Source: a virus
DNA: 64,000 nt
Virus record (IMG/VR): IMGVR_UViG_3300013132_000036
Coordinates: 20,524 to 84,523 of that record
Direction: 5' to 3' (one strand)
Part shown: one piece after another, positions 1 to 64,000 of the stretch
How positions within the stretch are numbered: position 1 is the first letter of the stretch
How the letters are laid out: every line of letters starts with the position of its first letter
Notes under the pieces: model-generated
Databases searched by the model: none
Told to the model about the DNA's origin: nothing
The model's input: the letters and a program-made list of their open reading frames with translations, nothing else
Made by a program: the position numbers and the translations under genes

Positions 1-141
1 AATAGACCAATCTTTAAAATCGAACCCATATCTTTCCTGAAGTTCTTTTTGCTTGTTGTAAATTAATCCTAAAGTGTCTTCCGACCCTGTGTAAAAATCC
101 TCCACAGGAAGATCCGAACATTTGTTATCTGTGTTTGCCAT
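1..141 (-). CDS. Partial CDS cut by left edge; possible MazG/dUTPase-like protein
   Basis: An open minus-strand frame starts at an ATG only 3 bases after the polymerase stop and runs off the left edge, giving 47 residues. The visible end reads LIYNKQKELQERYGFDF. This resembles the first helix of all-alpha NTP pyrophosphohydrolases (MazG and dimeric dUTPase-like), where a Q-K-E-L pattern precedes the metal-binding helices. None of the catalytic acidic residues are inside the window, so the assignment is tentative. It does not look like the missing polymerase C-terminus: no motif B or C is visible. The tight spacing suggests co-translation with the polymerase fragment. Confidence 0.4.
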   Translation of the reverse strand, partial: MANTDNKCSDLPVEDFYTGSEDTLGLIYNKQKELQERYGFDFKDWSI

Positions 142-144
142 AAT

Positions 145-1551
145 TTATGATTTTGCTTTTATTGCTTTTTTAATTTTTTCTATTTCTTTCTCACATTCAA
201 AATATTTCTTCTTAGTAGCTTTTCTCTGTGCATAAAGGCCTTTTAATATTTCTCTAAGTATTGGTTCTTGTCCATCCTTATTGTAGAATACAGCACCGGA
301 AGATGTTTTGATTGCGCCCTCCGGTATTTCTTTTAAGTTCTTGCCTATGTAAGCTTCCGGTGAAATTCCCCACTGCATCATAGTATTAGGATACAGGGAA
401 GCAAAGTCAAAACAAGCTATCCATTCATATAATCCTTTTTCGGGCTTCTTTACATAAGCCCCCTCGAATTTCACATGGGATTCTCCTTTTCTTTCGTTTA
501 CTATAACTTTTTTTCTTTCTAAGAATTTTCTTAACATTAATACCTCAGTAGTCCATACTGGCGAAAGGGCACGATTTATTTCAACTCTACTAACTTCAGC
601 TATTTTAAAGAAAGTGGAAAGTGTATCCAATCTTTTATCTATATAGTGGACTAAAGCGCAGTCTACTGCATTATAGAATATAAAAGTTTCAAAATCAGAT
701 TCATATAAATCTTTCAATGTTCCACTGTAAGATATTTTCTTTATTCCTATAGCTTGGTTTGCCACATAATCTAAGGAATTAGATTCTCTAATTTTTATAA
801 CCCTATCCCATTTCTTATAGATGTCTAGGTAATCCACCATTAAAATGTGCATTGGTATCTGATTCATTCCTAAAAGAATACCGCTAGGTGAAGCTATCTT
901 AGGGTCAATCCCTAATCTTTTTGCTCTGTTAATAAGATAAGGCCAATCATATCCGAACCAGTTCCATCCAGTTATCAAAGGCATCTTAGGAACTAGCTTA
1001 GAAAGAAAAGTGTAAAGCATATCAAATTCTGTTTCGAATTTTCTATAATTAAAAGACCATTCTCCTGGCTGGTCTTTAAAGTGTTCCTTTATCCTCTTTT
1101 CTATTTTTAATATTCTATCTTGTGAGATGTCCTCAAGTCCGATAACAAGTATTTTCCCGTGGGAAGAAGCCATCCCTATCGAAAGAACCCTATTCTTTGA
1201 ATTTTCAGTATCTAATGAATCTTCACGATTATCAGTTATTTCTACCTCTATATCGACAAAGTATTTTTTAGGGGTCTGATAATCCCAAAGAGGCTTTGTT
1301 ATTTCCGGATCTATAGCTTCCAATATTTCTACCACCCTATACTTGTCAAACTTGCTAGTAGTAACTTTCTTCACAGGAAAATTGTCCCACGATCTCCATT
1401 CCTTATCCTTATTTTTATCATTCTCTGATGTCTTTTGCCAAACGAATTTTAAATGCTTAGGTACCTGTATTTTTAATAGATTAACTTCTCCCTCTTCAGT
1501 ATAATGGGAAACAGATAATCCATTTCCTGTATTCTCAATATCTATGATCAT
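145..1551 (-). CDS. DNA polymerase family B, N-terminal fragment (gp43A-like)
   Basis: This is the replicative DNA polymerase of the T4 gp43 type, but only its first 468 residues. The 3'-5' exonuclease sites are present: Exo I FVDIEVE (D100, E102), Exo II GWNWFGYD (D202) and Exo III YNAVD (Y293, D297). Palm motif A, DFASLYPN, is at about 382-389. The frame then stops cleanly after a lysine-rich helix. Motif B (K-x3-NSxYG), motif C (YxDTDS) and the thumb are missing. T4 gp43 is about 900 residues, so roughly half is absent. Ending between motif A and the fingers resembles the naturally split polymerases of some T4-like phages. A partner fragment would lie left of the window. A truncated or nonfunctional gene cannot be excluded. 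The start is ATG, with a TATAAAATAG-like stretch just upstream. Confidence 0.9.
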   Translation of the reverse strand: MIIDIENTGNGLSVSHYTEEGEVNLLKIQVPKHLKFVWQKTSENDKNKDKEWRSWDNFPVKKVTTSKFDKYRVVEILEAIDPEITKPLWDYQTPKKYFVDIEVEITDNREDSLDTENSKNRVLSIGMASSHGKILVIGLEDISQDRILKIEKRIKEHFKDQPGEWSFNYRKFETEFDMLYTFLSKLVPKMPLITGWNWFGYDWPYLINRAKRLGIDPKIASPSGILLGMNQIPMHILMVDYLDIYKKWDRVIKIRESNSLDYVANQAIGIKKISYSGTLKDLYESDFETFIFYNAVDCALVHYIDKRLDTLSTFFKIAEVSRVEINRALSPVWTTEVLMLRKFLERKKVIVNERKGESHVKFEGAYVKKPEKGLYEWIACFDFASLYPNTMMQWGISPEAYIGKNLKEIPEGAIKTSSGAVFYNKDGQEPILREILKGLYAQRKATKKKYFECEKEIEKIKKAIKAKS

Positions 1552-1603
1552 ATCTATTTTATAGTGTTATAGGGAAGAGGTTTCAAAAAGGAATATATAA
1601 TAG

Positions 1604-1909
1604 GTGAAAAAAATTCTATCTTTCAAATTATTTGAAGACGTTTATCTAAAAGACATAAATCCTTTTGATGGAGAAAGAAAATATACTCCTGGCCTCAGAT
1701 TTGCCAACAGGGACGAAGCTATTAAATCAATTAAAAAGATCCAAGAAATGCTAGATCGTAAAGAAATAGAATTAAAGGATGCAATTATAGCTTCTTATAT
1801 AATGTCAAAAAGAGCGGAGTTACATAAATCCCAAAAATCGGGAATCAAAGAGGGAGGACTTGTCTGGAAAGATTATCTGGAACAGCTTAAAAAGAAAGAA
1901 TCAATCTAG
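1604..1909 (+). CDS. Small protein with capsid-targeting-like N-terminus
   Basis: Unrecognised 101-residue protein, one of only three credible plus-strand genes in the window. Its N-terminus, MKKILSFKLFED, matches the signature repeated on neighbouring minus-strand proteins and resembles the T4 internal-protein targeting peptide MKTYQEFIAE. That match supports the GTG start. The rest is helical and charged, ending in a lysine/glutamate-rich tail. It is divergent from the polymerase (52-base gap) and its stop abuts the stop of the next minus-strand gene with no spacer. An AATATATA stretch lies 4 bases before the GTG. Role inferred only: a head-internal or injected protein. Confidence 0.7.
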   Translation: MKKILSFKLFEDVYLKDINPFDGERKYTPGLRFANRDEAIKSIKKIQEMLDRKEIELKDAIIASYIMSKRAELHKSQKSGIKEGGLVWKDYLEQLKKKESI

Positions 1910-2491
1910 TTATTTGTTCGATTTAAAGTAGGAAACAAATTTGTTAACTATATCCATAAAATTGTATTCGTCTGTGGTGACAGGAGTAATTGCCTTAGAT
2001 TTCTTACTCCAATCATTTAAGTATTTATAGAAAACTTTAAATGAGGGAGATAACTGATCTTTCTCTTCACTCTTATTAACTTCCTTAATAGATTTAGTGA
2101 ATCCCATCATAAATCGGTCCACCGCATTCTTATCAATTTTCTCAAGATCGCAGTAATCAAAGAATGAAACTAATATGTCCCACATATTATCTGGGGTAAT
2201 ATCAGGAAATCCCTTTTTTACCCTATCTGATCCTAGTGCAGTTGTTATTTTGCACTCACAAACGGATTTTTTATCTGCTGAATTTTCTTTGCCTGAATAA
2301 AAATCTATCCTAGCCTCTTCCTTAATGCCCTTTTTATTGTATATGATAGAGAACGTTCCGTTTTTACTAAAAACTAAATATCCATTTTCCTCTTTCTTCT
2401 CGAATGATGATTCATTGCTTATTATTGCCCAATTAGTTGTTACCATTTGGAGCTTTTCAAAAAGTTGTTGAAATGTAAATAAATGATTCAT
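1910..2491 (-). CDS. Hypothetical protein with weak capsid-targeting-like N-terminus
   Basis: Unrecognised 193-residue protein. It begins MNHLFTFQQLFEKLQ, a weaker version of the aromatic-x-x-aromatic-x-Glu signature on nearby proteins. The body alternates short hydrophobic strands with charged helices. One segment (ISNESSFEKKEENGYLVFSK) suggests a small beta domain followed by a helical C-terminus. No catalytic motif is obvious. The gene is followed by a convergent plus-strand gene at zero distance. Upstream it is separated from the glycosylase gene by 13 bases that contain AATATATAC. Confidence 0.65.
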   Translation of the reverse strand: MNHLFTFQQLFEKLQMVTTNWAIISNESSFEKKEENGYLVFSKNGTFSIIYNKKGIKEEARIDFYSGKENSADKKSVCECKITTALGSDRVKKGFPDITPDNMWDILVSFFDYCDLEKIDKNAVDRFMMGFTKSIKEVNKSEEKDQLSPSFKVFYKYLNDWSKKSKAITPVTTDEYNFMDIVNKFVSYFKSNK

Positions 2492-2504
2492 GTAGTATAT
2501 ATTA

Positions 2505-2888
2505 CTAAATCGATTCTAAATACATTTTAAGTTTCTTGTCTTTAGGAATAAATGATGTTTCTTTTTTTATAAAGATCCTCCAGGCTTCTCTTCCGTAATC
2601 CCCTATCCCCGGAAACTTAAACGGGTCTCTTACTCCAGATTCCCAGGCATTTGAGAAATTTTTTATCCTTTTCGCTTTTACGTTTTGAAATCCTGTTGTT
2701 TTTATAAAATCAGAAATAGTTAAGTCATCCTCAGCTATTAAAGATTTAGGATTTGGCCATTTTTTAAAGAAGTTTTCTATCAGAGGCCTTACCTGTTTGT
2801 TACTAGTTTGATTAAGTAATATACAACACACTAAAACTTTCCACGGATCATTAGAGTATTCTTCCTGTATTATCTTAATTCTTTGCAC
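2505..2888 (-). CDS. HhH-GPD DNA glycosylase, MBD4-like
   Basis: Predicted base-excision repair glycosylase of the MBD4 C-terminal type, which removes T or U from mismatches with G. Visible family features, in order: NDPWKVLVCCILLNQTS, a K-x-x-x-P linker to FFKKWPNP, TTGFQNVKAKRIKNFS, the helix-hairpin-helix-like PGIGDYGREAWRIF, and the C-terminal PKDKKLKMYL. In the last, the Asp aligns with the catalytic Asp of the PxDHKL motif in MBD4. The protein has 127 residues, about one glycosylase domain with no methyl-CpG-binding domain. The start is GTG, since the next upstream in-frame codons lead to a stop. It could guard against host or phage deamination damage, or act on modified phage bases. 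The substrate is unknown. Confidence 0.75.
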   Translation of the reverse strand: MQRIKIIQEEYSNDPWKVLVCCILLNQTSNKQVRPLIENFFKKWPNPKSLIAEDDLTISDFIKTTGFQNVKAKRIKNFSNAWESGVRDPFKFPGIGDYGREAWRIFIKKETSFIPKDKKLKMYLESI

Positions 2889-2913
2889 ATAGCTAAATTA
2901 AGAAAAATAAATA

Positions 2914-3381
2914 TTACTGATTTGATTTTGATGCTTTTTGAAAAGTTTTAAAGTCCATTAAAGAATTACTTATCGGATTTGGGGTTTCTTTAGATATCTT
3001 TTTCTTCTTTTTTTTAGCTGCTGGAGTACCTACAGTTAAGCTAGGAAATTGATCTCCGGATCCCGTTCTTCCTGGTCCAGGAGGTACAACGTTACCCATA
3101 CCAGGTGTTCCAGCCAAAGATGCCATAGCACCTCCGCTCTCTTCAAGTTCACTAGAGATTTTATCTTTAAATACTCTATACATTCCCCTTTCTCCCTCTA
3201 TAACATATCCTATTACTTCACCTACACTGTTCCTAATAGAATCATCAACCCTACCACTTCTCCCGTCTACAAGAGAAACTCTCTTACCAACTAAAGGATC
3301 CTGATCATATTTAGAAGCCCTGTGTGAATCGTAGCTTCTAATGTTATCTGTGACTCCGCCACATCCGCAATCTTCGCTCAT
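2914..3381 (-). CDS. Small-barrel protein with Gly/Pro linker and Lys-rich C-terminus
   Basis: Unrecognised 155-residue protein. After a Cys/Gly-rich start (SEDCGCGG) a compact beta segment runs from about residue 30 to 78 (LVGKRVSLVDGRSGRV to MYRVFKDKISSEL), looking like an SH3 or KOW-type small barrel. A flexible Gly/Pro stretch follows, then AAKKKKKK. The C-terminus SLMDFKTFQKASKSNQ resembles the N-terminal targeting signature of neighbours, but placed at the other end. It sits one base after the next gene's stop. Structural or head-associated roles are possible, but only from context. Confidence 0.65.
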   Translation of the reverse strand: MSEDCGCGGVTDNIRSYDSHRASKYDQDPLVGKRVSLVDGRSGRVDDSIRNSVGEVIGYVIEGERGMYRVFKDKISSELEESGGAMASLAGTPGMGNVVPPGPGRTGSGDQFPSLTVGTPAAKKKKKKISKETPNPISNSLMDFKTFQKASKSNQ

Positions 3382-3382
3382 A

Positions 3383-3727
3383 TTATTTTTTTATTTTAGT
3401 TATAAATTCTCTATAATCTGAAAGATTTTGCATCTTCCTAGCTTTAGATTTTTTCGGTGTATTCGATTCTGGACTAAGGTGCGGAATAATAGTAGCTATT
3501 CCTTCTTCAATCTCTTCTGGTAATTTTTTATGTTTTGTACTAGCATAATCCTTAAGAGCTTTCTTCTTCATATTATTAGCTATCTCCACTATAGTTTCCC
3601 TATATGCTGAATCTATTTTCCTTGGATTTAATCCCTCTTTTCCGTTCGTGTCCATCCACTTACGTACTCCGTGTGCTTGCCCCATGAGTCTCTGTTGTGT
3701 TCTTGAAACAGATTTCTCGTTTAACAT
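3383..3727 (-). CDS. DUF3008-like small phage protein
   Basis: A protein of 114 residues. SRTQQRLMGQAHGVRKW near the N-terminus and the later LKDYASTKHKKLPEEIE match the pattern of short phage proteins grouped as DUF3008 (SxxQQRLMG at the start, ASTKHKxLP at the end). The function of that family is not established. The C-terminal extension QNLSDYREFITKIKK again looks like the targeting signature found at the N-termini of nearby proteins. The start overlaps the end of the endonuclease-like gene by 7 bases. Confidence 0.65.
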   Translation of the reverse strand: MLNEKSVSRTQQRLMGQAHGVRKWMDTNGKEGLNPRKIDSAYRETIVEIANNMKKKALKDYASTKHKKLPEEIEEGIATIIPHLSPESNTPKKSKARKMQNLSDYREFITKIKK

Positions 3728-4542
3728 AATTTATTTATTATTATTTCCTTAACTTCCTCCGGTCTATTTTCTATTAAGCTACCATCAAATCTAATAACTT
3801 CATACCCCATATCCTTTAGCTTTTTAGTTTGTATTAAGTCTTTTTCTCTCCTCCCTGGTAAATTGTGCCAATAGTCGCCATCAGCAAATATTAATGTTTT
3901 ATTTATTTTAAAATCAGCTATAGATATATTTTTTATAACATGCTGTGAATCGTATTTTATACCAAGATCGATTATTATTTTCTCGATGATTCTTTCTATA
4001 TTAGTGGAAGATTTATTTGAGAATTTTACTATCCCGATACAATGACATTTTCTAGAGCAATATATAGCTGGGGATTTATAATTTTCAGATCTTTCGAAAA
4101 AAGAATCACAAATAACACATTTATGTTGAATCATATTAACCCTGTTTTTACCTTTTAATTCTGAATGTATTCTTTCTAAAGAACATTTCTTATTACAATA
4201 TTTTCTTTTAGAATTTTTTCTAACCTCAAAAGTATTATTACAATTTACACAATTTCTTTCTTCCCTAGGTATCCACATATGATGTAATTCATTCTTTCTA
4301 CCTTTTTTTGATTTTGATTCAATATTACTAGAAGAATCTATAAACTTTTTTAAAAACTCAGGGTCCTCCATCCTTTTTTTACCATTAAATATTCCGTTGC
4401 ACGATCTAGAACAAAAAATTTTACGTATAATATCCCTTCTATTCCGTATATTTAATATAGAGCTACAATTCTTACAATATTTTATATCGTATTTCATTAA
4501 GTTTTTTGGAATTTTGGTTTTTTCTTTATATATTCGTTCCAT
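3721..4542 (-). CDS. Vsr-like homing endonuclease with three zinc-binding units
   Basis: Predicted free-standing mobile endonuclease of 273 residues. The N-terminal two thirds hold three successive Cys clusters of the type CxxC...CxxxC (KYCKNC/IFCSRSC, RNCVNC/KYCNKKC, HKCVIC/IYCSRKC), likely small zinc-binding DNA-contact modules. The C-terminal 75 residues follow the Vsr/DUF559 PD-(D/E)xK plan: ISIADFKI, FADGDYWHN, a basic KDLIQTKKLKDMGYEVIRF, then a terminal helix. The usual acidic residue before the DG is not evident, so catalysis is uncertain. ATG at 4542 is preferred over a TTG two codons earlier. It overlaps the short 57-codon ORF upstream, as expected if it inserted there. Base composition appears even more AT-rich than its neighbours. 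Confidence 0.75.
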   Translation of the reverse strand: MERIYKEKTKIPKNLMKYDIKYCKNCSSILNIRNRRDIIRKIFCSRSCNGIFNGKKRMEDPEFLKKFIDSSSNIESKSKKGRKNELHHMWIPREERNCVNCNNTFEVRKNSKRKYCNKKCSLERIHSELKGKNRVNMIQHKCVICDSFFERSENYKSPAIYCSRKCHCIGIVKFSNKSSTNIERIIEKIIIDLGIKYDSQHVIKNISIADFKINKTLIFADGDYWHNLPGRREKDLIQTKKLKDMGYEVIRFDGSLIENRPEEVKEIIINKLC

Positions 4543-4670
4543 GTCCAAATAAATCTTCTATAGTTATTCTTAACTATATTAAAACCAGTATCTCCTTTAG
4601 GAATCTTTACTGGGGAAACTGGAGGTTCGTATGAACTAGTTTCTGCTGAACTTCTTTTCGTTTTACCCAT
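4497..4670 (-). CDS. 57-residue ORF overlapped by the endonuclease gene
   Basis: Reads MGKTKRSSAETSSYEPP and continues to a basic, aromatic C-terminus NYRRFIWTWNEYIKKKPKFQ. Its last 46 bases lie in another frame inside the endonuclease ORF. It starts 20 bases after the terminator hairpin, in an otherwise empty stretch. Either it is a genuine short gene or the 5' part of a longer gene whose 3' end was replaced when the endonuclease arrived. No family recognised. Confidence 0.45.
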   Translation of the reverse strand: MGKTKRSSAETSSYEPPVSPVKIPKGDTGFNIVKNNYRRFIWTWNEYIKKKPKFQKT

Positions 4671-4690
4671 TTCTTTTATTTACAATGGGA

Positions 4691-4729
4691 CAAAAAAATC
4701 CCGGTAGTATATTATATATCCTACCGGGA
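4691..4729 (-). terminator. Rho-independent terminator (minus strand)
   Basis: A perfect 9-bp inverted repeat (tcccggtag at 4699-4707, ctaccggga at 4721-4729) encloses a 13-base AT loop. Read on the minus strand the stem is followed directly by seven T residues (4698-4692). It lies 18 bases after the stop of the DUF4494-like gene and before the 57-codon ORF. It would end transcripts of the small host-like genes. It is the clearest terminator in the window. Confidence 0.85.
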
Positions 4730-4747
4730 AATTAATAAAGAATTTTC

Positions 4748-4978
4748 TTATCCTCGAATGTGTATCACAGATTCGATTTTAGACTGAGCTACAGAAGTAA
4801 CTTCAAAATCTAAATGTGCAGTTGCATTATCACCAGCTAGATGCTTGTGTACAGTTGTTTCTGCATCAGTTACACTTTCAGCTTCAACTAAGATCTCAGA
4901 CTTAGATGCTTTTGCTTTACCGGTACTTTTAGAAACATCTCCAGTAAAAAAGCTAACTTTACAAATATAATAACTCAT
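4748..4978 (-). CDS. DUF4494-like small protein
   Basis: A 76-residue protein starting MSYYICKVSFFTGDVS, followed by SEILVEAESVTDAETTVHKH and a C-terminal beta strand. This order (Cys-containing first strand, then LVEAESVTDAE, then a final strand) resembles the small DUF4494 family found in Bacteroidota genomes and their phages, function unknown. It is directly downstream of the Hc1-like gene (5-base gap) and directly upstream of the terminator, so the two probably form a short transcription unit. Confidence 0.55.
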   Translation of the reverse strand: MSYYICKVSFFTGDVSKSTGKAKASKSEILVEAESVTDAETTVHKHLAGDNATAHLDFEVTSVAQSKIESVIHIRG

Positions 4979-4983
4979 AAAGA

Positions 4984-5163
4984 TTAAGCTTTAGTGTTTT
5001 TAGTTTCTTGTACATTAACTCTTAAATCCTGAGCTAATTTCTTAAGCTCTTGACAAGCTGTTCTTACACGTGTACCAGCAGACTTGTTTCCTTTTACATA
5101 GAAAGCTTCCGTGTCTTTTTCCATGCTTGCTACTAATTCCTTGATTTTTTCGTAATTTTCCAT
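4984..5163 (-). CDS. Histone H1-like (Hc1-type) DNA-associated protein
   Basis: A 59-residue ORF: MENYEKIKELVASMEKD, FYVKGNKSAGTRVR, then QELKKLAQDLRVNVQETK. The pattern K-GNK-AGTRxR followed by LKxLAQDxRxxVQ is that of the Hc1/H1-like proteins common in Bacteroidota and named after chlamydial histone H1. These proteins bind DNA and are thought to help compact it. Many family members carry a longer lysine/alanine tail, absent here. A phage copy could coat phage DNA or alter the host nucleoid. It has no capsid-targeting-like N-terminus. The upstream 78 bases hold no other gene. Confidence 0.8.
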   Translation of the reverse strand: MENYEKIKELVASMEKDTEAFYVKGNKSAGTRVRTACQELKKLAQDLRVNVQETKNTKA

Positions 5164-5241
5164 TGTTAAATATTTTATTATTCTACTGCAAATCTATTAA
5201 AATGTTTCATTTTTTAAAGGATTTGGTAAAAAAAATATAAT

Positions 5242-5553
5242 TTATTCGTTTACGCTGGAAGCTTTTAGGATTCTTTTACCTAGAGTAGTTAGAGAGAAAT
5301 AGTTTGCTTCTTCCTCTTGGACTTTATATCTGATATATTTTTTTTGTCCTCTAACCCAATTCATGGAAGGCTTCCTTCCTGAAGCATCTTCTGGTACGCT
5401 ATCTAAGAATTCCGTAAGCTCTCTTTTGGTTACTTTCTCCTTCTCTCCTATAAAGGAAAGAACTTTTATTGTTGTGGCAGATGGTTTAGCCCAAGCTATT
5501 GGAATCCTAGATTCATTTATAAATTCTTTATATGAAAGAATATTACTAATCAT
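5242..5553 (-). CDS. Targeting-signature protein with possible winged-helix domain
   Basis: A 103-residue protein that begins MISNILSYKEFINESR, a strong example of the capsid-targeting-like signature with a potential cleavage Glu at position 14. The remainder looks like one winged helix-turn-helix: TIKVLSFIGEKEKVTKREL, then a helix, a wing (KKYIRYKVQEEEANYFS) and LTTLGKRIL. The fold assignment is by eye only. If correct, it would be a DNA-binding protein delivered from the capsid. Its start overlaps the stop of the upstream gene by 8 bases, so the two are probably co-expressed. Confidence 0.65.
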   Translation of the reverse strand: MISNILSYKEFINESRIPIAWAKPSATTIKVLSFIGEKEKVTKRELTEFLDSVPEDASGRKPSMNWVRGQKKYIRYKVQEEEANYFSLTTLGKRILKASSVNE

Positions 5554-6082
5554 GATCCCTTCTAGTATAAATTAAAGTTTCCTCATCAGGTCCTTCTTGA
5601 ACGCTCCATTTTTCATAGCTCCATTCTCCCATTAATGTTTCTACTCTGTCTTTATACTCTGAAAAATCAATATTTAGATTCATAGTAATCTCATCATAGA
5701 TTTTAGAGACCTTAGGATTATTTTGTAAATAGTCTTTTATTGCTTCACTCAGGATTCGGTAAAATCTCATGAACTCTGATCTGGTAAGATTGAAATCGTC
5801 ATCCTCTCTAGATTTGTAATCAGTATCATTTACTAAATAGTCATCAAGTATTCCAATTTTAATTGGCTCCACTGATAAAACACAATAACTATTTTCTGCT
5901 TCATCTATAGAAGATCCCCTGGAAAGTTTACCTATATTAATAATAAATCCTAGATTTTCCTCCTCGCCCTCTATTTTAAAGTAGTACTTGGAAACCTTCC
6001 CGTCTTTCTTTTTAGCAAAGAAGTCTCTTCCGAAACCATCTTCTTCCATTAAAAAATTCTCAAATAATTTTATATGCTTCAT
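5546..6082 (-). CDS. Hypothetical protein with capsid-targeting-like N-terminus
   Basis: Unrecognised 178-residue protein. It opens MKHIKLFENFLMEED, with the expected aromatic spacing and Glu-Glu where a gp21-type protease could cut. The body has a beta-rich first half (SKYYFKIEGEEENLGFIINI) and helical stretches (SEFMRFYRILSEAIKDYL) ending in a charged tail. Two bases separate it from the next upstream gene. No enzymatic motif is visible. Confidence 0.65.
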   Translation of the reverse strand: MKHIKLFENFLMEEDGFGRDFFAKKKDGKVSKYYFKIEGEEENLGFIINIGKLSRGSSIDEAENSYCVLSVEPIKIGILDDYLVNDTDYKSREDDDFNLTRSEFMRFYRILSEAIKDYLQNNPKVSKIYDEITMNLNIDFSEYKDRVETLMGEWSYEKWSVQEGPDEETLIYTRRDHD

Positions 6083-6084
6083 AA

Positions 6085-6357
6085 TTAACTATCTCCTTTT
6101 CTTGGAAAAATTGCGGATGTGTTAGGAATATATCCTTTTTTCTTTCTCTTGAATATTTCACCTCTAACAATGTTTCCATAGTATTTATCTATAAGGTTCC
6201 ATCCTTCCTCTAACTCTTGTAAATCTACATCATCTAATTTAGAAAACTCCTCCTTAACTAGATTTATCCTTTCCATAGCCTCTTCTAAAAGTTTTTTACT
6301 ATTAGAAAGGTCATACTTATAGGTATGACCCTCTTTTATTTGGCTATATTTTTTCAT
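6085..6357 (-). CDS. Small helical hypothetical protein
   Basis: A 90-residue protein with a predicted helical hairpin (SKKLLEEAMERINLVKEEF and DLQELEEGWNLIDKYY) and a basic C-terminus. The first residues MKKYSQIKEG are a short, possibly degenerate version of the targeting signature: a single aromatic and a Glu at position 9. It sits 1 base after the stop of the MoxR gene, so it is almost certainly translated from the same message. No family recognised. Confidence 0.6.
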   Translation of the reverse strand: MKKYSQIKEGHTYKYDLSNSKKLLEEAMERINLVKEEFSKLDDVDLQELEEGWNLIDKYYGNIVRGEIFKRKKKGYIPNTSAIFPRKGDS

Positions 6358-6358
6358 T

Positions 6359-7963
6359 CTAAAATGTTATTCCTAGTTTAGCTCCCCATTTGTCTGCTAA
6401 AGGACCAAGACAAGAGTACATTGCAGGGTCTGTTTGTAATTCTGGGTGTAAATTAAAGAATGTTGCAAGAGCTGCTGATCCTTCCTCTTCAAGATCTGTT
6501 CTCTCTAACCATTTAGCATAGTTACAAACTTCAGTAGGGGTCAGTTTAATTTCTTTACTTTTTCTAATAACTGCTCCAAATAAAGCGTGAGTGTAATCCG
6601 GTTTATTTCCTTTGTCTGCAGGGATTGGTGCTTTTGCCGGATCAGTATATGGTAAAATAAGTTCTCTAACCGGAATGTCCTTAGCAACCTTATAAAAATT
6701 TAAGAAAGATACAGCAGCATCATTACCTACGTTTTTAGAAAATTCCTTCTTTATAACATCCTCTGGGATATTAGTAATTCCTTTTGCTTCTAAATTTCTA
6801 ATTACTCTTGATAAAGAGTTAGAGGCATCAACCCAAGCCCTAGGGGTAGGGTATTTAGTTTTCTTAGTGGCAGGATCTAAATTATGGAAGAAGTCAGGCT
6901 GGAATTCTAAGAAATCTAAAAGTTCGGGTAAAACAACATTTTTATATCTGCTTCTTTCCACATAAGATCTAAATCCTTTTATGGTAGGCACGAAGTTAAC
7001 TGCTTGAAATCTGTCTCTAAGTGCAGTTCCTAATTCTTTAACAGATTTATCATCCTGCTTTCTGTTACCTGCTGCTACAATATACCATCTTTCTGGAATA
7101 TTATAATTGTTTCCAATTCTTCTTGATTGTGCAAGTTTCATAAATATTTTAATAACCTCCTCTGGCATACGATTTAACTCATCAATAAATATTATTCCAC
7201 CTTTACCATTCCTACCATTATCATAAGGAAGAATATCTATGTTGATATTTGATCTTGTTACTCCCGCACCTGCGTAATTTCTCTCTGGATCTGGCTCTTT
7301 CATAGTTACTACACTAGGTACACCAGCAAAATCAACAGGTTCAGCATTTTCTCCATCTACATTGACTAAAGAAAGCTTATGCCCATATAATTCTTTTCCT
7401 AATTCGTCACAAACCTGTGCTACTATCTGTGTTTTACCAATCCCAGGAGCTCCGTAAATAAAAATAGGCTTAACATCTAGAATTCCCCTGTACATGTCAT
7501 CTAATTCGTCTTCAGTTGCCCCGGCTTTCTTAGCAGCATCCATTTCATCAGCAATTCTGAAGATCTCTCTCATGTTTGTTTTGATGTCCTCCTTTATTTC
7601 CGGTTCGGAGTAATTAGGTACGTCGTCTGAAATAGGATATTCAAGGGGAACTGCATCTTCCCATAAAAAACTTTCACCAAGGGTCTCTGGTTTTTCAAGA
7701 TTACCCATGTTATAGTATTCTGTTCCTTTATAGAAATTATTAACCTGACTTAAAATAGATTCACTCTTAGAATCGTCAAATAAAGCAACCCTCGGGGTTC
7801 CTGTTTTAGGGCCAGAAGATATCAATTTAACTAAACCCGACTTAACCGCATTGTATAGGCCTTTTGCCCATGAAGATATTTTCGATCCTAAATTGGATAA
7901 AAATCCCTCACTCATATATGATTCATTTACGAATTCATCGAAATTATAAATTCTTTTAGCCAT
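6359..7963 (-). CDS. MoxR-family AAA+ ATPase with capsid-targeting-like N-terminus
   Basis: A 534-residue AAA+ ATPase. The core shows Walker A GAPGIGKT (171-178), Walker B IIFIDE (257-262), sensor-1 asparagine in VAAGN (N300) and an arginine-finger segment ALRDRF (314-319). This is the layout of MoxR and CobS-like ATPases that act with VWA partners to remodel or load metal onto target proteins. The N-terminus MAKRIYNFDEFVNESYM carries the targeting signature. An amphipathic stretch (about 20-50) and a non-conserved linker precede the ATPase. It is directly followed by two small genes and preceded by the VWA and metallopeptidase genes, the usual MoxR neighbourhood. A GATATATA element lies 22 bases upstream. 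The substrate is unknown. Confidence 0.85.
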   Translation of the reverse strand: MAKRIYNFDEFVNESYMSEGFLSNLGSKISSWAKGLYNAVKSGLVKLISSGPKTGTPRVALFDDSKSESILSQVNNFYKGTEYYNMGNLEKPETLGESFLWEDAVPLEYPISDDVPNYSEPEIKEDIKTNMREIFRIADEMDAAKKAGATEDELDDMYRGILDVKPIFIYGAPGIGKTQIVAQVCDELGKELYGHKLSLVNVDGENAEPVDFAGVPSVVTMKEPDPERNYAGAGVTRSNINIDILPYDNGRNGKGGIIFIDELNRMPEEVIKIFMKLAQSRRIGNNYNIPERWYIVAAGNRKQDDKSVKELGTALRDRFQAVNFVPTIKGFRSYVERSRYKNVVLPELLDFLEFQPDFFHNLDPATKKTKYPTPRAWVDASNSLSRVIRNLEAKGITNIPEDVIKKEFSKNVGNDAAVSFLNFYKVAKDIPVRELILPYTDPAKAPIPADKGNKPDYTHALFGAVIRKSKEIKLTPTEVCNYAKWLERTDLEEEGSAALATFFNLHPELQTDPAMYSCLGPLADKWGAKLGITF

Positions 7964-7984
7964 TTTTATTCTATTATTTACCTT

Positions 7985-7993
7985 GTATATATC
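7985..7993 (-). promoter_or_regulatory. Candidate late-promoter element GATATATAC
   Basis: Minus-strand GATATATAC in the 34-base gap before the MoxR gene, 22 bases from its ATG. Close variants sit 14-20 bases upstream of four other genes. T4-like phages use TATAAATA as the late -10 box, so this may be the equivalent. No -35 signal is evident. Inferred from recurrence only. Confidence 0.4.
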
Positions 7994-7997
7994 TTTT

Positions 7998-9005
7998 TTA
8001 TATTCTTTTTACGTTCTTGTTGGCAAGAACAATGTCTATTCTTTCACCAAAAGGTTGGGAGTTAGGATAAGGCTCATCATTGAAGGTTAGGAATACCCAA
8101 ATACATCGGTCACCATATTCAGAAATGTCATAGTCATTTTCAGAAGGAAAACCTGCCTCACCGTCAGTAAAGTATATAAAAACTGTGGGTGTTTCACCTT
8201 CCTGATCTATCATGTTTTTTTGAACCCATTTGAATGGGGGCCAAAAATAAGTTCCTCCTCCTCCCGCTATTTTATTATAATCCGGAAGATCTCCTGGCTC
8301 TAATATATCTGGTTCATAAACTTGTGTGTCACAATACAATATAACTGTTTTATTTGGGTTATACTCTTGAGTTATATTCGTAACTTCTCCTAGAAATTGT
8401 TCTATCATTTCTCTTGTAATAGATCCAGAGGTATCTATTGCAACAACTACACTCTGAAAATCTTCCTTATATCTCTTATAGCCATATTGAGCTTTTCCTG
8501 ATCCCAGAAATCTTCTAGAGGGTAATGTATATTTGGATTTAGATATAGCTTGATCTATATACTTTGAAAGTTCTTCTTTCCAATCTATAACAGGTCTTTT
8601 AGTTTTTTGAATTGCTCTCTTTAGCTGAGCCGGGATATTTCCTGCATTAGTACCTGCAATTCTAGTTATATCTTCCCATTCTTCGGCTAATGTTTCACCA
8701 TTAAGTCCGCTGTCTCCTCCGAGATCCCCAAGTTCCCCAGGTCTAAGAATTTCCCCTGGATTATACCCATCCTTGACTTTAGGTCCTCCTCCTCCTGTTT
8801 CGGTCCTTTTAAATTCAGATTCTTCTTCCTTTATTTTACCATCTTTGTCCCTCTCCGGAACTTCCCTATCTGGAACGTCATCTCCCCACTCATCTATATT
8901 TTCTGGCTTAGGTATAGGAAAATCGGGGGGAAAATCTCCGGTTCCGCCTCCGCCGCCTCCTTCTCTAATTTCTTGTATTCTTACGCCTGTTATTTTTGCT
9001 TTCAT
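7998..9005 (-). CDS. VWA-domain protein (MoxR partner)
   Basis: A 335-residue protein with a C-terminal von Willebrand factor A domain (about 184-330). The MIDAS metal site is intact: DTSGS at 191-195, a threonine in GGGGTYF (T252) and the later Asp in YFTDG (D281). The N-terminal half is disordered: a run of six glycines (16-21), proline/acidic stretches, another GGGG, then a helical linker. Such VWA proteins commonly pair with MoxR ATPases. In DUF2201 proteins of bacteria the VWA domain is fused to a metallopeptidase domain, here a separate adjacent gene. No capsid-targeting signature is present, unlike its two flanking genes. Confidence 0.85.
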   Translation of the reverse strand: MKAKITGVRIQEIREGGGGGGTGDFPPDFPIPKPENIDEWGDDVPDREVPERDKDGKIKEEESEFKRTETGGGGPKVKDGYNPGEILRPGELGDLGGDSGLNGETLAEEWEDITRIAGTNAGNIPAQLKRAIQKTKRPVIDWKEELSKYIDQAISKSKYTLPSRRFLGSGKAQYGYKRYKEDFQSVVVAIDTSGSITREMIEQFLGEVTNITQEYNPNKTVILYCDTQVYEPDILEPGDLPDYNKIAGGGGTYFWPPFKWVQKNMIDQEGETPTVFIYFTDGEAGFPSENDYDISEYGDRCIWVFLTFNDEPYPNSQPFGERIDIVLANKNVKRI

Positions 9006-9039
9006 ATATTAAATCCTTTTTTTCATAGAACGTATTAAA

Positions 9040-9900
9040 TTAGAAGTCTAATTCTTTTTCTATATCATCTCCTAATATATTTTCACCCTTAGCTTTTCTC
9101 TGTAGATATTCTTTAACCTTATTTTTCGGTATAGGATCATACTCAAGCTCACCTGATGTCTCGTCTATAGACTTAACTATACCATAAGAATCATTATCTT
9201 TATCGTATATAATGTCACCAACTACAGGATCCTTTGGCGGTGGTGGAGGTGGTGGAGGTGTGGTCGGAGGATATCCTTCCTCAGGAACATATCCATTAGA
9301 AAGAAGCTTCTCATATATCCATTCTGCACTCCTGTTTACGAATTCATAATCATAAGGAACATGGCCACATCCAGGATATAATGATCCCTCTACCATTTTT
9401 CCTATCCCTCCTTTAGAAACAGGTTTAGGCTTATCGGAATTTATCGTGCTTGTATCTACGGGTGTTAACAACTGATTAAGTGCATAATCTGCTGCAACGT
9501 TCCATACACCTGCTTTAGTTTTATCCTTAGGACATCTTAAAAAGTGTACCAATGTATTGTGTAAAACCTCATGTGCAATAACCCATATTATCTCCTCATC
9601 TGTACGACCTAGAACAAAATCTGGATCATAGTGTATACTAACACCATCAGTTGCCATTGTTTTATATTCAAGATTTCTGTTTTCTCTGATAATCAATCGA
9701 GATAACATCGATGCAAAAAATGGATATGATCCGTTTAGTAAAAATACACACGCCCTCATTTTTTTCAGAGCTGCGGGATTGTGTGGTGTTTTGTTTCTTT
9801 CGTCTAAATAGATTGCTTCATTTAAACTGTTATACTCTGAATAACCAAATCTAGCATATTCAAAAATTGCAAAATCACTGAAGGATAATATTCTTTTCAT
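9040..9900 (-). CDS. DUF2201-type putative zinc metallopeptidase, signature-tagged
   Basis: A 286-residue predicted metallopeptidase. The zincin motif HEVLH is at 110-114, followed by WNVAADYALN (133-142), a combination typical of the DUF2201 N-terminal peptidase domain. A proline-rich hinge (eight consecutive prolines) leads to a small barrel-like C-terminal segment (VGDIIYDKDNDSYGIVKSI). The start MKRILSFSDFAIFEY bears the capsid-targeting-like signature. It lies immediately upstream of the VWA and MoxR genes, together forming a split version of the bacterial MoxR plus peptidase-VWA pair. Proteolytic activity is not demonstrated for the family in general, so a metal-dependent role other than cleavage is possible. 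Confidence 0.8.
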   Translation of the reverse strand: MKRILSFSDFAIFEYARFGYSEYNSLNEAIYLDERNKTPHNPAALKKMRACVFLLNGSYPFFASMLSRLIIRENRNLEYKTMATDGVSIHYDPDFVLGRTDEEIIWVIAHEVLHNTLVHFLRCPKDKTKAGVWNVAADYALNQLLTPVDTSTINSDKPKPVSKGGIGKMVEGSLYPGCGHVPYDYEFVNRSAEWIYEKLLSNGYVPEEGYPPTTPPPPPPPPKDPVVGDIIYDKDNDSYGIVKSIDETSGELEYDPIPKNKVKEYLQRKAKGENILGDDIEKELDF

Positions 9901-9917
9901 TCCTTTGTTTAATTACA

Positions 9918-11927
9918 CTATATATCCTCTTCAGAACCGTTTATTTGTTTGGTAAATTCATTGAAAAGAACTGCTACTGATTTAGGAACTTTACTTTTAA
10001 ATTGTTGAAAATCTCCGTCTTTTATGTAAGTCCTAATATCATTATTATTTGACCATTGAGGAGTTTTATATATTTCTATATCTCCTCCCTCTAAGTCGTA
10101 TTTATTTCTTACCCATTCTCTCTGTAGAATCATGTTTTCAAAATCTCTTTCCCCTATACATACTGACGCAGGGTTAGCATATTTAACAACTGCATTTAGA
10201 GCGTCTTCTAAAAGATTGGACGGTATTATCTGATACCCTGCAAAAAGCTTATTATTCTCCGATGTTAGAGATCCTATTGATTTTCTTATTAAATCTTCAG
10301 AGAATGGATATTTTGATCCAGGCTCACTTCCTGGATGAACCACACAAAGGAAAACAGGTAAATTATTTTCCTTCTTTAATCTGGTACACATTTTTAAATG
10401 CCCATTATTAAAAGGCTGGAATTTCCCGATTACTATATTTACTTTCTGGTTGTTCTCGTTTAATATCTTAATCTTTCTTTTCTCTTTATGTGTAGTTACT
10501 ACTTTTTTAAAATCTTTAAATGAAAAAAATTCGGATGCGTCTTCGCTTTTTTTCTCCTCCTCAGTTATAACCGTAGGCGTTTCTGATTCATTAAGAGAAA
10601 CAGGATCTTCAGAAGAAGATCCCTCTATTATTTCTTCCAGCTCATCTATTTCATCTTCTTCTTCGCTCATTGTTGGATTAAATTTGCTACCTGCTTTTTT
10701 AAACCAAACAAAGCTAGGAACTCCTAAAGATTCCTCTACTAAATCTTTTTTCTTAGCGTTTATATAGCCAGCGATTTCTTCAACTAGCATGTTAAACTGT
10801 TGTATTAGACCTTCTGTGAAAAATCCATGTGGTTTTCTTTTAAGCTTCCTGAAGGAATTAAGAATCATCTGGAGAATGTCTATATAAACTTCATCATCTT
10901 CTATAGACTTTAACACCTCTTCATCGATTATTAAATCCTTGTTTATTTCAAATCCCTCTGATTTTAAATATTCAGGTTTTTGAAAATCAGCGCCTACGTA
11001 TTTTTCTCCCTCCTCATATACAAATCTCTTAAATACATTAAAAACAAAACTGATGTATCTTTCTTCCGGATCGTTTCCTTCAGCTGTGAAATTTTCTACA
11101 CCAGTCTCTAATATGAAATTCATTACATCTATAAGACATAAAGAATAAACATCGCTAGGGAAGTATGAAGTCTGGGTAACTTTTCTACTTTTGTTTATCT
11201 CATGGAAAACTGGATCAACCATTTTTGCTAAAACTGTTTCCTCCTTACCATCTTCATCTTCGAATCTGAAAACAAGAGAATCTATTTCCCCCTGTAGATC
11301 CTTACCAAGGGTTGTTCTTTCTACGTTTTTGTTTAATATAGAAATTAAATAGTTACTAAAGCTAGCAGTTTTAAATTTACTTTTAAGATCCATTAAAGGA
11401 GTTGAAAGGAAATCCATTATCGCTATCTTCTGATCCCTATTAAGTTTACCTTGGAATATAATAGGGGATCTCTCTACTTCTAGCTTATCTGCCCACTCGT
11501 CTAGCTCGTTCTTATCCTGTAAATTTTTAATAACGTCGCCGAATTCATCTCTAACAACAACGTGTGTTAAAACAAGATGATTTTTTGGTACCCTGTCGTA
11601 TTCGATCCTAACAGGTTTTTTATTGGGAAAGTAAACCATTCCAAATCTCCACCCTTTAGGAAGCTGATCAGTGATTTCAAGTGACAATGATTCTATATAA
11701 ATTATAGGCTTTTCGTAATATTTCATTAATATCCTATCAACCTTAGTTATAGGGTTATCTTGATCTTTTTTATAAAAAGATATATTATCTCCAGTAAAAT
11801 CCCTCTCGAAAGAAAAAGAAGGTCCATCTAAATTCTCAGTTACTGTTAAATTTTTATTGAAAAGGCTTTCAATGAAGGACTTTCCTTTTTTCTCGTATAT
11901 GTCCGTTAAGTATTTTATTCCAGCCAT
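9918..11927 (-). CDS. Ligase-like domain fused to NMN adenylyltransferase-like domain
   Basis: A 669-residue two-part protein. The N-terminus resembles the nucleotidyltransferase core of RNA/DNA ligases (LTVTENLDGPSFSF, residues 27-40). The lysine expected in the KxDG nucleotide-binding motif is asparagine (N32), so adenylation is doubtful. A long helical region and an acidic linker (about 425-470) follow. From about 496 there is an adenylyltransferase fold: IVIGKFQPFNNGH (the GxFxPFxxGH nucleotide motif), VCIGERDFEN and NNNDIRTYI. This resembles NadM/NMNAT-type enzymes of NAD synthesis. An internal FFSFKDFKKV resembles the targeting signature. ATG at 11927 overlaps the preceding stop (TAATG) and is preferred over an earlier TTG. 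Confidence 0.7.
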   Translation of the reverse strand: MAGIKYLTDIYEKKGKSFIESLFNKNLTVTENLDGPSFSFERDFTGDNISFYKKDQDNPITKVDRILMKYYEKPIIYIESLSLEITDQLPKGWRFGMVYFPNKKPVRIEYDRVPKNHLVLTHVVVRDEFGDVIKNLQDKNELDEWADKLEVERSPIIFQGKLNRDQKIAIMDFLSTPLMDLKSKFKTASFSNYLISILNKNVERTTLGKDLQGEIDSLVFRFEDEDGKEETVLAKMVDPVFHEINKSRKVTQTSYFPSDVYSLCLIDVMNFILETGVENFTAEGNDPEERYISFVFNVFKRFVYEEGEKYVGADFQKPEYLKSEGFEINKDLIIDEEVLKSIEDDEVYIDILQMILNSFRKLKRKPHGFFTEGLIQQFNMLVEEIAGYINAKKKDLVEESLGVPSFVWFKKAGSKFNPTMSEEEDEIDELEEIIEGSSSEDPVSLNESETPTVITEEEKKSEDASEFFSFKDFKKVVTTHKEKRKIKILNENNQKVNIVIGKFQPFNNGHLKMCTRLKKENNLPVFLCVVHPGSEPGSKYPFSEDLIRKSIGSLTSENNKLFAGYQIIPSNLLEDALNAVVKYANPASVCIGERDFENMILQREWVRNKYDLEGGDIEIYKTPQWSNNNDIRTYIKDGDFQQFKSKVPKSVAVLFNEFTKQINGSEEDI

Positions 11928-12370
11928 TAGTTTAAACAATTAATAATTTTTCTACCTTTTAAATTACAAATTAAAAGATGTCCTATCCTTAAATTTTTCT
12001 TAGGTACAAAATCAGAACTTATTATATATTCCTCTAAAAATTTCATGATGCTGACTACTAAAATCCTAGATCTATAGCTTACTTCCGGATTATTATTTAA
12101 GTCATTTAATATGTCTATATAGTCTTCTAAGGAGCTTTTTTTATCCGGCTTAATCAATGCCTTAAAAATATCCTTTTCAATCGTGTATACAAGCTCTTTT
12201 TCTATAGTAATGCTCCAATTTCCTGTGACGTCTTCTGTTAATATTCCCCTTTCTCCTAAAAACGTCATAAATGAAAAATCGTCGCCATCTGGAGAGACCG
12301 AATGAATCTTACATCCCGTATAGTGCTGTAAAACTGGATAAAGTGCGGTACTTTGTATATGGCTAAGCAT
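11927..12370 (-). CDS. Hypothetical protein
   Basis: Unrecognised 147-residue protein starting MLSHIQSTALYPVLQHY. It contains a small mixed alpha/beta region (SFMTFLGERGILTEDVTG, WSITIEKELVYTIEKD) and a C-terminal helical part. There is no targeting signature, transmembrane segment or catalytic motif. Its stop overlaps the start of the ligase-like/NMNAT gene by one base (TAATG), so the two are translationally coupled. It starts 6 bases after the acidic-tail gene. A partner or chaperone for one of these is plausible but unproven. Confidence 0.6.
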   Translation of the reverse strand: MLSHIQSTALYPVLQHYTGCKIHSVSPDGDDFSFMTFLGERGILTEDVTGNWSITIEKELVYTIEKDIFKALIKPDKKSSLEDYIDILNDLNNNPEVSYRSRILVVSIMKFLEEYIISSDFVPKKNLRIGHLLICNLKGRKIINCLN

Positions 12371-12376
12371 TCTTTA

Positions 12377-12535
12377 TTATTCGTCTTCGTCTTCTTCGTC
12401 CTCGTCGTATTCTTCTTCGTCCTCGTCGTCTTCGATTTCGTCTTCCACTTCATCATCATCTCCTTGAGGAATAGTAGCAGAATACTCGTCATCTTCATCC
12501 TCATCCTCATCTTCATCCTCATCTTCCTCGTAGCT
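12377..12535 (-). repeat. GAN-codon microsatellite encoding polyacidic tail
   Basis: About 160 bases of near-continuous GAA/GAT/GAG/GAC codons, seen on the plus strand as cttcgtc/ctcgtc runs. The stretch includes the alternating EDEDEDEDEDEDD segment and a second block ending EEYDEDEEDEDE. It is low-complexity coding sequence, likely to vary in length by slippage, and it produces long spurious open frames on the other strand. Confidence 0.8.
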
Positions 12536-13258
12536 GCCTTCAGTTTCTTCCGGATGACCGTTATGCTCTTCTCCATAGGTATATCCAGAATTTGGATCTT
12601 CGTGTTCTTCCTCCTCTCCCATTTCTTCTTCCTCTTCTATCTCGTTCCAAACAGGTTGCATTTTACAAGTTAGATATTTGCAATAAACATCTCCAGTTTT
12701 TCTGTCTTCGATTGTTACCATTCTAGGCCCGTTTATCTCGTCTAGTTCTATACTTGCAGCAAACATTTTAGACTCTTCTAAATTAGCAAAAGGTCCGAAA
12801 GTGTAAGCTCCTAGATCAGGAGTAGTTTTTACTTTAAGTGGAGAGGACATCATATCTTTACTGTATCTAATCATTTCTCCCCCTTTATCAAAATAAAAAT
12901 CGTCACACATAGTTACGAAATGGTAGTTAGGATCCCCACCATCGCCTACCATCTGCTTAGCCATTTCCATGGTCCTAGACTCATTCATTTTCTTTTTGGC
13001 GAAATCAAATTTAGATCCAGTTGCTTTAGGTTTTATACCCTTCTCTTTTTTATAATCACTCCAAGCTTTAGATAAGCCATCCATGTACTTTTCTTGAGCT
13101 TTTCTATCACCTTGGAATTTTTTATCAAAAGGTCCAGAAACACCATGCTTCTTGTGGTACTTTTTAGAGAACTCAAGGTACATATTTCTTTCATTGACTA
13201 CCTGACTTTCTTTTAGTTCTTGCTTCTTTTTTTCTACTGCTGAAGAGAATTTTTTCAT
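12377..13258 (-). CDS. Bipolar protein: Lys-rich N-terminus, Asp/Glu-rich tail
   Basis: An unrecognised 293-residue protein with extreme charge separation. The first 110 residues are rich in Lys with repeated helical segments (FSSAVEKKKQELKESQ, YLEFSKKYHKKHG, AWSDYKKEKGIKPK). The middle (about 115-205) looks globular (HFVTMCDDFYFDKGGEMIRY, GPFANLEESKMFAASIEL). The last 85 residues are mostly Asp and Glu. The start MKKFSSAVEKKKQELKE fits the targeting signature only weakly. Acidic proteins of this kind occur in phage head cores, and polyacidic tails can mimic DNA. Either role would suit its place among signature-tagged genes. Confidence 0.65.
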   Translation of the reverse strand: MKKFSSAVEKKKQELKESQVVNERNMYLEFSKKYHKKHGVSGPFDKKFQGDRKAQEKYMDGLSKAWSDYKKEKGIKPKATGSKFDFAKKKMNESRTMEMAKQMVGDGGDPNYHFVTMCDDFYFDKGGEMIRYSKDMMSSPLKVKTTPDLGAYTFGPFANLEESKMFAASIELDEINGPRMVTIEDRKTGDVYCKYLTCKMQPVWNEIEEEEEMGEEEEHEDPNSGYTYGEEHNGHPEETEGSYEEDEDEDEDEDEDDEYSATIPQGDDDEVEDEIEDDEDEEEYDEDEEDEDE

Positions 13259-13261
13259 TTT

Positions 13262-13867
13262 TTATACATTATTTGTTTGGAATATAGGCTGGGCTGGGTT
13301 TGCCTGATGTTGATAATAGAGATTCACTCTATTTCTAGCTATATCATCTAATACAGGAACTTGTCCCATTACTACGTCACCTCTATTATAAAGATCCCCT
13401 ATGTGATCTGCTAATTGATCCTCCGTTTTTATACTAGGAAGTTCGTTCTGTGCAAAGTCCTCATTTGTATGTCTCATGAATTCTATATCTACTTTCTCAT
13501 CACTAGGAGATTTTTTAGTGAATTCATATTTAGTAGGACCAAATACTCTTTTTAATACATTAGGTACAACAGATAAAGCGCCAAAAAGAATTTCAAATCC
13601 TGTATCAGGTCCCCCGTGGGTTCTCATTGATCTATTTTGTCTTACTTGTTGCTTTCCTATTTCTGCCGCTCTGTTTATTCTATTTTCCATTTTTTGGAAA
13701 AAGTCACGAGTTTTCTGTAGAACAGTAGGATTGCTGCCTAATTCATAATGATTTTTAGCTCTATCTTCATAAGTAGAAGCATTGTTTCCTAAATGCCTCC
13801 TAAAGAAAAGATCTTCACTAGACTCATTAATTTGGCAAAAATCCTTGAAGTTTTTAATTTTATACAT
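13262..13867 (-). CDS. Hypothetical protein with strong capsid-targeting-like N-terminus
   Basis: Unrecognised 201-residue protein beginning MYKIKNFKDFCQINESS, one of the best copies of the signature: aromatics at the right spacing and NE-S where cleavage would occur. The remainder is basic and helical (KTRDFFQKMENRINRAAEI), with a hydrophobic patch (GFEILFGALSVVPNVLKRVF) that could be membrane-active or a core helix, then a polar C-terminus. ATG at 13867 is preferred; a TTG one codon earlier adds nothing. GGATATATAG lies 20 bases upstream. Confidence 0.65.
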   Translation of the reverse strand: MYKIKNFKDFCQINESSEDLFFRRHLGNNASTYEDRAKNHYELGSNPTVLQKTRDFFQKMENRINRAAEIGKQQVRQNRSMRTHGGPDTGFEILFGALSVVPNVLKRVFGPTKYEFTKKSPSDEKVDIEFMRHTNEDFAQNELPSIKTEDQLADHIGDLYNRGDVVMGQVPVLDDIARNRVNLYYQHQANPAQPIFQTNNV

Positions 13868-13887
13868 CAAAGTGCTTTATTTCTACT

Positions 13888-13897
13888 CTATATATCC
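13888..13897 (-). promoter_or_regulatory. Candidate late-promoter element GGATATATAG
   Basis: Minus-strand GGATATATAG in the short non-coding gap between UvsW and the downstream signature-tagged gene, 20 bases from that gene's ATG. It matches the elements before the MoxR, fibre and other genes. It may mark the switch from replication genes to head-directed genes. Inferred from recurrence and spacing. Confidence 0.4.
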
Positions 13898-13903
13898 TAT
13901 TTC

Positions 13904-15445
13904 CTAAATTTTGACGTTATATATTTTGTAATCGAAATGCTCCCTCTTATAAATCTCTATTCTTTCCTTGGAGTGCTTAAGCAAATAATTCTCTTTTCCT
14001 TCCCAAGCAAAATCATCTACAAAATCTATTATATTAACTTTCTCCTTCCCTTCGAACAATCTCATACCCCTTCCCAAACTCTGTTTTATAAGTACCTCAG
14101 ATTTATAGGACTCGGTTAAGAATATATTGTGGATGTTTTTTACGGAGATCCCAGTAGACATTGTTCCGAAAGAAGCTACCATTATTTTATTAACTCCCTC
14201 CTCCATTCTTTTGGTGAATATATCTCTCTTGTCAGGCTCTGTATCTCCATCTATATAGTACGCTTCCCTATCGTTGCTTCTTTCCCTTATTCCATCATAT
14301 ATTTTCTTACCGTATCCTTCTCCAACAGATTGGAAAAGTATTAATGAGTTCTTTGATGTTTTGAGAACAAAATCTATTATATAGTTAAGCCTTTTCTCTG
14401 AACCGACAACAAGTTTTCTTTCCAGATTAAAGATCTCATTACCTTCCATTTCAGTTTTGTTCTCTTTAAGGGAGGATAATTTTTCTTTTATCTCGTCATC
14501 CATCCAATCCATTTTTACTATCTTAATAGAGACGGGGGTAGCATATTTGTTATCAAATAAAAACTTGGGTGATATCTCCATTATTAAAGGTCCGAGAAAT
14601 TGCTGTATGGTTAGATATTCAGCAGTGTTTTTGTTTGCTAATGTTCCAGACAATCCAAATCTCCATTTAGAATCCTTACAAACTGCTACAACTTTTTTTA
14701 TAGAAGCACTTTGAGCTTGGTGACACTCGTCAACAAAAACAGCTTCGATGTCGTTAAAAAATTCAGGATCCATTTTCACCAATGATTGATATGTTCCTAT
14801 CATTAGTCCGCCTGATATTTTTTTCTTATTCGCACCGTGTATTTGTTGAATCTCGCAATCTTCTAATTTCTCTAATCCATATTCTTCGAAATCTTCAGCA
14901 CCTTGTATAACAAGGTTTGTATTGGGAACTATCATAAGGAATTTCTTAACCTTCATTACTTCCTTAAGATATGACATAACCATAAAAGCAATAAGAGTTT
15001 TTCCTGAGCTTGTAGCAACCTCAGAAACAGAGAGTTTAAATTTTATAATCTTCCATGCTGTTTCTATCTGGTAGTCTCTTGGCATCTTGTTAGGATCACC
15101 ACCTACGCCATCTTTAAAAAATTCATTGATCCATTCGGTATAAGATTCAAGAGTGAAAGATTGATCTATTAATCTTTCTAATCCCTCTATTTTTACTTCG
15201 ATCTTATATTTTTCACAGATCTGATATACCTCAGACCATAGACCTATAGGTATTCGCCAAACGGGTAATTTTTTATCAACAAAACAGATTGAACCATCCC
15301 AGTGTTTTTTCTTAACGAGCGGATGGAAAAAGTGGTTGTGTATCTTTTTAGTTAAAGAAATATCAATTTGTTTTCTTTCAAATTCCTCATTATAATCTAC
15401 TAAGCTTAACCAGTTATTATCTTCACTTACCCTAAATATTAACAT
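13904..15445 (-). CDS. uvsW: UvsW-like DNA/RNA helicase
   Basis: Superfamily 2 helicase of the T4 UvsW type, which unwinds D-loops, R-loops and branched DNA during recombination-dependent replication. Motifs are complete: Q-type RDYQ, Walker A ATSSGKT (144-150), DECH (239-242), SGT (motif III), VASFGTMSTGISVKN (motif V) and QSLGRGMR (motif VI). The N-terminus carries the family's small domain (HNHFFHPLVKKKHWDG), aligning with the T4 segment before the helicase core. Length is 513 residues, close to T4 UvsW. The ATG at 15445 leaves a 2-base gap after the UvsY-like stop; a TTG two codons upstream is less likely. Confidence 0.92.
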   Translation of the reverse strand: MLIFRVSEDNNWLSLVDYNEEFERKQIDISLTKKIHNHFFHPLVKKKHWDGSICFVDKKLPVWRIPIGLWSEVYQICEKYKIEVKIEGLERLIDQSFTLESYTEWINEFFKDGVGGDPNKMPRDYQIETAWKIIKFKLSVSEVATSSGKTLIAFMVMSYLKEVMKVKKFLMIVPNTNLVIQGAEDFEEYGLEKLEDCEIQQIHGANKKKISGGLMIGTYQSLVKMDPEFFNDIEAVFVDECHQAQSASIKKVVAVCKDSKWRFGLSGTLANKNTAEYLTIQQFLGPLIMEISPKFLFDNKYATPVSIKIVKMDWMDDEIKEKLSSLKENKTEMEGNEIFNLERKLVVGSEKRLNYIIDFVLKTSKNSLILFQSVGEGYGKKIYDGIRERSNDREAYYIDGDTEPDKRDIFTKRMEEGVNKIMVASFGTMSTGISVKNIHNIFLTESYKSEVLIKQSLGRGMRLFEGKEKVNIIDFVDDFAWEGKENYLLKHSKERIEIYKREHFDYKIYNVKI

Positions 15446-15447
15446 TA

Positions 15448-15915
15448 TCAATAATTATTTCTAACAGCACCAGATCTTAAATACTCCTCCAGTGCTATTC
15501 TGCTTTTCACCCCGTATAACATGTGATCCACAGTTTTCATAGTTTCATTAAAGAAATAAATCTGGCCATCAACTAGGTCCATCCTTTCTTTTAATTCAGA
15601 TAGATCTCCCTCTATTAAAGGGGTCTTTTCATTTGCTCCATATTTAACTTGAACAGATTCCGAATAATATCTAAGTCTTTCAGCTTTATCTTTTCTATAC
15701 TTAGCATTAAGCTTTACCATAACCTGTCCTAGCTTTGAATACATTTCCAATAGAACCTGCCTACTAGAATATAGATCAACTTGAACCTCAGCTAACTCTT
15801 TTATATTTTTCATCCGAATAGAGAGAGTCCTTATTTTCTCCGTCCATTCTTCCCTTTCCAACTGGAAATCTCTAGCGAAATCCTTCTTATCTACATTAGG
15901 CTGTTGCTCTGACAT
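15448..15915 (-). CDS. uvsY: UvsY-like recombination mediator
   Basis: A 155-residue helical protein next to UvsW, as uvsY is in T4. UvsY loads the UvsX recombinase onto gp32-coated single-stranded DNA. Family-like features: an N-terminal helix, RLRYYSE (matching the LDYYSG/LRYYSG element of UvsY), then LIEGDLSEL and a long helical C-terminal half ending YGVKSRIALEEYLRSGA, comparable to the IKxRxFxIKxxxxMxxFExG end of UvsY. Overall similarity is weak and the call leans on position. No UvsX gene is in the window. Confidence 0.6.
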   Translation of the reverse strand: MSEQQPNVDKKDFARDFQLEREEWTEKIRTLSIRMKNIKELAEVQVDLYSSRQVLLEMYSKLGQVMVKLNAKYRKDKAERLRYYSESVQVKYGANEKTPLIEGDLSELKERMDLVDGQIYFFNETMKTVDHMLYGVKSRIALEEYLRSGAVRNNY

Positions 15916-16082
15916 TTATTATTTTTTTTATTTTTAGATATTTCTTTCACTTCAGAACTTATCTTACTTTTTAGTTTAGGAATTGAAAAGTTTTCAGAAA
16001 CATCAAATTCGGGTAGCTCTAAATCCCCTTTAATATCTATAGGAAATTTTATCTTATTATTATTTTTTTTAGGCTTTTTCAT
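15891..16082 (-). CDS. Small basic protein between primase and UvsY
   Basis: A 63-residue protein starting MKKPKKNNNKIKFPIDIKG, with a lysine/asparagine-rich start and tail around a short central segment (GDLELPEFDVSENF). The ATG at 16082 overlaps the primase stop as ATGA, which decides the start over an in-frame ATG six codons earlier. Its 3' end overlaps the UvsY-like gene by 25 bases. No family recognised. Its place suggests an accessory to the primase or recombination proteins. Confidence 0.6.
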   Translation of the reverse strand: MKKPKKNNNKIKFPIDIKGDLELPEFDVSENFSIPKLKSKISSEVKEISKNKKNNKCQSNSLM

Positions 16083-17152
16083 ATATCTATAATATCCCAT
16101 TTATCAGAGGAGAAGAAATTATCCAATCTTTTTATTTTCTTTCCTGTGGATCTAACATAGTTAACTACATCATTCAAATCCCATTTATCTCTCTCTGGCA
16201 AATCGCACTCTTTTATGAATCTACCCCAAAGAAAAACTTGTTCACCTTTTTCTAGGAATTCTCTAGCTTTTTGTCTACCAACATCATCACCGTCCAACAT
16301 CCATCTCTTATTACCAACATCAAAAGGAAATGGGTTGTTTATAGAACACAATGCTATTGCATTAGGACAGAGCCAAGCATCTAAAGGCCCCTCGAATGTT
16401 GTTATCATGGAGTCCAAATCAACTGTAGAAAATCCAAATACACTAGATATAGGATCAACCTCCTCAGCTTTTAATATTGTTTCTGGCTCCGTTATTTTTA
16501 GAAGATTCTTGTATATCCCACTAAGCTTGTAGGTGTAATATTTACTTCCTCCATTCTTTTTTGCTACTGGCCTAATTTGGAGGCCAAGTACTTTGGTCTC
16601 GTCTCCAGACAGATTTAATAAATATAAATTCCTTCGAGAAGGATCCCAAAGAAATTTAGAATCCGGTATATGATTTCTTTGGAGCAACCACTTTTCTCCA
16701 TAAGTTCCTGGTAGTTCTATTAGATCTAATTTATTCTTTAGATCCTCTCGGTCAACCAATATTTCCTTGTAATTTTCAGCAAAGAAATAATCTAATGAAT
16801 TTCTTATTTTCTTCCTTATGGTCGAATCCCTAGATATCTGAGCTATTTCTGATATCTCGTCAGAAGAAAGCATAGATTGTATTTCAAAATCTCTAGTTAA
16901 TTGATTGAGATTTTTAAAAATACCGCATCCTCCATTATAACATTTGTAGGTTAAAGTGTCTAGATATAGATTTCCTCTTTTCTTCTTAGCGTCTTTGGAA
17001 TCGCCACAATAGGGGCAACAGAAATTTAATCTATTGCCCCCTTGGTAAATTTTTAATCTATAAGGATCATTACCAAAGAACTTAAGTAGAGCGGAAGATA
17101 CTATTCCTTTTACTCTATCTACTGATAGTCCACTTAAAGCCTTCGATTCCAT
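16079..17152 (-). CDS. 61: DNA primase, T4 gp61-like
   Basis: A 357-residue primase of the T4 gp61/DnaG type, which makes RNA primers with the gp41 helicase. The N-terminal zinc ribbon is clear: CCPYCGDS (Cys 46 and 49) and CYNGGC (Cys 71 and 76). Toprim-like acidic motifs follow: TFEGPLDAWL near residue 245 and MLDGDDVGRQKA near 285. The length is close to T4 gp61 (342 residues). It sits between gp32 and UvsY/UvsW, a compact replication-recombination cluster. The gp41-type helicase is not in the window. Confidence 0.9.
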   Translation of the reverse strand: MESKALSGLSVDRVKGIVSSALLKFFGNDPYRLKIYQGGNRLNFCCPYCGDSKDAKKKRGNLYLDTLTYKCYNGGCGIFKNLNQLTRDFEIQSMLSSDEISEIAQISRDSTIRKKIRNSLDYFFAENYKEILVDREDLKNKLDLIELPGTYGEKWLLQRNHIPDSKFLWDPSRRNLYLLNLSGDETKVLGLQIRPVAKKNGGSKYYTYKLSGIYKNLLKITEPETILKAEEVDPISSVFGFSTVDLDSMITTFEGPLDAWLCPNAIALCSINNPFPFDVGNKRWMLDGDDVGRQKAREFLEKGEQVFLWGRFIKECDLPERDKWDLNDVVNYVRSTGKKIKRLDNFFSSDKWDIIDI

Positions 17153-17172
17153 AACAATCCATTATTATTTTA

Positions 17173-18144
17173 TTATAGATCGTTATAAAGATCGTCTAAA
17201 GACGGTGCTGACTTTTTAGGTGAGGATTTAGCAGGTTTTGCTGGAGCTTCCTCAACATCATCATCATCATCAGATGTTGATGTAGTTGATCTTGAATTAG
17301 CTTGCTCGTAAAAATCATCCGCAGAAACAGAAGGATCTGAAGATGTTTTAGAATCTGAGCTAGATCCAATAATCTCAGAAACCATTCTTCCGTCAGGAAT
17401 AGTGTTTCTAATAATTCTCATGATTTTTTCAGACTCTTCATCAGACCAATCATTGTAATCATACTTATCAAGATCCAATGGACCAGTTTTTAAATATTTA
17501 GTTACAACATCTCTACCTGATTCTGTTTTTTCGACTGCTTCTCCATTAATCATTATTGGCATTTTGTCTCCAACAAACTGACATAGATCATAGTTGTTCC
17601 ATTCGCCAACTTTTCTTACTTGAATACCGAAATTTTTACCTTCGAATAAATCGTAAGGATTAGATGGATTACCAAATTCTGGTTTGATCTGTTGTTCGAT
17701 AAGATCGTTAACTTTTCTACCAAATTTAAAAATCATGATCTTACCTTCAAGATCTGGACGATTTGAGTCTTTAACTACCTGAATCAAAGAATAGAAATCT
17801 TCTTTTCTAGAGAAAGATTTAGAAATTTCTTGATCCTTAGCAGAAGGGGAATTCTTAAGCTTCCAGAAAAGATCTTTAAGAATTGATTTTTTGCCTACTG
17901 TAGATGGACAAATAGCTTTATGGTTTGTACCATCTACTGGGTCTTTTAACCAAACGTAGTATTGGTGGATTTTTGATTTTTTTGGGTTTGTGATGTTTGG
18001 TAAAAATCTAACCAAAGATTTATAAACCCCGTCCTTACCTAATTCAGGATAAGGTTTATAGAGGAATTCGTCCTCCTCTTTTTTAACTTCTTGTTTAACA
18101 AATGCCTCATTGTCCAAATTAAAAATGTCGAAATTTTCTTCCAT
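17173..18144 (-). CDS. 32: Single-stranded DNA-binding protein, gp32-like
   Basis: A 323-residue ssDNA-binding protein. The gp32-type OB core is recognisable (VYKSLVRFLPN, HQYYVWLKDP, GKIMIFKFGRKVNDLI, PYDLFEGKNFGIQVRK). The last 55 residues are Ser/Asp/Lys-rich and end SLDDLYNDL. The acidic tail resembles the T4 gp32 C-terminus that binds partner replication proteins. The zinc-binding His-Cys cluster of T4 gp32 is not seen, as in several distant relatives. Its 40-base upstream gap is very AT-rich and could serve as a translational operator. Confidence 0.9.
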   Translation of the reverse strand: MEENFDIFNLDNEAFVKQEVKKEEDEFLYKPYPELGKDGVYKSLVRFLPNITNPKKSKIHQYYVWLKDPVDGTNHKAICPSTVGKKSILKDLFWKLKNSPSAKDQEISKSFSRKEDFYSLIQVVKDSNRPDLEGKIMIFKFGRKVNDLIEQQIKPEFGNPSNPYDLFEGKNFGIQVRKVGEWNNYDLCQFVGDKMPIMINGEAVEKTESGRDVVTKYLKTGPLDLDKYDYNDWSDEESEKIMRIIRNTIPDGRMVSEIIGSSSDSKTSSDPSVSADDFYEQANSRSTTSTSDDDDDVEEAPAKPAKSSPKKSAPSLDDLYNDL

Positions 18145-18184
18145 GATACTTAAATTATTTAAATTATTACTTATTATTTAATAC
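18145..18184 (-). promoter_or_regulatory. AT-rich leader before gp32; possible autogenous operator
   Basis: The 40-base gap upstream of the ssDNA-binding protein is almost pure A/T, with an imperfect direct repeat (TAATTTAAAT, AATAATTTAA). T4 gp32 represses its own translation by binding a similar unstructured A/U-rich leader. The analogy is positional; no pseudoknot was identified by eye. Confidence 0.3.
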
Positions 18185-18871
18185 TTATACCTTCTTACCA
18201 GATAAAAGTTTCTCTAAATTTTCCTCAACGAATAAAGATATCCAAGTCGCATCAACTAAATCTGAACAAGGACCATCTACTTTATTAGATCCCTTGATCC
18301 ATGAATCCTTATATTCTTTTAAAACGTCCAAAAATGGTTTAAGTCTTAAATCTCCAATTCTTTTCTCTATTAATGTATTATATAGTTCATCTTTCTTTGA
18401 GTTTCCCTTTAATGCGTATTTCTTAATAGTAGTTGGGGAAAGAACAAAGAAGTTATTAGGATCTATTATTTTAACTATAGCAGACCTTACTAATGCAGTA
18501 GTCATTGAAATATCTATTAGTGAATTACCAGACGACCCGAAGGATAATCCTTCCATACCAACTATGGTATTTTCATCAAGATAAGGATTAAGTAGATCCA
18601 TCACTAGGTCGGAGAAATAGACAGCATTTAAAATCTTTTCCCTCTCCTTTATGTGATACTCCCCCGTAAATTCTTTCTTTGATACTATGTTTATTGAAAT
18701 GTTGTTATTATCATTTAGAACTTTAAAAGGAGATCCTTCTTTTTTTAGCATCTTGTCGATGATGTTGGTTGTTCTGTGTAAGCTTATCCAATTACAACTA
18801 TTCTCAGTCAATATTGAAAATCCTGGTGAATTCAATGAAAAATCTATTCCTATTATTCTATCCGATTTCAA
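18185..18871 (-). CDS. RuvC-like Holliday-junction resolvase (RNase H fold)
   Basis: A 228-residue protein with the acidic pattern of RuvC-type nucleases: IGIDFSLNSPGFSIL (first Asp), VGMEGLSFGSSGNSL (Glu), LSPTTIKKYALKGNSKKDE and SDLVDATWISL (last Asp pair). RuvC relatives resolve branched recombination or replication DNA. T4 uses an unrelated enzyme, endonuclease VII, for this, so this may be a functional replacement. The start is TTG: upstream in-frame codons include no ATG or GTG, and it overlaps the next tail gene's stop by 14 bases. Confidence 0.75.
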   Translation of the reverse strand: MKSDRIIGIDFSLNSPGFSILTENSCNWISLHRTTNIIDKMLKKEGSPFKVLNDNNNISINIVSKKEFTGEYHIKEREKILNAVYFSDLVMDLLNPYLDENTIVGMEGLSFGSSGNSLIDISMTTALVRSAIVKIIDPNNFFVLSPTTIKKYALKGNSKKDELYNTLIEKRIGDLRLKPFLDVLKEYKDSWIKGSNKVDGPCSDLVDATWISLFVEENLEKLLSGKKV

Positions 18872-19409
18872 GATTGAGATTAATGTAATTGCATTTAAAT
18901 CCTATACTAAAAGTTGAGAATTGTGGAGTAGTACTTGCATAGTTTAATTGTATCTCCGACAACGAAGTATATATCGGTTGTTGTAAAAGAACACTAGCCA
19001 TAACTACACCATCGTTATCTAAAAGCAACAATCTGAAATCTGGAAGATACTCATTAGGATTTTGGAAGTCTAGAAATTTTATAATATTCTCATACAAAAC
19101 CCAATAGTTTATAAATCCCTCACCAAGCTTAAATGTAACGGTGAAATCTCTCTGTATTAAATTTTGAAGAGTTGTTGCACTTTTATACGATTGTTTAAAA
19201 CCGCCAGGCCTAACTTGTTCTACTGAATCTATAGTTCTTAGTGTTGGAAAATTAACCTGTTGTATTGTAGAGTTTATAAAGCTATCTACTGTATCATAAG
19301 GAATAGGCATCCTATTGATATACTTTTCATATTTTTCAACGACTTCTGGTAAAATAAATCCCTTAGGAAATGAAAATATAAAGCCGTTTTGCCTGACATT
19401 TAAAATCAT
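18858..19409 (-). CDS. Tail-tube-fold structural protein
   Basis: A 183-residue protein with the strand pattern of gp19-like tail tube and tube-initiator proteins: a long loop with PGGFKQSYKSAT, a strand RDFTVTFKLG, a helix with WVLYENIIKFL, strands DFRLLLLDNDGVV and VLLQQPI, then a closing FSTFSIGFKCNYINL. It could be a tube initiator or connector rather than the main tube. Its start overlaps the stop of the next gene as ATGA. It is the junction between replication genes and the tail block. Confidence 0.5.
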   Translation of the reverse strand: MILNVRQNGFIFSFPKGFILPEVVEKYEKYINRMPIPYDTVDSFINSTIQQVNFPTLRTIDSVEQVRPGGFKQSYKSATTLQNLIQRDFTVTFKLGEGFINYWVLYENIIKFLDFQNPNEYLPDFRLLLLDNDGVVMASVLLQQPIYTSLSEIQLNYASTTPQFSTFSIGFKCNYINLNLEIG

Positions 19410-21739
19410 TTATTAGGATTATTTTTAACCGAATTAGGATCATCAGTAACTGGGAATCCTAAAGCGTTACAGTATTGTATGTATATTTTATTAAATGCTC
19501 CATTTTCTAGTTTAGGGTGAACTTGAAGAGCTGCTGTTAAGAACTGAGCTGCTTTAAGTCCCTTAAATAAATTAGCACCTGGCGCTCCTGGTGTGAAATA
19601 ATAATTAACCACCTTCTGTACATTTAACCCTTGGGATTCTCTTCCTGATATAGAATCTGCCAAAGCATCTATGTTTATATTATTTGACTGAATGCTGCTT
19701 TTTAAAGGAGTAGTAGTTTCTCCTTTTCCTGTTTTTACAAAACCGCCAGTGGTGTTTATTAGGGATGCTGGTTTAACACTGAGGATAGAACTACTTCCTA
19801 GAGGATAAGGTTTTTTAATGTTGATTTGTTTTGTCAAAGGAACTTTGGAAGCTATTTGATTTCCTTCAGATGTAGTAGCTCCAGTTGTTCCGGTTGATCC
19901 TGTGACTGCTACATCAGTTGTGGTAACAACAGCAGACCCAGTAACACCACCGGTGGCTGCAGTAACTTCTCCTACAGTAACACTAGTTCTTGCTATAAAT
20001 TCTGCTTGTGTTTCCCAAGATCCCGAATATAGCTTAGTCTCTGTTCCGTCCGGTGTTTTTGTTATAATATAAAAATCTCTAGAGGTAAATCCTAAAACTT
20101 TTTTAGAATTAGTGTCTACCACTTTAAATGCTATCTGACCAGCGGAAGGATTAGACACAGTGGATTTGTTTTTTATATTTTCGACTCTTACACTCTGTCC
20201 GCTGCTATCAAGAAAAACAAGATAGTAACTTAAAGACGTTCCTAAATCTATTATCTCGGGAGATGTACCTTCTTTGTAATTATAAACTGTAAACTTATAG
20301 AAGTTGTCAAATGGGTCAACGACTATTTTTCCCTTACCCTGTCCAGATATTTGAGTTGCACCAGGGACTGATGTCTCAGATATTAAATCTCCGTTTCTAT
20401 CTATTACAAGTGTTTCTTTTGTTATTGATATGTTGTTATCCTTATAAAAGACAGGAATTCTTTTTTCTATAGGAGCAGCAGGATTAGGCATAACACCACC
20501 CGACACAACGTTTGGTGCTTGAATTATTTTATTATAGACCTTCTGTGAATAAGCTCCAGTAGTAAGAGAGATGACGTTGTTTTCTTTTCCGTATTTATTT
20601 ACATCAAAAGAACTAATAGAGGATCTTCTGATTATTTGATTCTGATTCCCCTTGTTAACTAATCTCATAGTGTAATTAACTAGGAAAGAAGTTGTCAAAG
20701 GATTTATAAGAATAGGCCTAAATATGTTAGGTGCATTAAAATCTTGTGTCTGAGTGTTACTAAAGTTATAAGTTGTAATGTATGTTAGTCCAACTTGTTC
20801 TTTCACCTCTATCTCGTTTATTACATAATAAATGTTGCCAACTTTACCTTCTGCATTTAAGAAATCCTCTAAAAAATTTCCATCCCAAGTTGGATAAAAT
20901 TCCAGATAGTTATAGAATTGATTTTGTTGGATAACAGCAGCTAAGGAAGAAAAATTATCCTTAGGTATTACAGAAAGAGAGCTTCTTAACTGTGCTATAT
21001 AATTTTCATATCCATTTTTAAGAACTGACTGTGTTATCTCATATAGAGACACATTTATCGGAGCGTCCTTTAAAAACCCGTTTCCGTCCGATGATATCTT
21101 AGCTGCTAGAGTGTTTGCTTGTGCCGGTGTGTTTGCTAGTATATCAAACTCATAAACCATGTTAGCATAAGCAGGAATCTTTACCTCTATGTAATGATCA
21201 TAAAGAGCACCACCTAAATAGATAGGATTAGGATTAAGAACCACAGAAGAAGTATCAGATTTAGTGATTAATCTCTGAAATATAGTTGCTTTCTTTCCAG
21301 TTCTCTCTTGGAACTCGCCCTTTATTATAATACCATCTATGTTTTCGAAATTGTATCCTGCTACTATATGGAATTTTATAGTGTCATAATAAACACCTAT
21401 GTTGGAAGGAAATACTACAGGTAAATTGTTTACTGAAGTTAATTTAGGATCAGTGTCTAGATAAGGAACTAAATAATCCTGATCTAAAGTTACAAATCGA
21501 TTTTTGTCGGTTTGAACAACACTAAGATCCCTTACGTTTCCTGTTGTGAATTCTGATGCTGGGTTATTTAATATCTGGACAGAATTATTGAAATAGCCAT
21601 TAACAATTTTCTCGTATCCTATAGCAGGATTACCTGTGTTAACATAGTAAATTTCAGGAGTTGGTGCAGTCGTGTAGTCATACTCCATTAATAAGTAACT
21701 ACCGAATTTTATAAATCTTTCTGTCGAGGTATAAGCCAT
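19406..21739 (-). CDS. Large virion structural protein with Thr/Gly linker
   Basis: Unrecognised 777-residue protein. Most of it is beta-rich with Asn/Thr/Tyr-heavy strands, typical of tail-appendage proteins. A low-complexity Thr/Gly/Val linker lies at about 583-625 (VTAATGGVTGSAVVTTTD, VTGSTGTTGATTSEG). The last 80 residues form a small helical domain (LFKGLKAAQFLTAALQVH, IYIQYCNALGFPVTDD). GGGATATATAAATC lies directly before the ATG. Function is inferred only from the adjacent tail proteins. Confidence 0.55.
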   Translation of the reverse strand: MAYTSTERFIKFGSYLLMEYDYTTAPTPEIYYVNTGNPAIGYEKIVNGYFNNSVQILNNPASEFTTGNVRDLSVVQTDKNRFVTLDQDYLVPYLDTDPKLTSVNNLPVVFPSNIGVYYDTIKFHIVAGYNFENIDGIIIKGEFQERTGKKATIFQRLITKSDTSSVVLNPNPIYLGGALYDHYIEVKIPAYANMVYEFDILANTPAQANTLAAKISSDGNGFLKDAPINVSLYEITQSVLKNGYENYIAQLRSSLSVIPKDNFSSLAAVIQQNQFYNYLEFYPTWDGNFLEDFLNAEGKVGNIYYVINEIEVKEQVGLTYITTYNFSNTQTQDFNAPNIFRPILINPLTTSFLVNYTMRLVNKGNQNQIIRRSSISSFDVNKYGKENNVISLTTGAYSQKVYNKIIQAPNVVSGGVMPNPAAPIEKRIPVFYKDNNISITKETLVIDRNGDLISETSVPGATQISGQGKGKIVVDPFDNFYKFTVYNYKEGTSPEIIDLGTSLSYYLVFLDSSGQSVRVENIKNKSTVSNPSAGQIAFKVVDTNSKKVLGFTSRDFYIITKTPDGTETKLYSGSWETQAEFIARTSVTVGEVTAATGGVTGSAVVTTTDVAVTGSTGTTGATTSEGNQIASKVPLTKQINIKKPYPLGSSSILSVKPASLINTTGGFVKTGKGETTTPLKSSIQSNNINIDALADSISGRESQGLNVQKVVNYYFTPGAPGANLFKGLKAAQFLTAALQVHPKLENGAFNKIYIQYCNALGFPVTDDPNSVKNNPNK

Positions 21740-21753
21740 GATTTATATATCCC

Positions 21754-22551
21754 TTAAAATTTGATGATAGAATATTGTATACCCACCCCTATATTAAACA
21801 TCGCACCAGCAATAGGTTTTCCATTCAAGCCGTATCCTGCTCCTAAACCGACTCCCACATAAGGACCCACAGAGAATTTCTTATTAGGGAACATGTTCTT
21901 TAAAACAGTAGATTTATAAGGATCAATAATAGCTCCCTCGATATCAGTTATCTTCATTCCTGGATATTTAGGAGTTACAAAAATTTCTAAAGATTTATCT
22001 TTTTCCCTTAATCCAGTCACAAAAGAAAATCCCATTTCGTCTTCATTTATTCTGGTTGCACCTGGAGTCACTTTATTAGTAACAGAATCTATTTTAAAAA
22101 AGCTATTTCCTGAAAATTTTCTATAGTTATTTGCAGAGAATGTAGTGTCAAATTTCCAATCAAGACTATAACTTCCATCAGGATAAACAGTCAGATAATT
22201 ATTAACATATTGTGTGTCAGTCTCGACAACTGTTTCAACATCGTGTATGACAATAACATCACCCTTAACCTTTTTAAGCTCATCCGCAAGATTCTTATTT
22301 AAATCCTCCAGATTTTTCTTAGAAGCAAGAAGTGTTTTTCTAACATACATGTCTTCTCCTGCTTTGTTCTTTTGGAGTCTTACAGTGTCTTTTAGTGCAT
22401 CTAAATTATGATTCTGTATAAACATCTGGGACTTAAGGTCTGCGTTGCTACTACACTGTCTAAATAGCAATAGAAGCAATATTGAAATAGCTGCAACAAG
22501 CACTATATCCTTTCTTTTAAGAATTTTGGTAATTAAAGATTCTTCTTTCAT
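21754..22551 (-). CDS. Membrane protein with coiled coil and OM-like C-terminus; spanin-like
   Basis: A 265-residue protein. A single N-terminal hydrophobic helix (DIVLVAAISILLLLLF, about 15-30) is followed by a long coiled coil (about 40-95), a beta-rich domain, and a final 40 residues with alternating hydrophobics and glycines ending SIIKF. A C-terminal Phe after aromatic/Gly strands is the usual outer-membrane insertion signal. An inner-membrane anchor, periplasmic coil and outer-membrane-like end in one chain is how a one-protein spanin could be built. The cysteine after the helix lacks a proper lipobox. Related proteins exist in Bacteroidota phages; the spanin role is an inference. Confidence 0.5.
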   Translation of the reverse strand: MKEESLITKILKRKDIVLVAAISILLLLLFRQCSSNADLKSQMFIQNHNLDALKDTVRLQKNKAGEDMYVRKTLLASKKNLEDLNKNLADELKKVKGDVIVIHDVETVVETDTQYVNNYLTVYPDGSYSLDWKFDTTFSANNYRKFSGNSFFKIDSVTNKVTPGATRINEDEMGFSFVTGLREKDKSLEIFVTPKYPGMKITDIEGAIIDPYKSTVLKNMFPNKKFSVGPYVGVGLGAGYGLNGKPIAGAMFNIGVGIQYSIIKF

Positions 22552-22738
22552 CTTCTCTTGTTTTATTTAATAGATCTACCGTCTCAATTGTTTTTCTTTT
22601 TAGATCTTCCAATTTTTGATCATTTTCTAATAGATCTTTCTTATCTTTTAAATGCTTCTCTATCTCCATTTCTAATTTATTCAGATCATTGTGTAAATCA
22701 GAATATTTTTGTATGAACATCACTTTAATATTTTCCAT
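22517..22738 (-). CDS. Short coiled-coil protein
   Basis: A 73-residue, highly charged helical protein (SDLHNDLNKLEMEIEKHLKD, LENDQKLEDLKRKTIETVD) overlapping the start of the spanin-like gene by 35 bases in another frame. It starts 2 bases after the stop of the collagen-like fibre gene. It may be a fibre-assembly chaperone or a lysis accessory. Nothing in the sequence decides between these. Confidence 0.6.
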   Translation of the reverse strand: MENIKVMFIQKYSDLHNDLNKLEMEIEKHLKDKKDLLENDQKLEDLKRKTIETVDLLNKTREDERRIFNYQNS

Positions 22739-22740
22739 TT

Positions 22741-25401
22741 TTATGCTACTTCTTGTACTATAAAATTAAGTGTTGCTGTACCAGCACCAAGTCCAGCAAA
22801 AATAAACTGGCATGTAGTAGTACTAACTGCACCATAAGGGAAAACTCCTATATTAGCATTAGTTGGTGTACCAGAATAAACACTACCTAATACAACTAAT
22901 TCACTAGTAGAAAATGCAGTAGTAAAAGTTATCTGTACCCTTGCAGTATTTAATCCGGAAGCAACCATACTGGCGGTAAATCCACTACCACTTACTATAG
23001 TAACCGGATTAGACCCATTCATATTACAAGTAATTACCCCCGATATTATTTTTTTAATAGGTGTTCCACCTGATCCCACTGTTAATGCTCCTCCAGTTAT
23101 TGTATTATTCCCGTTGATTGTAACATCCCCTGTGACGCCAATATCTCCAGTAACCCCAATATCTCCAGTAACCCCAATATCTCCAGTAACCCCAATATTA
23201 CCTTTAGCTTTGATAGCATAATCAGAACCAGCCCCAGAAACACCTATAGCTGATGTATAATCTATTGACTGTCCTATCGATATATTTGTACCTAAATTAG
23301 AAACGAAGAATCCTGTAGTGTTTGCTGCAGTTACTGGTGATGTTCCAGTTGATGCACCTACCGCAATAGCAACGGAGTCATTAGCACTAGGACCAGTAGA
23401 CGGATTAAGCGGAACAATAGAAGTTATCTCTATACCATTCGGGTAATTGTTTACCGAAAGCCCAGAGGCAAATGTTCCTTTACCAATAGAAGATGTTGTG
23501 GAATATAAATTTCTATGTATTTTTAGTAAAGAATTTCCACCCACTGCAGCATTGTTTCCAGTTGCACCAAGATTAAATAAAGAACGAGGATCATCAGTAC
23601 CAATTGTTTGTACCCCAGTAACATATAAGCTGTGATTAGCTCTATTATTAGCTCTGTATGTTGCGCCAGTTAGAGAAGCTAATTCTGGAGATAGGTTTGA
23701 ATTAACACCAATAGAAACCCCTCCTGTTGTACTTCCAGAAGCACCATAAATCGATAGCAAAGAACTATTTATAGTTCCCATGATAATAGTGTTTCCTCCA
23801 CCAGTACCATTGGCCATAATTTCTAATCTCTTATTAGAATTTTTAGTTTCTATAAGAGTTCTATATGCTGCGCTAGAATAATTATAAACCCCACCATTTA
23901 CAAATGTTGTAATTGAAAAAACCGGACCAGAAGCACCTGCATTAGAAACATTAGATATCTTTTGTGTGTAATTTATTAAAGGCTGATTAAAACCACCCAA
24001 GTTGTATCCAGTTCCAGCAAAAAATTCTTGAACTATGCTAGGCCCTGTTCCAGAACTATCAAAGATGCCGTCACCTATTGTTGTTCTAGGAGAATAATTA
24101 GCACCTTTAGTTTTTATTTGTAATCCTGGACCATAATTAGGGGAGGTAACGAATAATTGTGGATATCTTCCAGCTAACTCTGAAGGTCCCGTTGTTTGTA
24201 ATCCGCCGGAGCTATCTCCGGTAGGATTATTGTACCCTACCATTGCATGTCCATTAACAAAAAGAACACCTAAATTATAATTAGGGGTTCCGGATTCTCC
24301 TACAAATAAAGAAGATGTGTGAGGTGATGATCCTGTACCTATACTTGCGTTTCCGTTTACTGCCAATCTTCTATTATCAACAGAAGCACCGACGTGTTTA
24401 AACTCACCAGTTCCTAATCCTACACCTAATCCGGTAGAATTAGCAAAAACAGGAGCAAAAGATTGATTAGTAGGTGTGGACGTGTTATTAGAGAGTTCTA
24501 AAAATCCCCCATTAGAACTAGCATCTATAAAAGTTCCTTTATTAACTGAAGATGTCTTAAGTAAGATATTATCACTGGATGAAGTTGCAGTTATTTCACT
24601 ACTGCTTAGCATGTTTATACCAGACTCGGCAGTTGCTCCATTTGATACTATACCTATTGATCCCTTGGGATTTACAAAGCTAAGATTATAAAATCCTAAT
24701 CCTGCTCCAGTAGACCCCGATGGGTTAACTGAAAGGTCCCAAGAAAAATATGGGTTGTACAAACTTCCAGTTGATCCAGATCCACTCGGGCTTATATCGA
24801 AAGTAGATCTAGCAAAGCTTATTAGCTTTGTTCTGTCATCTTTAGTAGCAATCTTTAGCTTTGCATTTTCGAAGTTTAGATTGTCTATTGCAGTTCCACC
24901 AGGGGTATACTCAGTAATTGTAGAATCAGATAACACCAATCCTTTATCTCCTGCAGTCGCACCTGCTAGTAATATGGCTTGTGCAGTAGCTCCCCCAATT
25001 ATATCAATAGGTGTTACTTTCTGAAATAAATCTCCCGCGTTTAATCCATATCCGGTATTAACCCATCCAGTAGCAGTAAAAACATAAATATCCTGATTTG
25101 CAGAATCTGGATCTAGCCAGTAATCTCCTAAAGTTGGAAAAGTCCAAGGATTTGATCCGGTAATCCCACCAGAGGCAGGAGATGTGTCTTGTACAAACCA
25201 TTTGGTTCCTGAAGGTCCCTGAACTCCTTGAACCCCCTGAGGTCCCTGAGGTCCAATGGGTCCAGTAGGACCTATCAATCCTTGAGCTCCTTGTGGTCCT
25301 CCGCCTGCACTAAGTATTTGGTCAAAGTTATAATTTAATTTATCAACTATGGTAGACTGATTGTCTCCCTGTAAAATATTTAGTATATTAATCTGTGGCA
25401 T
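22741..25401 (-). CDS. Collagen-like tail fibre protein
   Basis: An 886-residue fibre. The N-terminus (INILNILQGDNQSTIVDKLN and NYNFDQIL) resembles the short adaptor start also seen in the 305-residue protein farther upstream. A collagen-like G-x-y segment occupies about residues 34-66. The long shaft is rich in Gly, Ser, Thr and Asn with irregular beta repeats. A hexapeptide repeat (GDIGVT) sits at about 734-760, and a beta-rich C-terminal tip follows (TARVQITFTTAFSTSELVVL). GATATATAAT lies 16 bases upstream. The C-terminus is the likely receptor-binding end. No chaperone or peptidase domain is obvious. Confidence 0.75.
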   Translation of the reverse strand: MPQINILNILQGDNQSTIVDKLNYNFDQILSAGGGPQGAQGLIGPTGPIGPQGPQGVQGVQGPSGTKWFVQDTSPASGGITGSNPWTFPTLGDYWLDPDSANQDIYVFTATGWVNTGYGLNAGDLFQKVTPIDIIGGATAQAILLAGATAGDKGLVLSDSTITEYTPGGTAIDNLNFENAKLKIATKDDRTKLISFARSTFDISPSGSGSTGSLYNPYFSWDLSVNPSGSTGAGLGFYNLSFVNPKGSIGIVSNGATAESGINMLSSSEITATSSSDNILLKTSSVNKGTFIDASSNGGFLELSNNTSTPTNQSFAPVFANSTGLGVGLGTGEFKHVGASVDNRRLAVNGNASIGTGSSPHTSSLFVGESGTPNYNLGVLFVNGHAMVGYNNPTGDSSGGLQTTGPSELAGRYPQLFVTSPNYGPGLQIKTKGANYSPRTTIGDGIFDSSGTGPSIVQEFFAGTGYNLGGFNQPLINYTQKISNVSNAGASGPVFSITTFVNGGVYNYSSAAYRTLIETKNSNKRLEIMANGTGGGNTIIMGTINSSLLSIYGASGSTTGGVSIGVNSNLSPELASLTGATYRANNRANHSLYVTGVQTIGTDDPRSLFNLGATGNNAAVGGNSLLKIHRNLYSTTSSIGKGTFASGLSVNNYPNGIEITSIVPLNPSTGPSANDSVAIAVGASTGTSPVTAANTTGFFVSNLGTNISIGQSIDYTSAIGVSGAGSDYAIKAKGNIGVTGDIGVTGDIGVTGDIGVTGDVTINGNNTITGGALTVGSGGTPIKKIISGVITCNMNGSNPVTIVSGSGFTASMVASGLNTARVQITFTTAFSTSELVVLGSVYSGTPTNANIGVFPYGAVSTTTCQFIFAGLGAGTATLNFIVQEVA
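23122..23199 (-). repeat. 18-bp tandem repeat in fibre gene
   Basis: Three perfect copies of an 18-base unit (plus-strand aatatctccagtaacccc at 23140, 23158 and 23176), one diverged copy before them and a partial one after. On the minus strand the units stay in frame and encode the hexapeptide GDIGVT. Slippage could change the fibre length in six-residue steps. Confidence 0.85.
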
Positions 25402-25417
25402 CTCTTTTTATAGTTAC

Positions 25418-25427
25418 ATTATATATC
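25418..25427 (-). promoter_or_regulatory. Candidate late-promoter element GATATATAAT
   Basis: Minus-strand GATATATAAT in the 43-base gap before the fibre gene, 16 bases from its ATG. Same family as the other GATATATA elements described here. Confidence 0.4.
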
Positions 25428-25444
25428 AAAAATCCGTCCCTCTA

Positions 25445-28400
25445 TTAAATTTTTCCTATATCTATAGAGAAACAGACAGAATAATTGAAAGAAGGATCTT
25501 TAGGAATTCTAAATTCGTATCTTAGATCATTTACTTTAGTGTATCTTACCTCTTCAGAATTAAAATATCCATTAATCAATTTCTGATAATCTGCTAAATT
25601 ACCTATTACTGGTACTAAAGTCTCATTTGATGACACCGGTACTTTTTTAAGATATCCTCTGTTTAGTTTAGATTGAAATATAGGAATTATATTTTGATTC
25701 ATATATTCTTTGAAATCGTCATCAATATCAGAAGTGTTTCCAAAACCAAATTCAGGAATTATGAATTTATTAAAAGATTCTTTGCCACCGTTTTCTAAGA
25801 AATATCTATTCAGCATTCTATCCATTAAAATAACACCTTTTAATTCAGTGGGGGTATTTTCCCATAGTATTTCATAGTTAGGGTAGTTATTATAATTTAG
25901 ATCTAGTACATCTTTTAATGACTGAAAATACACAAGCTGTTTCTGTGAATTTATCAAGTCTGGAGTCTGCATGAATTTGCTACCGAAGAAAGATTTTTGC
26001 TCCTTCATTACTCTAGTACCCGGGAGATTTACATATCCAGTAGGACCAGTGTATTCTCTATAAAATCCAGGATCCCAAGAACTTTCAAAAATAGAAAGAT
26101 TTCTTTTATCCACTGGGGTTTCTCCTATAATCGTGTAAACAGGATTATAAGGGGAATTTTGTCCGATTCTAAATATCCATTGAGGAGAGTACTTATAATA
26201 GTTAACATTTTTAGATACTCCAAAATTATCTTTATATGGACCAAAAGAACAATAAGAGTACTCTATAGGATCTATTACTTTTATACCCCCTCCCATGTAT
26301 TTTCCTCCATTTGCTACGTAGTAAACAGTAGAAGGGAAGTCATAAGGCACGTCTATCTCTACATAGGATCCAGTAGTTCCTGGTGTTCCAAATAGTGTAT
26401 ATCCCTGAGTTATCGAATCATTTGAAATATCGTTGCCAATTTGATTCTCGGAAAAATATATTTGATATCCAGTATTGCTAGCATCACTAAGATCGAAGTA
26501 ATAGATTACTCCCTTGATTAAATTTATTTCTCCCTGGGCCACACCGTTTATTTCTAAGCAACTAGTAGATCCAATATCGTAAGATGATGATTCTTCTGGT
26601 TTTTCAACAACCTTTACTGTGAATGTGTTATAGTTTGGTATTGTCCATGCAGGAACATCGTATTTTACATCTTCGAAATTTAAAACCTCTCTGAAGCTAG
26701 GAACGTATTCTCCTCCATATCTATAAAGCTCACTTTGTCCGTCGATATCCTCTGTTTCATATCCCACATTAAATACGCTTAACTCTTGTGGCTTATCTGT
26801 TATTTCTACTGGAACAATAACAGTTTCCTGTTCAAAGAACGAAGGCTTGATAAACTCTAAAACGAATTGGTTTTCTAACACCTTCGTGGTTTCCGATGTT
26901 TCATCCCACTCATAAGTTAAATAGTCTATATAAGGATATCCTGTGTTAACCCATAAGGAAAGATTAGCAAAAGATATTTTTTCTAAAATATTTTCCCAAT
27001 ATCCTATTCCGCCTTGTCTTTGGTAGATAGGAATATTTAAAAGCGATGAATAGTTTGCTATAGTTGGTATGTTAACAGGACCAGGTATACCAATATCACT
27101 GAAGTTAAACTGGTATCCTGGTTGTATATTGGTAAAATTTATAACACTCTGTCCAACCCCAGTAGGAAAAGGAAGGGTGTAGCCACTGTAAGGAGAAGGT
27201 CCAGCAATTCCATAGAAAGATCCAGGACTAGTTGTGTTAGGTCCAGAAATTGGATTTGGTTGAACCGAAGGAAGATAAGTGAAATTTATTTCATCTCTTA
27301 AATCCGTTTCATAATCAGGATTAGGAATAATATAAATTTCGCCCTCGTTCCCTACTGTACCGCTATTAACAGTTGAGAATAGTCCTTGGATGTTGGGAGC
27401 AGATGATATATTAAGTGCTGAAGATAGTTTGATATCTCCCACTGTAGGTAATTCTACTAATCCAGAAGGAAGTGAAGAACTAACAACGGTAGAAAAATAG
27501 GAGCTATCTAGTTTGTCTTTCAATGAGTATAATAAGAAATAATCTAAATCTAGATATTGATTTTCTGGACTTATATTTTCAAAATTCAAAACCCTAGCAT
27601 CTTCAATTAAAACCTCTATGATAAAAGTTATATTCTTAAATGTTCTATTCTCTACTACTTTTATCTTAACTGGGGTTTGTATTTCATCTAGTATGTTTTT
27701 TACAGGCACTATAACACAAGAGAACTTATAGTCATCATAAAATCTATCATCCTCGATGTATTTAATTGATTCTCCCTGTGCATAGTCAGTGAATGTCCTT
27801 TTAATTCTTACCTTAGCACCCCTAAATAATGTTTCTGAAAATTTACTACCACTATTAAAGTCAAACACCGAATATCTTTCGGTTAAACCTATTTTGTTTA
27901 TTGTTGTGCTTCCTGGATAATATTGTGCTAAGTCATCTCCCTCGATTGAAAAATAATCTAAGAAATAATCCCTTAAGGCTGGATTTGCATCCGACAAGAA
28001 GGAAAGATTGATTTCACTAGCTAGATAATTTTTGTCAGAATGTATACTTTCTTCTGGAAAAGAATAAGGCGGTTTTTGTAACTGGTACCATTCGTGAGTA
28101 AAGTATTGCGGATCCTGTGCTCTTCTAAAGAAACTCGGTGAAAAATTTAAAGGACTAAAAGCTATATTAGCATTTAATCTATATCCATTTCCTCTAATAT
28201 CTGTTCCTCCTCTATAAACCCATTTAGTTATATAAGGACTAACTCTACTGTTGGTAGCAAATAATGGATTATAATTATCCTTCGTGTAGTCATATTCAGA
28301 ACTTAGCTTACCAAAATTTAACTGTTTATATTTTGTGTCTAATCCTATGGCATTATCAATAAACTCAAGAGACTGTATACCGTAAAATCCAGGAAAAGAA

Positions 28401-31072
28401 TCTAAGTCCGGATAAAAGGAATAATCAAAATTACTAGTGGTAACTCCAGTCGTAATGTTTCCTCTTGATGACAATGTCGGAAAAACATTAGACTCTGCTC
28501 CAGTAGAACCGGTGGCTAATGTATACTCTTCTTCTCCTGCTATCCCTTCAAAGAAATCCGGTCCAATTATAGTATTAATTGGGGATCCTGAAGTTGGATA
28601 TATTATTGTCGCTCCAGAAGATACGAAGTATGTTTTTCCTGGAACTATTTTAGTTATTCCTGAAGGTTGAACATCTAAATGTTTATAGTACTCAGATGTT
28701 GGAGTATATCCATATTGGCTATACCAGAAATCCATATCTATTTCTCTTAATCCATAGAAAGAAAAAATTCCTAGCGGAACGTCATACGTATCAAATGCTG
28801 AAATAGATCCAGATGTACCAAAAGCTATTGATTCAGTAAAATTAGATATTTCGAGCGTGGCGTGTGTTTCAAAATCCTTAAGTCCTACTATTTCACCTTT
28901 CTCGTCTTTAGCATATTGATCAACAAACCTATACTTTCCTACAACAATAGAAGCTCCCCTGTTTGAGTATTCTGGTATATTATTAAATGAATCTGTGGAT
29001 GTACTTTTTATAGTTTCTATAAACGTTTTGCCTATCTCTATCTTATTTGCATCCTCTATCTTAACCTTAACTCTTGTATTAGCATAATTAGATCCGCCTA
29101 AGAATGATTGTCTCTGATTTATATCACAAACATCTTTTTCATTTATAAAGACAATGCCTCTTTTGGTATCAGGCATTCTTTGGGATGTTGTAAAATTCTG
29201 AAAAAAGTCTAAATAATATTTAGTGTTCTCCTGTATACCAACTGCATTTGTTCTTATTACAATCTCGTCTCCTGAATTAAAGGCCTCAAATGAGTTGTAA
29301 TTGAAACTATTGAAAATACCGGTTAAAGCCTCTGCAATTTCTTCATTTGTTCCAAAGGGATGATAATAATAAACATTGTCCTGGGCATAAAAGCTTCCAG
29401 GTCCCCACTCATCAATAGTAGAAGAAAGATCCGATGCTCTAATTATGTCATATTTAGCGCCAGGTAATCCATGATAGCCTAAAGGATTATAAAATATAAA
29501 TGAATTCTCGTTATAATTATTTAGCTCTCCTGCTATTCTAATAACGCTGTACCCTCTTCCTTTCTGTCCTGTAGTTACTGCAGGATATTGCTTTCTAGTA
29601 TCTACGTCCTTTCCTGATAATAAAGATAGGTCTAGAGATGTATCTTGTATTACTAATTGGTTCTCGTATCCATTTATTCCGTAAACTGAATACAGTGGAT
29701 CTGGTGATGAATTTCCATAATCTTCGTACCTTTTTAGAGAGTGAAAATTATCTTTCTTGTCTTTTATCCAAAAAAGTTTAGTTTCCTCTAATATGTTTAC
29801 GTCATCTGAGTTTGGTATAACCCCCGATATGTAGTTAGGATCTAAATATAATCTTACTCCATTGTCATTATATTGGTAATAAGAATTTTCTTGGTAATAG
29901 TATCCTTTATTATTTTTTTCAGGAACTGGGGTGTTTCCAGAGGTTCCTTGACTTTTGTAAAGTGCATCCCCATCTATCTTAAAATTAGCTATCTCTGGGG
30001 CATTAACATATAACCCAAAATATCTATTTATAGTGTAATTGGAAGAGTCGTTGTCATTAAATAAAAACTCTAGATTTAAAAGCTTATAGCTTAATACCCC
30101 ATTGTTTCTGAATCCGTTAGTTATAAAATCTTCGAATCCTATTTGGGTTTCTGGATTTTTATAATAATCTATTAAATAATCCCCTTTCTTATCAAATATT
30201 CCAACTTGATAATTAACACCATTAAAAGTAGTTAACTGATTTTCTTCAAATCTAACATCTATTAGACTATCAGTATACCCAGGAGTATTTTTTATCTTTC
30301 TTAGATATTTACCTATTTTAGAATCGGCAGTTAAATCAAAACTTGCTACAACAGTAGACTTTGGTAATATCTTATCGTAGAAATGATCCTCCGTGTTTTC
30401 AACATTTCCCATGTTGTATAATGGGTCCAAAAGTATTACAGATCCTTGTCCCTGTACAACATTAAAACTAAAAGAAGTAGCAGTGAAAACATTGCCATCT
30501 GTGTAAGTTTGTGTTCCTGAAGATATCTGGAAAGGAAGGTATCCAGCACTTTGTGGATCTATTGAGGTGTCCTGTAAAACTTTATATGTGCTTCCGATAA
30601 CAAGAGAAGTTACTGGAACTTTGTATGAATAATCTATCGGATCATTTAATTTAAAAATAACAAAATGATCAGGTATATCTTCACCTAACCAAAATGGAGC
30701 TAGGTAAGAGAAATCTTCATCATATTTGTCGGAGATTAAAGGAGAAACACCAGAGCTATAAAAAAAACTGTAGCTGTCTGATAAATCCTTTATCTGGTTC
30801 TGGACCGGATCTCCTTCACCAAACATACCAAAAACAAACTGTGATGGGGTTTTACCCTCTCTGAAAAATCTATAAAGATCCTTATCATAAGAAGTTTCTG
30901 GAGATATCCTAAAGCCTTTATAATAGCTGTTAGACATCTCAGAATTAGAATCTATAGAATTAAGCCATATATCACTTTTGGAATCAACTGTAATTTTTAC
31001 ATTTCCGGATATTCTTGGATTGGCTCTGAGAACTCCAAAAGAAGAATTTTGTTTAATTATTTTCCTTGCCAC
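25445..31072 (-). CDS. Giant tail/appendage protein with cupredoxin-like domain
   Basis: A 1,875-residue protein, mostly beta-rich with many Tyr, Asn, Ser and Gly, lacking long coiled coils. Near residues 1490-1600 a segment (YDIGSTSCLEING, IYYFDLSDASNTGYQIYF, STVYYVANGGKYMGGGIKV) follows the pattern of cupredoxin-like domains in other phage structural proteins, where the final part is usually YYxCxxHxxMGGxI. Here the Cys and His are absent, so copper binding is unlikely. The gene uses GTG and starts 3 bases after the previous stop. Its place in the fibre block suggests a tail-surface or baseplate-peripheral protein. The main body was not recognised. Confidence 0.6.
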   Translation of the reverse strand: MARKIIKQNSSFGVLRANPRISGNVKITVDSKSDIWLNSIDSNSEMSNSYYKGFRISPETSYDKDLYRFFREGKTPSQFVFGMFGEGDPVQNQIKDLSDSYSFFYSSGVSPLISDKYDEDFSYLAPFWLGEDIPDHFVIFKLNDPIDYSYKVPVTSLVIGSTYKVLQDTSIDPQSAGYLPFQISSGTQTYTDGNVFTATSFSFNVVQGQGSVILLDPLYNMGNVENTEDHFYDKILPKSTVVASFDLTADSKIGKYLRKIKNTPGYTDSLIDVRFEENQLTTFNGVNYQVGIFDKKGDYLIDYYKNPETQIGFEDFITNGFRNNGVLSYKLLNLEFLFNDNDSSNYTINRYFGLYVNAPEIANFKIDGDALYKSQGTSGNTPVPEKNNKGYYYQENSYYQYNDNGVRLYLDPNYISGVIPNSDDVNILEETKLFWIKDKKDNFHSLKRYEDYGNSSPDPLYSVYGINGYENQLVIQDTSLDLSLLSGKDVDTRKQYPAVTTGQKGRGYSVIRIAGELNNYNENSFIFYNPLGYHGLPGAKYDIIRASDLSSTIDEWGPGSFYAQDNVYYYHPFGTNEEIAEALTGIFNSFNYNSFEAFNSGDEIVIRTNAVGIQENTKYYLDFFQNFTTSQRMPDTKRGIVFINEKDVCDINQRQSFLGGSNYANTRVKVKIEDANKIEIGKTFIETIKSTSTDSFNNIPEYSNRGASIVVGKYRFVDQYAKDEKGEIVGLKDFETHATLEISNFTESIAFGTSGSISAFDTYDVPLGIFSFYGLREIDMDFWYSQYGYTPTSEYYKHLDVQPSGITKIVPGKTYFVSSGATIIYPTSGSPINTIIGPDFFEGIAGEEEYTLATGSTGAESNVFPTLSSRGNITTGVTTSNFDYSFYPDLDSFPGFYGIQSLEFIDNAIGLDTKYKQLNFGKLSSEYDYTKDNYNPLFATNSRVSPYITKWVYRGGTDIRGNGYRLNANIAFSPLNFSPSFFRRAQDPQYFTHEWYQLQKPPYSFPEESIHSDKNYLASEINLSFLSDANPALRDYFLDYFSIEGDDLAQYYPGSTTINKIGLTERYSVFDFNSGSKFSETLFRGAKVRIKRTFTDYAQGESIKYIEDDRFYDDYKFSCVIVPVKNILDEIQTPVKIKVVENRTFKNITFIIEVLIEDARVLNFENISPENQYLDLDYFLLYSLKDKLDSSYFSTVVSSSLPSGLVELPTVGDIKLSSALNISSAPNIQGLFSTVNSGTVGNEGEIYIIPNPDYETDLRDEINFTYLPSVQPNPISGPNTTSPGSFYGIAGPSPYSGYTLPFPTGVGQSVINFTNIQPGYQFNFSDIGIPGPVNIPTIANYSSLLNIPIYQRQGGIGYWENILEKISFANLSLWVNTGYPYIDYLTYEWDETSETTKVLENQFVLEFIKPSFFEQETVIVPVEITDKPQELSVFNVGYETEDIDGQSELYRYGGEYVPSFREVLNFEDVKYDVPAWTIPNYNTFTVKVVEKPEESSSYDIGSTSCLEINGVAQGEINLIKGVIYYFDLSDASNTGYQIYFSENQIGNDISNDSITQGYTLFGTPGTTGSYVEIDVPYDFPSTVYYVANGGKYMGGGIKVIDPIEYSYCSFGPYKDNFGVSKNVNYYKYSPQWIFRIGQNSPYNPVYTIIGETPVDKRNLSIFESSWDPGFYREYTGPTGYVNLPGTRVMKEQKSFFGSKFMQTPDLINSQKQLVYFQSLKDVLDLNYNNYPNYEILWENTPTELKGVILMDRMLNRYFLENGGKESFNKFIIPEFGFGNTSDIDDDFKEYMNQNIIPIFQSKLNRGYLKKVPVSSNETLVPVIGNLADYQKLINGYFNSEEVRYTKVNDLRYEFRIPKDPSFNYSVCFSIDIGKI

Positions 31073-31075
31073 TTA

Positions 31076-34000
31076 CTAGATAGTTGTTTTCTTACTTTGA
31101 GAATAAGCTGGTGAAACTAACGAAGTCTTAGTATAACTTCCTGACACTAAAACATCGAAAGAAAAAAGATCTTCGTTTTTTACCTGTATATCTATTCCTA
31201 TTTTCTTAGTGTAGGTAATATTCTTAAGGTTACCTGCAGATCTCCATCCTCCAACGTATCCTAGTTTATCTTGAGCTCTCATTTGAAAAACAAGTGGTAC
31301 TGTTATAGCATTCTCCTGACCAAAATCTAATGTCTTTTTAGCCAATTGAGTAGATCCTTCTATCTGAACCGCTGTGTGATTAGTAGGAGCTAAAAATAAA
31401 TAGGATCCACAAGAGAACTTACCACATAGGAATTCGTCAGTTTCTACAAATCCTAGTTTATTAGGATATGAGTTATCGTCAGTACCAAAAGAAGACCCGG
31501 AGTTAGCTGGATAATATTCCAACTGTTGGTACGAAGAAGATTGAGTTCCTGGTACAGAAGCTGATATATTTGTATCAGTCTCAAATCCTAAAGCGTGTCT
31601 AAAAGAGGGATAATTCATAGGTCCTGCAGGTAAAACTGAAGGCCTTATCAATGATTCAAAAATTGTTGAATTTCCGTCGTTTATATCAGGATGAGAAATA
31701 TGGATACAGAACTCATTAAGATCCCCATTAATATCTGGTGATCCACCTGTGTATGTACCACTCCATATATTAGCGTTAGCACCCGCACTTACCACACTTG
31801 TTGTAGATGGTTTAAATGGTATTATTATGCCATCATTATTTATAGGTAACTGGCTGCCTCCCACTGTTGAACCATTATCTATGTTCCATGCTAATGTTGT
31901 GGAAGGAACAAAATATAATCCCTCGTCAAGTCCTACACTCTTATATCTATTATAAACAAACTGTGAGTATGCGTTTCCACTTTGATATCCAGAAGCTTGA
32001 ACAAAAGATCCAGGAGAAGATGTATTAACATTAGCATCAACAATACCAGAAAGCTGAATTGGAGTTTCTCCGTACTTCCTATTATTGTTGTAATCAGCCT
32101 GACTAGTAATAGAATTTGGTGCTTTAACTCCTTGACCTCCTGGTATTAATGAAGAAAGTTCTAGTGGTGTTGCTGCTTCGTTTCTTAATTCTAGATAGTA
32201 AACAACGTTTGCTATCTTACCTTTGTTACTAGGATTTGAAAGATCTATAAGTTGATCATAGTATCCAGCAAATAAGTTTATAGTACTTCCAGGATTCACT
32301 TTGTTAGAAGTGTTTCCACTTCTAATATAAACACCTAATGTTCCTTTAGCTCTAGCAATCAATGCTCTTAATGATTGTAGTTCGTTATCAATTTGTGTTA
32401 GCTTCTGGAAAAGATCTAGCGCCTTCCCTGTTGCATCAAAAAATCCAGATGCAATCACTGAAGAATTATGAGCGTAAAATTTATCACCCGATGTGAATTG
32501 AGTAGATAAATGCTGATCTAACCCTTTTGCCTGTAAATCGCTTTGTACTTTAGAAACTGCTGTGTCTGTGTTGTTTTGTACAATAAAAGATGAGTTGTCA
32601 ACCTCGACAACAAGATCTGGTGGAAAATCAACTATTGCCGATGTTGACCAATCAGAAGTTAAAGGGTTAGTTGGCCATCCAGCTTCAGATACTGACTGTA
32701 CTTGGATTTCTACTTTTTCCCCTTTTGTTATAGAAATATCTAGCTGGTTTATATTGACTGTATTAGCGTCGCTAACGTCTTCAATTTGCCATACATATGT
32801 TCCAGTATTAGTATCATATACTTTCTTCCTTACGTCGCTTTTAAATTGAATCCAGTTAGTAAACTGACCAGTTTTTGCTACGCCATTGTTATCAATGTAA
32901 TCTATCTGATCTACTCCGTTGGGATTACCTGTCAAAGAAAGATATCTGTATCTTACATTAAACTGAACTATATTTTGCTCTCCAGTTTTAGGATCAATTA
33001 TAGGTTCAGGTATAGGCCAAAATCCCCTTACTCTATATTTAGGTGCTTCAGTTAATTCCGGTACCGCTATAATTAAATTGTTTAATTCTGTTATCGTGGT
33101 AGCTACCAATTCAGTTTTAACACTTTTGTCTTTTGTGAGAGCACTAATTTTATCATTTAACTTTTTAAATTCTGCGGTTGGTGTTTTACCAACAGAAGTT
33201 GTCGTTAGTTCGGATAATTGTTTTCTAGTTTGATCTATTGCTCTATCTATAGAATCCACTTCATTCTTAAGTGTATTCTTAGTTTTAACCTTATCTTTAA
33301 AAGCGTCGCTCTCTTTAGAGTTTGTTATTTGTGAATTTACCCTTACAACTTTAAAGTTACCAGGAGAAACTACAGGAGCTGCTGGGGTTTGTCCGTATAT
33401 AGCGGGAATAGTATTATCTTTTGCAGATGCTATAAATATTTTTCCAAAATCAGAAACCTGAGAGTTGTAAAAAGCCTCTAATGTTTTTACTCCGTCAGTA
33501 GTTGATATCTGAAGCTCATTAGACCAGAAGCAAATTCCTGGGCTATATTTACTAGACGCAACATTAAAATCGCCATCAATAGATTTGATAAATACTCCCT
33601 GTCTTTCATCGAATCCAACATTTACCCCTACCTGTCTATTAGACAACACATTAGAATATATTGTTAATACTGAATCTCCCAGCTGTATAGGTTCAAATCC
33701 AAATAATCTTTTAACTACCACGGTTTGATTAGTGGAATCAATCGATGTTATTTCATATTTAGTTCCTCCAGCAGTTATTAATATATCACCTTTGGTTAAT
33801 GTTCTAGAGTTTTGTGTATCTGCTAAAACGTCGTTGTATTTTAGAGTATTAAGTTTGTATTTTCTAACTGTATTAGTAGTTGTTGTTCCATTTACAGTTA
33901 TCTGTACTTCCTCATCAAATATTCTTAATACTCCAAAAGAACCTGTATATCTTATTGTTCTTAGATCTAAATCATTTATTTGTTCGTCAATAAAATACTG

Positions 34001-34576
34001 AATGCCTTGGCTCTCTAACGAAGCTATAAAATCAGCATCGCTTAAATCATTTCTACCTTTAATATTATTGTCAAAATATTGCTTCTGTACATCAGATTGT
34101 GTGTTAGCAATTATTCTTTTTACATAAACACTTTCTGAATTTTCAGGTATTTGATTTTCAACATCGATTTCTATATAAAGAAGAGGATTTAGAAAAGATT
34201 CAAAAAACCAATTATTTCTAGCTTGGAATGTCGAAGGAACCTGTAGACTAGCAGGAGATGATGGATCTTTTAGTGTTTTAGCTTGATATATTTTAGCAAC
34301 TGTTCCGTCCGGATTTCTAACATTCGCTCTGTTATCTTCTAATCCAGATAAGGCTTTTATATTTTGGTCCAGCCTGTTTATTTCTGTTTTTAAATATCCG
34401 AATGATGGTATTTGTATATTTTCAGAAGTGTTATCATCCATCAGGAATTCTATCTCAACAGAATCCTTAGAAGATGTTGTCACATCATTAAGCTTATTTA
34501 TAATCTCAAGAGAGTTTTTCTGTAGCCTAAGAAACTGTGCTATTAATGATGAAAATGAATTTTTAGTATTCGACAT
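31076..34576 (-). CDS. Large structural protein with coiled coil and Fn3-like domain
   Basis: A 1,166-residue protein. The N-terminus is helical (SSLIAQFLRLQKNSLEIINK) and probably oligomerises. A coiled coil at about 420-505 (KNEVDSIDRAIDQTRKQLSE, KKLNDKISALTKDKS) is followed by a fibronectin-III-like segment to about 655 (VEIQVQSVSEAGWPTNPLTS, DWSTSAIVDFPPDL). The C-terminal third is beta-rich. A fibrous oligomer attached to the baseplate would fit. It has a 6-base gap from the next upstream gene. Not assigned to a T4 counterpart. Confidence 0.6.
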   Translation of the reverse strand: MSNTKNSFSSLIAQFLRLQKNSLEIINKLNDVTTSSKDSVEIEFLMDDNTSENIQIPSFGYLKTEINRLDQNIKALSGLEDNRANVRNPDGTVAKIYQAKTLKDPSSPASLQVPSTFQARNNWFFESFLNPLLYIEIDVENQIPENSESVYVKRIIANTQSDVQKQYFDNNIKGRNDLSDADFIASLESQGIQYFIDEQINDLDLRTIRYTGSFGVLRIFDEEVQITVNGTTTTNTVRKYKLNTLKYNDVLADTQNSRTLTKGDILITAGGTKYEITSIDSTNQTVVVKRLFGFEPIQLGDSVLTIYSNVLSNRQVGVNVGFDERQGVFIKSIDGDFNVASSKYSPGICFWSNELQISTTDGVKTLEAFYNSQVSDFGKIFIASAKDNTIPAIYGQTPAAPVVSPGNFKVVRVNSQITNSKESDAFKDKVKTKNTLKNEVDSIDRAIDQTRKQLSELTTTSVGKTPTAEFKKLNDKISALTKDKSVKTELVATTITELNNLIIAVPELTEAPKYRVRGFWPIPEPIIDPKTGEQNIVQFNVRYRYLSLTGNPNGVDQIDYIDNNGVAKTGQFTNWIQFKSDVRKKVYDTNTGTYVWQIEDVSDANTVNINQLDISITKGEKVEIQVQSVSEAGWPTNPLTSDWSTSAIVDFPPDLVVEVDNSSFIVQNNTDTAVSKVQSDLQAKGLDQHLSTQFTSGDKFYAHNSSVIASGFFDATGKALDLFQKLTQIDNELQSLRALIARAKGTLGVYIRSGNTSNKVNPGSTINLFAGYYDQLIDLSNPSNKGKIANVVYYLELRNEAATPLELSSLIPGGQGVKAPNSITSQADYNNNRKYGETPIQLSGIVDANVNTSSPGSFVQASGYQSGNAYSQFVYNRYKSVGLDEGLYFVPSTTLAWNIDNGSTVGGSQLPINNDGIIIPFKPSTTSVVSAGANANIWSGTYTGGSPDINGDLNEFCIHISHPDINDGNSTIFESLIRPSVLPAGPMNYPSFRHALGFETDTNISASVPGTQSSSYQQLEYYPANSGSSFGTDDNSYPNKLGFVETDEFLCGKFSCGSYLFLAPTNHTAVQIEGSTQLAKKTLDFGQENAITVPLVFQMRAQDKLGYVGGWRSAGNLKNITYTKKIGIDIQVKNEDLFSFDVLVSGSYTKTSLVSPAYSQSKKTTI

Positions 34577-34582
34577 TTTTTT

Positions 34583-36766
34583 TTATTTTATTTGATCAAC
34601 TTCAAATATTAAGTTCTTATCATCTATACAAACAATATCAAAAATTGGTTTATAATTAGATCCAGAAAACTGCGTGTTAAGGAATCCTGCAACTACAGAA
34701 GAATATGGTACTCCTGAAGGGGTTGATTTAGGATATTCACCTAATGCGTCAGTTAAAATAACAAGTGAATAATTTCCTAGATCTATATCATCTCCTATAA
34801 CAAGTCTTAAAACTTGTCCTTTTTTCCATTTGTTTATGCTGTCATCTATTCTTATAACAATGTCATTATTAGCTGTTATTGAAACTCCGTTATTTTTATG
34901 CTTCAAATAGTTAGTATAAATCGAAAGAGGAATAGTATTTCCTGCCACCGGATTTATAGTAAACAACGAATTGGTTGAAATATTATAATCCTGTTGTGTG
35001 ACATTAACTTTTAATATATTAGGAGTGTTTCTATCTACTGATGTTCCGTCACCGTCTTTTAATAGGTCAAGATTATATGACATATTAATAGAAGTCTGAT
35101 TCTGTAATATGTCGTTGATTGTATCGCTATTGTTTTCTATAAGACTTAGAATATCCTGCGTGTTATCGAAAAGAGCCTGATTTGCTTGTAAAGAAGCCTC
35201 GATTACATCTAATCTTGCTTTTATCTCTGTGCTGTCGTCAGTGTTTATTATCAGATCTTTAAGATCATTGATATCATTCTGCATACTAGCTATCTGCAAT
35301 GTCCTGTCATTAAGATTCTTAGCGGCATCTTGTAAAACAGTAGCTGCGTCCATAAAGATGGAAAGTGAAAAAGATGAGTAGTCATTAATAGCCTGCTCAA
35401 CTCCAGTGCTTTCCACATCGGTATCAAACTTTAGGTTTATTTTAAACCCGTAAGAATTACCATTAAGTTTAGTAATTGCATCTGGCTTAAATTTCTTAAA
35501 CGAGGGAAGCTTGGCTGCGTTTGTCGAAACAGGCTCAGGATCATTTAAGAAAAGAATTCCATAAAGATTAGTTTCTGAATCGGTGGGATTATTAGGATCA
35601 TAAACATCATAATAAACTAAAACTGCATTAAACTCAAAAGAAGTTGTAATAGGGGTTCCGTTCCATTCTTCAATCGTTGAAATTCCCACGTAATTTTGAA
35701 TAGCTTTGTATGATGCTGGATCAAAATCTATCTGAACTCCATCAAGATTGTTTCTTTTATATGTTACAGAGTAGCCACCAGGACCAGAAACTGCTAAGTA
35801 TTTTTCAATTTCATAGTTACTACTATCGAAAAAAGTGGGATCAGTAAAATACGAATTAGCCTCATCTCTTGGGGAATACCAATTGTTTGTAAAAGATCCA
35901 GTTGCAGATGTTCCACTAACACCAGGTTCTCCTAAAACGTCCTGATCAAATATTGCTAATTTAGGTAATCCATTAGGACCGTATAGACCAGAAGCAGAAT
36001 CACGTCCCTGGATATATTCAGTATCAGTTGGATCAAGAGGTAAGTGTGTCCATGTTCTATCCGGATAATAATTTTCGTCTGCTATTGTTTTAAATAAAAC
36101 ATAAGGCGTTCCTCCGTCTCCGGTAGGTACATGAATATAAACCTCTGAATATGCGTTTTCTGAATTTTGTACAGAGTTTACAACGTCTATGTCCCCTATA
36201 TACTGAACTATTCTTTCGTATCTAGGATTAGGTGTTCCGTTTCCTGTTAATAAAGTGTCCTCCTCTACCCATCTTTTATCGGAATATGGATATCCATCTT
36301 TTGATGTTGTCAGTGTTTGATTTAGGGAGGCAACTACTTCATTCGTGTTTGCTGTCCTATATCTAACACCCCCTAGTTCTTTAACCCATTTCCAAAAAAC
36401 CCTTTCTGAAACGTTTCTTTTTAAATCCTGATTATAATTAGGATCTGAAATAATAGTTGACTCTAGGTTTAAACAATAATTTTGAAAAGAGATCTCTGGT
36501 GAAGGACTTAAATTATTTGGATTTGTTAATATAAAATCCCCAGCAGCAGCATCTAAAAAAGTCGTATCGATAGCATTAAACTGTAAGGTGTTCTCTCCAT
36601 ATGTCGGAGTTCCGAATTCTGGGAGTTTTAATAAAGCATATTTAGAGAAAGTAAATTTCTTTAATGAATTATTAAAGGTTAAAGATAAATCCTCTGCAGA
36701 AGAAGAGAAGGTATAAAAGGTGCCTCCTTGAACTGCTATAGGTCTTATATAAGGTGTCTTTGCCAT
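34583..36766 (-). CDS. Large structural protein with central coiled coil
   Basis: A 727-residue virion protein. A beta-rich N-terminal region of about 470 residues (WKWVKELGGVRYRTANTNE, GLYGPNGLPKLAIFDQD) is followed by a heptad-containing helical segment at 470-560 (ASMQNDINDLKDLII, RLDVIEASLQANQALFD) and a C-terminal beta domain (NKWKKGQVLRLVIGDD). The plan of head, coiled coil and terminal domain suggests a trimeric tail or baseplate appendage. No close match recognised. Confidence 0.6.
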   Translation of the reverse strand: MAKTPYIRPIAVQGGTFYTFSSSAEDLSLTFNNSLKKFTFSKYALLKLPEFGTPTYGENTLQFNAIDTTFLDAAAGDFILTNPNNLSPSPEISFQNYCLNLESTIISDPNYNQDLKRNVSERVFWKWVKELGGVRYRTANTNEVVASLNQTLTTSKDGYPYSDKRWVEEDTLLTGNGTPNPRYERIVQYIGDIDVVNSVQNSENAYSEVYIHVPTGDGGTPYVLFKTIADENYYPDRTWTHLPLDPTDTEYIQGRDSASGLYGPNGLPKLAIFDQDVLGEPGVSGTSATGSFTNNWYSPRDEANSYFTDPTFFDSSNYEIEKYLAVSGPGGYSVTYKRNNLDGVQIDFDPASYKAIQNYVGISTIEEWNGTPITTSFEFNAVLVYYDVYDPNNPTDSETNLYGILFLNDPEPVSTNAAKLPSFKKFKPDAITKLNGNSYGFKINLKFDTDVESTGVEQAINDYSSFSLSIFMDAATVLQDAAKNLNDRTLQIASMQNDINDLKDLIINTDDSTEIKARLDVIEASLQANQALFDNTQDILSLIENNSDTINDILQNQTSINMSYNLDLLKDGDGTSVDRNTPNILKVNVTQQDYNISTNSLFTINPVAGNTIPLSIYTNYLKHKNNGVSITANNDIVIRIDDSINKWKKGQVLRLVIGDDIDLGNYSLVILTDALGEYPKSTPSGVPYSSVVAGFLNTQFSGSNYKPIFDIVCIDDKNLIFEVDQIK

Positions 36767-36783
36767 CGATTATTTTTTCTTTA

Positions 36784-37701
36784 TTAGAATGTAAAGCCTT
36801 GTGTAGAATTAACAACCACCCAAGATCCTTTTTGTGTCGCTGCTCCCTGATCTATTCTTGGCTCCCACATAAGTGTAATTGATGACTTGTATTGGTTACC
36901 AGGTGTTTGTATAATAGGATCTGAATAAGAGCCGTCTCCTGTAGAAAATCCTGTATAATAGTAAGGCGAAGGACCAGTAACTCCAGTAGATATTATTCCT
37001 GCAGTGGTAGCAGCGTCTACTAATGTTACTGTGTAGCCAGCAGGAATATCAGAAGCAGTTGCTCCATTACCTGTTGCTGCATAAAAGAAAAATCCTGTAG
37101 CGTTTGAAGCATCAGCCGTCGCGCCTGAAACAAAGTCTGATTGTATATAGATAACATTTTCAGTTAAATTTAATTGGTAAGGACTGGAATATGTTCCAGT
37201 AACACCTGCACCAGGTGCAGAAGGAAAAGCTGTAGTTGAACCAACGGTAGCTTTTCTATTTGTATTTACAAAATTACCGGAAGCTCCTATCGTCATTCTT
37301 CCTTCTACATTAAGAACACTTTGGAAAGTTGCTGTTGCCCCAAATGTTGATGCCCCAGAAGCAGAAAAGCTATTGACCTGAAGAATGTTTGAAAAAATAC
37401 CAGTAGCTCCTGCCACTGTGTTTGTAAACACTATAGAACCTCCACTTGCTCCTGTACCATATATTTGAATGGTGGGTGAACCAGATGCTGGCATCACCAA
37501 GCTGTTAGATAGGAGGGATTTAGATTTTATTTGTCCACTCGATGCACTAGAAACGTCTAATGATCCAGTTAACACATTAATATTAAATGTGTTTTCTAAA
37601 TCATTATAAGCATTTTCTAGGAGCAAAAAGTTAGCATTAATAGTTAATCTTGATCCTGATATAGAATCCGTTCCGAGGATTTCAGTAATTGTTATTGCCA
37701 T
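36784..37701 (-). CDS. Fibre-like structural protein
   Basis: A 305-residue Gly/Ala/Ser/Thr-rich protein. Its start (AITITEILGTDSISGSRLTI, NANFLLLENAYNDLEN) resembles the N-terminal adaptor of the collagen-like fibre: a short strand, an N-x-NF motif and a helix. This suggests a shared attachment site. The remaining part has irregular beta repeats and a compact C-terminal domain (SITLMWEPRID, GSWVVVNSTQGF). It heads the minus-strand fibre block after the divergent PhoH gene, and GGATATATAT lies 18 bases upstream. Confidence 0.65.
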   Translation of the reverse strand: MAITITEILGTDSISGSRLTINANFLLLENAYNDLENTFNINVLTGSLDVSSASSGQIKSKSLLSNSLVMPASGSPTIQIYGTGASGGSIVFTNTVAGATGIFSNILQVNSFSASGASTFGATATFQSVLNVEGRMTIGASGNFVNTNRKATVGSTTAFPSAPGAGVTGTYSSPYQLNLTENVIYIQSDFVSGATADASNATGFFFYAATGNGATASDIPAGYTVTLVDAATTAGIISTGVTGPSPYYYTGFSTGDGSYSDPIIQTPGNQYKSSITLMWEPRIDQGAATQKGSWVVVNSTQGFTF

Positions 37702-37719
37702 TTGATTTTTCTTTTTTTG

Positions 37720-37729
37720 ATATATATCC
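37720..37729 (-). promoter_or_regulatory. Candidate late-promoter element in divergent region
   Basis: Minus-strand GGATATATAT, 18 bases before the ATG of the fibre-like protein, within the 111-base divergent gap shared with PhoH. The PhoH side shows only an A-rich leader directly before its ATG. It probably drives the fibre block. Confidence 0.4.
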
Positions 37730-37812
37730 TGTATTTAATACTTTAAGAAAAGACGGGGTTAATTATTAAACAGAGAAACATCAAATATGTTTCTTAAAAT
37801 AAAAAAAATCTT

Positions 37813-38487
37813 ATGACTACAGGAAGCAACTGGACACAAAAAAGAAAACCTAAAAATCCTATTAAGTTTAAAATTAATCTAAACGACGAACAAAAGGATG
37901 CTAAAGCTATCATTTTAGAAAATCCCGTTAACGTTCTTAAAGGAGCTGCTGGGTCGGGAAAAACGTTACTAGCAGTACAAATAGCTCTGGACATGCTATT
38001 TAACAGGGAGATTGAAAAACTAGTTATTACTAGACCAACAGTGGCAAAGGAAGATATAGGTTTTCTTCCTGGGGATTTAAAAGAAAAAATGGATCCTTGG
38101 TTAGCTCCTATCTATGCAAATCTCGAGATGGTCTATGAAAAAACTAAAGTTGAGAAATTACTCAGTGATGGGATTATAGAGATTTTACCATTTCCTTTTA
38201 TGAGAGGTAGAACACTCGTTAATTCTTGTGTGATTGTTGACGAGGCACAAAACGTAACTATGAACCAGATGGAAATGGTATTAGGAAGGCTTGGGATTGG
38301 TTCTAAAATAATCATATGTGGAGACACTTCACAGATTGACTTGAAAAACAAAAAAGAATCTGGACTAGATTTTATGAATACTCTTTCTGCAAGAGTAGAA
38401 GGAGTTAAAGTCATAACATTGAAGAAAAACCATAGACATCCGATAGTACCGGATATTTTAGATGTTTATAGGGAATATACAACATAA
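37813..38487 (+). CDS. phoH: PhoH-like ATPase
   Basis: A 224-residue P-loop ATPase of the PhoH family. Walker A GAAGSGKT is at 44-51, followed by VITRPTVAKEDIGFLPGDL, Walker B CVIVDEAQN, ICGDTSQIDL and the terminal LKKNHRHPIV, a complete family signature. PhoH is frequent in large myoviruses; its role in phages is not settled (RNA metabolism and phosphate stress have been proposed). It is one of three plus-strand genes and is followed 26 bases later by the endolysin candidate, so the two probably share a message distinct from the flanking late operons. Confidence 0.92.
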   Translation: MTTGSNWTQKRKPKNPIKFKINLNDEQKDAKAIILENPVNVLKGAAGSGKTLLAVQIALDMLFNREIEKLVITRPTVAKEDIGFLPGDLKEKMDPWLAPIYANLEMVYEKTKVEKLLSDGIIEILPFPFMRGRTLVNSCVIVDEAQNVTMNQMEMVLGRLGIGSKIIICGDTSQIDLKNKKESGLDFMNTLSARVEGVKVITLKKNHRHPIVPDILDVYREYTT

Positions 38488-38513
38488 AAATAATATACAA
38501 ATAAAAAATAAAC

Positions 38514-39032
38514 ATGAATTACAATTGGCTTAAGGACGAAAAATCCCCAAAAATACTAGTAGAAGCGGTGAAAAATCTAGGGGTAAAAGAAATAGTTGGC
38601 TCCGCACACAATCCAGTTATTCTCGGATGGGCAGGAGAACTTGGACTAAAAAGTATTTACACTAACGACGAAATACCCTGGTGTGGTTTATTTATAGCAC
38701 ATTGTGTACATGTTGCTGGATTCGAAGTGGTTGAAAGACCCTTATGGGCTTTAAATTGGGCCAAGTACGGTAATAAAGTTGATGAGCCTATGTTGGGTGA
38801 TATCCTAACTTTCAAAAGAAATGGAGGAGGGCACGTTGGAATATATGTTGGTGAGGACGAAAAATATTACCACGTTTTAGGGGGTAACCAAAATAATTCG
38901 GTAAGTGTTTCCAGAATTGCTAAATCAAGACTCCACCAGGCAAGAAGAACTAAATGGAAAATTGCACAGCCTGGTAACGTAAGAAAAGTTCTACTGGAAG
39001 CTAAAGGAAATATCACTACAAACGAAAGCTAG
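38514..39032 (+). CDS. Endolysin-like cysteine peptidase/amidase (TIGR02594-type)
   Basis: A 172-residue protein with the papain-like layout of CHAP/NlpC-P60 and TIGR02594 cell-wall hydrolases: a catalytic Cys in EIPWCGLFIAHC (C57), a His in GGGHVGIYVG (H107) and a polar residue in GGNQNNSV (N126). It has no signal peptide or transmembrane segment, so release would need a holin or equivalent, not seen in the window. It lies next to PhoH and away from the tail genes, which favours a lysis enzyme over a tail-associated hydrolase. The stop is 8 bases from the convergent wedge/propeller gene. Confidence 0.8.
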   Translation: MNYNWLKDEKSPKILVEAVKNLGVKEIVGSAHNPVILGWAGELGLKSIYTNDEIPWCGLFIAHCVHVAGFEVVERPLWALNWAKYGNKVDEPMLGDILTFKRNGGGHVGIYVGEDEKYYHVLGGNQNNSVSVSRIAKSRLHQARRTKWKIAQPGNVRKVLLEAKGNITTNES

Positions 39033-39040
39033 CCAGAATT

Positions 39041-42000
39041 TTAAAATAAATCTTGATACTTATTCAGAGGGGGAAATCCTAATTCTTTCCTATTATAATA
39101 GATGGATCTTAGTAAGTAGTCCTCAGGATTTACAACTTCGGGTTTTAAATCTCCTGCGAAAGCTTCTTTGTGATCTATAACCCTTATCATCCCCCTATGC
39201 TCTGTTTGATATATGTTACCATTGGCATCTTGTAATTCACAAGATATTGTATAGAATCCAGGATTTAAGAAGGTCCATATAAAGTATGGGGTTTTTCTTA
39301 TCTTCACTATGGTCTCACCTGTTTCTGTATCGGTAAGGGTCCATATGTGATTCTTTTTACCGGGGATTAATGAATCAATAGGATTTATAAATATAGTAGT
39401 GGCAAGAGGAATTTCAAACTCCTCCTTGTATAATTTTTCCTCTTTCCATGACCAAGAATGAGAACCTAGCCATGATTGAACTCCACCAATTTTTAATCCA
39501 CTTTGGAATCTTTGCTTAGGGATTTTTCCTAAGAAAGCATCTAAAGAACCGCCAGGAGGGGAAAGGACAATATATGGGGAAAATTCAGATTCACCCTCAA
39601 AGTATCCAGTTATATAAAGATTCTCTTCTTTGTCCAGTACAAGGTCTGCTCCTGAATCGTTATTGATTCCACCTGCAGTAACTATGTCTACTAATAAACC
39701 GTCCTTATTAAATTTTGTTAAGTAGATGTCTGTACCCCCTCTAGATTCAATTTCTTCTGGAGAAAAATATGCAGGAGAAGTGTAAGATCCTGTTATATAA
39801 ACATTTTCCTCAGAGTCACTTTCTATATCATAAGCAGCATCTCCCCCCTGCCCTCCACACATTTTCACCCAAATTAATTTTCCAGTAGAAAGAAGTTTAA
39901 GTACAAAGATATCTGTTGTTCCTGGGAATGATGATATTTTCTGATTTTCTATCTCTATAGTTCCCTCATAGGATCCAGTAACTAGTACATGCCCTTTTGG
40001 GTCTATACATATAGAGGTGTTTCCAAATGATGTACTAGCATCATAAGCAAAGCTGTCTCCCCATAAACATGTTCCGTCTCCAGTAGAAAACTTAGCAACA
40101 AACATGTCAGGATTTCCAACTCCGTTTAGTGTGATAGGATCAAGATCAATTTGTGTTTCGAAAACTCCTGTTAAGTATAAATATTCCTCCTTAAGAACTG
40201 ATAGTTCATAAGCTTTAGAATATGTCGTAGTAGTAAGTTGTTTAGCCCAAACAAATGATAATGATGGATCTATTTTTGCAACAAAAGCTGAATCTTGTCC
40301 AGTAGAAGTAAGTGTGTATGTACCTAATGTGAGAGTTCCTTCAAATGATCCACAGATGTAAATATTTTCATACTTATCTACTTTTATATCTCCCAGGAAT
40401 TGATCTGGCGTAACATTGACGGTGATTGTATTTAATAAGATCCCATCCGAATCATATTTGTTTATTTCTATAAATCCGGTGAGATTGTTATCGCAAGCAA
40501 CATAAATATTATTGTTAGCATCAGTTATAACAGATCTAGCATAAATAGGACCTTGTGGAGAAGTGGAAGATACTGATGTAGCCCATTGAATAACGCCTCC
40601 TTTATTATATTTAGCAACGTAAACTCCTTGATCTAAACTATTTAAATAAACGTCCTGTGTACCTATATTATTAACCTCTCCCATAAATATAGTACCAGTA
40701 AAATCTCCTATTGCTATAATGTCTCCCTCGTTGTCAACTGTGACTTTTACTCCTCGATCTGGGCTACTGTTTCCTAGAGTTATAACCCATTCAAAATTTT
40801 CGAAAAGATCCCTTGATTTTTTCTGAGCTATTCTTTCTATTTGTGAATTTCTCCAATAAGGTTCTTTGTTTGCTTTTCCATTTAAAATATCTCGTAACGG
40901 AGCGTATAAGAAGACATCGTCGATGTTTAAAGATGGAAACTGATCTTTCAGACGATCGACGTTATAACGCTGCCAAATAGGCTTATACCAAGAGTATCTG
41001 TCGACATTAGGCATGACAGGTCTTGTGTAATCAGAGTTGAGAGTTATATTATCATTAAAAGGACCAACTATAAAGCTGAAACCTAATTGTGAAGTTCCTA
41101 TCCCACTACTGGTGATATATTCTACTGAAGGCAGAGGCTTTGAAGTTTCATGATAAACAAAGTCCCATCCGCTAGTTCCTACTGATTTAGCTGTTGCATG
41201 AATATGAGGTATGATGTAATCAATTTTTCCTATTTCTCCATCATCGGTAACAAATAGAAGATTTTTTGGATATGTTGTTTCTCCGTTTTTAATAGTTTTC
41301 CAAGGAGCTGAAAGAAGAGTTTTACCGTGTGAAACATTACAAGGATTTATGAGTGTAGTTCCGTCATTTCTATATAAAACTTTAGTAAAGAAATACCCAT
41401 CAAAGAAGTATAACTCCGTTCCTCCAGGGGAAACCGTTTGATCAATAGTGAACCATATATTAGCATTTCCAGTCTCTACTATATTTCCAAACTTACCTGA
41501 CGATAGCTCAGGATTTGTAGAAGTATTCCATACCGCCCATCTAGTGTGATCCCAATATGCTAAAGCAGATCCAGTACCAATCCACTTATGGTCTAATTTG
41601 TCAAGTTCTATAGAATAAACGTCATTGTCGGGTAACCCTGAATTGGTGCTTGTGTAATTTTTAAAATCTATACCATTAAATCTAGATAATCCAGCATCCG
41701 TTGCTATCCATAGATACCATTTATTCATTCCATAGTATTCTAATCTAAGATCCCTGATATTATCAGAAGGAATGTCAGAATTAGATGTAGTGTAAAGAGA
41801 CCAAGATTTAGCATGGGAATCGTAGAATAAGAGTCCATCAAAAGAAGGCGAAGAGTTACAAGTAAAAGCTGCAAATATATCACCGCTTTGGGGATTTATT
41901 TCTATTGCATTTATACTAGAAGCTGTTATTGGACTAACAGGATTTCCCCCGTTATCTACAAAATCATTAACAGAATAAGCAAAGCTATCGCCTGGATCTT

Positions 42001-45000
42001 TTTCATTTATTTTAATTAGAGGGGTTAAGCTATTTTCTATTCCTATCCACTTAACATCGTTTCTATCTATTTTTATACAATTAGTAAGAATAGAAACCCC
42101 AGGCATTACACTATTTGAAGAATCGTACGTTGTATAATTAGCTCCATCAAATTTAATAACGTCCTCACCAGTAACCCAGATATCACCATCAGCATCCCAA
42201 GCTATTCCTGTAGGCTGAAAAAGAACAGGTGAATATGTGGGAACTTTGAAAAATTTAGATGATATATTTTTAGGACCAGGATTAGTACTAAGATCTGGCG
42301 AAATAGGAGTGTTGTTTATATAAAAATTATTAGGCAGTTCAGAAAATCCCCTAACAGTATAATCAAATCTTTTTATATTCTCGTCTATAGAATCATTTAA
42401 CTGTCCCGCAGCTTCACTTAAATCTAAATAGTTATTTGCCGGTGAATCTGTTTCGTTAAATACTATTCCTTGGGAGTCTTTAGTTACCCTAACTCTATCC
42501 CCATATTGTAAAGAATATAAACCAAATCCACCTAACCAATCGTTGTGATAATCATACATATCCCAAGTATGTGCATAGGATTTTTCAAATTGAAAGTCCT
42601 CAAATGTGTCCCAGGAAATTCTTTTAGTCCCCCAATACTTCATCTCTTTCTTTGGTAGGGTAGAAAAATTATATTCTAGATATTCCTCGGTTTCGTTAAC
42701 ACCCCCAGTAAAAATACCAGATGAGATATTAGAAAGTATAGATCCAGTAGTTTGTACAGTTAATATCTTACCATTCCATAAAGCTCCTGTGTTGTTAGGT
42801 GCTTGTAGTGTAAATTTCTTATAATTTAAAACGGTTGAATCTATAAGATTTATAACTTTGTACTTGGGGTTTAAAGGTGAAGAATTTATTGTGCTATAGA
42901 TTAAACTTGTAGTAGCATTAAGATCTCCCTGGAAATTGCAATCTGCTATTAATAAAGAGTCCGCTGTGATTTTAATATTACCAGATCCATAAACATATCC
43001 CCCACTTATAGCTGTAATAATTATTTCAGGTATCTCGAACGTGGTAGTGCCTGTTACTGTTATTGGATATTGTCCATAAGGTGCTCCAGTAGAATCATAT
43101 ATCCACACAGTATCCCCTGAAGAATATCCGTGAGCGGTGTTTGTCGTTACTATAGCTAATGAATATCCCGATCCATTGTATGTACTAACAATATTATTAA
43201 TATCTATTTGTAAAACTCCTATTTGAAATTCAACATTTGCTTTTACCTCCTGTATTTTGCTTAGAACTTCACACTGCTGGCCTTCATTAAAGTTATTAGA
43301 GTACTCTGGATAATTTTCTATTACATCTGAAATATCTAGAATCTTGTTTGTGTTCTCTACCGGAAATATCCACTGGGAAGGATAACTTTCCCATTTCAAA
43401 GGTGCATTATCCCAATTGTATATTTCAGATTCTCTAAATCTAGTAATAGTGTTTAGTTCTATAGATCTTCTGTCCACTTTCAGTACAGATCTCTTTATTC
43501 CTAAAGAAATAGAATTTAAAGTGTCCCAAACTCTACATTTAACATTGTACTCTCCAACGTAAGGTACAAAATGAACTATAGTCTCTAATTCTGGAAGCCC
43601 TCCTCTAATCTGAAAAAAGTATGGACTTGTATCATCGTCTTTGTATATTGTCCATTCTATCTCGTAAAAATCTAAATATGGTATCCTATCCCAAGAATAA
43701 AATCCATTAGAATGTACAAAATTCTCGTAATAATCGAAAGTGTATGTACTAAATCCTAAATTAGTTGGAGTAACTTCCCAATTTGAATATTCTCCGGATC
43801 CCCTAGTGTACATCATCTGAATATAAAGATCGCCAGTTAATGTATTATAGTCCCCTGCACTGCAATATCCGAGTACCAAATTACCAGGAGAACTTACAGA
43901 TTCTACTCTAACAAATAAAACCTCTGGGGATGTTGTATCAAACCAATCGTTTCCTGTTCCTATATTAATTGTTACACTAGAAGGAAAAGTTGTAGGTAAA
44001 GTAAAGGTAGTAGTGCTGTTAACGGTCTGTAAAGGAGTTCCTGGATTACTAGAAGTAGTGCTAGTGTAACTCGCTATCTGTAAGGGTGTAGTAGTTACTG
44101 TTGTATCAAAAGACTCCCAGCTTCCACTCACATCATCCCAAGGAAGAACAAAAGTATTGTTCTTAATTATTAAAGGGCATCCAGCAGGAAATACGTATTC
44201 TGATCCATTTGAAAACAACTTATATCCTGGATAGTCATAGTCACCATCACCTAAATTTTTAGGCATAGTCCCATTTTTTACGTCGGCATAAAAAGATTCC
44301 ACCGCGCTTTCTAAAGCAGGGATTGTTGGTAAAGGGTATTGTTGAAAATTCGAGTAAGGATCTATAGTATTTCCATAATAGCTTATACCCTCTTCTGCTC
44401 CATTTACAGCAGGATATAAAAGACCCGCTTGATTTGGTTTAATGTAAAAAGGTCTAAGATCCTCGATGTATCCATCTTGTGGAAACACACTAAAGTCTAC
44501 TTTTATACCTCCCTTTACCTCACTTATATCTAATTGGTCCGTCCACCCTCTTGTTTTGTAGATATTAAAATATACACCTTCACCTGTTATATCAATTATT
44601 CTTGCGTTAAGTGGTAGGTAATCTCTTTTTAATCTTTCTTTTAATCCAAATAATTTTATAAGAACCTCTTCCGGACTAAATGCAAAAGCATCCTCTACTA
44701 TAGGATATCCATATTGATCCTCTTCTTGATCCTCTACTACTCTATTTATATCATAAAAAAGCCCAAATAGGGAAGTTTTCTTAAAAGACTTAGAAGGAAA
44801 TAGCTGTTCAAATTGTTTTTTTAAACCAAAAGTCCCATCCTTTCTTTTTCCGTATACTTCTATTTGTTTAAATTTCCCCTCATTTTCGTCTTTGATTAAA
44901 CTACTTATAAGTTCCAATCTACTTTGTCCCTCTATATTTGGAATACTTAATTCATTTAATATCTTTTGATTTTGTTGTAAAGGAGTTAATGTGTCTGCTT

Positions 45001-45820
45001 CATCCTTCTTTATATTAAGCCAATATTCCTTGATTCTTAAATCATAGTATCCAAAGAACTTTATAGCATTAAATAGGGATTTATATGATCCCAGATAAGG
45101 AAATATGCTTTCTCCTGTTAAGAGTAGCTCCTTTCTTTTATTATTGATTACTTCATAATCAGGAAACTCCTCCTTTATATCACTCTCCCTTACTATTAAA
45201 GCATCGGATTGATTAAATTCTCTACCAAAGTTTCCCAGCATGACTGCAAGTCTACTATCTTCTCCTTCAACCTCCCCGTGAAATCCCACCTTTAAAATAG
45301 TAACGGGATTGTTAGGGTCTGTGTAATCTTCTAAAATAAATGATCTGTCATATATTCCTTCGACATCAGAGTTCAAAGCTATATTAATTTGCATTGATGA
45401 CTCATTAATATCACTGGTGACAACTATCCCGCTCGGAGAATCTATTGTGTCTCCCGGTACTACCTCAGGATAAAATTCAACATTATTAGCCTTAACTAAA
45501 ACTGGAGCATCTAGTGTTCCATCGACCCCCAATTCATAAGTGTATATGATATTTGATACGTCAGTTTTTCCGTCATAATTAGATTCCCATCTTGTTCTCC
45601 ATAAAGGGGTTCCTGGACTAGTCCCATAAGAATGTGGAAATCCATATTTTATCTCAGACGAAAGATCTAGAAATTTTTCTATAACGAAGATATGTTGTAC
45701 TTCAAATAGTTTTTCAGAAACTATAGGAAAAAGAACGGATCCTTCCCAATGGTTACCATTCCATTTAAAAATATATTGGTCCCCCTTTTTATCAAAGAAT
45801 AAAAGATTTTCAAAAGTCAT
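39041..45820 (-). CDS. Baseplate wedge-like protein fused to two beta-propellers
   Basis: A 2,259-residue mosaic. Residues 1-480 look like a baseplate wedge component of the T4 gp7 position (SYKSLFNAIKFFGYYDL, FGLKERLKRDYLPLNARIID). A beta-rich middle follows. Near 1195-1485 there are repeats of the two-component-regulator propeller type (DGDIWVTGEDVIKFDG, HKWIGTGSALAYWD, LWIATDAGLSRFNG). Near 1670-2100 there are SBBP-type repeats (DANNNIYVACD, ENIYICGSFEGTL, GHVLVTGSYEGTI, ENVYITGSYTSP). A PKD-like segment closes the protein. Such propellers are typical of Bacteroidota surface and sensor proteins, so acquisition from hosts is likely. It is downstream of gp6 and gp25, consistent with a wedge role plus a surface-exposed binding module. 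Confidence 0.7.
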   Translation of the reverse strand: MTFENLLFFDKKGDQYIFKWNGNHWEGSVLFPIVSEKLFEVQHIFVIEKFLDLSSEIKYGFPHSYGTSPGTPLWRTRWESNYDGKTDVSNIIYTYELGVDGTLDAPVLVKANNVEFYPEVVPGDTIDSPSGIVVTSDINESSMQINIALNSDVEGIYDRSFILEDYTDPNNPVTILKVGFHGEVEGEDSRLAVMLGNFGREFNQSDALIVRESDIKEEFPDYEVINNKRKELLLTGESIFPYLGSYKSLFNAIKFFGYYDLRIKEYWLNIKKDEADTLTPLQQNQKILNELSIPNIEGQSRLELISSLIKDENEGKFKQIEVYGKRKDGTFGLKKQFEQLFPSKSFKKTSLFGLFYDINRVVEDQEEDQYGYPIVEDAFAFSPEEVLIKLFGLKERLKRDYLPLNARIIDITGEGVYFNIYKTRGWTDQLDISEVKGGIKVDFSVFPQDGYIEDLRPFYIKPNQAGLLYPAVNGAEEGISYYGNTIDPYSNFQQYPLPTIPALESAVESFYADVKNGTMPKNLGDGDYDYPGYKLFSNGSEYVFPAGCPLIIKNNTFVLPWDDVSGSWESFDTTVTTTPLQIASYTSTTSSNPGTPLQTVNSTTTFTLPTTFPSSVTINIGTGNDWFDTTSPEVLFVRVESVSSPGNLVLGYCSAGDYNTLTGDLYIQMMYTRGSGEYSNWEVTPTNLGFSTYTFDYYENFVHSNGFYSWDRIPYLDFYEIEWTIYKDDDTSPYFFQIRGGLPELETIVHFVPYVGEYNVKCRVWDTLNSISLGIKRSVLKVDRRSIELNTITRFRESEIYNWDNAPLKWESYPSQWIFPVENTNKILDISDVIENYPEYSNNFNEGQQCEVLSKIQEVKANVEFQIGVLQIDINNIVSTYNGSGYSLAIVTTNTAHGYSSGDTVWIYDSTGAPYGQYPITVTGTTTFEIPEIIITAISGGYVYGSGNIKITADSLLIADCNFQGDLNATTSLIYSTINSSPLNPKYKVINLIDSTVLNYKKFTLQAPNNTGALWNGKILTVQTTGSILSNISSGIFTGGVNETEEYLEYNFSTLPKKEMKYWGTKRISWDTFEDFQFEKSYAHTWDMYDYHNDWLGGFGLYSLQYGDRVRVTKDSQGIVFNETDSPANNYLDLSEAAGQLNDSIDENIKRFDYTVRGFSELPNNFYINNTPISPDLSTNPGPKNISSKFFKVPTYSPVLFQPTGIAWDADGDIWVTGEDVIKFDGANYTTYDSSNSVMPGVSILTNCIKIDRNDVKWIGIENSLTPLIKINEKDPGDSFAYSVNDFVDNGGNPVSPITASSINAIEINPQSGDIFAAFTCNSSPSFDGLLFYDSHAKSWSLYTTSNSDIPSDNIRDLRLEYYGMNKWYLWIATDAGLSRFNGIDFKNYTSTNSGLPDNDVYSIELDKLDHKWIGTGSALAYWDHTRWAVWNTSTNPELSSGKFGNIVETGNANIWFTIDQTVSPGGTELYFFDGYFFTKVLYRNDGTTLINPCNVSHGKTLLSAPWKTIKNGETTYPKNLLFVTDDGEIGKIDYIIPHIHATAKSVGTSGWDFVYHETSKPLPSVEYITSSGIGTSQLGFSFIVGPFNDNITLNSDYTRPVMPNVDRYSWYKPIWQRYNVDRLKDQFPSLNIDDVFLYAPLRDILNGKANKEPYWRNSQIERIAQKKSRDLFENFEWVITLGNSSPDRGVKVTVDNEGDIIAIGDFTGTIFMGEVNNIGTQDVYLNSLDQGVYVAKYNKGGVIQWATSVSSTSPQGPIYARSVITDANNNIYVACDNNLTGFIEINKYDSDGILLNTITVNVTPDQFLGDIKVDKYENIYICGSFEGTLTLGTYTLTSTGQDSAFVAKIDPSLSFVWAKQLTTTTYSKAYELSVLKEEYLYLTGVFETQIDLDPITLNGVGNPDMFVAKFSTGDGTCLWGDSFAYDASTSFGNTSICIDPKGHVLVTGSYEGTIEIENQKISSFPGTTDIFVLKLLSTGKLIWVKMCGGQGGDAAYDIESDSEENVYITGSYTSPAYFSPEEIESRGGTDIYLTKFNKDGLLVDIVTAGGINNDSGADLVLDKEENLYITGYFEGESEFSPYIVLSPPGGSLDAFLGKIPKQRFQSGLKIGGVQSWLGSHSWSWKEEKLYKEEFEIPLATTIFINPIDSLIPGKKNHIWTLTDTETGETIVKIRKTPYFIWTFLNPGFYTISCELQDANGNIYQTEHRGMIRVIDHKEAFAGDLKPEVVNPEDYLLRSIYYNRKELGFPPLNKYQDLF

Positions 45821-45821
45821 T

Positions 45822-46067
45822 CTATCTTACGTATTTGTTATTTTTAGAAACTGTATAGTTAACATAGTTCTTTATATACTTAGCAGTTTCAAACCAATAA
45901 TAAACTACCTTTTCAATGCTAGCTAGTATGTCCATCCTATTTGCATCACCCTGTAATATGGGATTAGATAGGGTGTTGTCAAATATCTTACCCTCATAAT
46001 CAAAACCAACATTAGATCTTTCGTCGTTCTGTGTTTTTATAAATTCGTACCAGCTTTGCTTTTCCAT
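45822..46067 (-). CDS. Small baseplate-operon protein
   Basis: An 81-residue protein (EKQSWYEFIKTQNDERSN; KVVYYWFETAKYIKNY) with a helical, aromatic C-terminal half. It lies between gp6 and the wedge/propeller gene with 1-base gaps on both sides. It may be a small wedge component; not assignable by sequence. Confidence 0.6.
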   Translation of the reverse strand: MEKQSWYEFIKTQNDERSNVGFDYEGKIFDNTLSNPILQGDANRMDILASIEKVVYYWFETAKYIKNYVNYTVSKNNKYVR

Positions 46068-46068
46068 T

Positions 46069-47766
46069 TTAGTTTCCTGTTTTTAAAGAACTCTTAAGTA
46101 ATCCATTTACTCTTGAATTATAAGTGTAAGGAACAATTGCTCTTATGTCTATATTTATAGAGGAAAGAGTTTCCATACCTGCACCAAGATCATAGAATAT
46201 ACCATTCCTATCGTCCCATCCTCCTGATATAACGACTATTTCGTCCTTACCTATTATTATGTCCCCAAATTCATCAAATCCTATTTCAGGTGCATTAGGA
46301 TTTTGAGCTTTAGCAGCTTCATTTTCTTCACCAACAAAGTAAAGAGAAACTGAGTCTACTCCCTCGATTTCTTCCACAGCAGCAATTAGATCAGATTTTG
46401 GTATTTTATCTCTTCTTCTAATATTAAGGAAATAGTCACTAAGGGTGTTTGTTATTGTTGTTTTTATTGTGTCGGGATCATTGCCCTCAAACATTGTTAA
46501 AGCTATGTTTACAACGTATCTTTTTATAACAGGATCTAGTATTTTAACCTCCGTTGTAACTATCTTTTGTCCACTCTCATCCAAAAGCTGATATATCCTA
46601 TCCCTCTGTGGCTGTGTTAGTTTAAATCTAGAAACAGGGATATCAAAATATGTTTCGTTGCTTTTTAATGTTAATTGAATGTCAGGAACAAGTATTATAT
46701 ATATGACATTATCATCATCAATATACTGATCATCAAATGTTGTAAAAGCCTCTATTATAGAGAATTGTCCAAATTTTTCAAAGAATGTTATGTAGTTAGT
46801 TGGATTGGCTAAAACAAAACTCCTGGAGGTCTTAGGAGCTATTAATCTTGTTAAATCTACAGATTCTTGATTTGCTCCCATTTGAGGAGCAATTGTACAT
46901 GCAACTTGTAGAACCTCAGACAAACTAATAGTATTTCCAAATAAATCTGTACCTTCAGAATCAAAATTAAATATCACTTGGGAAGAATTTTCAACATTTA
47001 TATTGCCATTACCTCCGGATGATTCAAGGTAGGTTACCTCTATAACAGATCCTGCTGCAGGGGGTAATCCAAAATCTCTATTACCAAAGAAAATATCAAT
47101 TCCTGATATAATTGAACTTTTCACTAAGTATCCTAATCCGTTTCTTGGTATATCATATAGAGAATCATATCTCTTCCATTCTACTCCATTAACTTTAACA
47201 TACACTTCAAAGTTTTCTATACCTGAAGTACCTCTAGATGAGATATTAAAACTCTGTAGCAGTCCTCCACCTCCTGTATATCGATTAACAGCAAGGGTTC
47301 CTTCCATTATCGAACACGATAACTGGGAAGTACTGTCAAGATTTAATCTAGTGTATTCTTGAGGAAATTTAAGCAAATAAATTTTACCATTATTAACACA
47401 TTTTATTTGTGAGTTTCTAGGTATAAGAACTGCGCTTCCCCCTATATCCTCTATGTTTTTACCGTTCCATTTTATAGTAACTTCCCCTTTAGCTGATATG
47501 TTTCTAGTGGGGTTGTGTCCAGCTAATGTTGCTAAACCGTATATGGATGATTCCCTTGTAGCTGTGTTTATATTTAACTCTGTTATTGAGTCCTCTATAA
47601 AGAACAAAACAAATTGAGAAAGGTTGTCCAATACAAATATTATTTGTCCCCACACAGAAGCAACAGTAAACAACTGGTTGGACATTCCATATCTTGCTTG
47701 GATTAACTCAAATGTTTGAGATAATAAGTCCGATATTTTCGCTCTATTTTTTGGTATTAAATCCAT
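46069..47766 (-). CDS. 6: Baseplate wedge protein gp6-like (BaseplateJ)
   Basis: A 565-residue protein matching the gp6/Mu gp47-J-like plan. The N-terminus has a long helical hook (FELIQARYGMSNQLF, ATRESSIYGLATLAGHNPTR), then a beta barrel-like region with VLIPRNSQIKCVNNGKIY. It continues with the conserved middle (LIAPKTSRSFVLANPTNY) and the dimerising C-terminal domain (RRRDKIPKSDLIAAVEEIEG followed by VDSVSLYF). In T4, gp6 forms the iris-like ring around the hub and triggers sheath contraction. The gene directly follows gp25, as in many contractile systems. Confidence 0.85.
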   Translation of the reverse strand: MDLIPKNRAKISDLLSQTFELIQARYGMSNQLFTVASVWGQIIFVLDNLSQFVLFFIEDSITELNINTATRESSIYGLATLAGHNPTRNISAKGEVTIKWNGKNIEDIGGSAVLIPRNSQIKCVNNGKIYLLKFPQEYTRLNLDSTSQLSCSIMEGTLAVNRYTGGGGLLQSFNISSRGTSGIENFEVYVKVNGVEWKRYDSLYDIPRNGLGYLVKSSIISGIDIFFGNRDFGLPPAAGSVIEVTYLESSGGNGNINVENSSQVIFNFDSEGTDLFGNTISLSEVLQVACTIAPQMGANQESVDLTRLIAPKTSRSFVLANPTNYITFFEKFGQFSIIEAFTTFDDQYIDDDNVIYIILVPDIQLTLKSNETYFDIPVSRFKLTQPQRDRIYQLLDESGQKIVTTEVKILDPVIKRYVVNIALTMFEGNDPDTIKTTITNTLSDYFLNIRRRDKIPKSDLIAAVEEIEGVDSVSLYFVGEENEAAKAQNPNAPEIGFDEFGDIIIGKDEIVVISGGWDDRNGIFYDLGAGMETLSSINIDIRAIVPYTYNSRVNGLLKSSLKTGN

Positions 47767-47768
47767 CT

Positions 47769-48140
47769 TTATAATATTTTAATTCCTAATATAGGATTTC
47801 CTTTTATTGCAAAATCTATAATACAGGCATCTCTAGTTTCGCCCCTAATAAAACCAACTTGAAATTCAACATTAAAAAGGGAATAAGCTAAAGGCACGTA
47901 AGTAAGTAGGTGGAGATCTACTGCTCTTGTTAGAGTGTTCTGATCTACTTCAAGGTCAAAAATAAGACCTTCCAGATCTATTCCAAAATATGGATCTCCA
48001 AGAACTTCTCCTGGACTAGTAAGCATACAGTTTTTAATCATACCTATAAGTATTTCTACTTCATCATCGGTATGTAAAAGACCTTCCTTATAGTTTGGAT
48101 CGTCTGGATTTCTTGGATAAATTTCGGAATATCTTGCCAT
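47769..48140 (-). CDS. 25: Baseplate wedge protein gp25-like (sheath initiator)
   Basis: A 123-residue protein of the gp25/lysozyme-like wedge family: LTSPGEVLGDPYFGIDLEGL matches the conserved TxxGExxxxPxfGxxL region, followed by helices and a terminal strand pair (LGIKIL). In T4, gp25 nucleates sheath assembly and has no enzymatic activity despite the family name. It lies 2 bases upstream of gp6. A GAATATATAG stretch sits 6 bases before its ATG. Confidence 0.85.
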   Translation of the reverse strand: MARYSEIYPRNPDDPNYKEGLLHTDDEVEILIGMIKNCMLTSPGEVLGDPYFGIDLEGLIFDLEVDQNTLTRAVDLHLLTYVPLAYSLFNVEFQVGFIRGETRDACIIDFAIKGNPILGIKIL

Positions 48141-48262
48141 CTTGTTCTATATATTCAAAGAAAAATTAAAGGATTATTTTATAGACTTTTCTCCTTTAGA
48201 ATTATAGATCCAAAACTCAAAATAAATTCCAAGATCCAGACATGCTTGTTTTTTTGTTTTGT

Positions 48263-48406
48263 TTATGGATATAATGAATCCAAAAAAGAAGTGAGAGATT
48301 TCAATTGCTTAATATCATTGGTATCCTTAGGAAGATCCCTCATAATAGTTCCAAAAGCTTTTCCTGATTTAGATCTCCACGATTGAATTTTTTCAAGTAT
48401 ACACAT
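48263..48406 (-). CDS. 47-residue ORF, possibly extended by -1 frameshift
   Basis: A short ORF (MCILEKIQSWRSKSGKAF to SLTSFLDSLYP) that accounts for part of the 309-base gap between gp25 and the next structural gene. Near its end the minus strand reads T TTT TTG (48287-48281), a canonical slippery heptamer. Shifting to the -1 frame there continues the protein through ACLDLGIYFEFWIYNSKG to a stop at 48174-48176, about 77 residues in total, with no stop in between. Programmed frameshifting, a decayed gene or an assembly error are all possible. A GTATATATAATAC element lies 14 bases upstream. No family recognised. Confidence 0.4.
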   Translation of the reverse strand: MCILEKIQSWRSKSGKAFGTIMRDLPKDTNDIKQLKSLTSFLDSLYP

Positions 48407-48420
48407 AAATTTTTTTATAT

Positions 48421-48433
48421 GTATTATATATAC
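48421..48433 (-). promoter_or_regulatory. Candidate late-promoter element GTATATATAATAC
   Basis: A minus-strand ATATATA-containing element in the non-coding gap downstream of the 259-residue structural gene, 14 bases before the short ORF's ATG. It is a variant of the GATATATA elements and is nearly palindromic, so it could act on either strand. It may restart transcription toward gp25 and gp6. Confidence 0.35.
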
Positions 48434-48449
48434 AAAACCTATTAATATT

Positions 48450-49229
48450 TCAATTCCATTGAAGGAAATAACTTGGGGTGTTCTCGTCTTTTATCATTTG
48501 GATAATCTCTGTTTTTTCCGTGGTTCCTATAGTTTGTATATTATTATAGTTAACCCTAACACCTCCCGGGAGATTATATTCGAATGTACCTAATAATCTA
48601 CCGATATTAATCTTAGCCTCTGCCAAGCAGAATCTAACAAATAATTCGTCATCATATAGGTTTTCCTCTGGTATGTCTATATAAGCTCTAACTCCTACAT
48701 CGGTGCCAGTAAAAAGTGTTGAAGAACTTCCTCCATCTGTTTGGTATGTTCTATTAGGATCCCTACCTAGAATTGTTAGTCTTTTAGTATTTTTGTTATA
48801 ATTAAATGCGTAAGTTTCCAATAAGTAAGCTTTAGCAAGATCGAAGAAAGAGTATAGAACTGTTCTATAAACTAGGTTATCTCCAGCAAAAGGGGAAAGC
48901 ATAAGCTCAGAACCTAATAATTTAGAATCTCCAAAATCCTTATCTGGTGTACCAATCAAACCAGATCCATTTACTTCTCTTACTTCATATATAGATCTAA
49001 CGCACTGTGGCATTTGTATTTGTCTCGTAGCTCTAAATGCTTGTGTTGAAAATAATTCTCTACCTAAAACAAATATTCTGTCCTCTACTGCATACTGATA
49101 ATTGTCATAAAAATAAGCTCTAGCTCTTTTTATAATCCTTTTTATCTCTTGCTCGTTTAGATTATATGGTAAGGCGCAAGAATGAGAGATGTCATCTCTT
49201 ATCTCTTGGATTAAGTCTGCTTCAGTCAT
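48450..49229 (-). CDS. Structural protein in baseplate operon
   Basis: Unrecognised 259-residue protein. The N-terminal helices (LIQEIRDDISHSCALPYN, EQEIKRIIKRARAYFYDNYQ) and a conserved-looking RQIQMPQCVRSIYEV strand precede two further helices (DDELFVRFCLAEAKINIGRL) and a C-terminal segment (GVRVNYNNIQTIG). This order is reminiscent of neck or tail-completion proteins of large myoviruses, but no diagnostic motif is visible. The start is 5 bases from the amidoligase-like stop. Confidence 0.6.
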   Translation of the reverse strand: MTEADLIQEIRDDISHSCALPYNLNEQEIKRIIKRARAYFYDNYQYAVEDRIFVLGRELFSTQAFRATRQIQMPQCVRSIYEVREVNGSGLIGTPDKDFGDSKLLGSELMLSPFAGDNLVYRTVLYSFFDLAKAYLLETYAFNYNKNTKRLTILGRDPNRTYQTDGGSSSTLFTGTDVGVRAYIDIPEENLYDDELFVRFCLAEAKINIGRLLGTFEYNLPGGVRVNYNNIQTIGTTEKTEIIQMIKDENTPSYFLQWN

Positions 49230-49234
49230 GCTAT

Positions 49235-50677
49235 TTAATTATTTGATTTGAAATTTATTCCAGGTATACCGGAAGGCTTGGAGTTGTTATCAGAAAATCT
49301 AGTAGGCTGTGCAGGTTGATCCCCCTCATTTCTATTAGGGAATTGTTTTCTTTTTAAACTTCCTTTTAACTTCTTATCATCCTCTGCGTCATTAACAATT
49401 TCTGTTTCCGGTGATATACTAGCCAATTTTCCTATAAATCCAGATCTTATTATCCCACCAAATACTTCGCAGTTTATTTCTTTGTCCTTATTGTCGATAT
49501 AACTGTCATGGACTGTATTAGTAAAATAAAGATCTGAAAGCATTATCTTAGATCGATTCACCTCATTGTTTGTTATTAAATCGCATTCTTCTATTGTACA
49601 GTCGTTTAATTTACATGTAAACATTCTACAATTCAATATATTACCAGCTATCTCTCCCTCAAGAATATCATAATCTTTAAGAAGATATGCTCTAGTTGTT
49701 TTTATATCCTTAAGTTGAAATTTGCCCAAAGAGCTATCATAGTTTATAAGCCCCTCTTTTATATTATTTTCAACTATTAAATCGTAAAGAACTTCTCTTA
49801 TGGTAATGAAGAAAGATCTTAATATCTGAGTATCAGATCTTAGATCCACCATGATATTCATATGAGGATAATTTTTCTGAAATGTGTCAGGATCTATAAA
49901 GGTTGATGCGTTCTTGTAAATTTCATTTAAGAACATTCTTAACACCTTTAAGTCATTTTCTGTGAATCCATTATTGTATCTTAAAACACCTACAGTATAA
50001 GTTATTATATAATCTATTACCTCTTTTATTGAAGTGTATCTTTTCTGGTAGTCTTTCCCTCCTAAATATCTAACCTCAAAATATCCCTCAGGAAGTTTTA
50101 AGAAATTAATACCCATATTCTTCTCCAATGGTACCTCAAATAGATTTTTGTCTATAAAAGAAACATTAGTAGGATCAACAAACTTATTAACTGGAACTAT
50201 TCTTTTAATTGATTTGGCGTAAAGAGACCCGGATCTTTCTGGAAATCTTTTATAGATGAAGTTTTCATCAAAACCTAGAATATACTTAAGAGTATTAAGT
50301 TGATTCATCGGTGGGACATCTGGATAGATCGATGTGTCGACACTTAATCCAAATTGAAAAGCACACTTTCTATCAGTGTAACCATTCTCGTCTATCCATT
50401 TTAAGGTTTTAATTAGTATTACTATAGCCTCAAAATACGGAAGAGGACCCGTGATGAATTCTACCATCTTGGATCCTCCTGAGTAATCTGGTTCTAGTTT
50501 AAAAATATCCTTGGTAGGTTTAAAGCTAGAATGATATTTTTTAAAGAGAAGTACCTTTTTTCCTAACACCTTTCCTAATTCACTCGCTATCTCATTCCTA
50601 TTTAAGTTGCTGTAGAACTCAAATTCAAAACCTAGCTGAGTAGAGTAGAAAAAATCATTAGTAAGTAAATTAGCCAA
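49235..50677 (-). CDS. Amidoligase-like (COOH-NH2 ligase) protein with pentapeptide-like tail
   Basis: A 480-residue protein. Its first 130 residues follow the glutamine-synthetase-fold amidoligase pattern: TQLGFEFEFYS (GxExE-type first motif), FKLEPDYSGGSKMVEFITGPL (LExDxS...VExxTxP) and CAFQFGLSVD where relatives have a CGxHVH motif. The His pair is absent, so activity could be altered or lost. Middle residues are helical. A C-terminal region (GEIAGNILNCRMFTCKLN, CTIEECDLIT, CEVFGGIIRSGFIG) has pentapeptide-like periodicity. Amidoligases of this group modify proteins or peptides with amide-linked amino acids. The TTG start is forced: an in-frame TAA lies two codons upstream. Confidence 0.6.
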   Translation of the reverse strand: MANLLTNDFFYSTQLGFEFEFYSNLNRNEIASELGKVLGKKVLLFKKYHSSFKPTKDIFKLEPDYSGGSKMVEFITGPLPYFEAIVILIKTLKWIDENGYTDRKCAFQFGLSVDTSIYPDVPPMNQLNTLKYILGFDENFIYKRFPERSGSLYAKSIKRIVPVNKFVDPTNVSFIDKNLFEVPLEKNMGINFLKLPEGYFEVRYLGGKDYQKRYTSIKEVIDYIITYTVGVLRYNNGFTENDLKVLRMFLNEIYKNASTFIDPDTFQKNYPHMNIMVDLRSDTQILRSFFITIREVLYDLIVENNIKEGLINYDSSLGKFQLKDIKTTRAYLLKDYDILEGEIAGNILNCRMFTCKLNDCTIEECDLITNNEVNRSKIMLSDLYFTNTVHDSYIDNKDKEINCEVFGGIIRSGFIGKLASISPETEIVNDAEDDKKLKGSLKRKQFPNRNEGDQPAQPTRFSDNNSKPSGIPGINFKSNN

Positions 50678-50680
50678 CTT

Positions 50681-51808
50681 TTATTTCTCAATTAATTGTA
50701 TTTTAAGAGTAGAACTATCTACACTTAAGATCGAGAAATCAACCGATTGCCCAACCTCGTATTCTTTAATAGAGCTTACTAATTTCTCCTTTTCGATAAG
50801 GCCGGTTAATCCGTTTTCTATTTTTACAAAAACCCCGAAAGTTTTAATTTTAGTAACCTCTCCTTTATATATTTTCAAATTGGTATTTTCTCCTAAAACT
50901 TCGGACGAAGTATCCTTTATTTCCTGGATACTTTTCATTTTTTCATTCGGTTGTGTTGCTGATAAATTTATTCTTTGTGGATTTTTAATATCAATTACAT
51001 AGAATTCTATTGTGTCTCCAGTTTGATATTTTTCTAAAGATGACCTGTTAGAATCATCAATCGAAATTATACCAGTGTAGATCTCATTCCATTCAACAAA
51101 TACCCCATTGTTAGATAATCCAGTAACAACGCCTTCGTATCTAGTAGAGAATGATAGGTTCTGTACCTCTTTTTCTATAATTTTTCTAAGGTATTTTTTA
51201 AATGATACAACAAAAATATCTCTCTTTTGATCGTATACCTCAACCATTACAGTGAGTTCTTTACCTACATAGCCGGCAAAATTCATAATCCTGTTTGCTG
51301 CAGCAAGACTGCCAGGAAGGAAGCATTCTATTCCAGATAGATCCACCATAAATCCTCCGTTACAAACGTTCTTAACTCTAACCTTGAATGCACAATCTTC
51401 TTCTTTAATAGATCTATGTAGTTCTCTATTAAGTGCTTTTTCATATCCAGCAGAAATAGATCCATTAAATGCACCAGATGAATCTTTGTGTATCACCACA
51501 TCAAGGGATTGACCAGGATTTATCTCTATTGCAGGATATCCTAGTTTTCTCATATTTTTCTCCTCCTTTTTGGTGTCTATTATAATAGTCTGACCAAATG
51601 GGGTTTCCCCTAGAGCAACTCCTCTTTCATTATCAATAGAAGTTATGGTTATTTTCTCTGAAGAATTATTTTGTATGTCCTTTCCTGTTATTTTTTTATT
51701 TTCCTCCGGAAAGGTTCCATTATACATAGCTTCTAATCTTTCTCTTTCAGCTACGTCATAATCGAAGGAACTAAAATTTTTGTTTTTCATATTATTTGGG
51801 TTTATCAT
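50681..51808 (-). CDS. S1-domain RNA-binding protein (ribosomal protein S1-like)
   Basis: A 375-residue protein with at least three S1/OB repeats: about 139-205 (FKVRVKNVCNGGFMVDLSG), 222-285 (YEGVVTGLSNNGVFVEWN) and 311-374 (YKGEVTKIKTFGVFVKIENG). Residues 51-125 may be a degenerate fourth. The G-x-v-x...NGxFV pattern of each repeat is clear. The arrangement resembles shortened ribosomal protein S1, which binds A/U-rich mRNA leaders at the ribosome. It lies inside the late baseplate operon, so it could favour phage messages late in infection or be a structural RNA-binding protein. There is no capsid-targeting-like signature. Confidence 0.8.
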   Translation of the reverse strand: MINPNNMKNKNFSSFDYDVAERERLEAMYNGTFPEENKKITGKDIQNNSSEKITITSIDNERGVALGETPFGQTIIIDTKKEEKNMRKLGYPAIEINPGQSLDVVIHKDSSGAFNGSISAGYEKALNRELHRSIKEEDCAFKVRVKNVCNGGFMVDLSGIECFLPGSLAAANRIMNFAGYVGKELTVMVEVYDQKRDIFVVSFKKYLRKIIEKEVQNLSFSTRYEGVVTGLSNNGVFVEWNEIYTGIISIDDSNRSSLEKYQTGDTIEFYVIDIKNPQRINLSATQPNEKMKSIQEIKDTSSEVLGENTNLKIYKGEVTKIKTFGVFVKIENGLTGLIEKEKLVSSIKEYEVGQSVDFSILSVDSSTLKIQLIEK

Positions 51809-51846
51809 TGTTTGTAGTATAAAATTGCATTAAAATTTCCAACAAG

Positions 51847-54800
51847 TTAATATTTTTTAGGATTAAAAGCTTTATTGAGTTCCTCGGGAAGTTCTGGTAT
51901 AGGATATACAGGATCTGCAGACCCAAAAAAGAATTTAAATAATCCAGATACATCAGCGGCGCTTCTTAAAAATTCGTCTATATAGATAACATAGTATGTA
52001 TTCCGAAGACTCATTCTTCTCCAAACCGGATGGTCGTCGCTCATTGCTATTGGGTTTATTATATTTAACACATTTCTTCCAATGAGTACTGCAAGAGGCC
52101 AAGGAATTTTAGAAATTAACTCGGATGAAGCAGTAACAACTGGTAAAACTATTTTATCAGGTAAAGGTGTTTTAGGAAGGCTTTTAAAGTATGTCCAGAA
52201 CAAACTATAAACTATTCTAGCTGGAGGAGGTGCACCTAATCCTATTAAAGCCTGCTCGATCATATCTGTTGGTCTAGCAGGGGGAAAAACAGGAACCTTT
52301 AATACATTTAAAAAAGGAGGAACGTCAGGGGAATCTGGATTTATCAGATTTGTAACTAGATTCTTACTTAACTTCTGTATGTCGCTAGGTTCAAGATTTA
52401 AAAATTTAGGAGAATTGACATCGTTTATTTCCGGTAATAGTTTCTCTAATGCTCCAGCGTCCAATGATTTCGTAAGACCCTCAATAAGAAAAGATTTTAT
52501 CTTAGATCCTGGAATAGTAATCTGTATAGTTCCACCAAGTCCAGGTATTTGTGTTAACTGATCTTGTTTAGGGGGAAAAACAGTGGGAAGTTCAAAAGCA
52601 GCCACAGCATTTCCAAATCCACCGTTAAGGGATCCGAGACAAGATAAAGGTCCTTTAGGATATGGAAATCTAGATATAAGAGGTTCTTCCTCATCTAAAG
52701 GTCTAACGGGATCAAAAGGACCTATCCTACTTAATCCTAATTTTTTAGAAACTAATTTTTTAAGATCTTTTACTCTTATTATTAAAATTGGATCCTCTCC
52801 CTCGTATCTAACATATCTAGAAAAATCCTCAGTAGTGTACTCTATTTTAGATAAGCCGTCCATGATTCTTATCTTCATTGCCTCTATAATAGGATTTTTT
52901 TTCTTTAAAAATTTAAGGGAACCTGGAGCAGAATTAGTTATTTTAATTTCTGGAAATTTGAACACTCCCTCGTATTCTCCACTCTCTACTACAGAAAAAG
53001 CACCATCTCTTACCTTTTTAATCACGGATAATTTATTCCCCCAAAGAATAGTACTAGTTATTAGTAAGGATGAACCTCTTATTTCTTTCACTAAATCACT
53101 AAATTCATCATCACTCATGGTTCTAGGATCTTTATCCTTTCTCATGAATATTTTGCTGGAATTAGCAACTTCAAAATTTTGTATTATGTATTTTGGTGGG
53201 CAAACTATTCTCATTAGTTTTAACACCTCTCTCATTTCATCCTTGAAGTTTATATAATCCGGACAATCAACAGGAACTAAACTAGCCCTCATTTCTTTTA
53301 GTATTCTAAGGGACTTTATTATACCAGGAATGTCTATCTTTAGCTTGTCCTTATCTTTAGGAAAATATATCGATTTAGGATCTGGTATACTCGTATTTAA
53401 ATAATCACTTATTACATTTTTTAAAGCATCCTTCCTTTGCCCTATTATACTTTTTAGTTCTTCAGTTTCCGAAGAAATATCAGGGGAGGGTAAATCTAGG
53501 AGAGCAGATTTATTTTTGTATTCTCTTTCTTTTTCCCTTATCTTATTTTTTAGTCCCCTTTCTTTTTCTTGTAGATCCCTAATTTTTTGTATATTACCCG
53601 GAGGAGGAACACTATCAAATATTTTAGTAATATTTGATTTTATATCACCTAGCACTCTAGCGGAAGAATCTAAATTATCCAGGCCAAATCCAGGAAGAGG
53701 AATTAATTTATCTGGCACCCCAAAAGATATCACCTGTTTTATTTTCTCTAAAGGATCTTTTATTCTAGGATCAGATTTTCTTGGTATAAATCTAGGACCT
53801 CTAATACCAGTTAGGAAAAATGAACTGCCCGTTATAAACTCTTTTATATAAACCATAGGTGTAGGCATGAATCCCCCAATAAAAGGTATAAAGATAACTA
53901 GTATTCCTAAATTAAATGGAAGAGGTATAAGTATAGGAGGAACTATAGTCCATATCATGGGCAAAGGAATCCTGATATACGGATTTCCATCTATAGGATT
54001 AGGAATCGGAATAGGGATAAAAGCAGGAGGCAAATATCCTACTGGCCAATATTTAAATCCCAATCTAATTGTAGGTCCTTGTGATAGAAAATATTTAGGA
54101 TCTTCTATTGGGGGAAGGCCATTAGGATAAGGAAGTATTCCGACTTTAGTAACATCCTTACAAAACTGTTTCCACCAGCATCTTTGAAACATTGTTGGAC
54201 AATCTGAGCTTGGTGGAGACGACAACAAATAATTGTCTGTTTTAAAATCCGATCCTGGCTCTCCACAACAAACTGGAGGACAGTTTTCTTTATCATCCTC
54301 AGCAGGGGGAGTATCAGCACCTGCACATTTTATATCAGAAAACCTTTTACCAACATTTTCTGGGTTAATTGTCTCGTTTATCTCGTCTACCTTCTGAGCA
54401 GAAAGAAGCATAAGTTCTTTTATCTGCTCATATTTCTTTTTTACATTAAAATAGTTTTCTAGTATTCTAATTCCTATAACATCAGAAGCGGGTAAAGTCT
54501 TTGCTAATCCCTCACCAGCTCTAATAGCTTGTGTTCTAAGATTCTGTAAAGCTGGGTTTATGTACTGGTTTTTATTCTCCAGATATTTAGCATTCCATTT
54601 AGTTTTAAAATTACTATAGAAATCAGTAAATATTGGGGTAGGTTCTCCCTCCGCTGTAAAACCAGCAGGTCTTGTTTTTGATGGATCCCTGGCATCATTA
54701 TCCCCTCTTTCTTCAGCAGTAAAAAATAACCAATTAGAAGATGATTTTTCTATAAGATTTCCATAAAGTATTCCTCTATCTTCAACTATTTTTTCAATTA

Positions 54801-56949
54801 TGCTTTCCTTTGAATCATTCTTTTTTATTATCTTCTCTATGAAATCATAGAATTTAGCTACATCAGGAAATCCTGTCCTTATATTATTAATTTTTAAAAA
54901 CTGATAAGTGCTTAAATACTCCGGGAAATAATTACTAAGCAATCCTCCGTTTTCTGCGTGCTCATTTCCTATTTTTATTTTTTGTTCGTCTGGCTCACTT
55001 ACTTCGGATAAAGGTTGGGATGACAATCCTTTGAAACTTATCTTGTCAGGTTTCTTTGTTTTCTTATATGGCAGAGGAAATCCATAATCGGTAACAAAAG
55101 ATAACTCAAACTGTAGTTCCCCTCTAGATTTAACAAAGTTTGTTTTGTATCTTACAGAAAAATCTTTCAAAGCTTCTAAAAAATCATACCCATAAGAGTC
55201 ATAGGCATATGATTCAGTAGTTAAACTTAATTCCAGGGGGCTTTTAAAAACTCTTTCGTTTATGTTCAGTGAAGAATTTCCTTGGCCATAAACATCAGAA
55301 GTTGCAGTGTTAGAGGGAAGGAAAGATTTTTCAACATCCTCTACCGAAACAGGAGCATTTTTTCTTTGCGCAAGTGTCTCTACCGCTGCATCAAGTAAAT
55401 CCTGAGTTTCTTGTATTTTATTTTCTATGATTGATATAAAGTTTCCTTCTATCATCACGGATCTTATGCCCTCTACATTTTCTTTAAATCTAAGTATCGC
55501 ATCAGAAACAGGCCATGATTGTGTTGCATCATTATAGGTAACAGGAGATAAACCAGCATTTATCTGATCGTTAAAAAGCTGCTCCAGATCGCTGTCGCTT
55601 AGTTCTGTATCATAAACATCCAGAAGAAATAACTCCTCAGTGAATATGTTATTATTTTCTAAAAATAAAGTCTTGTCGTTGTTATATTTTTGTATCTGAT
55701 CTATTAATTCTTTTTGGTAGATAGAAATTTGATCCTTGTAAGTCAATATAGAAATTCCTATCTGGAGATTAGTAGGATCGCCTCCTTCATTTTTAGGTAC
55801 TCTTGAAAGCCAATTATCATATAGGGATTTTTGATATTCATATATAGCTTCGTAATGATAGAGTATCTCCTCTAGATTTCTCTCTATCATTTGCCACCTA
55901 GCTAAAAGTTTTACATCTTCCTCTAATTTCTTACTTGCATCTAAAGCTGAAGAAACGCAAGCATCTATAGCATCAACATCCACGCTAGGAGGTTCTGGAT
56001 CATTAACTTCCTCTCTTTTGAATTGATAGACGGGAGGATCACAAAAATCTTCTAGAGTTTGATCGAAACCAGATTTAGTTAAAATAGGATCCCCTGTTAT
56101 AGGATCTTCTGGTATACCAGGTAAACAATCATCATCTATTATTGGATCATCCCCGTCGGGATAGAAATTAGCATCAAAAGCATCTACTCTTTCTGAAGTT
56201 GTATTTTCATCTACATCTTTAAAATCACAAGGATTTGTATTACTATTTTGGGTTTTTAAAACGCCATTTATTTTTTCTAAAGCTCCGTCTAAATTTATTT
56301 CTCCGTCCCCAATTTTAACGTGAACTATTTGCGTTCCGTTCATTATAAATTGTAAAGGGATTTCAAATCCCAGTACATTCATTTTTCTTTTCTTTCTAGA
56401 TCCTGAATTAGAAGGCTTCCCTAGTAACAATGGATCTAAATTGTCAAATATTTTTTCATTTGTTTTTTCTAAAAATTCAGGATTTTTATTTTTAAGATAT
56501 TTAACAATCCCATCCGAAGGTATTTTTTTAGAAAAACCTAGATCCCTATTACCCCCCATTTTTACTCCTAGATCCTTTTCCGAGACTGGTAGGTTATCTT
56601 TATATTCATTAGAGTCTAAAAGCTCGTTATACAGCTTAAAATCATCTCTTTTAAGGGTTTCTAAAATGATCCTGCTATATAAGTCATCGCCCTCGTATTT
56701 ACAGGCAAGATCCTCTATGTCTTTTATTGGGATAGGAGGCTTTTGTGGATTTAAGCTGTCTATAATAGAATTAACCTCTTTCTGACTTTTATCTAATTCT
56801 CTTTCGAATCCCTCCTTAGATTGTAGATCTTCATAAGGGATATTAAAATCCTGTCCACCAGATATTATATTTAATATCTCATCGGTAGACATCTCGGAAA
56901 AATCCTTACCTAATAAATCATCTATTCTAGATCCTATATTATCTGCCAT
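51847..56949 (-). CDS. Giant 1,700-residue baseplate/tail protein; tape-measure candidate
   Basis: An unrecognised 1,700-residue protein. The N-terminal 300 residues are acidic and proline-rich. A helical coiled region (about 330-560) is followed by a mixed region. A cysteine-rich stretch lies around 880-930 (CPPVCCGEPG, CPTMFQRCWWKQFC). Next come proline-rich hydrophobic segments at 960-1040 (AFIPIPIPNPIDGNPYI, IWTIVPPILIPLPFNLGIL), a coiled coil near 1120-1185 (EKERGLKNKIREKEREYKN) and a further proline-rich C-terminus. Size and hydrophobic segments are compatible with a tape measure, and T4 tape-measure gp29 is also a hub gene. The many prolines argue against a continuous helix. It lies directly downstream of the gp5-like gene. 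Confidence 0.55.
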   Translation of the reverse strand: MADNIGSRIDDLLGKDFSEMSTDEILNIISGGQDFNIPYEDLQSKEGFERELDKSQKEVNSIIDSLNPQKPPIPIKDIEDLACKYEGDDLYSRIILETLKRDDFKLYNELLDSNEYKDNLPVSEKDLGVKMGGNRDLGFSKKIPSDGIVKYLKNKNPEFLEKTNEKIFDNLDPLLLGKPSNSGSRKKRKMNVLGFEIPLQFIMNGTQIVHVKIGDGEINLDGALEKINGVLKTQNSNTNPCDFKDVDENTTSERVDAFDANFYPDGDDPIIDDDCLPGIPEDPITGDPILTKSGFDQTLEDFCDPPVYQFKREEVNDPEPPSVDVDAIDACVSSALDASKKLEEDVKLLARWQMIERNLEEILYHYEAIYEYQKSLYDNWLSRVPKNEGGDPTNLQIGISILTYKDQISIYQKELIDQIQKYNNDKTLFLENNNIFTEELFLLDVYDTELSDSDLEQLFNDQINAGLSPVTYNDATQSWPVSDAILRFKENVEGIRSVMIEGNFISIIENKIQETQDLLDAAVETLAQRKNAPVSVEDVEKSFLPSNTATSDVYGQGNSSLNINERVFKSPLELSLTTESYAYDSYGYDFLEALKDFSVRYKTNFVKSRGELQFELSFVTDYGFPLPYKKTKKPDKISFKGLSSQPLSEVSEPDEQKIKIGNEHAENGGLLSNYFPEYLSTYQFLKINNIRTGFPDVAKFYDFIEKIIKKNDSKESIIEKIVEDRGILYGNLIEKSSSNWLFFTAEERGDNDARDPSKTRPAGFTAEGEPTPIFTDFYSNFKTKWNAKYLENKNQYINPALQNLRTQAIRAGEGLAKTLPASDVIGIRILENYFNVKKKYEQIKELMLLSAQKVDEINETINPENVGKRFSDIKCAGADTPPAEDDKENCPPVCCGEPGSDFKTDNYLLSSPPSSDCPTMFQRCWWKQFCKDVTKVGILPYPNGLPPIEDPKYFLSQGPTIRLGFKYWPVGYLPPAFIPIPIPNPIDGNPYIRIPLPMIWTIVPPILIPLPFNLGILVIFIPFIGGFMPTPMVYIKEFITGSSFFLTGIRGPRFIPRKSDPRIKDPLEKIKQVISFGVPDKLIPLPGFGLDNLDSSARVLGDIKSNITKIFDSVPPPGNIQKIRDLQEKERGLKNKIREKEREYKNKSALLDLPSPDISSETEELKSIIGQRKDALKNVISDYLNTSIPDPKSIYFPKDKDKLKIDIPGIIKSLRILKEMRASLVPVDCPDYINFKDEMREVLKLMRIVCPPKYIIQNFEVANSSKIFMRKDKDPRTMSDDEFSDLVKEIRGSSLLITSTILWGNKLSVIKKVRDGAFSVVESGEYEGVFKFPEIKITNSAPGSLKFLKKKNPIIEAMKIRIMDGLSKIEYTTEDFSRYVRYEGEDPILIIRVKDLKKLVSKKLGLSRIGPFDPVRPLDEEEPLISRFPYPKGPLSCLGSLNGGFGNAVAAFELPTVFPPKQDQLTQIPGLGGTIQITIPGSKIKSFLIEGLTKSLDAGALEKLLPEINDVNSPKFLNLEPSDIQKLSKNLVTNLINPDSPDVPPFLNVLKVPVFPPARPTDMIEQALIGLGAPPPARIVYSLFWTYFKSLPKTPLPDKIVLPVVTASSELISKIPWPLAVLIGRNVLNIINPIAMSDDHPVWRRMSLRNTYYVIYIDEFLRSAADVSGLFKFFFGSADPVYPIPELPEELNKAFNPKKY

Positions 56950-56950
56950 A

Positions 56951-57856
56951 TCATACTCCAGTTATTCCGCTAGTTCCTGACGTTCCACTGGTGCCAGATG
57001 TCCCAGATGTTCCCACATTAGGTATACCAACAGGAGAATCAGCATTAGCAGGGACGGTAGGAAAGTCTGGTGCATTTTCTCTAGTAACTCTAACAGTCTG
57101 ACTTGTTGCTAATTGTTCAAAGCTAGACGCCAAAGTTGAATTAACCCCAGGTGTGGCTGGCATTTTACTATCAACCGATATAGCTAGTTTTTTTAAAAAA
57201 TCCCAAAGAGGTTCAGCACAAACTGCCGAAAATAAAGGGGAGTGTCCAAGATTAGTTGTTTTTCCATCCATCCAAACTTCTTCAGAACTGTGTTTAATCC
57301 TAGTCACTGCAGTGTTTTCTATTTCCTGGTCTGCATACTTAGTTATTTTACCGCCTTTTAATTCTATCGATGCAGTGTCATCAGCATGTGTAATTAGTAT
57401 AGAATTATCGTTCCTAATAATTATTTTAGATTCTTTTAAATCTATAACTAATCCCTTCTCTACGGTGTAGTACATCTTTAATCTTTCTATACCATCATAA
57501 ATTAAAGAATGAGCTCCGTCGTAGCTAGCTCTGATTTCGTCTACTAAATCTGGGGATAATTCCTGAACTGCTTTGTATTCTGGACTGTAATAATTTCCAT
57601 TGTTGAATTGGACATGTACTACTGATCCTAGCTTGGGAACAGATATTCTTCCAGATCCTCCTCCTAGTCCATAGCTTTGTTCAAATCTTTGATGCGACCA
57701 TGGAAGATCAGCATCCCCTAACTCATCAAAAATACCAAATATCCTAACTTTAGCCCTTCCTTTGAATTCTGGATCTTTGTTATCTACAACTACACCCAGA
57801 TAGTGTGATATCTCAGTATTAGGTTTCTCTAGTTTATTTCTGTCTACTAATCCCAT
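56951..57856 (-). CDS. gp5-like OB-fold baseplate spike protein
   Basis: A 301-residue protein. The N-terminal 100 residues form the gp5/VgrG-type OB domain: YLGVVVDNKDPEFKGRAKVR, LPWSHQRFEQSYG, GRISVPKLGSVVHVQFNN. The middle is a beta-helix-like stretch of short strands (DLKESKIIIRND, ITHADDTASIELKGGKI). The C-terminus is low-complexity, ending in five GTS/G triplet repeats. The T4 gp5 lysozyme domain is absent, so peptidoglycan cleavage must come from elsewhere or is not needed. It sits between the tube-fold and giant proteins, in the hub part of the operon. Confidence 0.75.
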   Translation of the reverse strand: MGLVDRNKLEKPNTEISHYLGVVVDNKDPEFKGRAKVRIFGIFDELGDADLPWSHQRFEQSYGLGGGSGRISVPKLGSVVHVQFNNGNYYSPEYKAVQELSPDLVDEIRASYDGAHSLIYDGIERLKMYYTVEKGLVIDLKESKIIIRNDNSILITHADDTASIELKGGKITKYADQEIENTAVTRIKHSSEEVWMDGKTTNLGHSPLFSAVCAEPLWDFLKKLAISVDSKMPATPGVNSTLASSFEQLATSQTVRVTRENAPDFPTVPANADSPVGIPNVGTSGTSGTSGTSGTSGITGV

Positions 57857-57875
57857 TTTTAATTATATCTAAATA

Positions 57876-60458
57876 TTACTGATTGTTTTCATTTCCTGAC
57901 GAGGGATATACTCTTCCTATATTAGATATATTAATCGGTCCGTTTGATCTTCCATATTGAGATTCGTTTATGGATTCATAATTTCTCCCGGGTGTTCCTA
58001 AATCGCTCCCTGGTACTTTTTTGTAAACATCATCATTCAATATGCTATTAACATTAGATGGAAGGTCATAAGAAGTATCATTAACACTAGGATACTCATT
58101 CTTTACTTCTTTGTATACCTCTCCTAGATTTTCCTCTTTTAAACCGGTCTCAGTATAAACCTTCTCATTTAATCCTGGATATTTATTCTCTATATCATCA
58201 TAAACATCCCCTATGTTTTCAGTAGGTAAAGATACAGGGTCCTTGTATTCTTTATCGCTTAAACTACCATATGTGTTAACCTTTTCTGGATAAACATCTC
58301 CTATGTTTTCAGAAGAAACCCCCTGAACTTCACCATATTCTTTATCACTTAAATTTCCATATGTGTTATTAGTATCTGGATAAACGCTTCCAATTTCATT
58401 AGTATTTATAACCGAAGGATCTGTATAAACATCATCATTTACTGGTGGGTATTGTCTTTCTGGTAATCCTAGATCAGAACCTGGATTATTATCATAAGCA
58501 TCTTCATTTGGCTCTGGATAGATCCTGCCGGGTACACCTAGACTGCTTCCTGGTACATTGTTATACTCATCATCCTGAGCTATAGGATATTGTCTATCGG
58601 GTAATCCTGAATCTGGTCCAGGATTGGTAGAGTAAATATCCTCATCTACCGATGGGTAAACTCTTCCAGGTACACCTGAGTCTGATCCTGGTACATTCTT
58701 ATATTCGTCTCCCCCTGGAGCAGGATATTGTCTATCAGGTAATCCTAAATCAGATCCTGGATTATTAGAGTAAACATCTCCGCTAGCAGTGCCTTGTGTT
58801 CCAGATTGGTTATTGTATGCAGTTCCTAGATTTTGCTGGTTAGGATTGGGAACTCCTAGATAAGCATCCTCACTAATAGTTGGATATTGTCTCTGATCTG
58901 GTCCTCCTAGTCCTTGTCCCTGAGGGGTATTATCAGCAAAGGGGTTAGGTATGCCCTCTTTCAACGTGTTAACTAGAGACTGAACATTTCTTGTTGCAGC
59001 TCCAACGTTAATACCACCAAACCCGTAGATATTACCTAATAAAGCACCTTGTAGTAATTGTACCCCTTGATCTTTTAGATCCGCTACGCTATTTGTTATA
59101 AAATTAGCGGCTAAGCCAGCAAAGTATTCTGAAGGATTAGCTTTATCATCGAAGGTAACTGGCTGTAGTCCTTCGGTTCCTTTGTAATCATAATCAGTAT
59201 ATGGACTTGTCTTTGATCCCCAAATATCGGAAAGGACCATAGATTTTATATTGTCTTCTTTCTTTATAACATCCGATAGAGCATTAAATTGTATTTTGTA
59301 ATCCTTAACTCTTCCTACATGTATCTTAAATTTGTTAGTAACAGCAGATCCTCCTTTGTTATCTATTGAAGCAAAGGAAGGATATGAATCATCAAAATCA
59401 AATTCGCATTGATCAAATTGGTAAATAAAAGCATATGGTCCTAATGTATACGATCCAAATTTATCCTGAGGCTCTTCTTGTGTTATTCCTAAAGCATTTG
59501 TTGATTTTTGCAATAGTCCTCCTGTATTATCTAAAAATCCAGTTTGACTATTAAAACTGTCTAGGAAATTTGCTGCTTGTGCAACGGACGGAATAGAAAA
59601 GGGATTTAAAACATCATTTATACCGTAGCTCATTTGGATATTTCTTATCTCCGAAACAACTAGCCACATTCTAAATTTTCTAAGATTCTCTGGTAACATT
59701 ACACGATGATATGTGTAGTCATATATTGCTTTTCTGTAAAGTTCAGATAAAGAAAATATTCTCATATCAATAGATTCCATACAATCTATTGTTAATGTAC
59801 CCATTCTTTGTGGCTTGCCTCCAGGCTTGTGTATATTTTTTATATCAACTTTTAGTAGCTGATCTAGTCCACTAATTGATTGGAAGTAGTAGGGACATTT
59901 TTCATTTATAAATCTTAAGCCTTTCTTAAATGATTCTAGCATTTGCTGTCTTTTAACAGATCTCTGCGCAAGGAATCTTTGAGCTCCCATGTATCCTACC
60001 CCTCCACCATTTATATTAAAGGCTCCCTGCTGTGCTCTAGAGTTTACTTTAAATTTACTTCCATAGAAAAAATCAGTATCACTATAGAAATTACCATTTC
60101 CTGATTTTTTTTCGTTCTCTTGTAGTGCTATAATATAATTGGGTAAGTCTTGTTCTGCAACTCCACTATCTCGTGCGGCACTGTTTATCTCCTTATCATT
60201 TTCTATGCGTTCGGTTGGTCTAAAAAGAGGAGAAGGGGCAAGGAAAGTTTCTGGGTCCATTATAGAAGTTTCCCCAAAATCAAAAATAAATCTAAAATGT
60301 AAATAAGTAGGATCTTCTTTTTTACCGTGCTTAGTAGTTGATACCCCCTTTAAGAAAGTTTCTCTTTGTCCGTCTACTTTTCTTTTAAGAGCATCCCCGT
60401 CGGGAATTAGCTTACTTCCTAAAGGACCGCTTTTAAAATCAGATAAAAAATTTGCCAT
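57876..60458 (-). CDS. Tube-fold baseplate protein with Pro-Gly repeat tail
   Basis: An 860-residue protein. The N-terminal 470 residues resemble the tail-tube-fold proteins that cap or initiate the tube (GTLTIDCMESIDMRIFSLSE, LYRKAIYDYTYHRVMLPENL, RKFRMWLVVSEIRNIQ). From about 520 the chain becomes a long disordered-looking tail of Asp/Asn/Pro/Gly/Tyr repeats. These start with five 23-residue units (see repeat entry) and continue with looser NIGDVYP/LSDKEY repeats. The start is ATG. The upstream gap overlaps only the end of the gp27-like gene. In T4, gp48 and gp54 occupy this position; which one it represents, if either, is unclear. Confidence 0.6.
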   Translation of the reverse strand: MANFLSDFKSGPLGSKLIPDGDALKRKVDGQRETFLKGVSTTKHGKKEDPTYLHFRFIFDFGETSIMDPETFLAPSPLFRPTERIENDKEINSAARDSGVAEQDLPNYIIALQENEKKSGNGNFYSDTDFFYGSKFKVNSRAQQGAFNINGGGVGYMGAQRFLAQRSVKRQQMLESFKKGLRFINEKCPYYFQSISGLDQLLKVDIKNIHKPGGKPQRMGTLTIDCMESIDMRIFSLSELYRKAIYDYTYHRVMLPENLRKFRMWLVVSEIRNIQMSYGINDVLNPFSIPSVAQAANFLDSFNSQTGFLDNTGGLLQKSTNALGITQEEPQDKFGSYTLGPYAFIYQFDQCEFDFDDSYPSFASIDNKGGSAVTNKFKIHVGRVKDYKIQFNALSDVIKKEDNIKSMVLSDIWGSKTSPYTDYDYKGTEGLQPVTFDDKANPSEYFAGLAANFITNSVADLKDQGVQLLQGALLGNIYGFGGINVGAATRNVQSLVNTLKEGIPNPFADNTPQGQGLGGPDQRQYPTISEDAYLGVPNPNQQNLGTAYNNQSGTQGTASGDVYSNNPGSDLGLPDRQYPAPGGDEYKNVPGSDSGVPGRVYPSVDEDIYSTNPGPDSGLPDRQYPIAQDDEYNNVPGSSLGVPGRIYPEPNEDAYDNNPGSDLGLPERQYPPVNDDVYTDPSVINTNEIGSVYPDTNNTYGNLSDKEYGEVQGVSSENIGDVYPEKVNTYGSLSDKEYKDPVSLPTENIGDVYDDIENKYPGLNEKVYTETGLKEENLGEVYKEVKNEYPSVNDTSYDLPSNVNSILNDDVYKKVPGSDLGTPGRNYESINESQYGRSNGPINISNIGRVYPSSGNENNQ
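58434..58778 (-). repeat. Five 69-bp units encoding 23-residue Pro-Gly repeats
   Basis: Five in-frame units of 23 residues (69 bases) beginning D-x-Y, for example DVYSNNPGSDLGLPDRQYP then DEYKNVPGSDSGVPGRVYP. Odd units read NNPG...LPxRQYP and even units NVPG...VPGRxYP, so the higher-order period is 46 residues. Conserved positions are D1, Y3, P8, G9, G13, P15, R17, Y19 and P20. The DNA copies have diverged, so these are old protein repeats rather than a fresh duplication. Confidence 0.85.
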
Positions 60459-60464
60459 ATCCTT

Positions 60465-62087
60465 TTAATTATTATATATGTCGCCTTTCAGCTTTTGTGT
60501 ATTTTCCTGAACGGTAAAGGAAACATTCTTAGCTAGGTCGTTGAAATCAGCATCGAATATTTTAGGATCTAAAGGAATAGGCTCTGAAGCTAATCCAGGA
60601 TTTAGTGCCCATTGTTTTTTTCCTAGTAGCATGGTCTGATATATTCCCTGCTCATCATACTCTACGGTAAATCCAAGTACAACATAATTACCGGAAAGGA
60701 AAGCGTTTATTGTTCTTTTATCCGGATCATTAGAAAGAGATTTTTTTTGATCCCCTACTGGACTATAACTAGAAGATGCGCTCACTTCAGGATTACCCTC
60801 AGAGAAGATTGCTACAGGAAATGTCTGTCCTCTATATAGGAAAGGTGTCCATGACCTATTTTTAACTCTAAGTATTATTTTATATGAATCATTTCTATTT
60901 AAAATATTCTGAGTGGAGGCTTGCTGGAAGTTTTCGTGTACATTTTCAAAATACATAGTTCCAACATAGGTCTTTTTTATTTCCTCCTTGTAAGTGTTTT
61001 CTCCTAATCTTCCCTTGTTCAGTGTGTCCCTAGATCCTAAATTTTTATTTGTAACAGACTCTATATCATATTCAACAAATTTATTCTTAGGCTTATCCGA
61101 AACAAGTTTACTATCATAGAACTGTATCTTTTGGAAATATCCCAGATCTTTGTTTATACTACCGGCATTTTGCTCTAAAGAAAGGTCGCTAATAAAAAGA
61201 GGAGATTTACTAAACTGTGTAGAATTTGTGAGCAATAAAGGAAATTCCACTTCGTGGGTCTCTGGCGCTCCTCCTCCAGAAAAAACATCACCAAATGAGT
61301 CAGCTCCATAAGCCATCCTCATATTTTCCAGATTGGGATTTACGTCGTCAAATTGTTTTTTTAGATTTATTAAATTTATATTGTAATATTGATCTATCCA
61401 ACAATCAAAGTAATCCTCTTCGCTCAACCAAGCATTGTTTACAATGTCTTTTATTAAAGTCTGATAATCTAGATTAGGAGATATCCAGTTCATCGAATCA
61501 TTGGTTTTTGCTTCGTTCGAAGCATACCCTAGTCCTAGATCTTCAGATATTTTTAAAAGAGCATCAGAGCTATTTCCACTAAAACTTTTACAGATGTGTT
61601 TATAAAGCTTAGGTATTCTAACCTCCGCCATTATTGTGTATGTCTGATATTTACCCGTAGAGGGTGTGTAGTCTGTATAAGGACCACCATTAAAAGGTGC
61701 TATAACTTCATTTATTATAAAGTCCATTCTTATAGGTTTAAACATTTCCCCATAAGGTCTTATGTATACAGAAACTATATCTCCGTCTTTGGGATAAGAG
61801 GTAAATATAAATTTTTGATCTATCGTTTCAAATCTAAAAAGAAGTGTGGGCTTAAATCCAGTGAGATCTAATTTAAAGTACTTTATACCACTTATTATTT
61901 CTGTGTTTATCCTAACCAAGGGGGTAGTTGATCCAAAATACTTCTTTTGTACGTTTCCGTTCTTTTGGTCGTTTAATTGGGTGTTTCCATCTTGGTTAGA
62001 AGTGTCGATCACGCTAAGTTCATCCAGAAATATATCCGGATTTCTATACTGTAATATCGCCTTCCTTATGTTTATTTCTGCAGGCAT
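60465..62087 (-). CDS. Baseplate hub protein, gp27/late-control-D-like
   Basis: A 540-residue protein. The N-terminal strand pattern (GIKYFKLDLTGFKPTLLFRF, YPKDGDIVSVYI, GKYQTYTIMAEV) followed by helices (SDALLKISEDLGLGYASN, DYQTLIKDIVNNAWLSEED) and YFDCWIDQYYNINLINLKKQ matches the hub proteins that dock gp5-like spikes, such as T4 gp27 and P2 gpD. The second half repeats a beta-domain pattern (SYKIILRVKNRSWTPFLYRG) typical of hub pseudo-symmetry. It is upstream of the tube-fold and gp5-like genes, the expected neighbourhood. Confidence 0.65.
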   Translation of the reverse strand: MPAEINIRKAILQYRNPDIFLDELSVIDTSNQDGNTQLNDQKNGNVQKKYFGSTTPLVRINTEIISGIKYFKLDLTGFKPTLLFRFETIDQKFIFTSYPKDGDIVSVYIRPYGEMFKPIRMDFIINEVIAPFNGGPYTDYTPSTGKYQTYTIMAEVRIPKLYKHICKSFSGNSSDALLKISEDLGLGYASNEAKTNDSMNWISPNLDYQTLIKDIVNNAWLSEEDYFDCWIDQYYNINLINLKKQFDDVNPNLENMRMAYGADSFGDVFSGGGAPETHEVEFPLLLTNSTQFSKSPLFISDLSLEQNAGSINKDLGYFQKIQFYDSKLVSDKPKNKFVEYDIESVTNKNLGSRDTLNKGRLGENTYKEEIKKTYVGTMYFENVHENFQQASTQNILNRNDSYKIILRVKNRSWTPFLYRGQTFPVAIFSEGNPEVSASSSYSPVGDQKKSLSNDPDKRTINAFLSGNYVVLGFTVEYDEQGIYQTMLLGKKQWALNPGLASEPIPLDPKIFDADFNDLAKNVSFTVQENTQKLKGDIYNN

Positions 62088-62090
62088 ATT

Positions 62091-62696
62091 CTATCTCCTA
62101 AAAATGTTCTTTTGTGCTAATTTTGTTTTTATATCAGTAACAGAAACGTTTTTCTTTGCTCTACTCCTACATTGTCCTATATCAGGTCCAAATATTAGTC
62201 TTCCCTCAGTAACAAGTATTTGTTGCTGTCCCTCTTGTAGTAAATTAGGAGGAAGGGGGACTTCTGCTAGATTAGACACGTTTTTAGCGTTAAGATATTC
62301 TAAACGATCTTTGCTAACCTGCGATATTTTATCCTGTAGCTCTTTCCTGAAAGATCTTGCTTTTTGTTTTTGGGAAGAAACAGCCTTACCACTCTGAAAT
62401 AAATCGGTAACCATTTGATCTCCTGGTACTAATAATATCTCTCCTGAATTAACACTTAATGGATTTGATATATTATTAAGTTTTAATAGGGTTCCTAATC
62501 TAGATGTGTCACCTAGATATTGCATAGAAACTAAATCAGGCCTCATTTTTGTTTCATCAGTAACAAAAGCTATTGCTTTTATAGAGTATCTTACTGCTCT
62601 AGCAACCCATGAAGGAGTTAACAGGTCAACATACCTATCCTGTGTATTAGGATTAGTAAAGAAGGGCTTATCATTTATAATATCTATTGTTAGCAT
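62091..62696 (-). CDS. LysM-containing baseplate protein, gp53-like
   Basis: A 201-residue protein. Residues 54-97 (RPDLVSMQYLGDTSRLGTLL, KLNNISNPLSVNSGEILLVP) follow the LysM pattern found in gp53-like wedge proteins and other baseplate clamps. An N-terminal strand and arginine-rich helix (SWVARAVRYSIKAIAF) precede it. The C-terminal half is helical and basic (RSFRKELQDKISQVSKDRLE). In T4, gp53 binds wedges together. The match here is by motif and position only. Confidence 0.55.
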   Translation of the reverse strand: MLTIDIINDKPFFTNPNTQDRYVDLLTPSWVARAVRYSIKAIAFVTDETKMRPDLVSMQYLGDTSRLGTLLKLNNISNPLSVNSGEILLVPGDQMVTDLFQSGKAVSSQKQKARSFRKELQDKISQVSKDRLEYLNAKNVSNLAEVPLPPNLLQEGQQQILVTEGRLIFGPDIGQCRSRAKKNVSVTDIKTKLAQKNIFRR

Positions 62697-62712
62697 TTTT
62701 TATAATTTATAT

Positions 62713-64000
62713 TTAACCGCCTGGTCCCTGAGCATTAGTTTCTGTTCCTGTAAGAGGATCTATATTTTCCTCTACTATATTGTAAATGTTTTGTCCTGCA
62801 GTATTATTAACAAAGTTACCTTGAGTGTTAACAAAGGCATTGGTGGTTTCTTTGCTGCTAACTAGCTGACCTAAGTACAATCTTCCGTTACCCCTATTAA
62901 ACATAGATTCCCAATCCCCTCTGTGTCTTTGCCTTCCTGGTATAAGCTGTAATGAAACAGTCATTTCAGTTGGAAAATCATCAGGTCCTAAATCGTCATT
63001 GAAATTTATTTTTACATTGTTACAAACCAAATTACCCATCATGGCTATAGGATTTAAAGGGTTACCCACAGTCAAATGCCATTCTCCAGTTGGATAACCA
63101 CTTAACATGATTGGACTGTAGTAGATTTTTTTAAGGAATGCCTCGGATAGCATAACGGCAATCGATTTAGAAAGCTGTGTTCCCTCAAATTTAAATGTGT
63201 CAGGATTGCTTATGAATTTCTGAACATCAGCATAAACAGCAGAAACTCCTTTATTTACTTCTTCCTCTTGCGCTTTAGCTTTATTAACTTCACCAGCTGA
63301 TAACATTTTTCCCACCACATCTCTTATATAATTAATAGGATCAGTTATAGATTTTGCATATCCAGCAGGACCTCCAGGGAATCCCATACCTACTGCGGTT
63401 TGTTGTATTCTTATCTCGGGTGTCAAAAACTGTCCATAGTCAGTACCAACAGATAATACATTGGCCATTAAATCTAGAAATAACAATTTAGAATTAACCT
63501 CACCTGCAGAAGTAAGAGTATAATGAAAATTCAGGGTGAAACTATTAGTCCCTCCAGAAAATCCTTGCTGTCTAATTGCAACTTGATTTACTGTGTTTAG
63601 ATTAACGAATATTTTTTTAGAAAGCGGACCATCTGCAGTCACAGCTTCATCTAAAAGAGCTCTTTGTAATTTATTTATATTTTTTTCGGGAGCAACTATA
63701 GTACCTATCAATTTATCAAAAGCCTCTATATCTTCCGCTCCTATAGTGTTAGTTCCACTAGTTATTGCTGCTTTTATTAAATCTCCGTACGGGGTGTTCA
63801 TTAATCCAGGATCCCCAGTCTGTTCGTTTTTCATTGGTTCCTGTGTTTGTAAAGAGAAATTTAATCCTGTATCTATACCTAATATGGTACTAAGATTGTT
63901 TTGTGTTTCTCCTCCGAAAAAAGTAACTAATTGAGCAACTGGAAGAGATGTATTAAAAGCAGCATCAGTATCCTGTAATATACCTAAGTCTTTTATTGGC
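62713..64000 (-). CDS. Virion structural protein, 5' end beyond the right edge
   Basis: The frame stays open to the right edge, so the gene is partial and the ATG at 63834 is internal or at best doubtful: 55 further codons without a stop precede it (PIKDLGILQDTDAAFNTSL, VAQLVTFFGGETQNNLSTIL). Distinctive segments are NSFTLNFHYTLTSAGEVNS, TGEWHLTVGNPLNPIAMMGN and FPTEMTVSLQLIPGRQRHR with DWESMFNRGNGRLYLG. It looks like a tail or baseplate component of large myoviruses. The precise role was not recognised. Confidence 0.65.
   Translation of the reverse strand, partial: PIKDLGILQDTDAAFNTSLPVAQLVTFFGGETQNNLSTILGIDTGLNFSLQTQEPMKNEQTGDPGLMNTPYGDLIKAAITSGTNTIGAEDIEAFDKLIGTIVAPEKNINKLQRALLDEAVTADGPLSKKIFVNLNTVNQVAIRQQGFSGGTNSFTLNFHYTLTSAGEVNSKLLFLDLMANVLSVGTDYGQFLTPEIRIQQTAVGMGFPGGPAGYAKSITDPINYIRDVVGKMLSAGEVNKAKAQEEEVNKGVSAVYADVQKFISNPDTFKFEGTQLSKSIAVMLSEAFLKKIYYSPIMLSGYPTGEWHLTVGNPLNPIAMMGNLVCNNVKINFNDDLGPDDFPTEMTVSLQLIPGRQRHRGDWESMFNRGNGRLYLGQLVSSKETTNAFVNTQGNFVNNTAGQNIYNIVEENIDPLTGTETNAQGPGG

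What the first reader, a model, noticed from the sequence alone, without database searches (positions are those of the whole stretch)
1604..13867. A shared capsid-targeting-like N-terminal signature on many unrelated proteins
Seen in sequence: six proteins start with the same pattern of a short basic/hydrophobic lead, two aromatics and a Glu: MKKILSFKLFED (1604), MISNILSYKEFINES (5553), MKHIKLFENFLMEED (6082), MAKRIYNFDEFVNES (7963), MKRILSFSDFAIFEY (9900) and MYKIKNFKDFCQINES (13867). Three more (2491, 6357, 13258) have weaker versions. The rest of each protein is unrelated. Known: T4 internal proteins begin MKTYQEFIAE, a capsid-targeting peptide removed by the gp21 protease at a Glu. No replication or tail protein here has the signature, and the tagged genes all lie between 1.6 and 13.9 kb. 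Inference: this block encodes head-internal proteins delivered with the DNA.
Basis: partly seen in the sequence, partly recalled or inferred. Interest (0 to 1): 0.85.

Follow-up and report, generated by a model that had tools for sequence, protein, structure and literature searches.

The report
Cargo tags for a phage head
Many unrelated proteins of this large aquatic phage group start with the same short tag, which matches the tag that phage T4 uses to load proteins into its head, so these phages probably carry dozens of proteins inside the particle along with their DNA.

Summary
The window lies in an 84.5-kb virus record. A motif trained on this record alone recurs in 28 of 260 non-homologous proteins of a 206-kb relative (shuffles: mean 2.6, maximum 7). 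Tagged bodies are almost all unrelated.

The tag has the register mapped for T4's capsid-targeting sequence: aromatics at residues 4 and 7, then [ILV]xE. The same filter finds only IPII and IPIII among 137 T4 ORFs. No head gene was found in this record. A sister phage (86% identical ATPase) has an S77 prohead protease fused to its scaffold, and a gp23-type capsid protein with LNE|S, the tag's presumed cleavage sequence. The scaffold carries 15 copies of the same heptad, one every 14 residues; all 61 scaffold proteins compared have 5-15.

Best reading: T4-type capsid targeting, on 10-17% of called proteins. Cargo includes two MoxR-like ATPases, a metallopeptidase-like protein and an adenylate kinase. 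Virion presence, cleavage and injection are inferred. Untested idea: the tag copies the scaffold's own repeat.

The parts
1604..1909 (+). tagged protein, 101 aa (MKKILSFKLFED), no family
   Evidence: matrix 15.6; same gene and tag in G001, G002, G003, G004; no Pfam/PHROG hit
1910..2491 (-). tagged protein, 193 aa (MNHLFTFQQLFEKLQ), no family
   Evidence: matrix 14.1; tag kept in G001, G002, G003, G004; no family
2914..3381 (-). untagged at the N-terminus; C-terminus ends NSLMDFKTFQKASKSNQ, a possible C-terminal copy without the cleavage Glu
   Evidence: C-terminal pattern kept in G001-G004; function inferred only
3383..3727 (-). untagged at the N-terminus; C-terminus ends NLSDYREFITKIKK, a possible C-terminal copy without the cleavage Glu
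   Evidence: kept in G001, G002, G003; no homologue printed for G004
5242..5553 (-). tagged protein, 103 aa (MISNILSYKEFINES), strict T4 register
   Evidence: no family
5546..6082 (-). tagged protein, 178 aa (MKHIKLFENFLMEED), strict T4 register
   Evidence: matrix 25.3; alignment of 5 orthologues; AlphaFold2 model unusable, pLDDT 43.5
6359..7963 (-). tagged MoxR-like AAA+ ATPase, 534 aa (MAKRIYNFDEFVNES), strict T4 register
   Evidence: AAA_5 1.9e-10, phrog_1297 1.8e-51
7998..9005 (-). untagged VWA half of a split DUF2201 protein, between the two tagged genes
   Evidence: DUF2201 2.1e-18
9040..9900 (-). tagged metallopeptidase-like half of DUF2201, 286 aa (MKRILSFSDFAIFEY, then SLNEA)
   Evidence: DUF2201_N 3.3e-16, matrix 19.4; does not fit the strict T4 register
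13262..13867 (-). tagged protein, 201 aa (MYKIKNFKDFCQINES), no family
   Evidence: matrix 17.9; five orthologues aligned; does not fit the strict register; AlphaFold2 model unusable, pLDDT 46.8
6085..6357 (-). REJECTED weak case (MKKYSQIKEG)
   Evidence: below threshold
12377..13258 (-). REJECTED weak case (MKKFSSAVEKKKQ); very acidic C-terminus
   Evidence: below threshold; no family

Best explanation
The shared N-terminus is a T4-type capsid-targeting sequence. During head assembly the two large hydrophobic residues three apart (positions 4 and 7 in T4) bind the internal scaffold, so each tagged protein is built into the prohead core. The S77 prohead protease then cuts after the Glu of [LIVF]xE|[SAG], freeing the cargo inside the head, where it is packed with the DNA and probably enters the next host. 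Shown here by sequence: the motif, its register, its independence from the protein bodies, the matching sequence in the relatives' capsid protein, the protease, and the heptad array in the scaffold. Inferred: scaffold binding, cleavage, presence in virions, injection.
For: T4 mapping, PMC9026906 section 2.6 read: targeting mainly at residues 4 and 7, processing at 8 and 10. With that register, [FY]xx[FY][ILVMF]xE in the first 22 residues: T4 60-160 kb gives IPII and IPIII only, 2 of 137 ORFs; G000 7 of 69 (shuffle mean 0.39, max 3 of 300), G001 11 of 159 (0.65, 4), G003 15 of 315 (1.66, 6), G004 7 of 90 (0.41, 4), LR756500 6 of 97 (0.48, 3). Held-out matrix test 28 of 260 against 2.64 (max 7). 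49 tagged bodies in G003 with two related pairs. [LIVFMC]xE[SAG] in residues 6-32 of 28 of 49 tagged against 6.9 shuffled (max 15), and in 31 of 266 untagged. G001: S77 protease, gp23 capsid protein 5e-38, tagged neighbours including a highly acidic one. Capsid-protein N-terminal regions contain LNE|S: Glu in 65 of 68, Leu at P3 in 62, Asn at P2 in 65, Ser at P1' in 64. PAU: 4 of 5 'internal capsid protein' notes fall on leaders MK[STG][LI]xxLYE, as does the noted scaffold; 28 of 305 ORFs carry [LIVFM][YF]E near the start against 4.0 shuffled, max 10. PAU capsid protein: 585 to 520 residues, marked as N-terminally sequenced (PMC5646251 Table 1 passage), which falls one residue from the ALME|N site.
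Against: No virion proteomics was found for these uncultivated phages. Neither protease nor capsid gene was found in the record itself (whose controls rang nowhere); both are read from a sister genome. Three of the seven tagged window genes fit the strict T4 register; the others fit only the looser matrix. The register filter misses T4 IPI and Alt. G002 gives only 2 of 61 (0.38 shuffled, max 3). Relatives with gp23-type capsids, MaF61 (0 of 188), PTm1 (1 of 114, 100 of 225 kb), Lak-B5 (0 of 110, 100 of 544 kb), lack this form, and PAU has 0 of 290. PAU's two 'internal capsid vertex' proteins (gp1, gp10) have no leader. Among families near the capsid gene in 108 loci, none with three or more members is at least half strict-register tagged, and one representative per family gives 4 of 150 (shuffled 0.36, max 2); with the looser matrix 7 of 23 families of eight or more members are tagged in 23-86% and 16 in 0-10%. 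The PAU site is off by one residue against the published length. An adenylate kinase is an unexpected cargo.
Confidence: 0.84

Rival explanations
MoxR, metallopeptidase and VWA would be virion-assembly chaperones.
For: A MoxR-vWA pair with a metallopeptidase domain was proposed for virion assembly in group 2.2 jumbo phages (PMC7824862 passages). In T4 the core proteins gp22 and gp67 are themselves cut to pieces in the head (PMC9026906 passages).
Against: Adenylate kinase and many proteins without any family carry the tag, which fits cargo at least as well as assembly factors. The VWA half of the set is untagged.
Confidence: 0.3
2. The shared sequence is only a protease recognition site; it carries no targeting information.
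For: The tag often ends in the same [LIV]NE|S as the capsid protein, and scaffold repeats also contain LAE.
Against: The capsid protein's site has Ser and His, not aromatics, at the two positions where tags and scaffold repeats have Phe/Tyr (consensus), so the aromatics are probably not needed for cutting (cutting itself is inferred). In T4 they are the targeting residues.
Confidence: 0.1
3. An address for another place in the infected cell (membrane, replication site).
For: Tagged genes lie among replication genes in this record.
Against: Nine proteins with Pfam hits to replication, repair or chaperone families show none at threshold; tags also sit beside capsid genes; the register is that of T4 IPII and IPIII.
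Confidence: 0.04
4. Chance or biased N-terminal composition.
Against: Composition-preserving shuffles, internal segments and C-termini fall far below the N-terminal counts.
Confidence: 0.01

Closest known systems
T4 internal proteins IPI-IPIII and Alt with the capsid-targeting sequence, and gp21 protease
   Same: Short N-terminal leader on unrelated bodies; hydrophobic residues at positions 4 and 7; [LIV]xE motif; S77 protease and gp23-type capsid in the sister genome
   Different: 6 to 49 tagged proteins per incomplete record at matrix threshold 9 against three IPs in T4 and at least ten reported in related phages (PMC12373910 passages); protease fused to scaffold; scaffold carries a heptad array; cargo includes large enzymes
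Phage PAU internal capsid proteins
   Same: gp23-type capsid of the same family (Sphingomonas phages among the matches counted); leader MK[STG][LI]xxLYE on proteins noted as internal capsid proteins; about 20 leaders of this form by eye
   Different: The leader is LYE, not FxxF; no strict heptad tag (0 of 290); protease and scaffold are separate genes in the annotation
phiKZ / 201phi2-1 / SPN3US processed head proteins
   Same: Many head proteins trimmed after Glu by a gp21-like protease; at least 19, at least 19 and 9 (PMC10052503 passages)
   Different: S/A-x-E motif (PMC9026906 passages), in SPN3US mostly long propeptides; here a short leader and [LIV]xE
Freshwater Bacteroidetes phages with bS21 (PMC9723584)
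   Different: No tag is mentioned in the passages seen; whether these are the same group was not tested
MoxR-vWA-metallopeptidase pair of group 2.2 jumbo phages (PMC7824862)
   Same: Same domain set
   Different: Here the ATPase and the metallopeptidase half carry a head tag; the DUF2201 protein is split in two genes in this group

Membership tests
T4-type capsid-targeting sequence | same short N-terminal leader on otherwise unrelated proteins | tested here: met
   49 tagged G003 bodies, two related pairs at E 1e-3; held-out enrichment
T4-type capsid-targeting sequence | targeting residues at positions 4 and 7, processing residues at 8 and 10 | tested here: met
   register regex 7 of 69 in the record, 2 of 137 in T4 (IPII, IPIII); met by 7 of the record's 12 tags, the other 5 fit only looser patterns
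T4-type capsid-targeting sequence | L/I-x-E cleavage site at the end of the leader | tested here: met
   28 of 49 tagged against 6.9 shuffled; 21 of 49 lack the pattern; cleavage itself not observed
T4-type capsid-targeting sequence | phage has a gp21-type (S77) protease and a gp23-type capsid protein | tested here: inconclusive
   present in sister G001; no match in the incomplete record itself
T4-type capsid-targeting sequence | leader is necessary and sufficient for packaging | not testable with these tools
   needs fusions in a cultured phage
T4-type internal (injected) protein | present in the virion in processed form and ejected into the host | not testable with these tools
   no virion data; depositor notes on PAU only
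S77 prohead protease (G001 protein) | S77 domain, gene upstream of gp23 | tested here: met
   PF03420 3.2e-10 over residues 25-140, next gene gp23 5e-38
phiKZ-type processing | S/A-x-E cleavage motif | tested here: not met
   presumed capsid site P3 is Leu 62, Met 3, Ile 3 of 68
MoxR-vWA-metallopeptidase chaperone set | adjacent MoxR-like AAA+, VWA and metallopeptidase domains | tested here: met
   window 6359-9900; phylogeny not tested

The most novel reading that the evidence does not exclude
The cargo tag is a single copy of the scaffold's own building block. In this group the protease-scaffold contains a rod of 5-15 heptads [YF]xx[YF][LIV]xE repeated every 14 residues, each one also a possible protease site. 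Cargo enters the core by packing a matching helix onto that rod, and one round of proteolysis dissolves the scaffold and frees dozens of proteins at once. The head would be an addressable container that takes any protein given the tag and delivers an AAA+/metallopeptidase machine and a nucleotide kinase with the DNA.
Probability: 0.35. Interest if true: 0.87.

Novelty: new variant of a known kind. Interest (0 to 1): 0.74.

Why it matters
Most proteins of large phages have no known role. A tag that can be read from sequence sorts out a likely virion-borne set, 49 by threshold in the 206-kb relative (some of them false positives). The listings of ten paper searches (open-licence papers only, best matches seen) showed no paper on such tags in this phage group, and none on MoxR-type ATPases or adenylate kinase as head cargo; these were listings, not full readings. 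In T4, Ip1, Ip2 and Ip3 block type IV restriction enzymes (PMC12373910 passages), so this set is a first place to look for anti-defence proteins of phages of Bacteroidota. The heptad array offers a testable answer to how a capsid-targeting sequence is recognised: the T4 review passages and section seen here name affinity for the core and co-purification with gp22, but no contact on the scaffold side.

Tried and rejected
Protease and capsid searches in the record itself: no match, and the controls rang nowhere, so absence is not shown by them; the record is a fragment, and G001 gave both hits. Two of the three weak tags (6357, 13258): rejected. The idea that the tagged genes form a head block: rejected, as they are interleaved with replication genes. 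De novo motif search was convincing only in G003 (log-likelihood 320 against 166 shuffled and 242 for C-termini); in G001 (195 against 160 and 185) and G000 (173 against 154 and 156) it did not separate well. AlphaFold2 models of two tagged window proteins were unusable (mean pLDDT 43.5 and 46.8), so no fold search was run. A PDB sequence search of the tagged 506-aa protein found nothing. An ADP-ribosyltransferase role for L001 13915-14397 was suspected by eye from a PLYRGSS stretch; no family supports it, so it is not claimed. A regex for an internal motif copy in the 9918-11939 orthologues was badly formed and says nothing. Scaffold mimicry in T4 itself: gp22 has no strict heptad and one relaxed match, a point against a general rule.

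The matrix was built from 40 seed peptides taken mainly from G003 and partly from this record, so its counts for those genomes and their orthologues are not independent; one search is the held-out version. One search used a peptide from the repeat region among its patterns; one search found loci by the capsid protein alone and returned 80 of 196. Proteins are ORFs of at least 60 residues from a simple caller of my own, not curated genes.
Full report
What the window is. The window is bases 20524-84523 of an 84,523-base IMG/VR virus record. Pfam finds DNA polymerase B, gp32, a UvsW-like (ResIII) helicase, HhH-GPD and PhoH in the window, and two topoisomerase subunits, ribonucleotide reductase and DnaJ to its left; a primase and a long tail and baseplate block are named by eye. 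No head gene was found (the controls of these searches rang nowhere). A MoxR-like protein search in viral contigs gave five relatives: G001 (148 kb, 86% identity), G002 (73 kb), G003 (207 kb), G004 (95 kb) and a 17-kb piece.

The observation. The six N-termini are real. Five further tagged genes lie left of the window in the same record. With a matrix of 11 columns, threshold 9, tagged N-termini are 11 of 69 in the record (0.20 expected from shuffles), 20 of 159 in G001 (0.60), 49 of 315 in G003 (1.7), 10 of 90 in G004 (0.40), 6 of 61 in G002 (0.35); one more in the record is found by regex. Because seeds came from these genomes, a held-out test was made: a matrix from 11 tags of this record, applied to the 260 of 315 G003 proteins without a homologue in the record, scores 28 at threshold 8, against a shuffle mean of 2.64 and maximum of 7 in 200; C-termini 2; internal segments 10 of 1020. 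The tagged bodies are almost all unrelated: among 49, the two MoxR paralogues and one other pair match.

The register. The T4 review states that in the ten-residue IPIII leader targeting lies mainly at residues 4 and 7 and processing at residues 8 and 10 (PMC9026906, section 2.6 read). In the T4 record IPII and IPIII begin MKTYQEFIAE; IPI begins MKTFKEFTST and Alt MELITELFDE. Written as [FY]xx[FY][ILVMF]xE and sought in the first 22 residues, this register finds IPII and IPIII, and nothing else, among 137 T4 ORFs over 100 kb, missing IPI and Alt; it finds 7 of 69, 11 of 159, 15 of 315, 7 of 90 and 2 of 61 in G000, G001, G003, G004 and G002. Typical tags are FDEFVNE|S, FNDFVNE|S, YKEFINE|S, FADFLNE|S. 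LR756500, a 462-kb uncultured phage with a capsid protein 42% identical to G001's, has 6 of 97 in the 100 kb examined, with different wording (YKDFLIE, YENFIFE). PAU (0 of 290), MaF61 (0 of 188), PTm1 (1 of 114) and Lak-B5 (0 of 110, read with TAG as Gln) do not use this form; the last two were seen in part.

Protease and capsid. G001 has an S77 protease (3.2e-10) in a 696-residue protein, followed by a gp23 capsid protein (5e-38). In 68 distinct capsid proteins of the group an LNE|S sequence stands near the N-terminus: Glu 65, Leu 62, Asn 65, Ser 64, the same letters as many tags. That it is the maturation site is inferred. It lacks the two aromatics, which speaks for a separation of targeting and cutting. 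For PAU, the published table gives 520 of 585 residues, marked as N-terminally sequenced (PMC5646251, Table 1 passage); the sequence there reads ALME|NY, and a cut after that Glu would leave 521. Depositor notes in the PAU record name five internal capsid proteins; four begin MK[STG][LI]xxLYE, as does the noted scaffold protein; the fifth (gp70) and two 'internal capsid vertex' proteins (gp1, gp10) do not. What the notes rest on is not stated.

The scaffold array. The scaffold half of the G001 protein holds 15 copies of the heptad (YSEYLAE and variants), each exactly 14 residues after the last; shuffling that protein gives a mean of 0.12 and a maximum of 2, and no other G001 protein has more than 2. 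All 61 distinct protease-scaffold proteins of at least 450 residues recovered from 108 loci have 5-15 copies. Over 774 units, positions that the search did not fix are also conserved: Ile at 2 in 661, Ala at 9 in 683, Leu or Val at 12 in 730. Among same-residue positions of the G001 units, 363 of 912 codon pairs differ, so the array is not just a recent DNA duplication, although five central units are nearly identical in DNA. LR756500 has two strict heptads and a degenerate series around them. The T4 leader and the common unit share the same numbering: Tyr at 4, aromatic at 7, aliphatic at 8, Ala at 9, Glu at 10. This suggests, but does not show, that the cargo tag copies the scaffold's unit. 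Against a general rule, T4 gp22 has no strict heptad.

The cargo. Tagged proteins with a recognisable domain: two MoxR-like AAA+ ATPases, the metallopeptidase-like half of DUF2201, and an adenylate kinase (7.3e-32) in this record. Of the tagged G003 proteins 20 were scanned: an OmpA-domain protein, a CHAP-domain protein at its cut-off and a P-loop kinase-like protein stand out, one more has a sub-threshold hit to a fusellovirus VP2 family, and ten of ten in the second set have no family above its cut-off. In LR756500 the DUF2201 protein is one gene and is tagged, in different wording, while its MoxR neighbour is not clearly tagged. The authors of PMC7824862 proposed the MoxR-vWA-metallopeptidase set for virion assembly (passages); a head tag fits both that and delivery.

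Genes around the capsid gene. In G001 several neighbours are tagged, among them one with a long Glu/Asp tail, recalling the acidic T4 core protein gp67 (recalled). Over 108 loci, looser tags appear in 86% of 28, 75% of 8, 64% of 14 and 52% of 23 members of four neighbour families, in 33%, 30% and 23% of three more, in 0-10% of the other 16 families of eight or more, and in none of the capsid (68) or protease-scaffold (79) families. Under the strict register no family of three or more is half tagged. The tag therefore comes and goes within families.

Verdict. What is new is the scale, the lineage, the enzymes among the cargo, and the scaffold array in the same register. Virion presence, cleavage and injection remain to be shown.

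Noticed in passing
window 2914-3381 and 3383-3727: Two adjacent small proteins end in a motif like the tag (DFKTFQ, DYREFI) without the cleavage Glu, conserved in relatives; T4 Alt is also processed at its C-terminus.
   Followed up: partly
window 7998-9900: The DUF2201 metallopeptidase-VWA protein is split into two genes in this group and fused in LR756500 (L043 20318-21793).
   Followed up: partly
L001 938-2437 and window 6359-7963: Two MoxR-like paralogues in one record, both tagged; the G003 pair is 35% identical.
   Followed up: partly
L001 15693-16352: Adenylate kinase with an N-terminal extension that carries the tag.
   Followed up: partly
L001 5881-7401: Tagged 506-aa protein with GPWSAGCQVF, which by eye (recalled) resembles an L,D-transpeptidase active site; only phrog_3000 (unknown function) matches.
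   Followed up: partly
window 9918-11939: C-terminal part matches a cytidyltransferase PHROG (2.4e-5); the rest has no family.
   Followed up: no
window 50681-51808: S1 RNA-binding domains (1.5e-23) in a protein within the tail region, with a marginal tag score of 7.9 that recurs in G001 and G002.
   Followed up: no
G003:C1:132290-132757: Tagged protein MIQHYEEFIAEKKNPCWPGYKQIGTKKKNGRMVPNCVKES with a Cys-containing motif seen (recalled) in other T4-like phages.
   Followed up: no
L001 6-335: Low-complexity run of VSWL repeats near the end of the record.
   Followed up: no

What the first reader, a model, noticed from the sequence alone, without database searches (positions are those of the whole stretch)
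6359..9900. A split MoxR-VWA-metallopeptidase system that may travel in the capsid
Three adjacent genes encode a MoxR AAA+ ATPase (GAPGIGKT, IIFIDE), a VWA protein with an intact MIDAS (DTSGS) and a DUF2201-type HEVLH metallopeptidase. In bacteria MoxR ATPases pair with peptidase-VWA proteins; here that protein is split in two. The ATPase and peptidase carry the capsid-targeting-like start, while the VWA protein does not. Inference: a protein-remodelling machine injected at the start of infection, with the VWA adaptor supplied separately or bound to the others. This is the strongest candidate for an undescribed system in the window. A CobS-like annotation of the ATPase is an alternative.
Basis: partly seen in the sequence, partly recalled or inferred. 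Interest (0 to 1): 0.85.

Follow-up and report, generated by a model that had tools for sequence, protein, structure and literature searches.

The report
Phage chaperone-protease with capsid-entry tags
This bacterial virus carries two copies of a known three-part protein-remodelling and protein-cutting machine, and in each copy two of the three parts start with the kind of address tag that phage T4 uses to load proteins into its head, so the virus may bring a molecular machine with it when it infects.

Summary
Three adjacent minus-strand genes encode a MoxR-type AAA+ ATPase, a VWA protein with an intact MIDAS, and a DUF2201-type HEVLH peptidase. Catalytic residues are conserved and the genes are under purifying selection.

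The family is not undescribed. Iyer et al. 2021 reported the MoxR/peptidase-VWA pair in jumbo phages. It matches PHROGs 1297 and 1314; 1314 is misannotated as 'HNH endonuclease'. A split was already known in halovirus HHTV-2. The CobS/CobT alternative is not supported.

The new part is the leader. A profile trained on this phage group's other leader-bearing proteins, never on the trio, ranks T4 IPII and IPIII among the top three of 265 T4 ORFs. It finds leaders on 25/28 split-type ATPases and 15/28 peptidases, on 0/29 VWA proteins, and on 1/47 and 1/52 proteins of fused loci. T4-type L/I-x-E cleavage sites follow the same pattern, and relatives encode the gp21-type protease. Outside the window the same record has a second ATPase and peptidase with leaders; relatives carry the full second trio.

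Best reading: ATPase and peptidase are packaged in the head (likely), then ejected to remodel and cut a target with VWA as non-packaged adaptor (inferred). A prohead-assembly role remains the main rival.

The parts
6359..7963 (-). MoxR-type AAA+ ATPase (PHROG 1297), 534 aa
   Evidence: AAA_5 E 1.9e-10; phrog_1297 E 1.8e-51; invariant Walker A/B, N300, R318 in 11 relatives
7907..7963 (-). Leader of the ATPase, residues 1-19 (MAKRIYNFDEFVNE|S....SE|G): capsid-targeting-like, with candidate prohead-protease sites after residues 14 and 19
   Evidence: Profile trained on non-trio leaders finds it in 25/28 split-type ATPases; E19-G20 invariant in 11 sequences; pN/pS 0.09-0.13
7430..7453 (-). Walker A GAPGIGKT, residues 171-178
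7178..7195 (-). Walker B IIFIDE, residues 257-262
7998..9005 (-). VWA adaptor protein without leader; also carries the C-terminal piece of DUF2201_N
   Evidence: DUF2201 E 2.1e-18, DUF2201_N 115-168; leader in 0/29 split-type VWAs
8421..8435 (-). MIDAS DTSGS, residues 191-195
   Evidence: Conserved positions in A3; motif in 31/31 VWAs of loci without a fused protein
9040..9900 (-). DUF2201_N zincin metallopeptidase with a small Tudor/SH3-like C-terminal domain
   Evidence: DUF2201_N E 3.3e-16; AlphaFold2 model pLDDT 81; Foldseek neighbours selecase, thermolysin, SPRTN
9817..9900 (-). Leader of the peptidase, residues 1-28 (MKRILSFSDFAIFE...LNE|A), predicted disordered, candidate cut after E28
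   Evidence: N27-E28 nearly invariant; residues 1-22 and 24-27 have pLDDT below 50
9559..9573 (-). HEVLH zinc-binding motif, residues 110-114
   Evidence: H110, E111, H114 invariant in 24 sequences
5546..6082 (-). Neighbouring unknown gene with leader (MKHIKLFENFLMEE)
   Evidence: a similar neighbour flanks the leaderless, fused locus L092
5242..5553 (-). Neighbouring unknown gene with leader (MISNILSYKEFINES)
9918..11939 (-). Flanking cytidylyltransferase-like gene that marks the syntenic slot; not part of the machine

Best explanation
This is a MoxR AAA+/VWA/zincin-peptidase remodelling machine whose ATPase and peptidase subunits carry T4-type capsid-targeting leaders. Step 1 (strongly supported by sequence, not shown physically): the leaders carry ATPase and peptidase into the prohead core, and a gp21-type prohead protease trims them after L/I-x-E. 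Step 2 (inferred from T4 internal proteins): the trimmed proteins stay with the DNA and are ejected into the next host. Step 3 (inferred from NorQ/NorD and other MoxR/VWA pairs): the VWA protein has no leader and is made in the infected cell, or rides along bound to its partners. It plugs the ATPase ring and holds a target through its MIDAS, so that ATP-driven remodelling exposes the target to the peptidase. The target is unknown; a host or defence complex is my preferred guess. The phage group carries two such machines in parallel.
For: (a) Leader profile trained only on non-trio proteins: 25/28 split ATPases, 15/28 peptidases, 0/29 VWAs, against 1/47 and 1/52 in fused loci. (b) Positive control: the same profile ranks gp61.1, IPIII and IPII first to third among 265 T4 ORFs. 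(c) [LIV]xE in residues 1-30: ATPase 24/28, peptidase 25/28, VWA 1/29, fused types 4/48 and 7/52; T4 gp21 cuts after L/I-X-E and the T4 leader is about 10 residues (PMC9026906). (d) gp21-type Peptidase_S77 in 7 of 14 related contigs. (e) The peptidase model is disordered up to the LNE|A site and folded after it. (f) The paralogous second trio shows the same pattern. (g) In the same syntenic slot of contig G014 (L092) the machine is fused and both genes lack leaders, although a flanking leader-like gene and the protease are present. (h) In L010 and L097, where peptidase and VWA are fused, the fused protein starts with a leader or leader-like sequence. (i) Leaders of this kind have served to find T-even internal proteins, which are injected (PMC12373910).
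Against: I found no virion proteomics, expression or phenotype data for this group. The record is a fragment in which no gp21-type protease or T4-type portal was found, so the protease is seen only in relatives. T4 IPI and Alt score poorly with the profile (1.6 and -5.5), so the motif is neither necessary nor proven sufficient for packaging. 13/28 peptidases fall below the threshold, several because a W replaces F or Y. A hexameric AAA+ machine would need ATP and all three partners after ejection, yet VWA lacks a leader. Leaders also occur on metabolic proteins such as adenylate kinase.
Confidence: 0.55

Rival explanations
1. Virion-assembly chaperone and protease, as Iyer et al. proposed for jumbo phages: the leaders bring ATPase and peptidase to the prohead core, where they help core disassembly, maturation or loading of other leader-bearing cargo, and do nothing in the next host.
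For: Published proposal for this family, with the ATV tail-assembly precedent (PMC7824862). A leader targets the prohead, so a role there is the shorter inference. Ordinary fused versions work without leaders, so the core function is probably exercised in the infected cell. Early-type promoter motifs found in relatives do not precede trio genes.
Against: The VWA subunit, needed for target choice in known MoxR/VWA pairs, lacks the leader in every split locus. Relatives at the same locus do without leaders, so prohead entry is not required for the basic role.
Confidence: 0.27
2. The N-terminal motif is not a capsid-entry tag here but a docking motif for another phage machine or site, and the trio acts only inside the infected cell.
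For: Leaders are found on diverse proteins including adenylate kinase and correlate with unusual C-terminal tails, so they could serve another sorting step. No experiment exists on this clade.
Against: The profile independently recovers T4 IPII and IPIII; cleavage-type L/I-x-E sites accompany the leaders; relatives encode the cognate type of protease.
Confidence: 0.13
3. A CobS/CobT-like cobaltochelatase module that boosts cobalamin synthesis through the host CobN.
For: Liu et al. call the wider phage module cobST (PMC8651126). The ATPase has a weak phrog_249 ('porphyrin biosynthesis') match, E 4e-7.
Against: No TIGR01650 CobS match to either ATPase; the only match in seven records is a separate gene in G003, far below cut-off. 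No NCBIfam CobS or CobT match to the trio. No CobN in seven records. The partner carries an intact zincin active site, which is not a CobT feature (my knowledge). phrog_1297 fits far better (E 1.8e-51).
Confidence: 0.03

Closest known systems
MoxR / metallopeptidase-vWA pair of group 2.2 jumbo phages (ASV44729.1 / ASV44728.2; Iyer et al. 2021, PMC7824862; PHROG 1297 + 1314)
   Same: Same kind of ATPase, peptidase and VWA domains, adjacent genes
   Different: Here peptidase and VWA are separate genes, ATPase and peptidase carry capsid-targeting-like leaders, and two paralogous copies exist
Halovirus HHTV-2 'cobT' split into two ORFs (Liu et al. 2021, PMC8651126)
   Same: vWA domain on its own ORF, in an AAA+/vWA module
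   Different: No leader is mentioned in the passages I read and it was interpreted as cobaltochelatase; I did not compare the sequences directly
T4 internal proteins IPII/IPIII with capsid targeting sequence
   Same: N-terminal leader of the same pattern (MKTYQEFIAE) and L/I-x-E processing motif; T4 IPs are injected
   Different: T4 IPs are small inhibitors; here the cargo is an ATPase and a peptidase of a multi-subunit machine; packaging is not shown
NorQ/NorD, CbbQ/CbbO, RavA/ViaA MoxR-VWA chaperones
   Same: MoxR ring with VWA/MIDAS partner
   Different: Those partners have other N-terminal domains and, to my knowledge, no zincin peptidase; they are cellular
AAA family ATPase UFVDC4_00011 next to metallopeptidase UFVDC4_00012, Staphylococcus phage vB_SauM-UFV_DC4 (PMC10638138)
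   Same: AAA+/metallopeptidase neighbours; its named relative PBS1 has the pair by my HMMs; the ATPase was detected in virions by LC-MS
   Different: Only one peptide, and the authors say such co-packaged proteins need confirmation; no leader of this type in the PBS1 homologue

Membership tests
Phage MoxR / peptidase-VWA module (PHROG 1297 + 1314) | MoxR-type AAA+ ATPase of PHROG 1297 | tested here: met
   E 1.8e-51; second ATPase E 3.1e-52
Phage MoxR / peptidase-VWA module (PHROG 1297 + 1314) | Zincin peptidase with HExxH | tested here: met
   DUF2201_N E 3.3e-16; invariant HExxH; zincin neighbours by fold
Phage MoxR / peptidase-VWA module (PHROG 1297 + 1314) | VWA domain with MIDAS | tested here: met
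   DUF2201 E 2.1e-18; 31/31 intact
Phage MoxR / peptidase-VWA module (PHROG 1297 + 1314) | Peptidase and VWA fused in one protein | tested here: not met
   Separate genes in the window and 28 distinct split loci; fused in cyanophage-like loci, LR756500, L092 and L097. Hence 'variant'
T4-type capsid-targeted internal proteins | N-terminal capsid-targeting leader | tested here: met
   Independent profile, (sequence criterion only)
T4-type capsid-targeted internal proteins | gp21-type cleavage site L/I-x-E in the leader | tested here: met
   24/28 ATPases and 25/28 peptidases against 1/29 VWAs, with [LIV]xE
T4-type capsid-targeted internal proteins | Phage encodes a gp21-type prohead protease | tested here: inconclusive
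   Found in 7/14 related contigs; not found in this 84.5 kb fragment
T4-type capsid-targeted internal proteins | Protein present and processed in the mature virion, injected | not testable with these tools
   Needs mass spectrometry of virions
Cobaltochelatase CobS/CobT | CobS family match (TIGR01650) | tested here: not met
   No match in G000 or on any trio ATPase; the control search rings over the cut-off in one of 14 control genomes
Cobaltochelatase CobS/CobT | CobN catalytic subunit in the phage | tested here: not met
   PF02514 absent in seven records; a host CobN is not excluded
Anti-phage defence systems (PADLOC) | Match to a known defence protein | tested here: not met
   Only weak P-loop matches to the ATPases, none to VWA or peptidase
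MoxR/VWA chaperones (NorQD type) | VWA finger entering the ATPase pore | not tested
   Described for NorQ/NorD (PMC9976466); no complex was modelled here

The most novel reading that the evidence does not exclude
A virus packages the motor and the protease of an AAA+ proteolytic machine in its capsid, twice over, and leaves the target-choosing VWA adaptor to be made in the new host, so that one injected engine can be pointed at different targets by exchangeable adaptors. One relative has two tandem VWA genes for a single ATPase and peptidase.
Probability: 0.35. Interest if true: 0.82.

Novelty: new variant of a known kind. Interest (0 to 1): 0.6.

Why it matters
The role of the widespread phage MoxR/peptidase-VWA module is unknown: hundreds of phage records encode it, often annotated 'HNH endonuclease' or 'ATPase'. 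The leaders place part of it in the virion and give a concrete test. If confirmed, it would be, to my knowledge, the first injected AAA+ remodelling protease. It would also show that the T4 capsid-targeting code reaches well beyond T-even anti-restriction proteins. The natural pair of leaderless fused and leader-bearing split versions in one syntenic slot makes the question directly testable.

Tried and rejected
1) CobST cobaltochelatase: tested and not supported. 2) Sequencing or frameshift artefact behind the split: rejected, since the split is conserved in many contigs and in both paralogues. 3) Idea that the leader-bearing gene L003:13915-14397 is an Alt-like ADP-ribosyltransferase, which would have paralleled T4: no Pfam or PHROG hit, and its model (pLDDT 69) has no fold match; dropped. 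4) T4 late-promoter motif TATAAATA upstream of trio genes: not enriched enough to use. 5) A clean one-step split: rejected, because the ATPase tree has fused L091/L092 nested inside split lineages and L125/L126 split elsewhere. Leaders mark the 41-member clade (support 0.998), not the split as such. 6) The NCBIfam and PDB sequence searches gave only generic AAA+/P-loop matches for the ATPase and nothing convincing for VWA.
Full report
WHAT IS THERE. The window is positions 20524-84523 of an 84.5 kb viral record that is probably a fragment. It belongs to a tailed phage with T4-like parts: baseplate wedge, baseplate hub/lysozyme-like protein, ssDNA-binding protein, DNA helicase, DNA polymerase and PhoH. 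The three genes are at the stated coordinates. Pfam confirms AAA_5, DUF2201 (VWA-like) and DUF2201_N. PHROGs assign the ATPase to phrog_1297. Both the peptidase (profile 13-151) and the VWA protein (175-390) fall in one family, phrog_1314, so two genes here correspond to one protein elsewhere.

IT IS A KNOWN FAMILY. Iyer et al. 2021 described a MoxR AAA+ ATPase and a vWA co-chaperone with an N-terminal metallopeptidase domain in jumbo phages, and proposed a virion-assembly role (PMC7824862). Liu et al. 2021 called the wider module cobST and noted that HHTV-2 has the vWA on its own ORF (PMC8651126). Against 50,697 phage records the ATPase matches 733, VWA 361 and peptidase 46. The title claim of an undescribed system therefore does not stand.

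THE SPLIT. Close relatives in IMG/VR keep the split at 65-86% identity. Over 144 loci I found 28 distinct split-type ATPases and about 50 distinct fused proteins. Two tight gene orders exist: peptidase-VWA-ATPase and ATPase-peptidase-VWA. The contig behind L007 has two tandem VWA genes, 59% and 80% identical to the window's, for one ATPase and peptidase. The split is not one clean event: the ATPase tree has a 41-member clade (support 0.998) that holds all split loci but also some fused ones, among them L091/L092, L097 and LR756500.

A SECOND COPY. The first 2.4 kb of the same record, outside the window, encode a second MoxR ATPase (938-2437) and a second HEILH peptidase (3-941) that runs off the contig end. 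Full second trios, also split, are present in relatives, including the contig that holds L007 (L011). The two ATPases are 35% identical, so the paralogy is old. PF13203 matches show peptidases of both systems in this record and in G003 and G005.

THE LEADER. The ATPase begins MAKRIYNFDEFVNES and the peptidase MKRILSFSDFAIFEY. In a census of 1,054 ORFs from five related records the motif starts at residues 5-10 in 50 ORFs, against about 4 per 5-residue bin further in. To avoid circularity I built a 10-position profile from 43 leaders of proteins outside the trio and set the threshold at the 99th percentile of internal windows. It scores positive in 25/28 split ATPases, 15/28 split peptidases and 0/29 split VWAs, and in 1/47 ATPases and 1/52 peptidase-VWAs of fused loci. 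As a positive control, the same profile was run on 265 ORFs of phage T4. The top three are gp61.1, IPIII and IPII; the last two are established capsid-targeted internal proteins with MKTYQEFIAE. IPI and Alt score low, so the profile is specific but not complete.

PROCESSING SITES. T4 gp21 cuts after L/I-X-E, and the first ten residues of IPIII suffice for capsid entry (PMC9026906). [LIV]xE occurs in residues 1-30 of 24/28 split ATPases and 25/28 split peptidases but 1/29 VWAs, and in 4/48 and 7/52 fused-type proteins. E19-G20 of the ATPase is invariant and N27-E28 of the peptidase nearly so. The AlphaFold2 model of the window peptidase (pLDDT 81) is disordered over residues 1-22 and 24-27 and ordered after the LNE28 site, as expected for a propeptide. 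A gp21-type Peptidase_S77 is encoded by 7 of 14 related contigs. It was not found in this fragment. Leader codons are under purifying selection.

A NATURAL COMPARISON. In L092 (contig G014) the same slot, between the cytidylyltransferase-like gene and a gene resembling window 5546-6082, holds a fused peptidase-VWA and an ATPase, both without leader, although that contig encodes the prohead protease and the flanking gene has a leader-like start (the synteny call rests on my reading of the N-termini). The basic function therefore needs no leader, and the leaders look like an added delivery feature. Where a leader-type phage has the fused protein (LR756500, L097) the fused protein starts with a leader or leader-like sequence. 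Only in split loci is the VWA left without one.

ENZYMES. In loci without a fused protein HExxH is kept in 28/30 peptidases, the MIDAS in 31/31 VWAs and Walker A in 38/38 ATPases. Fold neighbours of the peptidase are selecase, thermolysin and SPRTN-type proteases; E-values are weak (best 0.018) but consistently zincin. Its C-terminal domain resembles Tudor/SH3 folds.

MECHANISM. Shown by sequence: families, split, leader, cleavage-type sites, second copy, conservation. Inferred: packaging (about 0.8 in my judgement), trimming, ejection, and action in the next cell (about 0.55 in all). In NorQ/NorD the VWA domain plugs the MoxR ring with a finger and uses its MIDAS on the target, which the authors suggest is general for MoxR/VWA pairs (PMC9976466). 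By analogy the VWA here would choose the target, the ring would remodel it, and the zincin, encoded next to the VWA, would cut it. The lack of a leader on VWA means either that the adaptor is made after infection, keeping the packaged engine inactive until then, or that it rides along by binding. The main rival is action inside the prohead during assembly. Weak outside support for virion presence of the family: LC-MS of Staphylococcus phage UFV_DC4 found one peptide of an AAA ATPase encoded next to a metallopeptidase, and the authors ask for confirmation of such co-packaged proteins (PMC10638138). The PBS1 relative has the pair by my HMMs.

COBALTOCHELATASE. No CobS (TIGR01650) match to the trio ATPases, no CobS or CobT hit in NCBIfam, and no CobN in seven records. 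The only CobS-like ATPase found is a different gene in G003.

VERDICT. Observation confirmed; interpretation partly supported; new variant of a known kind. The surprising and testable part is the leader, not the trio.

Noticed in passing
L011:11486-12343, L053:7566-11304, L011:12852-13868 and other genes in G003/G007/G008: Two C-terminal tails recur on leader-bearing proteins with unrelated bodies: [KR]Gxx[MLI]LxxFG near the C-terminus of 17 proteins (once mid-protein in 1,054 ORFs), and [DNSE]Lxx[LI]GF at the very end of 12 proteins, 12/12 with a leader-like start (20% expected; loose test). Possibly a second sorting or processing signal.
   Followed up: partly
L003:15693-16352: An adenylate kinase (Pfam ADK, E 7e-32) has an N-terminal leader extension (MESKKNNPKKVSNFKEFVKEFGD), suggesting a metabolic enzyme in the capsid.
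   Followed up: no
window 2914-3381 and 3383-3727: Leader-like motifs sit at the C-terminus instead (SLMDFKTFQKASKSNQ; LSDYREFITKIKK), conserved in relatives.
   Followed up: no
G003 85-118 kb and G007 106-132 kb (relatives): About 33 promoter-like sites (TTTTTT...TAGAATTTTCTACATT(TG)...TAACCAAT) precede mostly small genes; the -7 part resembles the Bacteroidota TAnnTTTG element (my knowledge), hinting at host phylum and an early gene class; none precedes the trio.
   Followed up: partly
T4 gp61.1 (NC_000866 18966-19130): The leader profile ranks T4 gp61.1 (MKTFKEFIKED) above IPII and IPIII; a candidate further T4 internal protein.
   Followed up: no
G003:92292-93314: A separate CobS-like AAA+ gene (TIGR01650, 30 bits, far below cut-off) is present in the relative G003 in addition to the two MoxR systems.
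   Followed up: no
PHROG 1314: The family holding peptidase-VWA proteins is labelled 'HNH endonuclease', and annotated phage records carry that or 'homing endonuclease'; it looks like a widespread misannotation.
   Followed up: yes
L005:1296-4084: The helicase gene (window 13904-15451 homologue) is interrupted by an inserted ORF of 289 aa in this relative; probably an intein or homing element.
   Followed up: no
L106-L111 (IMG/VR contigs up to 411 kb): Very large versions of the ATPase (656-786 aa) and partner (751-879 aa) carry leader-like N-termini with NEG/LNE sites, suggesting the feature extends to huge phages.
   Followed up: no
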